IMG/VR virus record: IMGVR_UViG_3300032223_002013
Location: 1-30,907 of that record
DNA from: a virus
DNA length: 30,907 nucleotides
Direction: 5' to 3' (one strand)
The notes below the pieces were generated by a model that did not search any database, was not told the DNA's origin, and worked only from the letters and a program-made list of their open reading frames with translations. The position numbers and the translations under genes were made by a program. This document shows positions 1 to 30,907 of the stretch, piece after piece. Within the stretch, counting starts at the first letter, position 1; every line of letters begins with the position of its first letter.

Positions 1-95
1 ACCTTGGCTTGGTCCGTGCCTAGCCAGCGTAGCCAATTCTCACCTGCCTGACCATACTGCAGGTCTAGGTCGAACTTGGAGCGTTCATTCACCAT
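1..95 (-). CDS. Partial gene at left edge, possible phage nuclease-like protein (N-terminus only)
   Basis: An open frame starts with ATG at 95 on the minus strand and runs off the left edge, giving 31 residues beginning MVNERSKFDLDLQYGQAGEN. It overlaps the 3' end of the lysin gene by 7 nt, as expected for coupled phage genes. The opening KFDLDLQYGQ followed by a helical stretch recalls small phage proteins of PDDEXK-like fold, but the catalytic part lies outside the window, so that assignment is a guess. The short length and lack of a stop leave some doubt that it is translated; the tight overlap and phage-like composition support it. Confidence 0.55.
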   Translation of the reverse strand, partial: MVNERSKFDLDLQYGQAGENWLRWLGTDQAK

Positions 96-775
96 AGCAG
101 GGGGATGCCATTGGAGTGAAGCGACTCCTGATGGGCGAAGATGAGGGCCTCCATTCTCTTGCCCGTCATAATCTTACGCTGGGCTGTCTTGTAGGGTATG
201 CCTAGGCCAGTGAAGATGCGATGGGCTGTCTTGGCCGAGATACCTCCGACGCATGGCTCAAGGTATGGGCATACCTCGATGCCGTAATTAGTCATGTGGC
301 CAATCCTGTTGAGCATGCTAGGTCCGAAACTGTAGCATGCGTACAGCACTGGTATGCTCGGTGGCAATTGATGATGGGCTCTGAAGCGGCTGATGATGGT
401 CCGCAAAAATGTCATGGCGTACTCACGTGCTATGGCTGGCTTCAATGCGTCATGGTATGGATACGTAGGCAGAGCGTTGGCCTTGCGTAGTTCGCTGATG
501 TCATCCCATGCCTTCTGGTGAATCTGGTAGGCACCTAGTGCTGGGCCATCTGGGTCGTTCCTGTCACCTATGGCATCAGCACGATTGTCTGACTCGATGA
601 TGGCCAATGCGTTCAACAACGCTCGCTCGTCCTGATAGATGCTAGGTATCATTTGCTTGCCCATGCTGTATTGTGCTGAGTATGCATTTGGTATGCCCAA
701 GCAAAACAAGAAGGCAAGAACGACGACGCATCCCTTGACGAAGAAGTATGGACCGAGCGGATTGAGCGGTTTCAT
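89..775 (-). CDS. Secreted lytic transglycosylase / lysozyme-like endolysin
   Basis: The product is 228 aa from the ATG at 775. In-frame upstream starts exist (TTG at 811, ATGs at 793 and 784), but 775 gives a clean signal-peptide-like start: Lys residues, a hydrophobic core of about 13 residues (CVVVLAFLFCLGI) and a possible AYSA cleavage site. Residues about 50-105 hold a lysozyme-fold pattern: AIIESDN with the likely catalytic Glu61, then GAYQIH about 20 residues later and YACYSFGPS further on, as in SLT-type transglycosylases. The role would be cleavage of peptidoglycan glycan strands at lysis. The signal sequence suggests export by the host Sec system, so release need not depend on the holin. 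The gene lies 7 kb from the holin in another unit. Its 5' end abuts or overlaps the divergent plus-strand gene, and no Shine-Dalgarno is visible. The fold is reasonably clear; the exact enzyme class is not. Confidence 0.78.
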   Translation of the reverse strand: MKPLNPLGPYFFVKGCVVVLAFLFCLGIPNAYSAQYSMGKQMIPSIYQDERALLNALAIIESDNRADAIGDRNDPDGPALGAYQIHQKAWDDISELRKANALPTYPYHDALKPAIAREYAMTFLRTIISRFRAHHQLPPSIPVLYACYSFGPSMLNRIGHMTNYGIEVCPYLEPCVGGISAKTAHRIFTGLGIPYKTAQRKIMTGKRMEALIFAHQESLHSNGIPLLW

Positions 776-782
776 CAAGCAC

Positions 783-1169
783 ATGAAGAGCATCGAATGC
801 GACGTAAGCAAGATGGTAGTGCTCGAACCACGTGAATGGCTGGACTACGCATGCGTTGGCGTAGCGGAGGACTTCAACAAAGAAGACAAGACTTGGTCGA
901 AGTCAGGAAGCATCTATCGGGCCATCTATGACCTCAACCTTCTGGAGCATGCGTATGCGTTCATGTATGCGTATGAGAAATTCGGATACGCAAGTATCGA
1001 CAAACTGATTACGCATGCGACGCCTGAGCAATTCGACATGGCTCAGGAGTGGGTATCGTACAACACGCTACGTGCGATGCCTCACATGGGGCAGTCTGCA
1101 CCCCTGTTTATCCGCTCTCATGACCCAAAAGACTGGCAAACCAGTGAGAAATGGGCCCAAGGCTGGTAA
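783..1169 (+). CDS. Hypothetical protein, first gene of the rightward module
   Basis: The product is 128 aa from ATG 783, starting MKSIECDVSKMVVLEPREWL. In-frame ATGs at 693 and 813 are also possible. I chose 783 because it follows GCAC, like the ACAC-ATG starts of other genes here, and clears the lysin start at 775 by a few bases. Starting at 693 would overlap the lysin signal-peptide region by about 80 nt. The protein is mostly helical with aromatic residues (YAFMYAYEKFGYASIDKL) and has no motif I recognise, no membrane segment and no metal-binding cysteines. It is divergent from the lysin with no room for a promoter between them, so its promoter probably lies inside the lysin gene. Function unknown. 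Confidence 0.6.
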   Translation: MKSIECDVSKMVVLEPREWLDYACVGVAEDFNKEDKTWSKSGSIYRAIYDLNLLEHAYAFMYAYEKFGYASIDKLITHATPEQFDMAQEWVSYNTLRAMPHMGQSAPLFIRSHDPKDWQTSEKWAQGW

Positions 1170-1229
1170 CTGGATTTCATTGATTATCATACATTTACAT
1201 AATTACTGGAACATTGTTTCTACTGTGTG

Positions 1230-1279
1230 TTGACATCAGACTACAGAGTTACATGTTCAATGGGGTAGTCACTGACTAC
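1230..1279 (+). promoter_or_regulatory. Candidate promoter/operator: TTGACA box and 15-bp palindrome
   Basis: The gap 1170-1299 is AT-rich and codes for nothing I can see. It holds a TTGACA hexamer at 1230-1235, but no good TATAAT follows at 16-18 nt, so a sigma70 promoter is only possible. Just downstream is a perfect palindrome, GTAGTCACTGACTAC, at 1265-1279 (7-bp arms around one base). A half-site GACTAC sits at 1239-1244. Its place directly before the tRNA and the rightward genes suggests a repressor-binding site. The LuxR-type and ribbon-helix-helix-like proteins encoded downstream are candidate binders. Confidence 0.35.
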
Positions 1280-1299
1280 ATTGTTCTTAATCACTTCAT

Positions 1300-1374
1300 C
1301 AGCCAGTAGCGTAATGGTATCGCACCTGCTTTGGGAGCAGGGGGTTGCAGGTTCAAGTCCTGTCTGGCTGACCA
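1300..1374 (+). tRNA. tRNA-Pro (anticodon TGG)
   Basis: A full cloverleaf can be drawn by hand. The acceptor CAGCCAG (1300-1306) pairs with CTGGCTG (1364-1370). The D stem is GCG/CGC (1309-1311, 1321-1323). The anticodon stem CCTGC/GCAGG (1325-1329, 1337-1341) closes loop TTTGGGA with anticodon TGG at 1332-1334. The T arm is GCAGG-TTCAAGT-CCTGT. Discriminator A1371 is followed by an encoded CCA (1372-1374). The C1-G72 pair is typical of bacterial proline tRNAs. It would read CCA and other CCN codons, and CCA is common in the giant minus-strand gene. A tRNA-like element follows after 4 nt. Confidence 0.93.
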
Positions 1375-1378
1375 CTTA

Positions 1379-1456
1379 GGGGATGACTAGTAGTCCATGC
1401 GGCAACTTAAAGGGCCACGACACATGCGGCGGGTGCAATTCCCGTCATCTCCACCA
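1379..1456 (+). ncRNA. tRNA-like element with tmRNA/tRNA-Ala style acceptor and CCA end
   Basis: Four bases after tRNA-Pro, GGGGATG (1379-1385) pairs over 7 bp with CATCTCC (1446-1452). It is followed by A1453 and an encoded CCA (1454-1456). A T arm forms from GCGGG (1429-1433) and CCCGT (1441-1445) around the unusual loop TGCAATT. The third acceptor pair is G-T, the G3-U70 identity mark read by alanyl-tRNA synthetase in tRNA-Ala and tmRNA, and the CATCTCCACCA end resembles tmRNA 3' ends. Total length (78 nt) fits a tRNA, but I could not form an anticodon stem and the D stem would have at most 3 pairs. The middle holds an 8-bp direct repeat CATGCGGC (1396-1403, 1423-1430). It may be a degenerate tRNA, a tmRNA-derived fragment (for example a former att site) or an alanylatable RNA. 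Confidence 0.45.
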
Positions 1457-1480
1457 TTTAGGGCGGTCTCATAAACAGTC

Positions 1481-1547
1481 CTTGGCTAACACCTTCGGGT
1501 GGCCTAAACGCCTCCATCGGAGGCCCACTTTCACCGCTCGCAAGAGC
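1481..1547 (+). ncRNA. Structured RNA: three consecutive hairpins, two with UUCG/GNRA-type loops
   Basis: Between the tRNA-like element and the 33-residue gene are three clear hairpins. CACC/GGTG closes a TTCG loop at 1490-1501, extended by GGC/GCC (1484-1486, 1502-1504) around a TAA bulge. GCCTCC/GGAGGC closes a 3-nt loop at 1510-1524. GCTC/GAGC closes a GCAA loop at 1536-1547. UUCG and GNRA loops are strong RNA-folding signals. No T-tract follows, so these are not intrinsic terminators. They could be a structured 5' leader of the small gene or a separate small RNA or processing region next to the tRNAs. Confidence 0.45.
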
Positions 1548-1562
1548 ACAACCAAACAACAC

Positions 1563-1664
1563 ATGAACATCAAGCAAATCGGCAATCTCTGGGTAGTCGC
1601 CCTTGTCATCGACGTAGTCACTCTCGTGGCTCTCTGCGTGACCATCGGCCTTCTCTGGAAGTAA
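1563..1664 (+). CDS. 33-residue single-pass membrane peptide
   Basis: The frame is open upstream to 1383, but that part overlaps the tRNA-like element and the hairpins. The ATG at 1563 is preceded by CAACCAAACAACAC, the A/C-rich leader seen before other genes here, so this start is preferred. The peptide begins MNIKQIGNLW and continues with a hydrophobic run of about 20 residues (VVALVIDVVTLVALCVTIGL) ending in LLWK. That predicts one membrane helix with a short N-terminal tail. Possible roles such as superinfection exclusion or membrane regulation are inference; there is no family match I can name. It sits alone between two structured RNA segments. Confidence 0.6.
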   Translation: MNIKQIGNLWVVALVIDVVTLVALCVTIGLLWK

Positions 1665-1669
1665 TGCCA

Positions 1670-1752
1670 GCCCTTCGGGGCATCAATTTCGAGGTTCCGC
1701 AACGCTGGGTTCACAGCGGAAGGACGCAAGTCAGCCTAAGGAACTGAGCCTC
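1670..1752 (+). promoter_or_regulatory. Multi-branched structured leader upstream of the 157-aa gene
   Basis: A GCCC-TTCG-GGGC hairpin (1670-1681) begins 5 nt after the stop of the membrane peptide. A branched fold follows: GAGG (1691-1694) pairs with CCTC (1749-1752) and encloses TTCCGC/GCGGAA (1695-1700, 1716-1721), GAC-GCAA-GTC (1723-1732) and TCAG/CTGA (1731-1734, 1744-1747), the last two partly exclusive. GTTCC (1694-1698) can instead pair with GGAAC (1740-1744), so two states are possible. The ATG of the next gene is 24 nt beyond. It looks like a regulatory leader. I could not match it to a named riboswitch, though GGACGCAAG and GCCTAA superficially resemble pieces of the c-di-GMP-I riboswitch. 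Confidence 0.35.
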
Positions 1753-1776
1753 ACCAATTTCCACACACATACAAAC

Positions 1777-2250
1777 ATGAAAATCAACATTAACTACACC
1801 ATCGACCTTGAAAACATCAAGGTCACCAATGCTATCGCTAGCGTTGTCAACTCGGCCTTCGAGACGGGCCTGAACCCTGCGTGGTTCGAAGTCGAGTCGC
1901 TCAACAAGGATGGATTCCTTGATGCGGCGTTCGAAACCGATACGCCCAGCGGCAAGGAACCCAAGATTAACTGGACCCTCAAGGTCAGGCTTAATTGCGA
2001 AGGCACCAAGACCAAATGGAGGTACATCACGCCTGAGTCCTGCGTAAATTCTTGGCTCAAGATGAAGGATGACACCAACCTCAAGTTCCTCAACACCAAG
2101 GCCGACGCTTACCTCAGGTATCTTGCCGCCCTCAGTGCTGGCAAGGATAAGGTTGCCGACGCCATCCTGTTCGATGAGTATGAGCCCGATGGGGTCCATG
2201 ATGACGCTCTCGCCCAGTACGCTGTCGCCGACGAAGTCATCTTCGGATAA
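1777..2250 (+). CDS. Hypothetical protein (157 aa)
   Basis: Starts at ATG 1777 after the leader CACACACATACAAAC, with no Shine-Dalgarno. The 157-residue product is soluble and acidic overall, opening with a beta-like stretch MKININYTIDLENIKVTN. The middle alternates charged and hydrophobic residues (INWTLKVRLNCEGTKTKWRY), and the tail is acidic and helical. No membrane segment, metal site or nucleotide-binding motif is visible, and I do not recognise the family. Its place at the head of the replication and recombination genes, behind a structured leader, suggests an early accessory protein. Confidence 0.8.
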   Translation: MKININYTIDLENIKVTNAIASVVNSAFETGLNPAWFEVESLNKDGFLDAAFETDTPSGKEPKINWTLKVRLNCEGTKTKWRYITPESCVNSWLKMKDDTNLKFLNTKADAYLRYLAALSAGKDKVADAILFDEYEPDGVHDDALAQYAVADEVIFG

Positions 2251-2254
2251 TCAC

Positions 2255-2368
2255 ATGAGCATCATCAAGATTCACGGCTGGTTCGGCGGGTACACCTGCA
2301 AGGTATGCGGCTCTGTCGCACCCTATGGCATCTGTCCCACCTGCAACAATTCCAACAAGAAGAACTGA
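2255..2368 (+). CDS. 37-residue zinc-ribbon microprotein
   Basis: The frame is open upstream, but the real start is probably ATG 2255, four bases after the previous stop and preceded by TCAC. The product has two CxxC knuckles, C15-K-V-C18 and C27-P-T-C30, separated by eight residues, the pattern of a minimal zinc ribbon that binds one Zn ion. The N-terminus (MSIIKIHGWFGGYT) is short and the tail is Asn/Lys-rich. Such mini-ribbons usually serve as nucleic-acid or protein-binding modules; the partner is unknown. Only one base separates it from the LuxR-type HTH gene, so they are probably co-translated. Confidence 0.68.
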   Translation: MSIIKIHGWFGGYTCKVCGSVAPYGICPTCNNSNKKN

Positions 2369-2369
2369 C

Positions 2370-2624
2370 ATGAAAGACAAGCACGGCCTCTATGAGGCGG
2401 TTGCCGTCGTAGGTGTTAACCTTCTTACGCCCAAGCAAAAGGAAACTGTCATTCTCGTATGCGACGGACTCAGCAACCCTGAGATTGCGGAGCACATGGG
2501 CATCTCGGTCAAGACTGTCGAGAACCAGCGTCAAATGGCGATGGACAAACTCAGGTCACAAGGCGTACACAACGTTGCCACGCTGGTCAAATGGGCCATC
2601 GTCACGGGCGTCTATCAACTCTGA
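2370..2624 (+). CDS. Stand-alone LuxR/GerE-type helix-turn-helix regulator
   Basis: Start ATG 2370 lies 1 nt after the zinc-ribbon stop and gives 84 aa. Residues 19-61 match the GerE (LuxR C-terminal) HTH pattern: LTPKQKETVILVCDGLSNPEIA, then the recognition helix around GISVKTVENQ and MAMDKL. In typical members TV is followed by xxH; here it is TVENQ. No sensor or receiver domain is attached, so it is just the DNA-binding part plus a short tail (HNVATLVKWAIVTGVYQL). It likely regulates transcription of the phage or host. The palindrome at 1265-1279 is a possible target, though that link is unproven. Confidence 0.85.
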   Translation: MKDKHGLYEAVAVVGVNLLTPKQKETVILVCDGLSNPEIAEHMGISVKTVENQRQMAMDKLRSQGVHNVATLVKWAIVTGVYQL

Positions 2625-2626
2625 AC

Positions 2627-3499
2627 ATGAGCAAACAATACAATCCAAAACACTTCGCTGACTTCAAACTGGAGTTCATCGAGTCCACGTTCATCAGCGG
2701 AATCAGCGATAAGGACTATCGTGCCGCAGGGGGACTGAACCAGTCCTTCCTAAAGGACATTGACGACATCTCTCCCTCTGAGGCCGAGTACAAGGTCGAG
2801 CATCGTGAGGAGGCGACGCCAGCCATGAAGATTGGCAGTGTCATGCACAGTCTCGCACTCACACCTGATGACATGGACCATTACGTCATCCAGCCTGATT
2901 ATGATAGGCGTACCAAGGACGGGAAACTCCAGCATGAGGAATTCCTGCTTCGTTCCGAAGGCAAGGTCGCACTCAAGCGTGAGGACTGGGAACTGGCCGA
3001 ACGTATGGCCAAGGCCGCAAAGCCCTATGTCCCCTACTCTCAGGGCAAGCGTGTGGCCTATCCTGAGGCCGTGCTTTACGCAAAGGCTGTCGTAGCCTCT
3101 GGCCCCTTCAAGGGTGCTGTGGTCAAGTTCAAGGGTAAGTTGGACATGCTGGTGCTCGACGACGTCAAGTCGCCTGATGGCATCGTGCACATCTATGACC
3201 TCAAGTCCTGTGCGGACATCAGCGACATCGGTGGTGCGTCCTACAAGGGCGGCTGGGCTGTCCAGTCGGCGTTGTACGGAGACATGGCGGCGTTCGCCTA
3301 TCAGCGTCCATCCGACTTCCAGTACATCTGCATCGGCAAGGACCAGCCTCATAGCGTACGTAACGCCATCGTGACGGACGAGATGATTATTAAGGGCCGT
3401 CAGCGTTACCATAGGGCCACCTCCAAGTGGCTGTGGTACGTCGATAACGGACGTCCCAAGACGGACGAGTTCTATGGACTCGAAGAACTCAATGGCTGA
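2627..3499 (+). CDS. RecE-like PDDEXK exonuclease (exodeoxyribonuclease VIII type)
   Basis: The 290-aa protein starts at ATG 2627, two bases after the HTH gene. It has the RecE C-terminal type PDDEXK nuclease layout: G70-xxx-H74 (KIGSVMHSL), E147 (YPEAVLY), D173 (KGKLDMLV), D191-L-K193 (IYDLKS) and Q213-SALY217. Together these form the metal-binding active site of processive dsDNA exonucleases that degrade one strand to leave 3' single-stranded tails. The partner is the ERF-family annealing protein at 6570-7307 in the same module, giving an exonuclease/annealase pair like RecE-RecT or lambda Red. Its length suits a phage version lacking the long RecE N-terminus. The end overlaps the next gene by 8 nt. 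Confidence 0.88.
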   Translation: MSKQYNPKHFADFKLEFIESTFISGISDKDYRAAGGLNQSFLKDIDDISPSEAEYKVEHREEATPAMKIGSVMHSLALTPDDMDHYVIQPDYDRRTKDGKLQHEEFLLRSEGKVALKREDWELAERMAKAAKPYVPYSQGKRVAYPEAVLYAKAVVASGPFKGAVVKFKGKLDMLVLDDVKSPDGIVHIYDLKSCADISDIGGASYKGGWAVQSALYGDMAAFAYQRPSDFQYICIGKDQPHSVRNAIVTDEMIIKGRQRYHRATSKWLWYVDNGRPKTDEFYGLEELNG

Positions 3500-4142
3500 G
3501 TTCAATTTCAAGGGCGTATGGGTACCAGCCAAGGTATTCACGGACGATAGGCTGACCCATGCGGACAAGTTCCTGTTCGCCCTGATTCACATCCTGTCCA
3601 ACCAGCGTGGGTGCTTCGCCACCCGTGAGACGCTGTCAGGCTACATGTGCCAGTCGGTCAGGAACACCCAGTACAGCATCTCTAGGCTTCATAGCCTAGG
3701 CTACGTCCGCAAGGACCCTGATGGCACCCTATGGGACATCGTATCCGCATCCCTAGAGGGTGAAGAAAACTTCATGGTACCCCTGAAGAAAAGTTCAGAT
3801 GACCCATGCAAAAAACTTCACCCAGATAGTAACAAGGATGGAAACAAGGTAAGTAAAAGGGTTCAGCCTGACCTTAGCATTGATTTCATTAGGGCGAACA
3901 TGACCACGTCTCACGCATGGGACCAGTGGATTGAGTATCGTCGTAGCCGTGGATGGACAGTCAGCAACGAGTACCAGAATCGCTGGGATAAGGCGTTCAG
4001 GGAGCAGGGATGGGGTATCAGCCAGATTGCTGAGGCAACGTCCCAGAGCATGCTCAATGGCTGGCAAGGGCTATTCAGGCCCAAGGGTGGCATCGCCGCA
4101 ACCAAGCCAAAGAGCGATACTGACCACGCCGCTGGATTCTGA
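3492..4142 (+). CDS. Phage replication organiser with N-terminal winged-helix domain
   Basis: The 216-aa product starts at ATG 3492 inside the end of the exonuclease gene (8-nt overlap). Residues about 10-75 look like a replication-protein winged helix: WVPAKVFTDDRLTHADKFLF, then the turn CFATRETLSGYM and a recognition helix VRNTQYSISRLHSLGYV. A polar linker (about 95-130) leads to a C-terminal motif AWDQWIEYRRSRGW...WQGLF, seen at the ends of many phage replisome organisers. It probably binds the phage origin and recruits the DnaC-like loader encoded one gene downstream. No origin iterons are obvious inside the gene. The exact family (O-like versus DnaD-like) is unsettled. Confidence 0.75.
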   Translation: MAEFNFKGVWVPAKVFTDDRLTHADKFLFALIHILSNQRGCFATRETLSGYMCQSVRNTQYSISRLHSLGYVRKDPDGTLWDIVSASLEGEENFMVPLKKSSDDPCKKLHPDSNKDGNKVSKRVQPDLSIDFIRANMTTSHAWDQWIEYRRSRGWTVSNEYQNRWDKAFREQGWGISQIAEATSQSMLNGWQGLFRPKGGIAATKPKSDTDHAAGF

Positions 4143-4179
4143 TTTGACAACCAAACATCAACCAACAAACAACGCACAC

Positions 4180-4392
4180 ATGGAACAAGACTACAAAGGA
4201 AAGACCACTGAAGAACTCATTGGCATCATCAGGCTAATCAAGGCCGAGAATGAGAAACTGCGTGAAGAACGCAACGAACAGGCCGTAGACCTGAAACAGC
4301 ACATCGCTAGGTTCGCTGAACTGCGTGAGCACTTCGCCAAACTCAGGAGCGAAGTGGACCTCCTCGTGAAGAGGGCTACGAAGGAGGGCTAA
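4180..4392 (+). CDS. Small coiled-coil protein (70 aa)
   Basis: The frame extends upstream, but ATG 4180 is preceded by the A/C-rich leader CAACCAACAAACAACGCACAC, so this start is chosen. The protein opens MEQDYKGKTTEELIGIIRLI and then forms one continuous charged helix (ENEKLREERN, HIARFAELREHFAKLRSEVD) with heptad spacing, predicting a coiled-coil dimer. It sits between the replication organiser and the helicase loader and may be a scaffold or small regulator of them. No specific family is recognised. Its last codons supply the AAGGAGG just upstream of the loader start. Confidence 0.72.
   Translation: MEQDYKGKTTEELIGIIRLIKAENEKLREERNEQAVDLKQHIARFAELREHFAKLRSEVDLLVKRATKEG
4381..4387 (+). 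promoter_or_regulatory. Perfect Shine-Dalgarno before the helicase loader gene
   Basis: AAGGAGG lies 8 nt before ATG 4396. It is the only strong Shine-Dalgarno I found in the window and is formed by the Lys-Glu-Gly codons ending the coiled-coil gene. It may be functional or coincidental. Confidence 0.5.
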
Positions 4393-4395
4393 GCC

Positions 4396-5070
4396 ATGTC
4401 CGTGCCCCTGTGCCGCAACTTCAACTGCAACAACACATGCCATGTGCGTGAGTTCGGGGAGGATGGCGTACCCATCTATGAAACCCTGTGTACGCCATGC
4501 ATGGTGCATTGGAACAAGATGGTCATGTCGGTAGGCATGCCTAAGGAGCCAAAGCCAGAGACGCCAATGCCTGAACTGTTTGCTGACACCGACACCGAGC
4601 GTCTTGGCATGCTTGAACATGTCGCACAGGAATGGCGTCCGCAGGGCAAGGGACTTCTCATCCATGGTTCTACTCGTAAGGGGAAAACACGTACGGCTTG
4701 GTACATCGCCAACAGGCTGTGGAACGAAAACAAGTTCAAGAACAAGTACCTGTTCCTGACAATGTTCGAACTGGAGGCTCGTATTGCGGCCTCTTGGGGC
4801 AACAGCACTTGGGATAAGACCATGCTCCACATGACCAACGTTCCTCTCCTGTTCCTAGATGACATGGGCAAGGAGAAGATGACTGACCGCATGGCATCGT
4901 GCCTGTTCGCCCTCATCGACCAGCGTACCATGCACAGGCGTCCTACGATTATCACTACGAACCTAACAGGCGAAACCCTGCTGGAGCGTTTCCATGACAA
5001 GGAGACTGGTGCGGCGTTCGTCGCACGTCTCAAGGACGAGGACCTTTTCGAAAGGGTTGCCGCCAAATGA
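4396..5070 (+). CDS. DnaC-like helicase loader ATPase with N-terminal zinc finger
   Basis: The 224-aa product is an AAA+ ATPase of the DnaC/IstB kind. Walker A is GSTRKGKT (residues 91-98), Walker B is LLFLDDMGK (151-159), a sensor-1-like TTN follows (ITTNLTGE, 187-193), and R211 in FVARLKD is a candidate arginine finger or sensor. The N-terminus carries five cysteines (C6, C11, C15, C32, C35), likely a zinc-binding module, in the place where loaders usually contact the replicative helicase. The role is to load the DnaB-type helicase on the origin with the organiser encoded upstream. No helicase gene lies in this window, so it is either encoded elsewhere or taken from the host. Overlaps the next gene by 4 nt (ATGA). 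Confidence 0.87.
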   Translation: MSVPLCRNFNCNNTCHVREFGEDGVPIYETLCTPCMVHWNKMVMSVGMPKEPKPETPMPELFADTDTERLGMLEHVAQEWRPQGKGLLIHGSTRKGKTRTAWYIANRLWNENKFKNKYLFLTMFELEARIAASWGNSTWDKTMLHMTNVPLLFLDDMGKEKMTDRMASCLFALIDQRTMHRRPTIITTNLTGETLLERFHDKETGAAFVARLKDEDLFERVAAK

Positions 5071-5570
5071 AGGTTCAACTCTACATCGACCCAGCGTGTC
5101 AGTTGTCCAAGGTTCCGTATCAGGTTCCCAATAACACGCACTATGTCCGCTACGAGGAGTACGCCCGCCTCAAGGCCGAGGTCGAGATGCACTCAAAGCC
5201 AGCAATCATCGGAGGATACAACATCTCCCAATACATCCGCATGGCCAACTCCGAGACGCTTGAGTTCGACAACGGAGACATGTTCGCAGACATGACGCTC
5301 CCAGAGCGTATCAAATACATCGTTGCGTCCCACGCCCGCCTCAAGGCCGAGGTCGAGAGGCTGACACTCGAAAACAGCCAATACGAGGAGCATCACAAAT
5401 ACGGACAGAATGTAATCACATCTCTCCGTGAAGAGGTCGAGCGGCTGACCAAGGCCGTGATACACTCCCCTGCGGCTCAACTCAAACTCAAGGAACTTGA
5501 AGGCAAGACCACCTACGAGGAAATCAACGGCAAGATTCCGCCTTGCATCGACAAGTACGAAGCCAAATGA
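5067..5570 (+). CDS. Coiled-coil hypothetical protein with internal duplication (167 aa)
   Basis: Starts at ATG 5067, overlapping the loader stop by 4 nt. Two ARLKAEVE helical segments, at residues about 33-40 and 90-97, are encoded by an identical 27-nt sequence and probably arose by internal duplication. The second continues into a long coiled coil (VERLTLENSQYEEHHKYG, LREEVERLTKAV). The N-terminal 30 residues are beta-like and polar. No catalytic motif is visible. Being coupled to the loader gene suggests a replication accessory or scaffold, but that is only positional inference. Confidence 0.75.
   Translation: MKVQLYIDPACQLSKVPYQVPNNTHYVRYEEYARLKAEVEMHSKPAIIGGYNISQYIRMANSETLEFDNGDMFADMTLPERIKYIVASHARLKAEVERLTLENSQYEEHHKYGQNVITSLREEVERLTKAVIHSPAAQLKLKELEGKTTYEEINGKIPPCIDKYEAK
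5161..5358 (+). repeat. 27-nt perfect direct repeat inside the coiled-coil gene
   Basis: A 27-nt sequence beginning ACGCCCGCCTCAAGG occurs at 5161-5187 and again, identical, at 5332-5358. The copies are 171 nt (57 codons) apart and in the same frame, encoding ARLKAEVE twice. Identity extending into third codon positions points to a recent duplication or gene conversion rather than selection on the helix alone. Confidence 0.8.
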
Positions 5571-5734
5571 GAGGCCCATCCAAAAAGAACACGGCTTTCA
5601 TCAAGCGTAGCCTGACGCCGCAGGAGGAAAAAATCGTCGAGCAATCTCAGGCCGACATCAGGGAAATGTGGAAGTCGTTGTATGCTAGGAACAAGTGGAA
5701 GCATCCAGAGCCCGAAAAAAAGTCGAGAAAGTGA
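5567..5734 (+). CDS. Small basic hypothetical protein (55 aa)
   Basis: The ATG at 5567 overlaps the previous stop by 4 nt (ATGA); the open frame upstream lacks such a signal. The product is 55 aa and strongly basic at both ends (MRGPSKKNTAFIKRS ... EKKSRK), with a central helix (LTPQEEKIVEQSQADIREMW). It may bind nucleic acid. No family recognised. It is the last of four tightly spaced genes (4180-5734) before an 82-nt gap. Confidence 0.6.
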   Translation: MRGPSKKNTAFIKRSLTPQEEKIVEQSQADIREMWKSLYARNKWKHPEPEKKSRK

Positions 5735-5773
5735 TTGCTTCTGACTACGAAATACATTCTTATCTCCATCTCG

Positions 5774-5791
5774 CCCCCATTAACACGGGGG
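5774..5791 (+). promoter_or_regulatory. Intercistronic C5/G5 hairpin
   Basis: CCCCC (5774-5778) and GGGGG (5787-5791) flank the 8-nt loop ATTAACAC in the gap 5735-5816, ending 25 nt before ATG 5817. No T-tract follows, so it is not an intrinsic terminator. A matching G5/C5 hairpin precedes the gene at 6098. It may stabilise or process the mRNA. Confidence 0.45.
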
Positions 5792-5816
5792 ATAACCAAC
5801 AACCAACAAACAACAC

Positions 5817-6056
5817 ATGAACGAAATCAACATCGACGCTGTCAATGCACGTCTCGACGACCTCCAAAAGGAAATCGACGTCATCAAGGCCGAGAAGGCG
5901 AACCTGCTCAATCCCACCATCAAGGGTCTGGGCATCAAGTTCGACGAACTCGACATCAGCAAGGCTTCGTCTGTCATCCACCTTCACAACGCTCTCATGG
6001 AGCGTCTCGAAGAACTGACGGCCAAGGTCAACGCCCTCGAACAGAAGGCCAAGTAA
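5817..6056 (+). CDS. Small coiled-coil hypothetical protein (79 aa)
   Basis: ATG 5817 follows AACCAACAACCAACAAACAACAC, the clearest example of the A/C-rich start leader of this genome. The 79-aa product has two coiled-coil stretches, about 8-28 (VNARLDDLQKEIDVIKAEKA) and 58-79 (ALMERLEELTAKVNALEQ), joined by a less regular middle (KGLGIKFDELDISKASSV). It probably forms a helical hairpin or dimer. No enzyme motif; function unknown. Confidence 0.75.
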   Translation: MNEINIDAVNARLDDLQKEIDVIKAEKANLLNPTIKGLGIKFDELDISKASSVIHLHNALMERLEELTAKVNALEQKAK

Positions 6057-6062
6057 TCCATC

Positions 6063-6079
6063 GGGGGAGAAAGGCCCCC
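6063..6079 (+). promoter_or_regulatory. Intercistronic G5/C5 hairpin
   Basis: GGGGG (6063-6067) and CCCCC (6075-6079) flank the 7-nt loop AGAAAGG, 6 nt after the previous stop and 18 nt before ATG 6098. It is analogous to the hairpin at 5774-5791 with the strands swapped. The following AATTTTCCC is not a real T-tract, so termination is unlikely. Confidence 0.45.
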
Positions 6080-6097
6080 ACCAATTTTCCCATACAC

Positions 6098-6376
6098 ATG
6101 AGCAAAACAGACACAGTCGAATACAATGGCTTCCGCAACCACACTACGTGGGAAGTGGCCACCTACATCCAAAACAACGAGGGCTTGCATGACATGTGCA
6201 GGTGCCTGTACGAAGACGGATACAAGTCCTTCGGAGCCATGAAGTGTAAACTCATGGAGTACGGAGCGAACTGGAAGGCCGACCACATGACCACCATCTA
6301 TTGGAACGATGATGACATTTGTGCTAGGCAAATCACCAAGGTCCTCAAGGACCTCTTCGAGAAGCCAAAGAAGTAA
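6098..6376 (+). CDS. Small phage protein with NGFRNHTTW motif (92 aa)
   Basis: A longer frame runs in from 5735, but it crosses the neighbouring gene. ATG 6098 after CCCATACAC is the sensible start and gives 92 aa. The opening YNGFRNHTTWEVATYIQNNE resembles a widespread small phage protein in which a G-(F/Y)-x-N-x-x-T-W motif is followed by an amphipathic helix and Asn residues. The biochemical role of that group is not known to me. The remainder is mixed helix with W and D residues (TTIYWNDDDICARQITKVL). No membrane segment. Confidence 0.72.
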   Translation: MSKTDTVEYNGFRNHTTWEVATYIQNNEGLHDMCRCLYEDGYKSFGAMKCKLMEYGANWKADHMTTIYWNDDDICARQITKVLKDLFEKPKK

Positions 6377-6379
6377 TTT

Positions 6380-6565
6380 ATGTCCCCCGACAACAAAGAA
6401 CAAACCAAACTCCTGTGGGTGAAAGTCCCATCTCCGTGTGCTAAGAAACTTGCCGACACCGCCGCCGCAATCGGCGTGTCCCGAGCGGACTTCATGCGTC
6501 TCATCCTTATCAACTTCATCAACAACGAATCCACTTCGTTCACCATTTCCACACCAAAACAGTAA
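6380..6565 (+). CDS. Ribbon-helix-helix-like small DNA-binding protein (61 aa)
   Basis: Begins 3 nt after the previous stop. Residues 11-47 fit a ribbon-helix-helix fold: a strand (LLWVKVPSP), then helix 1 (CAKKLADTAAAIG) and helix 2 (VSRADFMRLILINFI), with the SRADF turn typical of CopG/Arc-like proteins. It would act as a dimer and bind operator DNA through the strand. A second protein with the same SR(A/S)DF signature is encoded at 7420-7758, so this module may carry two related repressors. The lack of cooperating genes argues against a toxin-antitoxin pair. Confidence 0.68.
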   Translation: MSPDNKEQTKLLWVKVPSPCAKKLADTAAAIGVSRADFMRLILINFINNESTSFTISTPKQ

Positions 6566-6569
6566 TACC

Positions 6570-7307
6570 ATGACCAACAACATCACGCCTGAGTTCGCTT
6601 CCGCTTACGTTCAGGCCATCAGCAAGACCAGAGACGTCGTAGCCGACGCCGAAAATCCGTTCCACAAGAACTCCTACGCCACGCTCGGTGCCCACATCTC
6701 GGCCACCAAGAGCATCTTCGCCCAGTACGGACTCGCCATCGTGCAGTTCCCCTACGGCGACGCTCATCAGGTCGGCGTCAACACGATGGTCATCCATAAG
6801 GATGGCGGATACATCCAGAACTACATCACCCTGCCCGTAGCCGACGGCGTCAAGGGTCAAGACGTAGGCTCCCTCATCTCGTACCTGAGGCGTTATGCCA
6901 TCGCGAGCGTCGCAAATCTGGCCACTTCGGATGACGACGGGGAAGCCGATAGGGTCGTCCGTTCCGAGCCTGTGGCCGTCAAACTGATTCAGGTGCCCAA
7001 GGCCGCTCCTGCTCCCGTGCAGAAGCCCGTGGCTCCCGTCCAGAAGGCTCCTGCCGCTCCCGTGAACAGCGACCTTTCTGCGGCTCTTCAGTTCATCGTC
7101 CCGTTCGGCAAGAACAAGGGCGTGACGCTGGGCGAACTGCCCGAGAACTCTTTGCTTTGGTACATCAAGGAATACCAGCCAAAGCCTTATCAGGGTAAAA
7201 TCAGCGAGCGTGACACCGCCTTCCGTGACGCCCTCGATACCATCCGTGACTCCCGTGACGGCGGTGCTCAGAGCGACGCTCAGGAGGACGACAACGTTCC
7301 GTTCTAA
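6570..7307 (+). CDS. erf: ERF-family single-strand annealing protein with ExoX-C-like domain and SSB-like tail
   Basis: The 245-aa product starts at ATG 6570; an open frame upstream overlaps the previous gene and is rejected. Residues about 8-125 carry the ERF signature: NPFHKNSYATLGA, then QDVGSLISYLRRYAIASV and DDDGEAD. A Pro/Ala/Lys linker (145-165, with repeated PVQK) leads to residues 172-200, FIVPFGKNKGVTLGELPE...WYIK, like the small C-terminal domain of exonuclease X and related proteins. The last residues are EDDNVPF, close to the bacterial SSB tip DDDIPF. The protein would anneal complementary single strands with tails made by the PDDEXK exonuclease; the tail may recruit host SSB-binding proteins. 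tRNA-Arg starts 6 nt downstream. Confidence 0.88.
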   Translation: MTNNITPEFASAYVQAISKTRDVVADAENPFHKNSYATLGAHISATKSIFAQYGLAIVQFPYGDAHQVGVNTMVIHKDGGYIQNYITLPVADGVKGQDVGSLISYLRRYAIASVANLATSDDDGEADRVVRSEPVAVKLIQVPKAAPAPVQKPVAPVQKAPAAPVNSDLSAALQFIVPFGKNKGVTLGELPENSLLWYIKEYQPKPYQGKISERDTAFRDALDTIRDSRDGGAQSDAQEDDNVPF

Positions 7308-7313
7308 GACTTA

Positions 7314-7385
7314 GGCTTCATCGTTCAACGGATAGGACAGGCGTTTCCTAAACGCTTAATCTAGGTTCGATTCCTAGTGGGGCCA
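7314..7385 (+). tRNA. tRNA-Arg (anticodon CCT)
   Basis: A complete cloverleaf: acceptor GGCTTCA (7314-7320) with TGGGGCC (7378-7384, two G-T pairs); D stem GTTC/GGAC (7323-7326, 7335-7338); anticodon stem GGCGT/ACGCT (7340-7344, 7352-7356) around TTCCTAA with anticodon CCT at 7347-7349; T arm CTAGG-TTCGATT-CCTAG. Discriminator A7385. No CCA is encoded, unlike tRNA-Pro, so host CCA-adding enzyme would be needed. It decodes AGG, which by eye is the most used Arg codon in the giant minus-strand gene. Confidence 0.93.
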
Positions 7386-7419
7386 ATTTCCGCCGAAAGG
7401 CACAAACCAAACAAGACAC

Positions 7420-7758
7420 ATGAGAAAGACGTACAACAAGAAACACGGGGCAGTGAGAACTGTCATCGGCCAGACCATCATCTGCACCAATGTCGCAAAG
7501 GACGTTGCCGCAGACATCGACGCCCTTGCGGCGGCGGAGGGCATCAGCCGTTCCGACTTCGTGCGTTCGGCAATCATCCGTGAAGTGGCGTTCCGTTCCT
7601 ACATCAGGGAACGTGACATCTCTTCCAGTGAGATTGGCGGCGGCTTCGACTACGGCTCCAAGGCCAAGTCTGAGGCCCAGTCCAAGGCTTACGCAGAGCA
7701 GGTTGCCGTAGCGTACAAGGCGTTCAACGCCGCTCTCGCTCTTAGGGCGGGTAATTAA
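7420..7758 (+). CDS. Ribbon-helix-helix-like protein with C-terminal extension (112 aa)
   Basis: ATG 7420 follows CACAAACCAAACAAGACAC, the usual A/C-rich leader. Residues about 18-56 look like ribbon-helix-helix: a strand (QTIICTNV), then AADIDALAAAEG and ISRSDFVRSAIIREV. The basic N-terminus (MRKTYNKKHG) and an Ala-rich helical tail (KSEAQSKAYAEQVAVAYKAF) extend it. It would bind DNA as a dimer, probably as a regulator. It is the last gene of the rightward module, followed by an inverted repeat and an intrinsic terminator. Confidence 0.78.
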   Translation: MRKTYNKKHGAVRTVIGQTIICTNVAKDVAADIDALAAAEGISRSDFVRSAIIREVAFRSYIRERDISSSEIGGGFDYGSKAKSEAQSKAYAEQVAVAYKAFNAALALRAGN

Positions 7759-7774
7759 AGCGAAAGCGGTTTGG

Positions 7775-7801
7775 CGTTAATAAGCCAAAACGTTATTAAC
7801 G
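7775..7801. repeat. 9-bp perfect inverted repeat with competing hairpin before the terminator
   Basis: CGTTAATAA (7775-7783) and TTATTAACG (7793-7801) form a perfect inverted repeat with a 9-bp spacer. In RNA this competes with TTGGC/GCCAA (7771-7775, 7784-7788), which shares bases with it, so two alternative folds are possible. As DNA, the AT-rich symmetric site could be an operator. It lies 17 nt after the last rightward stop and 7 nt before the terminator stem. Confidence 0.5.
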
Positions 7802-7807
7802 TGAACA

Positions 7808-7829
7808 GGGACCTTCGGGTCCCTTTTTT
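7808..7829 (+). terminator. Intrinsic terminator with UUCG tetraloop
   Basis: GGGACC (7808-7813), loop TTCG (7814-7817), GGTCCC (7818-7823), then six T (7824-7829): a textbook Rho-independent terminator ending the rightward module. In the other direction the stem is not followed by T residues, so it should not stop leftward transcription. The rest of the gap (7830-7913) holds weak GC-rich palindromes (for example GGCC-CTTC-GGCC at 7862-7873) and no gene. Confidence 0.92.
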
Positions 7830-7913
7830 GTGCCTGTGCGAGGCGGGGTTGCCCCCTTTAAGGCCCTTCGGCCACCTCACGACACATGAGACAGGCAGTG
7901 AGCCTGACGTGGT

Positions 7914-8624
7914 CTACGCTGTGGTGTTCTGTGGCTCCGTCAAGCGACTCTTCACAGCCCTATGGCTCTTCCAGTATGCGTATCCACCCCAAGCCATAGC
8001 CAGAAGACACAGGGCGGCTGTCGCCATGTGGAACCAAGGTGACTCGACGACGCTCCTGATTACGAAAGGAGCACCGCCAAAGAAAACGGACAACGAAATC
8101 ATAACGAACCCAGCGAAACGTCCGACTCCTCCAAGGAACGTGGACAGCACGAATAATCCAGCACCGACGAATGCGAACGCACCAGCGATGCCTATGAACT
8201 TAGTCCTTAGTTCGCCCCAGTCCTTCTCACGCTGGGCGGATGCCAATGCCTCCCTAAGACCAGCGTTCTCCTCGTCCAGACGCTCGGCTTCCTGCTGAAG
8301 CCTGTCAGCCTCGGCTTCGACCTTGGCGGCTCGCTCACGCTCCTTGGCCAGCAAGGATGGGTCCAGCATGGCCTTCTGGTATTCGGCCACCTTGGCCACG
8401 CTAGGCTCCTTGATGCCAGCAAGCCTGACCTGAGTCAGTTCGACAAGCGACTTGCCCTTGCCCTCTATGCTCTTTGAGGCGACGGAAAGTGCCGACGCAC
8501 CATCGCTTGCTTCGGCTTCAATCTTGGCGATGTACCTGTCCTTCTCTGGGTTGTCCACCACCTTGACCACTGGGTCTGGGATGGTGCAACACCCAGCAAG
8601 GATGGCTGTGAACAGGTATTTCAT
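7914..8624 (-). CDS. Lipoprotein with coiled coil and three membrane segments; possible spanin-like lysis protein
   Basis: The 236-aa product starts at 8624, overlapping the holin stop by 4 nt (ATGA). The N-terminus MKYLFTAILAGCC is a short lipoprotein signal with lipobox ILAG and Cys12 as the lipidated residue. Residues about 80-135 form a charged coiled coil (AKERERAAKVEAEADRLQQE). Three hydrophobic segments follow at about 143-163, 167-189 and 198-218, with a basic tail. A lipoprotein next to a holin suggests an outer-membrane disruption (spanin) role in a Gram-negative host. Classic o-spanins lack inner-membrane helices and u-spanins have one, so three is odd. Alternatively it could be a membrane-anchored virion protein. 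It is the last leftward gene. Confidence 0.72.
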   Translation of the reverse strand: MKYLFTAILAGCCTIPDPVVKVVDNPEKDRYIAKIEAEASDGASALSVASKSIEGKGKSLVELTQVRLAGIKEPSVAKVAEYQKAMLDPSLLAKERERAAKVEAEADRLQQEAERLDEENAGLREALASAQREKDWGELRTKFIGIAGAFAFVGAGLFVLSTFLGGVGRFAGFVMISLSVFFGGAPFVIRSVVESPWFHMATAALCLLAMAWGGYAYWKSHRAVKSRLTEPQNTTA

Positions 8625-8917
8625 CGTACTTTAAGGAGACGCCTTCTTACGGCTTCGAGGACTTCGTGGGAGAACGTCCCGATGATGCTGTAAATCATCG
8701 CTTCGTAAATCGGAGGAACCAGACCATGTACCGCAAAATAGCCAAGGACACCCATTATTCCCCCAGCGATTGTCCTGCGAATCCAGATTATCCAGTGATG
8801 CGATTCGTCGCTTATCAGGAGTCGGCAGAACGCACCAAGAGCACCAAGGACCGCTACTATCCAACCGCCGTCTTTCAGGTCCTCGACTGTCTTTCCGATG
8901 TTTGGGTCTGGGCTCAT
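8621..8917 (-). CDS. Phage holin, LydA-like
   Basis: The 98-aa protein starts at 8917, overlapping the giant gene's stop by 4 nt, and ends in a 4-nt overlap with the lipoprotein gene. Hydrophobic segments at about 18-35 (GGWIVAVLGALGAFCRLL), 48-65 and 68-84 and a basic C-terminus (RRRLLKVR) fit small phage holins of the LydA / superfamily III kind; the GG-W-x5-G-A-x-G-A-x-C-R-L-L part is the most family-like. It would form holes in the inner membrane at lysis. The lysin lies far away at 89-775 and has its own signal peptide, so the holin may trigger by depolarisation or serve the spanin step. Confidence 0.77.
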   Translation of the reverse strand: MSPDPNIGKTVEDLKDGGWIVAVLGALGAFCRLLISDESHHWIIWIRRTIAGGIMGVLGYFAVHGLVPPIYEAMIYSIIGTFSHEVLEAVRRRLLKVR

Positions 8918-11900
8918 TGGTCATTCTGTCTGTAATTGGATTTGAACGGCTTGATGTAGTTTTTGAATGTCTTGACGGCGGTCCTAGCGGAGGTGTCCTT
9001 TCCGTAGCCAGCGACACTGAGAAGCGGAATTCCGTTGATGATGAGTTTCTTCATGTTGTCCGCATGAGCCTGAGTCGGGAACTCTGGCTTGATGACCATC
9101 AGCGGAGAAGTGAAGTTGGATGCTTCTGCCACTGCGGCGGCGAATTCATGGTCACTCATCCCATCACGAAGACCCATTGCGTACAGGGCAAACAGGAACC
9201 TAGCCTTCTGCTCGGATGAAGAGGTATTCCTGCTGCTTACTCCTCCTTCGATTTCCTGATAAAGACCAGTGCCATGTACGACTGGACCACGTTCATCGGT
9301 AAGGGTTCCGTTCGTGCTGAAATCCTGAACTCCTCCAGCAAACACCTTCTGCTGAAGGCCTACATTGACGGCATCGGTCCCCTTAGGATTGAAGTTAAGA
9401 TTGCCAGTAACGTTGAGGGCATGGTCAAGTGCGGCTGACTGAGACGGAGTCCTGTCCAGATTCTTAAGGCCTAGGTTTTCGGTCTTCTTCACTGCGTTAA
9501 TCAGCATGTGGCAACGCTTGACGTGTCCGCCAGCGGGTCCGTACTGCTTGATGAAGTTGGTGATGAACGGGACGTTTCCTAGGTACTTGGACGATTGGGC
9601 AATACGCTCCTGAAGAAGTTTCCCGTCATTGATTCCCCCTTCAAGCAACTTGCCGCTTTTCTTGTCATACAAATCCCAAGACGCTCCGTTGTACCTGACA
9701 TCAGGAATTTCGAATGCGTCATGAGAAACGGCCAAGATGCTCTTGAGCGGCTGTCCAGCATACTGGATTTCGGACATCCACCTAGGAATACCATAATTAA
9801 CGGCGTATCCGTGCATCTTGTCATGAGGGATTGCGACTGCTGGAACGTTGGAAGCATAAGCGATTCCAAGTTTCCTAGCGATGTCATCATGGCCATCACC
9901 GCTGGCTGAATTCCTCGCCATCTTTCCTATGTCATCTGGGGTCGGATTTTCTACGGCTTCTTGGAACGCATTTGCGTACCTTCTGGCGGCATTATCGACG
10001 AGAAGTTTGAATCCGTCCTCGAAATCCTGCCTCTTAAACATGTCGGAGAAGGCTTCGTTTGCGGCGGCTTTGAAATGTTCAATTATGTTGCCAGTAAGAT
10101 TATTATGAGTGTTCAGTTGCAACGACAGGGCAAGTTCACCCCTAGCAACCTTTCCGAAGAAGTCATCATGAGCCTTCTTTGAGTCGGCATGATTGACGAT
10201 GTAGGCAAGAAGGTTGGTTGACTTTCCAGCAGGTGCCAACTTGTTGCCGAACTTAACGAAATCAGCACTGTAGGAACTGGAAGAATACCTAGTCCTATGA
10301 TGTCTTGCGTCAGCCCAAGCGAGGCCAGTCTTTCCCTTCTGAAGGGCATCCATGACCAAGAAGTTGATGGACATAGAACGATAGGCGTTCTCTTCTCCTA
10401 GCGGGATGCTGTTCGGGTATGTGACATCCTGCTCAAGCGAGATGTTGGCCTTCTTGGACAACTCTTCCTTCTCCTTTACGAGTGCTTCGAACCTGTCCTT
10501 GGCACCATGGGTTGAATACCCGTCAACTACCGCTTCTGCAACAAGTTCGCACAACTTAGCGGCCATGCTCCTAGACTGGAAGTGCTTTGCTTCTGGTGCG
10601 TCTAGCCCCATCCTTCCTTCGTAAAGGCTTTGGGTGTCATAGGCATTGTCGAACGTCCTCATGGCTCTCCATTCGTGCCCATTTCCGATGTTTTCAACAG
10701 ACAGGATGGTTTCCATGTTATCATGGTCATTCGCTGGATTCCTTCCAGAGATGATTTCATCATAGGCCTCGATTGCTTTCTCCCTGAGTTCTCCTCTTTC
10801 GGAAAGTGCTTCCGTGAAATTCCTAAGGAATCTGTCCTTTGTCCTGAGGCCCATCTTGGTTGAAACCATTACATCAAGCCTCATGGCTTCTGCGGCGGTA
10901 AGCGAGAGTGCCCTTGCCGTCCTTCCTCCGTTAAGAGACATGGAATCGGTTACGTTGCTAGGAAGATTCAAATCAACCATCTTCATGCCGTTCTCCATCC
11001 CAGTGTCATAATCGCTGGAATTTAGGATGTAGAGACGCTTGGCGGACAATGCGTGGTTTTCCTTCCATTCACGTGGCTTTCCGATGAACTTATCGTTGGA
11101 AGGTTCCAAGATGTAACCAGAGTTGCCGTTGCTCTTGATGCCAGCGATAATCGACCTTCCGCTCACGTTGGACATCCTCTTGAAGTCCTGAGCAACATTA
11201 GAGATGACGATTCGGTCGGTTCCAGTAATCATGCTGTTCCTTCCGATTCTTTCTTCGAACGAAGAAGCGACACGCTTGGCCAACGCTTCATAATCGTAGG
11301 CGAACGTTCCAAGCCTTCCATCCATGTTAGCCCTATCGAGCATACTCGGAAGAAGTGCCGCAAAATGCTCATCCCTGCAGATTTCGTTGAAAATTACCTG
11401 TTTTAACTGGGAGAACGAATCGGTAGAAATGCTGGCATAGGCGTTCGGAGGAATTGGATTGTTAGGGTTCGCTTCTGGGTAAAGCGAATTGAAACTTTCC
11501 TCATTAATTGAGTTTCCGATGCTTCCATCGCCGCCGATGAAAATTCCGCCCAGCATGTAACACATGCTGTCATAGTATGGATTGGACTTGTCCAAGACAT
11601 AGGTCGGAATCTTCGGAGGAAGTCCAGTCTTGCCCTGAATCTCCTTGCTGACTTTGACTTCCCTTGAAGGGTCTTCTTGGAAGATGGACAGGAGTTTGAG
11701 TTTGGAATGCTCATCAAGGCTGGCACTTTCAATCATGGACTTGGCTTTCTCGACCATCAGGTGCTGTACCATCCTGCTGGAATTCTCGAACCTGCCTTCG
11801 AATGACAGGGATGACAATGCCAACGGCATGTACCTATTGGTTCGCATGACCTTTCCGTGTGCCCTTACGACTCCGTTAAGCCTTTGCCTTTCTTCTTCGA

Positions 11901-14900
11901 TTTTGACGTTGAGTTCCTGCAACTTGGGAAGAACTACCATGCCTTCCGCTTCCTTCAGGTCCGCTGGTAGTGCCGTAGCGATGGACTTGATGCCGAACGT
12001 GGAACGCTGGTATGGGTCTGACTGCAACTCTTCGATGTAGTCGATTGGGTGCACATTTGAACCTCCGCTTGCGATTTCATCCGCCATCTGGCTGATTCCA
12101 GTGCCGATGTTGGTAGAAAACACGGAAGCACCATCGGAAGTCCTAAGGTGGGAGTACTGCATGGTGCCGCTCGGACTGCTCCAATGGCCCTCACGCCTCA
12201 TCTCGCTTGCCAACGCCTTCCTGACATTGTACACGGCCTTAAGGGAATCCAGCATCTTGGTGACCTTGGAGATTTCCTTAGGGTCGGTTGCGGCGGCAAG
12301 ACGTGCCTTCAGTTCCTTTCCGTAGTTGTCGAGCCTAGCGATGGAAGCGTTGTCACTGACATGCCCATGAAGGACATGCACATGGTATGGGCCAAGTCCA
12401 GAGGCATACTGCGACCAATTGGCGGCACTGCCAGTATGGGCAACGCCGCTCGAATCATAACTACCGCTGTTGTTCCTGAATGCAATCTGCTCCGCATGGG
12501 TCATGCCAGCGGGGTATTCCTCGTCTGCGAATCCGTCACGAAGTCCTCCGATGTCGAATCCAGCATGTTCGGCGATTTGCCTGATAGATTCGTCCCTGTA
12601 CTTGCTAATCATGTTCTGCCTGAACAATTCGAGCGTAGAAGGGTTAATCCTAAGTTTTTCCCCAGCGGGTCCTGTTGCCATGAGGATGTAATCCGCAACG
12701 TGCATGTCCGCAGGAATGTCATCAGCCGCCGCCTGACCGCAGGTTTCAGCCAAGGATTCCTTGAATGACTTTCGGATTATGTCGCTGATGGCCTTTGCAG
12801 ACTGGGAAGGTCCGTCTTCGTTACGTTCGATGATTTCCCTAAGTTGATTTTCAACGGAAGAAATCTTGGCAAGGTATTTGGCTGTGTTCTTGTTATTCGC
12901 CCATTCTCCACTGGAAGTGACTGGCCAATGGTAGGTATTTTCGGAGGTTGAAATTGTCCTGTTCATGATGTGCCTACCGAACATAGGGTATGTAGCCGTC
13001 AGGAATTGCTGTACCTCGGACCTAGTCATCTGCTCATCTTTGTTCCTGTAAAGAAGGTCAGCGAGTCCAGTTACACGCATCTCATGCTTGCTGACTCCAT
13101 GGAACTGCATAAGGTCGAACATCTGCTGTCCAGTAATGGATTCCTTGAAGTGCTTATTCCTATCGCTACCGAATGCCAAGGCCCTCATTGCCTTTGATGC
13201 GAACCTGTAGATGGAACCAGCGGTGCCGAACGACATCCTGTTCTTTACGAGCCTTTCCATTTCTCCGAGTTCGGTACCTCCCACTGATAGCATGATTTGA
13301 CCACGTTCTGGTGCCTTTCCGCTCACCAAATCATTGGAAAGAAGAATCCTCTGTGCGGCCAACGCTTCCTGCTTTGTCATTGGCTTTTCGATGTCTCCAA
13401 CCCTGTAAAGTTCACTGCTTGGCTCGATGACGTTGGTAGTCTCGCTTTGGCCGAAAAGCAGAGACCTTACTGGTTCAATTTCTCCGTCAATCATCTTGGT
13501 CTGACCAAGATTCTCGACGTTGTATCGTGAACCTTCTCCGAACATGGACTTAGGGATGTGGGCCTCCGTGCTGGCTTGGCTGATGGTAGCGACGTATGCG
13601 TTAGCATCAGATTCGGTCCTGAATGGAACGACCTTTCTGGAGGTCTTTGGATTTCCATTGGTGTCGATTCCAGTAACGACGTCATGTCCGACCAAGAATC
13701 CAGCGTTCTTTCCAGACTTCTTGACCACCGAGATGTTGTTTCCTCCGCTTTTCTTGTCCCAAGCGTAGTGGGTAAGGTCTTCCCTGTTAGGAAACAAGAG
13801 CCTGATGGCGGCTTCCCTGTCGCCGTGAAGTTGGAGTTTCCTTTCTGCGTCTGGAACGTAATAGCCAGCATCGGAACCGAACACACGCTGGGACATCTCG
13901 GAAATGTCTGGAGCGAAGTTAGGCATCCTTGAAATAATCCCCCTGTAATTTTCCAAAGCGGTTGCGTTGGGGCTTCCGTAGTTGAGTGCGGCTGAATCTG
14001 TCTGATTAAACGAGAATTCGTTTCCAGCAGGTGCCGACGATTCGGACTGTCCTCTTTCTGACATCATTCCCCTTGCGTAATCCCTGTAGACGCCTTCGTT
14101 CCCGCTGGTGAAGTTGAACCCAGCCATCAACGAATTGCTGGAACCGATGATTCCCTTGCCCCTGTATGCGTTGTTTGCCATGTGCAACGAGGCAATAGCG
14201 GCCTGAACGTGCTCTGGCTTGGAATCCGCTGGAAGGATTAGCGTGGCATAGGTGCTCTGTGGATTGTTTAGGTGAATGATGTGGTCGGACTGAGATACTA
14301 GTCCGAAGTCATGTGCACCATAGCCAGCCTTCGCAGACGGGGAACTGGTATCGGACATAGGGTCATAGAAGTCTCCGCTAGAGCCAAGGAATGCGGCAAT
14401 CTTGCTCGCATCCGCATTATCACCGCTTGGATGGTTGTGCATGGACAGGTCTTCTTCGCTTGCACCGATGTCCTTGCTGAGAAGTCTGATTGCCTTTCCG
14501 TAATGCCTCTGGACCTCTGGGTCGAATGAGATTAGCGAAGCGATGTGCTTTGCCGAATTAAGGCTCTTCATCATGCCGCTCTGGTTCATCTTCTGTACCA
14601 AATCCGACATCCTGATGAAACTCTGAGGGATTATTGTTCCAGTATGTGCGTCGAATCCGATGCACTTTCTGAACGGGATTCCGACCTTGATTTTCGCACG
14701 TACGTTCTGGGACATTTCCGAGAGCATCGGGGTGTCGATGTCTGGGGAATAGTTAATCATGATGCGTCCATCAGAAAGCCTCTTCCAACTGATTCCCATC
14801 CTAGGGACATCTTGGCTACCGATTGGGTAGGCATAGTCAGAGCCCTGCCCATTGAAGGCCATGTTCGTGGAACGTTCCGTGAACTCATACCTTTGCTTTG

Positions 14901-17900
14901 CCGTCATGCCCATGAAGGACGATGGAATCCTTCCAGAAATCTGGAAACGGGCGGCAGGGGTCGAAACCTTTTCGGTTCCGAGAGAACGAGCGGCTTCGGC
15001 AAGTTGTTGCCTGATTACCTTCCTTCTCAGTTCGTTGCTGATGGTATCCTTGACGACTGGTGCGATTATGGAAGCAGTAGATGGTGGCCTTGGAGTTTCG
15101 GCAATTTGAGCGGAAACAGACTTAAGTTGGTCTGGTGTTCCGCATTCGACGTTTTCCTTGATGAATTTGGAAAGCGTGGTTTCCCCGTTCGTTACCCTGA
15201 ACCTCTTTCTCCTTATTTCGGTATTAGGGTCATACTTTTCAAGAGAAGTCCTGATGAAGTTTCCTCCGTTGTAACTGTAAGTATTGAACAATCCGATTGG
15301 CGAAGAAATCGACGGGAATCCCTGATGGAATCCGTGCACATTCTCAATAAACCTTTCGTTCGGCATGGGTTCAAAGTTCCTGAGTATGCTGGTTCCAGCG
15401 GACATGTATGATGCGACAGAGTTCATGTCCATCGTGTTGGTTCCCCTGTAGACGTAATCTGGGCCGACTATTCCCTGAGACTGAACGTTCGGAACAGAAA
15501 TCTCTTCGTGTGCTGGAAGGGATGCGAAGTAGCCATGCCAGAAATCAAGCGTCTTGACCGCAAGTGGCATGTTGGAAGAAAACACCTTTGCATGTGCCAC
15601 TGGGAATCCCCAGTTGTTTACGTCAGTGGTTGCGGTAGTTCCGCTGGACAGCATGTGCTCGGAATTAACGATGCAATAATCTACCGCTTTCCTGATGCCC
15701 AATCCGTCTGGGCCCATGTTCGGCACAAACTGCTTCTTGATGGTATGCTGGAATGAGGCTGGGTCCTGCTCTTGAATTTCCGCAAGTTGGTAGGCCATGG
15801 AAGCACCTACGGCGGTTCCGATGGTTTCCATGTTCTTCATGGTGGACATTTCTAAGGCAATCCTGTCATGGACAGTCTCTGGGATTGACATGAAGAAATC
15901 CCTGAGTGCGGCCTGTGCTTCTTGCGAAACCTGAGACATCGGCTTTTCGTATTCCCCACGCATGGCATGTTCTACGACTGCCTGATGCAGTGCGGAATCA
16001 AACGCCTTGGGAACCCCAAACCTAGGACTTCCTTCAGACCTTTCGAGGAAGCCACGGGTAATCAGCATCCTGACATAGGGGGAGGACATGGCACCGATTG
16101 CCGCATTGGAAACGCTGACACCAGTCTTATCACCGACGACAAACTTATGAGGTGCGTCGATGACGACCTTAGCCGCCTGAGAATTCTCATCTCCAAACAC
16201 CCTCTGCATTTCCTCACCTCCGATGGCATTGACCATGTCAGAAAGACCCATGCCAGCGTCCTTCGCATGCCTAACCGCATGGGTGAACAGTCCAGTTTCT
16301 ACGAGGGCATTTCCTCCGAAAAGGGACTGAAGGAACGGAGTCGGGTTGCTTGCTGGGGTAGAAAAGAACGTCCTGCTAGCATTTCCGTCGTAGATTTTCT
16401 TAAGCCTACTGATGATTGGTGAGTACCTATCTGATGGTGATACCTTCTTTGCGGAAGCGATAGTGCCTTCCTCGGTTGGAATGAGCATCTCGCCGTGCAT
16501 AATGAGTGGGCACGTAAGGTCGGTATGATACAGGTGACGCATGTTGGCGTTCCTGAGTTCGATTGGCATGCCAGACATCATGCCAGCGTGGTGGCTTACG
16601 ATTGTGTCTGCGTTCTTGTCTGGAAGGAAGAACTCTGGTGTGAAGTAAGCCCTATCTCCAATCCTGAAGGCTTGGATTCCAGAAGAAGCAAGAACTAGGC
16701 GTTCATCGCTTCCTCCCTGCATTTTCTGTCCCATCCTGAACCTAGTATGACGCCTTGCGTTTTCAGGAATAGAAGGTGCGTTGGAATTGACGGCCTTTGC
16801 GTACATCTCAGCGATTTTCTCGGCGATGGCCTTATCACGGGTTAGTCCGCTCTGTGCTTCGATGATTTCATCAATCTTGGACTGGGCCAACGAGGCGGCG
16901 GCGACATCTCCTCCAGCCTGTGCGTTAGTAACATCAGACTTAAGTTTCTCTACCTCCCTGCTAGCCTCATCGTTCGCCGAATTAATGTGGCTGATTACTG
17001 AGTCAATAGATTCTCTGAATGTTGAGAATGAGGTGCCCTGCGTCGAATTGTAGGAGTGCGTATTGTAAAGAAGTGCCTGAAGGCCACGCTCTGGGTAGGT
17101 TGAAATCTGTCCAAACAGGTGATTGCTTACGATTTCGGACTCAATCTGTGCTCCAAGTGCATCTGAAGTCTTAGATGCGGAGTTTCCATGTGCGAACACT
17201 GTCGCTTCTGCGGTATGTGCCGTGCCAGTGTAGACGCTTGTTGCGTCAGAAAGGTCCATTCCGATTCCATACCAAGCGGTTCCGATGTGGAGGGGTGCAT
17301 GAACTCCCCTAGGAGTGATGAACTTGTATTCTGCTCCTCCTAGTCCTTTGGAAAGGTGCGATACGTTGGCACGTTCTAGGCCAGTCTTAATCATGGTTCC
17401 AGTGACAGACACGCTTCCGCTCGCTTCTGGCTGATTCCACAGGTACTCTGCTAGGTGGCTGTTGTTGACTGCGTTAGCCGAGATTTCCAGAGACGACACA
17501 AAGGCGTCGTCCAGAAGGCCAGCGATAAACTCTGCGTAATTTCCGCTGTCTTTCTGGTTAAGTGCCCAATCCATGCACTGCTTCATGATTGGTTCGATGA
17601 TGAGCAGTTTGTGGGCAAGACGCTTGTTCAGTTCATAGGCGACTTGGTCGATGTTTTCGGCTTCCCTTCCAGTGGTCAGTTTCCTGAGTCGTTCATGGAA
17701 CGGACCATTGATGTGTTTTTCTACGGCCTTATCGAACACATCCTGCTCAACCCAGAACGGCTTTTCTGGCTCGAAACTGAGGATTCCCTGCTTGAACTTG
17801 TAAGCACCGACATTGAAATGATTTTTAGTAAGCGGAGTGTAGAGACGATAGCCGATGTTCTTCTGCACGGATTCGTTTCCAAGTGCGGTGCCAGACAGTG

Positions 17901-20900
17901 CTGGAATTGCTTTATTCTTATTGATGTTCTCAATCGTTAGAGGCCTAGTGGATGGAAGGGTTCCTTCCTTTCCATGCTGGATGGAACTGCTTTCGATGAA
18001 CGAATGCCTGAGTGCGATTAGGTTGGTGATGTCGTGCCTAGTGAGTTCGATGTCATTGAACTCATTGGCAATATGGTAGATTTTTGACATCGTCACGGCG
18101 TCATCGTCTGGGGAGAAGCCCCTGTCGATGAGATGCTGGATTATTTCTCCTCCCTTAAGTTTGTCTGGGAACGTACTCGAAAGCACCATGTCCATGACTG
18201 GGTTACCAACTGAAATTCCAGACTCTGATTCGATGACGACGTCTGCCAGCCTACAAATGTCCCCGATAGTAATCGTTCTGGAATGGCCTTCCGTGTATCC
18301 AGCCATGTTCATCGGGATTCCGCCCTTTGCGAACGTCTCATTAAACTTCTCAACGTTGCCCTTAAGCATGTAGGTCTTGTCGGAAAGAGTGACTCTTCCG
18401 TCTTCTCCGACTTCCCAGCCCCTTTGTGCTACGGCTACCCTGTTGAGTTTCGTGAGTTCGTTGCCAGCCCTGAATCCGAAATAATGGACAAGCATGGCCT
18501 TGCCTAGGGAGGCAATCATCCTGTTGTCGTCCTTGCCAGAAGTAAGGCCACCGATGCTGTTCATCACGATGCCGATGTTGCCAGACTTTCCATCGTAAGA
18601 ATCCCTGAGTGCCTTGCTGATTTCGGACGGCTTGATGATGGCGGAAGAACTCATGGCCCTGTCAATCAGGTCAAGAGTCGAGCCGTACATGAAGTTGCCA
18701 GTGTCCGTCCTATGATTGGTGGCGATTTCCACGTTGGACATGCCAGCCCTACGCTGGGTTTCCCTAGCCATGGATTCGCTGATGTCCATCAGGTAGGTGG
18801 CGTTGGCAAAGGAACTGACGGCATGCCTGAGAAGCGTGAGTTTCTCGGTAGCGGTCACGGACTTGTCGTTCTTGATTAGGGAGATGGACGAATAGACGCC
18901 CATCATGGTCCTAGCCGCCTTGTATTGGGTATCCCCAATCTGATAAACGCTCCACTCTGGGAACTTGTTGGCGATGTCTCCTAGTTCCTCGAACTCAGTC
19001 ACCATGTCGAACAGCCTGTCGTCGCTTACGACGCCCTTGGATTCCTCGAAAAGCCTTATGGCCCTTTCTGCAAAATTGATGGGTACGGCACCCCTGTCAT
19101 GGTATTCGGCACAGAATCCAGCAAGATGGCCAAGTGCACTGGTCAAGATTGGCCTAGCGGAATCATGGAGGCTCCTGAACACTGGCGAATCACCAAGTGC
19201 CATGATGGTCTTATCGGCGGCAGTTGGGTCATCGTGCATCGCCTTGTCATAGAACGAATCGACATCGACCCACGGCTCTTCTCCCTTAAGTGCCTTCTTG
19301 AGCGAGTCCTTGCCGAACATGGACTGCATTTTAGCAGTCTGCATGTCCTTGGTCAGGACGCTACCTTCGATGCCCATCAGGTTGGCGAAGTATCCGAGAA
19401 GAACTCCAGTGGTTACTTTGTTGAGAGGAATAGACCTATCCATCCCCTTGCTACGTTCCTGAAGGGCATGCTGAACTTCGTGAAGGATTACGCTGGCCGC
19501 TGGGTTCTTGGATGCGAACTTTTCAAGCAGTGAATCCTTCGAGCGTAGGTAGTTCCCCATCTCCTTGCTACCCATGCTCCTCATGATTTCAGAGGCACAG
19601 AACATCCTAGCACCAAGCCTGATGCGTTCTCCTCCGCTACAATGGGGAGGGGCGTACTGGGCACCGAACCCATCGAAGAACTCAACCTTCATGTCCTTCA
19701 TTTCTGGGTAGTAGAAATAAAGGGTGCTATGTTCGAACACGTCGCCTAGTTTGGACGTAGACAGTTCCTTGTTGGTGATGATTCCGCCTTCGGTAAGTTT
19801 CTGGTAGTTTGCGAATGCGAACTCTGGGTTCTTTTCTCCTACAAAAGGAGTAAGGAACGGCTTATTCCCGTTCTTGTCCATGTTGAGTCCAGCCTCCTTG
19901 TCGGAGAATTCGAACACGTTAAGTACGTTCCCGTTCCTATCATACATCCTCCTCACCAATCCAAGGTCAAAAAGTTCGCTAATTCTAAGTTCATCTTTTA
20001 TGGACTGGATGCCAGCGATGCTAAGAAGTGGGGATGGTTCCGACGTAATCGTGGCAGTCTCAAGGCATTTTTCATTGAGACTAGCGACCTTTTCGATGTG
20101 CGACCTGATGCTGGAAAGGTCAGCCTCACTCATGAAATCCTTGAACATCTTTGCACCATACAGCGAATTGACGGCCATGTGTAGTGCAGTTTCTCCACTT
20201 TTACCAGAAGCCCAGTAATGGGACAAAGACTGGTTCCAAGTAGCCATGGCTTCCCTCTTAACCCTAGCATTCCAATCATCAAACTTCTGTTCGTCGTATT
20301 GGGTAATCAAAGAAAGCCTAGACCTGACCGCTTCTTGGTCCATGGCCTTTTCGAGTTGAATGGCTCCGTACGCTGGAACGATTGCGGCTGTAATCTTGTT
20401 TTCAACCGCAACGTCCCTGAGCCCTTCAAGCAGTGCCATTCTGTCGGAATCGCTTTCGTATTTCTTGAAAAGGTTATAGACGTCGTCCTTCACCCCTTCG
20501 TTGCAGTAATTGATGATTGCGGCGACAGTATGACCATGGTTAATCCTGTCGATTGCCCTCTTGCTTATCTGGGAGCCAGAAACCATGTCAGCAACCTGTG
20601 CTGGAAACGCCGTGATTGAACTAAGTCCATCGGCCCTAGGAGTGTTCTTGTTGAACCCCCTAGGCTGTTTGACACGTTCCTTTTGACTGCCTAGGGTCCT
20701 GCCTCCCTTGAATCCCCTGAATTTATTTTTACCGCTTTCGATGGTGACGATTTCAAGCGTTGGAGTAGCGATGCCGACGCCACGTGAGACGCTGAAAATG
20801 TAGACTGGGTGTTCTGAGGACTGATTAAGCGATTCGTGCGTTGCGTCGATGAAGTTAATCGCCATGTTCGGGTAGTTTCTTCCCTCACTACCCATGTCTG

Positions 20901-23900
20901 CGTTAGGAGTATCATCGACACGCTGGAACAGTCCATGGAGAATCTCTCCTCCTACCCTGTAGCAACTTTCGACAACCGAAGATTCCTTGTCGTCCAAGAA
21001 ACGCCTTAATTCTGAGATTTTAGACGAGATTTTTCCTTCTTTGTCTTGATAGGAAGGTGCAGACCTTTCTTTGCCTTCCGAGTCTATGACAGTGCCGAAT
21101 TTGGATTCCTTGATTGCCAATGCCAATTCGCAGATTTTAACGACGCCTTCCTTGTAAGATTCGACATCCTGCTTCGGAATTTTCCTAAGTTCGGTAGCAT
21201 ACCTGCTGTAGATGGCTTTTGCGTCCTTGTCGGACATGTCATAGGTTCCTTCCGTCAACGCATTTACGCCAGACTTAGAAAGCCACTTGATGGATTCCGC
21301 ATACTCGGAGGCGGATTTGCTTTGGCTTTCTTCTACCGATTTTGCGGTAGCGTTTTTGTAACCATTTGCGATTTTTACGTCAGAATCTACGTTGTGCGAA
21401 AAAACCTTTTCGGTCGGTTCTACGAAAACTGATTTAATCGGGAATTTTCCACGCATTGACTGAGACAACGCCATAGACCTTTCATCAAGAGCCGCACGTA
21501 GAAGTTCAATCCTAGCGGACTTGTCTGGGATTGACCTGAGGTGCTCCATGTCAACGTTGACGGAAAAAGTCCTCTGTTCTTCGCTCCAGATGAGCCTGAA
21601 GTAACTTCCAGTGTTTTTGTAGGAAATACCAGTGCTTCTTCCTTTTGCTTGAGTCATGGGGACTACTCCCATGTTTCCGATGTCATAATGCCCATCATTG
21701 AATTCCTTGTTGAACCCATCTAGCGATTTGGCACTTTCTTCTTCCAGCAAGTCCTTGTAAATTGCCTTATTGCTCATGATTTGAGCATCTAGGTAATCCC
21801 AATCGTTACGCAGTTTCTCCCTAAACTTGATTTCCTCACCGCTTTCAGTGTAGCCAGCCGTAGAAAGCATCGCTCCATCTGGTCCGAAGTTGGACTTGTA
21901 CATGCCAGCCGCATCCTTGTAACTTACCTTTTCAGCAAGGTCGCTGATTGGGTTGACCGATGATTCGCTCGGTGCTGGCATCCTGTCCGCTGGGTCCATC
22001 TTCCTGATGTCCCTGTCGGCAATCTTGGCACCCTTTGCGATGCTATCGACGACGTCCATGAGTACGCCGAACGGATTGAAAACCTTAAACTTGGAGCCGT
22101 TCTTAAGGATTTCGTAGCCATTGGCGTTCATGTACCTCTCGTTCTTTCCTACTTTTTCGAAGCCAGCGACGGACAGGTTACGCCTAAATCCTTCATAGGA
22201 ACGGCCATGGTGGTATGGGAACGGCATGCTAGGCGACCTAGCGACGTCCACCATCAGTTCCAGTTTGAAGGAATTGATGGGGAAATTGGGTCCACGTACG
22301 TTCACATGGCCGTCGGACGGAGTATTGATGTACGACTCATCGCCCCTCTTTACCGCACCGAAAATCTGATGGCAGATGTCCCTTACCTGAGCGGCCTTAG
22401 GACCGAATTCGCTGAAGAACAACTCTTCGGACGGAACTCTGATGGACGGCTCGCTCATCATGTTAATCATGTACGAGTCGAACGTCCTGTTCATGTGGCC
22501 GATGTCGGAGAAGACGGCCTGAACGTCTCCCCTGCTCCAAGCCTTAATCTTACGCCTATGGATGGCTAGGTAGTCGATTGCCGTTACGTTAAGGCTGTGT
22601 TTCGGGGACTTGAGCCTCCTGCCATTGGCATCGGTAATCCTCTGAGTCATGTTCATCTCGAACGGGACGAACACACGATGGGTGATGGGAACATCCGAGC
22701 CCCTGAGCCTTTCAAGAAGCCCGTTCCTGATAATTTCATGGCTATCGCCCCAATAGACACCAGTCATGATGTTCGGGGTGGAGAAGCCAGTCTCTTCGTA
22801 ATGACGCATCACGTCGGCGATGGCCCTGCCATAGGTTGCCGTAGCCTCATCCATGCAACCAGACTTAACAAGGGCATCCCATGCGGCTGGATTAAGCCTA
22901 GTCATGTCAATCCTGCCGTTGCCATGTTGGTCAACGATGACTTCTGGCCTGATAGACTCGTCTAGGCTGGTGAGAACCTCAAAGCCTTTCCTAGAACGCT
23001 CAGCAAGGATTTCATTAACATCCTTGGTTCCCTTCATGGTCATCCCAGCCTTGGCCGCATTGAAAAGGAATTCCTTTCCGAATCGCCTTGCTTCGATTGC
23101 CTGACGTTCTGGGGAAAGTCTGCTTACTGGCTGTGCGTCGCTATTGATGGCTTTCTTGACGTAGGACTTGATGAAGGAGTCCATTTCCTGCCACCTGACC
23201 ATTTTTCCATTATCATAGGTATGGGCCATGGTCTGGAATGAAGGACTGCCATTTGCGTCAATAAATTGGTTATTTGAAACACGCATTCCAGCGAGTTCCA
23301 TGTGGGTAACGTTGCTTGCGAACAGGCTATCACGCTTTGCCTCAAGCAACATCCTGACTGGCATCATGGCGTCTGGCGTAGTCATGCTTGCCAGATTTGT
23401 GTGCATGAAAAGATGCTCGGACCTAGATGCGATAATTTCTTCGAACAGGTATTGTGCACCGAATCTCACGCCAGTCCTCATCTGGAAGTCATGGATTTCA
23501 GCGTATGCTGGGTCCCTGACATCTCCCATGACGTTTGAGTAGAGGTCTTTTCCAAGGAAATGGCTCATCGTCGGGAATTCATCCCTAATCACGTTGATGA
23601 CGTTATCCCTGAAGTGACCACGCAAAAGTTCGTAATTTGCCTTTGCCTTCTTGTTAAAGAAGTCGAGGTAACTTTGGTCTGATGGACTTGGCTCTCTTCC
23701 AGTCTGCATTCTGTATTCAGCATTGACCATGTCCTTATTGATAAGAGTCATGGTGGTAGCCGCCATCTGGGAGGCATAATCAATCATGTGCTGGTCTGGA
23801 ATTACACCTCCGTCTCGCTTGGAGCCAAAGAACTGATGGAAGAACTCGGGCATGTGCCCGTCCATGAGCATGTACTTATTCAGCATGTGCCCCATGATTT

Positions 23901-25749
23901 CATGGGCAACATCGGCAGACCTGTGTCCACGTCCGCCATCGTTGATGAACATCAAGCCACGTTCTTTCCCAGCAAGGGCATCATGGTATGTGGTGAATGA
24001 AGCATGTCCATACTGACTGGAATGTGCATGCTTGTAGGCCTGAATAGGGTCTATTCCTTTGCTGACAAGGTAATCCCCAAACGACTTGGCATCACCTATG
24101 TGGATGTAGACATCCTTGAGCCTGTCACGGGCCGCATCGGCAGCCATCTGCAGAACGGTCCTTACGTTAGCGGAAATCTTGCTAGAGCCCATCCTGTCCG
24201 CATCGGCAATCAATGTCCTAGCGACAGTTGCGAATTCTGGATTAAGTTTTTCGTAATGCGGAAGACTACGCTCATCGAAATTCTTGATGATGAGTGCATG
24301 CGACATGCCGCCATTTGCCACAGACCAAAGATGCCTGACTGCGCCGCTGTATCCGCTCCATACCATTCCCATGGCGGCACCGCTGATTGCACCCTTATCC
24401 CTGTCATTTAGGTATCCAAGCGTGGCGAACTCAAGTCCACCCTTGTAGGAAGCCTTGAGTGCAGAAGTGGACATCTGCAGGACTGGGTCCACAGTGTAAG
24501 AGAGGAACTTAGCCGCCGCCTGACCAGACTTGGACAGAGGTGATGTGGCCACCTTCTCAAGAAGGGTAAGGCCAGACATGCCGCTTGATTCTACGACGCC
24601 AGAAGCCCTAAGTGCACCCTGATAGCCGATTTCCTTGGCAACTTCTGAGAAAGTCCTAAGGCCAAGTGAGCCTAGAATGCCGACAGTGGCCTGAACTTCT
24701 CCAGCACCGATTTCACGGCCTAGGTCAAGGGCGGCAGATTCTGCGATGTTTCGTACTTCTGCGGATGAGCGTCCAATCTTGGATGCGATGCCCTCCGTAG
24801 TGCCACCGATGATGTTGCCTACGAAAGTTGCTGGGCCTTCAAGTGCACCGCCGACTGCACCAACAGTGCCAGTGGCCATTTTTCCAGCGAGCCTAGAGGC
24901 GTAATTCTCGAACTTGGTAGCAAGACCGCCAAGGGATTTGCCAACCTTGGCCGCTTCTGCGGCACGGGTTCCTGCGGAAATAAGGCTAGAGCCAGCCTCC
25001 ATGGCGGCAACCGCACCAGCACCACCAGTCCAAGCGGAGGAAAGGATGGCTGGAAGTTCGAGGCCAATGTAGCCCATGGCGTGGGCAATCTTCGGGTTGA
25101 CGAACGACTGGATGGTCTGCCTGTCGCTGTCGTTCAGTTTAGTCAACTGGTCCAGAAGGACCTCATCGCCATTCTGAATTTTCGTGGAATGCCAAAGGAA
25201 TTTACGGGCGTCATTCCACTGCTGGGCTTCCTCACGCCAGTTTGCGGATGGCTTGCCGTTGACGAGTGCGTTGATGGCAGACTTGAACCTGAAAAGCGGT
25301 GAAGTGGGGTTCTCGGACTGTGCGGCAAGGCCCCACATGTCCCTGATTGCCCTGCCAGTGCCTTCGATGGTCGAACCAGCCCATACGGCTGGATTCGGGT
25401 TCTCAGCCATACCCTCGACGAGCGTAAGGGGGAGTGAGGCGATTTCGGAAGCGGTATCGCCAAAGAGTTTCAGGTAATCGGTATGCCTGTCAGCAAACGC
25501 ACCCTTGATTTCATTCCAATTCTTTTCGGCATCGGGAGCATCCAAGTCCAGCATCCTGTTCTTGTTCTGCTCATAGTAGTCCAAGATGTCGTTCTGGTTG
25601 TCACCAGCCGACGGAAGCGAGTTATCCTGACTGTTGCTCTGGATGTAGTCCTGTAGCGGTTGCCCATGGATACGCATCATGTCTGCGTACCTTCCTACAT
25701 CGCTAAAATCCTGTGGGTTTAAACCTTGTGCAGAGGGGTCTTCGCTCAT
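8914..25749 (-). CDS. Giant polyvalent protein (5,611 aa) with zincin-like, RadC/JAB-like and multiple polyvalent-associated domains
   Basis: A single uninterrupted frame of 5,611 codons takes up over half the window. Residues about 1-200 are helical. About 225-470 are Gly/Ala-rich hydrophobic stretches resembling membrane-active ejection proteins. A zincin-like motif HEIMGH lies at 616-621, with EEII...SEHLF downstream. Around 1995-2110, YYPEMKD, GERIRLGARM and LHEVQHALQ (H2090, E2091, H2094) form a second, canonical HExxH module of the type found in polyvalent proteins. HNHPSG at 3771-3776 is a RadC/JAB-like motif. The C-terminal 1,400 residues hold further polyvalent-associated patterns: GVSKHEMRVTGLADLL (about 4219-4234), YIEELQSD (to 4578), GLAWADARHHRTRY (about 5143-5156) and an FIKQYG segment near 5400. 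Known family members are thought to enter the host with phage or plasmid DNA and to counter defences. Neighbours are virion-type genes upstream and lysis genes downstream. No polymerase motif was recognised. Confidence 0.92.
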   Translation of the reverse strand: MSEDPSAQGLNPQDFSDVGRYADMMRIHGQPLQDYIQSNSQDNSLPSAGDNQNDILDYYEQNKNRMLDLDAPDAEKNWNEIKGAFADRHTDYLKLFGDTASEIASLPLTLVEGMAENPNPAVWAGSTIEGTGRAIRDMWGLAAQSENPTSPLFRFKSAINALVNGKPSANWREEAQQWNDARKFLWHSTKIQNGDEVLLDQLTKLNDSDRQTIQSFVNPKIAHAMGYIGLELPAILSSAWTGGAGAVAAMEAGSSLISAGTRAAEAAKVGKSLGGLATKFENYASRLAGKMATGTVGAVGGALEGPATFVGNIIGGTTEGIASKIGRSSAEVRNIAESAALDLGREIGAGEVQATVGILGSLGLRTFSEVAKEIGYQGALRASGVVESSGMSGLTLLEKVATSPLSKSGQAAAKFLSYTVDPVLQMSTSALKASYKGGLEFATLGYLNDRDKGAISGAAMGMVWSGYSGAVRHLWSVANGGMSHALIIKNFDERSLPHYEKLNPEFATVARTLIADADRMGSSKISANVRTVLQMAADAARDRLKDVYIHIGDAKSFGDYLVSKGIDPIQAYKHAHSSQYGHASFTTYHDALAGKERGLMFINDGGRGHRSADVAHEIMGHMLNKYMLMDGHMPEFFHQFFGSKRDGGVIPDQHMIDYASQMAATTMTLINKDMVNAEYRMQTGREPSPSDQSYLDFFNKKAKANYELLRGHFRDNVINVIRDEFPTMSHFLGKDLYSNVMGDVRDPAYAEIHDFQMRTGVRFGAQYLFEEIIASRSEHLFMHTNLASMTTPDAMMPVRMLLEAKRDSLFASNVTHMELAGMRVSNNQFIDANGSPSFQTMAHTYDNGKMVRWQEMDSFIKSYVKKAINSDAQPVSRLSPERQAIEARRFGKEFLFNAAKAGMTMKGTKDVNEILAERSRKGFEVLTSLDESIRPEVIVDQHGNGRIDMTRLNPAAWDALVKSGCMDEATATYGRAIADVMRHYEETGFSTPNIMTGVYWGDSHEIIRNGLLERLRGSDVPITHRVFVPFEMNMTQRITDANGRRLKSPKHSLNVTAIDYLAIHRRKIKAWSRGDVQAVFSDIGHMNRTFDSYMINMMSEPSIRVPSEELFFSEFGPKAAQVRDICHQIFGAVKRGDESYINTPSDGHVNVRGPNFPINSFKLELMVDVARSPSMPFPYHHGRSYEGFRRNLSVAGFEKVGKNERYMNANGYEILKNGSKFKVFNPFGVLMDVVDSIAKGAKIADRDIRKMDPADRMPAPSESSVNPISDLAEKVSYKDAAGMYKSNFGPDGAMLSTAGYTESGEEIKFREKLRNDWDYLDAQIMSNKAIYKDLLEEESAKSLDGFNKEFNDGHYDIGNMGVVPMTQAKGRSTGISYKNTGSYFRLIWSEEQRTFSVNVDMEHLRSIPDKSARIELLRAALDERSMALSQSMRGKFPIKSVFVEPTEKVFSHNVDSDVKIANGYKNATAKSVEESQSKSASEYAESIKWLSKSGVNALTEGTYDMSDKDAKAIYSRYATELRKIPKQDVESYKEGVVKICELALAIKESKFGTVIDSEGKERSAPSYQDKEGKISSKISELRRFLDDKESSVVESCYRVGGEILHGLFQRVDDTPNADMGSEGRNYPNMAINFIDATHESLNQSSEHPVYIFSVSRGVGIATPTLEIVTIESGKNKFRGFKGGRTLGSQKERVKQPRGFNKNTPRADGLSSITAFPAQVADMVSGSQISKRAIDRINHGHTVAAIINYCNEGVKDDVYNLFKKYESDSDRMALLEGLRDVAVENKITAAIVPAYGAIQLEKAMDQEAVRSRLSLITQYDEQKFDDWNARVKREAMATWNQSLSHYWASGKSGETALHMAVNSLYGAKMFKDFMSEADLSSIRSHIEKVASLNEKCLETATITSEPSPLLSIAGIQSIKDELRISELFDLGLVRRMYDRNGNVLNVFEFSDKEAGLNMDKNGNKPFLTPFVGEKNPEFAFANYQKLTEGGIITNKELSTSKLGDVFEHSTLYFYYPEMKDMKVEFFDGFGAQYAPPHCSGGERIRLGARMFCASEIMRSMGSKEMGNYLRSKDSLLEKFASKNPAASVILHEVQHALQERSKGMDRSIPLNKVTTGVLLGYFANLMGIEGSVLTKDMQTAKMQSMFGKDSLKKALKGEEPWVDVDSFYDKAMHDDPTAADKTIMALGDSPVFRSLHDSARPILTSALGHLAGFCAEYHDRGAVPINFAERAIRLFEESKGVVSDDRLFDMVTEFEELGDIANKFPEWSVYQIGDTQYKAARTMMGVYSSISLIKNDKSVTATEKLTLLRHAVSSFANATYLMDISESMARETQRRAGMSNVEIATNHRTDTGNFMYGSTLDLIDRAMSSSAIIKPSEISKALRDSYDGKSGNIGIVMNSIGGLTSGKDDNRMIASLGKAMLVHYFGFRAGNELTKLNRVAVAQRGWEVGEDGRVTLSDKTYMLKGNVEKFNETFAKGGIPMNMAGYTEGHSRTITIGDICRLADVVIESESGISVGNPVMDMVLSSTFPDKLKGGEIIQHLIDRGFSPDDDAVTMSKIYHIANEFNDIELTRHDITNLIALRHSFIESSSIQHGKEGTLPSTRPLTIENINKNKAIPALSGTALGNESVQKNIGYRLYTPLTKNHFNVGAYKFKQGILSFEPEKPFWVEQDVFDKAVEKHINGPFHERLRKLTTGREAENIDQVAYELNKRLAHKLLIIEPIMKQCMDWALNQKDSGNYAEFIAGLLDDAFVSSLEISANAVNNSHLAEYLWNQPEASGSVSVTGTMIKTGLERANVSHLSKGLGGAEYKFITPRGVHAPLHIGTAWYGIGMDLSDATSVYTGTAHTAEATVFAHGNSASKTSDALGAQIESEIVSNHLFGQISTYPERGLQALLYNTHSYNSTQGTSFSTFRESIDSVISHINSANDEASREVEKLKSDVTNAQAGGDVAAASLAQSKIDEIIEAQSGLTRDKAIAEKIAEMYAKAVNSNAPSIPENARRHTRFRMGQKMQGGSDERLVLASSGIQAFRIGDRAYFTPEFFLPDKNADTIVSHHAGMMSGMPIELRNANMRHLYHTDLTCPLIMHGEMLIPTEEGTIASAKKVSPSDRYSPIISRLKKIYDGNASRTFFSTPASNPTPFLQSLFGGNALVETGLFTHAVRHAKDAGMGLSDMVNAIGGEEMQRVFGDENSQAAKVVIDAPHKFVVGDKTGVSVSNAAIGAMSSPYVRMLITRGFLERSEGSPRFGVPKAFDSALHQAVVEHAMRGEYEKPMSQVSQEAQAALRDFFMSIPETVHDRIALEMSTMKNMETIGTAVGASMAYQLAEIQEQDPASFQHTIKKQFVPNMGPDGLGIRKAVDYCIVNSEHMLSSGTTATTDVNNWGFPVAHAKVFSSNMPLAVKTLDFWHGYFASLPAHEEISVPNVQSQGIVGPDYVYRGTNTMDMNSVASYMSAGTSILRNFEPMPNERFIENVHGFHQGFPSISSPIGLFNTYSYNGGNFIRTSLEKYDPNTEIRRKRFRVTNGETTLSKFIKENVECGTPDQLKSVSAQIAETPRPPSTASIIAPVVKDTISNELRRKVIRQQLAEAARSLGTEKVSTPAARFQISGRIPSSFMGMTAKQRYEFTERSTNMAFNGQGSDYAYPIGSQDVPRMGISWKRLSDGRIMINYSPDIDTPMLSEMSQNVRAKIKVGIPFRKCIGFDAHTGTIIPQSFIRMSDLVQKMNQSGMMKSLNSAKHIASLISFDPEVQRHYGKAIRLLSKDIGASEEDLSMHNHPSGDNADASKIAAFLGSSGDFYDPMSDTSSPSAKAGYGAHDFGLVSQSDHIIHLNNPQSTYATLILPADSKPEHVQAAIASLHMANNAYRGKGIIGSSNSLMAGFNFTSGNEGVYRDYARGMMSERGQSESSAPAGNEFSFNQTDSAALNYGSPNATALENYRGIISRMPNFAPDISEMSQRVFGSDAGYYVPDAERKLQLHGDREAAIRLLFPNREDLTHYAWDKKSGGNNISVVKKSGKNAGFLVGHDVVTGIDTNGNPKTSRKVVPFRTESDANAYVATISQASTEAHIPKSMFGEGSRYNVENLGQTKMIDGEIEPVRSLLFGQSETTNVIEPSSELYRVGDIEKPMTKQEALAAQRILLSNDLVSGKAPERGQIMLSVGGTELGEMERLVKNRMSFGTAGSIYRFASKAMRALAFGSDRNKHFKESITGQQMFDLMQFHGVSKHEMRVTGLADLLYRNKDEQMTRSEVQQFLTATYPMFGRHIMNRTISTSENTYHWPVTSSGEWANNKNTAKYLAKISSVENQLREIIERNEDGPSQSAKAISDIIRKSFKESLAETCGQAAADDIPADMHVADYILMATGPAGEKLRINPSTLELFRQNMISKYRDESIRQIAEHAGFDIGGLRDGFADEEYPAGMTHAEQIAFRNNSGSYDSSGVAHTGSAANWSQYASGLGPYHVHVLHGHVSDNASIARLDNYGKELKARLAAATDPKEISKVTKMLDSLKAVYNVRKALASEMRREGHWSSPSGTMQYSHLRTSDGASVFSTNIGTGISQMADEIASGGSNVHPIDYIEELQSDPYQRSTFGIKSIATALPADLKEAEGMVVLPKLQELNVKIEEERQRLNGVVRAHGKVMRTNRYMPLALSSLSFEGRFENSSRMVQHLMVEKAKSMIESASLDEHSKLKLLSIFQEDPSREVKVSKEIQGKTGLPPKIPTYVLDKSNPYYDSMCYMLGGIFIGGDGSIGNSINEESFNSLYPEANPNNPIPPNAYASISTDSFSQLKQVIFNEICRDEHFAALLPSMLDRANMDGRLGTFAYDYEALAKRVASSFEERIGRNSMITGTDRIVISNVAQDFKRMSNVSGRSIIAGIKSNGNSGYILEPSNDKFIGKPREWKENHALSAKRLYILNSSDYDTGMENGMKMVDLNLPSNVTDSMSLNGGRTARALSLTAAEAMRLDVMVSTKMGLRTKDRFLRNFTEALSERGELREKAIEAYDEIISGRNPANDHDNMETILSVENIGNGHEWRAMRTFDNAYDTQSLYEGRMGLDAPEAKHFQSRSMAAKLCELVAEAVVDGYSTHGAKDRFEALVKEKEELSKKANISLEQDVTYPNSIPLGEENAYRSMSINFLVMDALQKGKTGLAWADARHHRTRYSSSSYSADFVKFGNKLAPAGKSTNLLAYIVNHADSKKAHDDFFGKVARGELALSLQLNTHNNLTGNIIEHFKAAANEAFSDMFKRQDFEDGFKLLVDNAARRYANAFQEAVENPTPDDIGKMARNSASGDGHDDIARKLGIAYASNVPAVAIPHDKMHGYAVNYGIPRWMSEIQYAGQPLKSILAVSHDAFEIPDVRYNGASWDLYDKKSGKLLEGGINDGKLLQERIAQSSKYLGNVPFITNFIKQYGPAGGHVKRCHMLINAVKKTENLGLKNLDRTPSQSAALDHALNVTGNLNFNPKGTDAVNVGLQQKVFAGGVQDFSTNGTLTDERGPVVHGTGLYQEIEGGVSSRNTSSSEQKARFLFALYAMGLRDGMSDHEFAAAVAEASNFTSPLMVIKPEFPTQAHADNMKKLIINGIPLLSVAGYGKDTSARTAVKTFKNYIKPFKSNYRQNDQ

Positions 25750-26678
25750 TCGATTTCCTTGGATTTAGCGTCCAAAGACCTGCTAGCCAAGGATTTTTGA
25801 ACCGCACCATTCGACGAAATCAGGTCAATGCCATTGGCCTGACCAGCGGACCTAAGTTTGTCCAGAACCTGCTGTCTGGTACGCTTCAGGAGGGCCATCT
25901 CGTTGCCTCCGAGCCTACTGAACACCCTAGACGCCCTATGCGGCGTCATGGACTCGATGATTTCCATGTCATGGTCGGATACGCCAGCACCGATACCCTT
26001 GGCGTTCGTCATCATGTGAGAATAGTCCAGCATGATACGGGCTTCCAGTGCCTTGGCTTCGGCGGCATCTTGTGTCGGTAGGATACCAGAAAGCACGGAA
26101 TGTTTCTGGTAGATGCGTTCGAGGTTCGCTAGGTTGTCGAGCAAGCCCTTGCCAGTGCCAAGCAGTTCCCTGAACTTTTCGGCTTCGGTATCGCCTCCTT
26201 TGAACGGAACGGACATGACTGGAGCCTTGCGTCCGTTAATCGTTCTGTTGGCGGCTAGCATCCAAACAGGCACCTTCTTGTTGCCATCCCTAGTGGGGAT
26301 AATCTTGTCACCCCTAGGGACGATTTGCATCTGCATCTTGCCCCCGTCTTCGCCCATGTCGAATTCATGGGGCTCGAACATCTTGAACACGGACTTACCC
26401 TCCTTGGACTGCGTGAGGGCGGCGGCACCGCCGATGTCGCCCATCTCATTGGCGTAGAAGTCTGCGTCGTTCCTGTACAACGAACCAGACTGTGCCATGT
26501 TCGTAAGGCCAGCCTGACTAGCACCGCCAGCGGAGCGACGCTGGAACAACGGCTCAAGTTCGCTCAGCGGACTCATGCCAGCATTGGCGTACTGCTGTCC
26601 CCTGTTGGGGTAGTACCATTGGTCGCCAGACTGTGCCTGAACGTCGCTAGGGCTGATGCTGAAGTTGTCGGAATCCAT
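25746..26678 (-). CDS. Putative internal virion protein (310 aa)
   Basis: Starts at 26678, sharing one base with the previous stop (TAATG), and overlaps the giant gene by 4 nt. The N-terminus is Gln/Ser/Gly-rich and probably disordered. The middle (about 110-165) is beta-rich with MQMQIVPRGDKIIPTRDGNK and VPVWMLAANRTINGR. The C-terminal half is helical: a segment around YSHMMTNAKGIGAGVSDHD followed by a Pro-containing helix (SMTPHRASRV) recalls phage internal or scaffold proteins with a G-x-(V/I)-S-D-x-(D/E) motif. It likely belongs with the giant protein in the virion. No enzymatic motif. Confidence 0.77.
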   Translation of the reverse strand: MDSDNFSISPSDVQAQSGDQWYYPNRGQQYANAGMSPLSELEPLFQRRSAGGASQAGLTNMAQSGSLYRNDADFYANEMGDIGGAAALTQSKEGKSVFKMFEPHEFDMGEDGGKMQMQIVPRGDKIIPTRDGNKKVPVWMLAANRTINGRKAPVMSVPFKGGDTEAEKFRELLGTGKGLLDNLANLERIYQKHSVLSGILPTQDAAEAKALEARIMLDYSHMMTNAKGIGAGVSDHDMEIIESMTPHRASRVFSRLGGNEMALLKRTRQQVLDKLRSAGQANGIDLISSNGAVQKSLASRSLDAKSKEIE

Positions 26679-27694
26679 TACTTAGAGTTCTTCTGGTCCC
26701 ATTCGTCGAGCGTTCCGAAATGGATGCCGCCCCTAGAGTTGTTTTCGTCGGACTGGGGAATCTTGATAATTTCTGGATTTTCTGAATCGTAATTGATGGC
26801 GACGTTGAATTTCTGACCGCCCTTGCTCTGAATAGTCCCAGGAAGGTGAACGATTCCTTTAGGAGTCCACTTACCGCTAGCCTGTCCGTGTGCCCTAGCG
26901 ATTGCGTTGGTGATTCCCTTGGCATCTCCGCCCCTGAGAATCTGACTTAGGTGGGATTTGTAATCTTCTGGGGAGATGTTGTCCAAGGCCTTGTTGACGT
27001 TTTCGTCGTTCTGGCCGACGTAAAGGTCGTTGTCGCTGGCATGCCAGTCGGTGAGTCCACCCATGACTGCGGAGTTAAGTTTCTTTCGACGCTTTTCTTC
27101 GTCTTCATGAACAATCTGCGGACTTACGCTGTCGCCAAGCAGTTCATTCCAACCAGACTTTCCGACATTGTAAGCCATCTTGGCACCCTTTCCAGCACCC
27201 ATGAGTGCCCAAGGAAGGGTAACTCCAACCGCACCAAGTTGGCCTACCTTTCCGAGGCCCTGCTTGATGGATTCGTTTGCTCCCAGCATTTCGCCAAGGC
27301 CAGTTCCGATAGACTTACCCCATTGGCCAGTGACCGCATCAGAAAGAAAACTTTTAGCCTGACCCAGCCTAGACGTAGATGGGGCGGAAGTTTCAGCGAC
27401 TGTTTCTGCGGCTTTCGCACTAGATGCCTGAGCGGCCTGAGACGGCTTAGGGCTTGGTGCGGCGACCCTGCCAGAATTACGGAGCCTTTCTGCGGCCTGA
27501 GCGACTTCCATCTGACGCTGAAGGTCGGCGGCTTTCTGGGCGTTCGCTTCTGCGGTCTGAGCGGCGGCTACACGGGCCGCACGTTGCTGGAGTTGTTCTG
27601 CCCTAGCGGCGGCTTCGGCCTCACGTGCCGCAACTTCGGAAGAATGGGAGATGAGTTCACCTCCACGTCCAATTAAATCAAGGAATGATGCCAT
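26678..27694 (-). CDS. Ala-rich coiled-coil putative internal virion protein (338 aa)
   Basis: ATG at 27694 is preceded by CTCTAAAACAA with no Shine-Dalgarno. Residues about 15-80 are an Ala/Glu/Gln-rich helix (SSEVAAREAEAAARAEQLQQ) predicted to be a coiled coil. About 80-120 is an Ala/Ser/Pro linker. About 145-190 is a Gly-rich, weakly hydrophobic segment (GVTLPWALMGAGKGAKMAYN). The C-terminus is polar with a possible compact fold (about 205-338). Low complexity and an amphipathic Gly/Ala middle are usual for ejection proteins of podoviruses. It is separated by 5 nt from the previous gene. Function by context only. Confidence 0.77.
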   Translation of the reverse strand: MASFLDLIGRGGELISHSSEVAAREAEAAARAEQLQQRAARVAAAQTAEANAQKAADLQRQMEVAQAAERLRNSGRVAAPSPKPSQAAQASSAKAAETVAETSAPSTSRLGQAKSFLSDAVTGQWGKSIGTGLGEMLGANESIKQGLGKVGQLGAVGVTLPWALMGAGKGAKMAYNVGKSGWNELLGDSVSPQIVHEDEEKRRKKLNSAVMGGLTDWHASDNDLYVGQNDENVNKALDNISPEDYKSHLSQILRGGDAKGITNAIARAHGQASGKWTPKGIVHLPGTIQSKGGQKFNVAINYDSENPEIIKIPQSDENNSRGGIHFGTLDEWDQKNSK

Positions 27695-27699
27695 TTGTT

Positions 27700-28545
27700 T
27701 TAGAGATTATTAGCGTTTAAATTGTTAGTTAGGGTTGGGTTTTGCCACTTGTCGTATGCGTCAAAAAATTTACCAGCGAGTTTTTCAGCAAGTTTTCCAG
27801 CACCGAGAGGGTCACGATTAACAGTGCCAATATGAGAGTACTGGTTTGTTTTACCAAAATTAAAAGAACGTACTGCATCGTACCCTCCAGCAGTTAAGCC
27901 GTTTGCGGCACCCTCAAGTGCACCAGCGGTCTTTCCCCAGAATCCACCGCCATAATGTGCACCACGGCTGTCTTTGCTGGTAAGGTCATCGTATGCACCA
28001 TGAAGTGCAAACCCAGCATCAACCACTGGTGCATAGTGCATTACGCCTCCAAGGGTATTTCCAACGCCTTTCATCGTCTGAGTGAAGCCTTTGGCATTTT
28101 TGACCTGATTGGCACCAGCCCTGACAGAGTCTGCCGCCTGTGACCATCCTTGGCCAGTGTAGGCAGACCTTACGCTTCCAGCCCTTGCGGCTTGATAGAT
28201 GTCATTTCCGATTCCGTATGCCTTACCCATGGTGCCACGTGCACCAAGCAAGGTTGCGGCCTGACCGCCTCCAAGAAGGGCTTTTTGGCCTGTGCCGTAC
28301 CTATCCCAAGCGTATTTATTAGGTTCATCCCATCCGCCAGCGTCAATTTTCTTGGCAGTAATCGGGAGACTTGCTGAAACTAAAAATCCATCTGGATTTG
28401 ATGCATCTTCATACGGATTTTTTGAGCCGACGGAATACGGATTTTGGGATTCCTGCTTCTGTGCGTAAGGATTCTTAGCACTTACGGCATAGGGGTTTGC
28501 AGATTCATTAGAATCAGAAACATTAATGTCATTATGCGATGGCAT
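27700..28545 (-). CDS. Putative virion protein with N-terminal NPY repeats (281 aa)
   Basis: Starts at 28545, sharing one base with the stop of the upstream gene. The first 50 residues carry four Asn-Pro-Tyr motifs (residues 17-19, 25-27, 35-37, 43-45) arranged as two copies of an 18-residue unit: NPYAVSAKNPY and NPYSVGSKNPY. The remainder is Gly/Ala-rich with weakly hydrophobic helices (GQKALLGGGQAATLLGARG, TLGGVMHYAPVVDAGFALHG). It looks like an internal virion or membrane-penetrating protein. NPY repeats may be a docking tail for another virion protein. No enzyme motif seen. Confidence 0.76.
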   Translation of the reverse strand: MPSHNDINVSDSNESANPYAVSAKNPYAQKQESQNPYSVGSKNPYEDASNPDGFLVSASLPITAKKIDAGGWDEPNKYAWDRYGTGQKALLGGGQAATLLGARGTMGKAYGIGNDIYQAARAGSVRSAYTGQGWSQAADSVRAGANQVKNAKGFTQTMKGVGNTLGGVMHYAPVVDAGFALHGAYDDLTSKDSRGAHYGGGFWGKTAGALEGAANGLTAGGYDAVRSFNFGKTNQYSHIGTVNRDPLGAGKLAEKLAGKFFDAYDKWQNPTLTNNLNANNL

Positions 28546-30215
28546 CAGATTTGAGGTTTTGGCATTTCATCAGTCTGACCATAGTCACCAGTTAGGTATT
28601 GGGAATGTGAGCCAGTTCCAAATTCACTCTGGAAGTGTTTGATGTTTTCAGCAGTAGGATTCTGCTGAAGATGCTGGATGTGCCAAGGCTCTGGAGTTCT
28701 GGTTGCGGTAAGTGTCGATGTGGTCGCTGGTGCGGCTGGAGTAGGTGCCGTAACATTTCCAGTGACATCAGAAGGGCCGACATTAACCCCAGATTTTACA
28801 TTTGGAGCGGCTGGTGAATTTGGCTGTTTTGGCTCATAGGGGATGAATTGACCCTGACCATACTGCTTGCCTACACCGAGTCTCTGGATGGCCTGTTGCA
28901 TCGCATTGTACTGAGGTGCGGCAGGTTCGTTTGCGGCCCTGTCTGGATGCCTCAATCCGCCTTCGATGTAATTGCTCTGCTGTGCGGCAGAAGCCATGCC
29001 GTGCCTGTTCATGTACCTTACTTGTTCTGCGGCGATAGGACTAAGTCCTTCAAAATCGCTCTTATCAGAAATCCAGTTACCCCTAGAATCGTGATTATTG
29101 TAGGTGTACTGATTTACCTGAGGCTGATTGCTAGGCTGTGGAACTGGGCTAGGATTTGGCCTAGGGTCAGTTACATTTGGATTTGGCCTTGGAGTTGGGG
29201 ATGGAGTGGGGGTCGGGGTTGGAACTGGTGGCCTTGGACCATTTCCCAAATTGAACCAATCTGGATTGAATCCTCCCATGTTCGGCAGTTTGTCCCTATT
29301 GGCATAGATGCCGACTCCAGCACCAGCACCAATGACCGCAGGACCGACGTACTTTTTCCACCAAGGGGCATTTTGGTTATTCGGAGACATTTCGTTTCCG
29401 AATACGCCATCAACTATCGGGCCTTTTGGACCACGTGGACCCCTTGGACCAGTGTGTGGGCCAACTTCAGTATTCGGGACAATCTCCCAAGCACCATTAG
29501 CATTGTTCCTGACCCTATCTGGAAGGCTTGGTACAGTCGCTGGAAGTTGTTTTGGCTCAACAACTGATGGAAGTTGCGGCTCTACTACCGCTGGAAGTTG
29601 CTTTGGTCCTACCACTGCTGGCAGTTGCCTTTCGGTTGGGCCAGCCTCCATGTGGGTTGAAGGAATTTCTGCTTTAGGTGCTGGATTTGGTCCCTCGCTC
29701 CAAACATTTGGGTTTTCACCCATGTGCTCGCTAATCGTCGGCTTGGTTGATGGAATTGGGGTTCCCTCTGGATGGCCAATGCCATTCGGAAGACCCTTTC
29801 CGTCGATAAGACCCATTCCATTTGGACGACCCACTGGAGTTGGCTCTGCTTTTGGAGTAAGCGATAGTCCGCCAGTTTTCTTGCCAGCCTTTGCAAGACT
29901 TTCATCAAGGAGTTTCTCGAATTCTGCTGGATTGCTTTTAAGCAGTGGTGCTTTGCCTCCGTGAATTAGGTCCTGAATGTGCTCAAGTTGCTCTGGATGA
30001 TTTCTTGCACGTTTTGCAATCGGGCTGAATTTTCCAAATTGCTTTTCAATCGCTTCGATTGGCCAAGCGTGTGCGGCATTAAGCCTTCTTGCTTCTTGGG
30101 CAATCCTTTCAGCATTACTTACAGCCTCCGAGCCACGTTCGGCGGCTTGGCCAGTCCTAGAGATGCCCTCTTCCGCAACTCCGAATACTCTCGCTAAAAA
30201 ATCAGGTAATGCCAT
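28545..30215 (-). CDS. Proline-rich, largely disordered putative virion protein (556 aa)
   Basis: Starts at 30215, 1 nt from the previous stop. Residues 1-110 are helical and charged. About 117-235 is Pro-rich with a degenerate repeat QLPAVV(G/E)PKQLPAVVEPQLPSVVEP. About 251-268 has a short collagen-like run GPRGPRGPKGP. A hydrophobic stretch VGPAVIGAGAGVGIYAN (about 290-306) could enter a membrane. About 328-365 is a Pro/Thr run (PTPTPTPSPTPRP). The C-terminus (390-556) mixes Gln-rich parts with a helix. It resembles flexible internal or linker proteins of phage virions. The plus-strand open frames opposite it arise from its biased composition. Confidence 0.78.
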   Translation of the reverse strand: MALPDFLARVFGVAEEGISRTGQAAERGSEAVSNAERIAQEARRLNAAHAWPIEAIEKQFGKFSPIAKRARNHPEQLEHIQDLIHGGKAPLLKSNPAEFEKLLDESLAKAGKKTGGLSLTPKAEPTPVGRPNGMGLIDGKGLPNGIGHPEGTPIPSTKPTISEHMGENPNVWSEGPNPAPKAEIPSTHMEAGPTERQLPAVVGPKQLPAVVEPQLPSVVEPKQLPATVPSLPDRVRNNANGAWEIVPNTEVGPHTGPRGPRGPKGPIVDGVFGNEMSPNNQNAPWWKKYVGPAVIGAGAGVGIYANRDKLPNMGGFNPDWFNLGNGPRPPVPTPTPTPSPTPRPNPNVTDPRPNPSPVPQPSNQPQVNQYTYNNHDSRGNWISDKSDFEGLSPIAAEQVRYMNRHGMASAAQQSNYIEGGLRHPDRAANEPAAPQYNAMQQAIQRLGVGKQYGQGQFIPYEPKQPNSPAAPNVKSGVNVGPSDVTGNVTAPTPAAPATTSTLTATRTPEPWHIQHLQQNPTAENIKHFQSEFGTGSHSQYLTGDYGQTDEMPKPQI

Positions 30216-30216
30216 G

Positions 30217-30792
30217 TTAGAAAGTTACATTCTGTCTTTTATGCTTCAAGCCGTTAGATTTTTGGCCTGATGGAGTAATTGGGGCTACAGGCTGGATAGC
30301 AGATGGGGTTTTTTGTGCGGCGGCGGCTTGGGCTTTGATGAGCGAAAGTGCTTCATCGGTTCCATGTTCGGCGTTCCATTTGTTCCTTCCGATACGCTGA
30401 AGGGCGGTTCCATTGCCCCTATTGCTCCTCATTCCGTTGAGCCATCCAGCGTTCTTTGCTTGGTCTTCTGGGGACAGGAGAGAGTACATGTGTTCCGCAT
30501 GTGCAATCATGGCATCTTCTTCTCCGCCAGCGACCTCACCCTCCATGTCAACCTTTCGGTTGGTAGCCTCCTGCATGAGTTGGTCCTCGTACTGCTTTTG
30601 TGCCAGAGCGTTGTGTAGCGTGTCGGCGGATGCCTGTTTCTCGGCTAATCTCTTTCCTACGCTGGCAAGGCCAGTATTTCCGTAGTTCATGGCGGCGGCC
30701 ATCACGTCATTAAGCGGAGCGTATTGCTCGCCTAAAGCCCCCTGAAGGGTGTCACGACCACCTCTGTAGTCTCCTAGTGAGATGTTTTGCAT
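30217..30792 (-). CDS. Putative internal virion protein (191 aa)
   Basis: The frame is open from 30837, but the first 15 codons overlap the preceding gene. ATG 30792 comes one base after that gene's stop and is the likely start, giving MQNISLGDYRGGRDTLQGAL. The protein is mostly Ala/Gln-rich helix with a coiled-coil-like middle (ASADTLHNALAQKQYEDQLM) and a disordered Gln/Pro/Ser tail. Small helical proteins in this position ahead of larger internal proteins recall the T7 gp14 slot, an analogy from position only. Confidence 0.72.
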   Translation of the reverse strand: MQNISLGDYRGGRDTLQGALGEQYAPLNDVMAAAMNYGNTGLASVGKRLAEKQASADTLHNALAQKQYEDQLMQEATNRKVDMEGEVAGGEEDAMIAHAEHMYSLLSPEDQAKNAGWLNGMRSNRGNGTALQRIGRNKWNAEHGTDEALSLIKAQAAAAQKTPSAIQPVAPITPSGQKSNGLKHKRQNVTF

Positions 30793-30793
30793 G

Positions 30794-30907
30794 TTAAGTT
30801 GCGGCGGCGGCGGCACCCTGAGCATGCAGGGAAGCAAACATTACGACCTCATCGACTGGGGTCGGGTTGGTTCCTACGTTAGGCATGACGCCAGCCAAGA
30901 TGTTACC
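30794..30907 (-). CDS. C-terminal fragment of an upstream virion-type gene
   Basis: Reading leftward from the right edge, an open frame gives 37 residues ending MFASLHAQGAAAAAT and a TAA at 30796-30794. The next gene's ATG follows one base later, matching the spacing of the rest of the unit. Too little remains to assign a function; it is presumably another structural gene. Confidence 0.65.
   Translation of the reverse strand, partial: GNILAGVMPNVGTNPTPVDEVVMFASLHAQGAAAAAT

Follow-up and report, generated by a model that had tools for sequence, protein, structure and literature searches.

A family of polyvalent-type giant proteins of about 5,600 residues, probably ejected, encoded at the end of a podovirus-like late operon

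Large polyvalent proteins of phages are encoded among virion genes and carry zincin-like sites, which include HEXXXH, a described variant of the polyvalent MPTase; Iyer et al. (2017) proposed that such zincins are active-site variants in which the helix is bent (PMC5512222). Other giant phage proteins are the virion RNA polymerases (vRNAPs) of N4 (3,500 aa) and RPP1 (3,760 aa), which have no cysteine and contain a HEXXH domain; N4 vRNAP is ejected together with smaller partners. In Lessievirus, one gene of more than 13 kb that encodes a DarB-like protein ends the virion module shortly before the lysis genes. BcepIL02 keeps such a protein, gp70 (4,667 aa, zero cysteine, one HEXXH), shortly before the holin, and its homologue JC1 gp69 (4,515 aa) was detected in virions by mass spectrometry (PMC9144972). 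In Venkman, phiM5 and tf, the genes of the internal virion proteins stand last in the late operon, before or near the lysis genes or the terminator, and the phiM5 proteins were detected in particles.

The window analysed here is a whole IMG/VR virus record of 30,907 bases, and its giant protein, referred to as W, shares features with each of these systems. It resembles the large polyvalent proteins in its zincin-like sites, including the HEXXXH variant, in its place among virion genes and, over residues 540-1300, in a Foldseek match to proteins of uncultured Caudovirales that are annotated as large polyvalent proteins. In contrast to them, it is longer than the comparators measured, is about 16% identical or less to its structural matches and contains no recognised curated LPD, ART, PBECR or other domain. 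The vRNAPs are about 2,000 residues shorter. SU10, tf, phiM5 and Venkman have a related major capsid protein, the same gene order and Cys-free internal virion proteins that close the late operon; however, they have no giant, and the largest internal virion protein in their records is 1,473 aa (SU10_024). The explanation preferred here, and considered probable, is that the giant is a packaged and ejected polyvalent-type internal virion protein of an SU10/LUZ24-like podovirus, with zincin domains that would be active in the host.

The giant frame and its relatives

The ATG of the giant gene overlaps the stop of the preceding gene, and its stop overlaps the next gene. The following features of the frame were located in the window:

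8914..25749 (-): giant gene W, 5,611 aa, ATG start, 0 internal stops
24250..25449 (-): conserved region near the N-terminus, residues 101-500, rich in Gly/Ala from 251 on (identity to relatives; composition)
21880..23352 (-): most conserved core, residues 800-1290 (alignment; modelled)
12970..13902 (-): conserved block, residues 3950-4260 (family alignment)
12007..12033 (-): EELQSDPYQ signature, residues 4573-4581, with E-E-x-Q-S-D-x-x-Q invariant in the members covering it
9490..10452 (-): conserved C-terminal blocks, residues 5100-5420 (family alignment)

Relatives were retrieved from viral contigs by patterns derived from residues 1-400 and from blocks 780-1300 and 3880-4320. A single-sequence scan of viral contigs with the C-terminal part gave no match, whereas an alignment-based scan gave ten loci. 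Six other independent contigs were found to carry one frame of about 5,650-5,780 aa that was colinear with W from end to end. The single-frame relatives comprised 5,676 (G003), 5,748 (G004), 5,782 (G008), 5,649 (G011) and 5,650 aa (G012), and the frame of G010 was at least 5,664 aa and still open at the contig end. Further relatives of 4,339, 3,741, 2,594, 2,462 and 1,420 aa were cut by contig ends. There were two main branches that were about 20% identical, and the chains nonetheless aligned end to end. Over residues 30-540, members of the nearer branch were 41-46% identical to W, and G010-G013 were 27-31% identical to it. Invariant columns numbered 273 of 5,611, with partial members included wherever they covered a column.

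The pN/pS ratio was 0.36 for W and the partial relative G007, which is 62% identical to it, and 0.41 for G011 and G012. Purifying selection thus acts on the giant frame. Because independent frames of the same size were present in other records, it was concluded that W was not produced by assembly joining of separate genes; together with the pN/pS values, these frames also ruled out a chance ORF. Therefore, what the initial annotation had described, a single uninterrupted frame of 5,611 residues that is far larger than N4 vRNAP (3,500 aa), was confirmed, and the artefact that it had named as a refuting case was excluded by the six other contigs. Its Gly/Ala-rich N-terminal stretch was also real (30% G+A at residues 251-500), and no segment of W reached the hydropathy cut-off used for a membrane helix. 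Its description of residues 1150-1990 as matching nothing, on the other hand, missed residues 1100-1250, which are the most conserved part of the whole family.

Profile searches of Pfam and PHROGs gave no convincing match for any member scanned, either with single proteins or with family profiles; a search of PDB sequences with family profiles gave no match, and tblastn against 50,697 phage records revealed no relative. The giant contains several separate conserved blocks, none of which was given a domain name by Pfam or PHROGs. It may be concluded that the family of polyvalent-type, probably ejected proteins of about 5,600 residues is real and uncharacterised.

The contigs of G011 and G012 had exact direct repeats of 127 and 87 bases, respectively, at their ends. 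Such repeats are what an assembler leaves on a closed circle, and the two genomes are apparently closed. Taken as circular, they measure about 47.4 and 47.55 kb, and the giant gene occupies 36% of each. G001 and G007 came from one metagenome, shared an identical 127-base overlap and both ended inside the giant gene; therefore, they are probably two pieces of one genome that was broken there. Assemblies may often lose the giant gene in this way. The sole match in genome contigs was a 3.5-kb contig from a Crocinitomicaceae MAG, on which 1,039 aa of the giant are encoded. It may be a stray member of that bin and so does not name a host, although it is perhaps a hint to one.

Zincin-like sites, the split form and predicted structure

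The sites considered in this section were as follows:

23350..24132 (-): zincin-like domain 1, residues 540-800 (predicted strand/helix order before the motif helix; Foldseek match)
23887..23904 (-): HEIMGH motif, HEXXXH and not HEXXH, residues 616-621 (alignment)
23440..23442 (-): Glu770, invariant and a candidate for the third metal ligand
18742..20052 (-): zincin-like region 2, residues 1900-2336 (alignment)
19468..19482 (-): HEVQH (HEXXH) motif, residues 2090-2094, with invariant H, E, Q, H and Gln2097
18739..18744 (-): position of the split in G013, W residues 2336/2337, just behind zincin-like region 2
14419..14439 (-): HNHPSGD fragment, residue 3771, not conserved (alignment)

Both zincin-like motifs that had been noticed in W alone proved to be conserved sites. 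At the columns of W 616, HEXXXH was also present in G003, G004, G008, G001, G002 and G005, and G010-G013 had HEYGH, HEYSH or HEFGH, that is, the canonical HEXXH. The polyvalent MPTase variant and the canonical form therefore occur at one site in one family, which supports the proposal of Iyer et al. Glu770 could be the third metal ligand of this site. At the second site, HEVQH and Gln2097 were kept in every member covering it, with only Val/Ile varying.

The RadC/JAB-like motif suggested by the initial annotation was not upheld. A JAMM metal site, as in RadC, consists of HxHP followed by S-x-x-D at a set spacing. HNHP at residue 3771 was present only in W and G007 (HNHPNGE in the latter), in a stretch showing no conservation, and neither protein had S-x-x-D at the JAMM spacing. 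A RadC/JAB domain was not accepted for these reasons.

In G013, the same protein is encoded by two abutting genes of 2,367 and 3,289 aa with an ATGA overlap (L057 12590-12593). AGAGG, a Shine-Dalgarno-like sequence, lies five bases 5' of the ATG of the second gene, and neither frame is open across the junction. The two products matched residues 1-2391 and 2392-5647 of G011 with no gap. The G010 chain was 70% identical to the second G013 gene product and 53% identical to the first; the fused and split forms are therefore closely related and may swap parts. As G013 demonstrates, each half can be produced as a chain of its own, and residue 2336 is a natural domain boundary marked by this two-gene version.

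The split has a bearing on a variant of the preferred explanation, compatible with it, in which the giant is a precursor polyprotein. The zincin-like domains would cut it before or during packaging, and the virion would carry several shorter proteins instead of a 600-kDa chain. The naturally separate halves of G013, divided right after zincin-like region 2, are consistent with this, as are the conservation of both motif sites and the processing of P1 DdrB before packaging; however, N4 vRNAP, another protein with a zincin domain, is packaged without being processed (PMC5512222). Moreover, the fused form was kept at nearly constant length in all cases but one, and the giant has no known cleavage site. 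Processing of this kind is considered rather unlikely.

Residues 540-1300 of W were modelled with AlphaFold2 from eleven sequences (mean pLDDT 69.5, pTM 0.53). The first part of the model ran from a strand through two helices and two further strands to the helix bearing HEIMGH, and this predicted order of elements fits a zincin-like core. A Foldseek search of predicted viral structures (BFVD) gave ten matches at E <= 1e-3, the best at 7e-16. Four of the ten bore polyvalent names (large polyvalent protein associated domain or ART-PolyVal-like, from uncultured Caudovirales); these were aligned over half to all of the query, and proteins with such names were among the matches at E 7e-16 to 6e-9. 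The TM-scores of the matches were 0.10-0.34; thus, the similarity lies in local structure and its order and not in one rigid body. Since the relative placing of domains differs or is uncertain, the TM-scores were low, and E-value and probability were relied on instead. The assignment of W to the polyvalent type, made earlier from the letters of one sequence, therefore gained structural support.

A Foldseek search of the PDB with the same model gave nothing below E 1. A known metallopeptidase toxin matched the model through its N-terminal zincin-like domain (Z 4.0-4.5); this match agrees with a zincin-like fold but is within noise. A match to a WYL domain (Z 7.6 over 84 residues) was rejected as probably a chance arrangement. 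Structure prediction by segments, which had been recommended for W, was thus productive for residues 540-1300 and unusable for residues 3640-4640, for which the pLDDT was 46.8 and no reading was drawn from the model.

It was also considered whether W is a divergent virion RNA polymerase related to N4 vRNAP, with the core at residues 800-1290 being the polymerase. Giant size, a HEXXH domain and freedom from cysteine are features of N4 and RPP1 vRNAP that recur in the family, and model residues 527-602 gave a weak local match to the mitochondrial RNA polymerase of yeast (64 residues, Z 4.1). However, this Z is within the noise named by the tool, and neither blastp nor HMM similarity to the N4 or RPP1 vRNAP nor a match to a polymerase profile was found. 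A polymerase is regarded as very improbable.

Genomic position and cysteine depletion

The genes adjoining the giant, and the endolysin gene, were as follows:

30217..30792 (-): ORF of about 190 aa, no Cys from the likely start MQNIS
28545..30215 (-): Pro-rich gene of 556 aa without Cys, probably for an internal virion protein
27700..28545 (-): gene for a probable internal virion protein of 281 aa, Cys-free
26678..27694 (-): gene for a probable internal virion protein of 338 aa, Cys-free
25746..26678 (-): 310-aa gene, overlaps the start of the giant (ATGA), no Cys, probable internal virion protein
8621..8917 (-): 98-aa holin-like gene, overlaps the stop of the giant (weak LydA holin match, E 0.009, below the cut-off)
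7914..8624 (-): probable lysis accessory of 236 aa, with hydrophobic segments at the C-terminus and a coiled-coil-like stretch (weak match to an Rz-like spanin, E 0.12)
89..811 (-): 240-aa SLT-type transglycosylase/endolysin (Pfam SLT, E 7e-4, 19.5 bits versus a cut-off of 21.3)

The Pro-rich gene contains an imperfect tandem repeat with a period of 24-27 at 29539-29628. An early module at 2325-7755 (+) encodes a sigma-70 region 4/LuxR-type HTH protein, a DUF3799 PD-(D/E)XK nuclease, an HTH_36 protein, an IstB/DnaC-like ATPase, an ERF recombinase and a ribbon-helix-helix protein, and two tRNA genes of the early region, Pro(tgg) and Arg(cct), lie at 1300-1374 (+) and 7314-7385 (+). The contigs of the relatives carry a head module in which the major capsid protein and the adaptor are of the SU10 type, together with the terminase large subunit (TerL) and a scaffold. 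Relatives of this capsid protein occur in tf, phiM5, Venkman and neighbouring podoviruses. The giant is located at the end of the internal-virion block of the late operon, after the tail genes and beside the lysis genes, which is the position of podovirus ejection proteins.

By position and size, DarB-like protection is the closest analogue, with no homology involved. A DarB-like antirestriction protein would shield incoming DNA from type I restriction, and the place of the giant before the lysis genes, its size and its near-zero cysteine content resemble BcepIL02 gp70, whose homologue JC1 gp69 reaches the virion. However, no sequence similarity to gp70 was found, and no Pfam profile of a methylase or helicase matched. 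An antirestriction role of this type is judged quite unlikely.

Cysteine content was the second line of evidence for delivery. Among the giants, G003 had no Cys in 5,676 residues, G012 and G013 had 3 each, G010 and G011 had 5 each, G008 had 6, G004 had 9 and W had 20. The eight complete or nearly complete giants together had 51 Cys in 45,436 residues, and the partial chains of 4,339, 3,741 and 2,594 aa had none. W is the least depleted copy (0.36%), far above its relatives. Other genes on the same contigs had 1.1-1.8% Cys where enough sequence exists. The three to six genes just upstream of the giant had none, and head and tail genes further upstream contained Cys.

As a control, annotated or placed ejected proteins of T7, P22, SU10, phiM5, tf, Venkman, N4 and BcepIL02 were used. 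With the ejected set following deposited annotation and gene position, not individual experiments, for tf, Venkman, SU10 and BcepIL02, the ejected proteins of these eight podoviruses had 1 Cys in 18,089 residues, compared with 113 in 20,862 (0.54%) in their other virion proteins (Fisher 1e-29); their non-virion proteins had 233 in 16,809. No statement of such depletion was found in the limited literature searched, so it may well be known. Its likely reason is passage through the oxidising periplasm in an unfolded state.

The near-absence of cysteine suggests that the giants are ejected. A structural protein of the tail or head that remains in the particle would also fit a giant gene in the late operon that adjoins virion genes. 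However, in its Cys frequency the family groups with ejected proteins and not with other virion proteins, and the structure matches polyvalent proteins, which makes a structural role very unlikely. Delivery from the capsid, which had been proposed from gene order, was thus supported, indirectly, by both position and cysteine depletion.

Proposed delivery and its implications

According to the preferred explanation, an ejected polyvalent-type protein, the giant would be made late together with four to six smaller internal virion proteins and packed in the head with these partners. Ejection would then take it through the tail and across the periplasm, either together with the DNA or ahead of it. 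Once in the cell, its zincin-like metallopeptidase domains may cut the chain into working pieces, with a boundary at 2336, or may cut host proteins, and its other domains would protect or establish the genome; protection, take-over and the start of transcription are candidate roles for them. Packaging, ejection, the peptidase activity and the roles of the remaining domains are the parts of this explanation that we infer.

It may be suggested, tentatively and with some doubt, that the chain of about 5,600 residues is threaded intact through the podovirus tail and that a thiol-free sequence is a general requirement for this passage. If this is true, the giant would rank among the longest proteins that any virus moves across an envelope, and ejected phage proteins, unknown ones among them, could be recognised simply from sequence by their lack of cysteine.

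In the podoviruses examined, the cysteine signature sets ejected proteins apart from the majority of other virion proteins. It is open to large-scale testing, and this compositional marker makes the idea of delivery testable. The two-gene version in G013 marks a domain boundary, and the family alignment, with its zincin site that changes from HEXXXH to the canonical HEXXH, provides a direct test of the 2017 prediction. The giant takes up 36% of a genome of 47.5 kb, and its length has stayed nearly constant despite drift to 20% identity; therefore, its function pays for itself.
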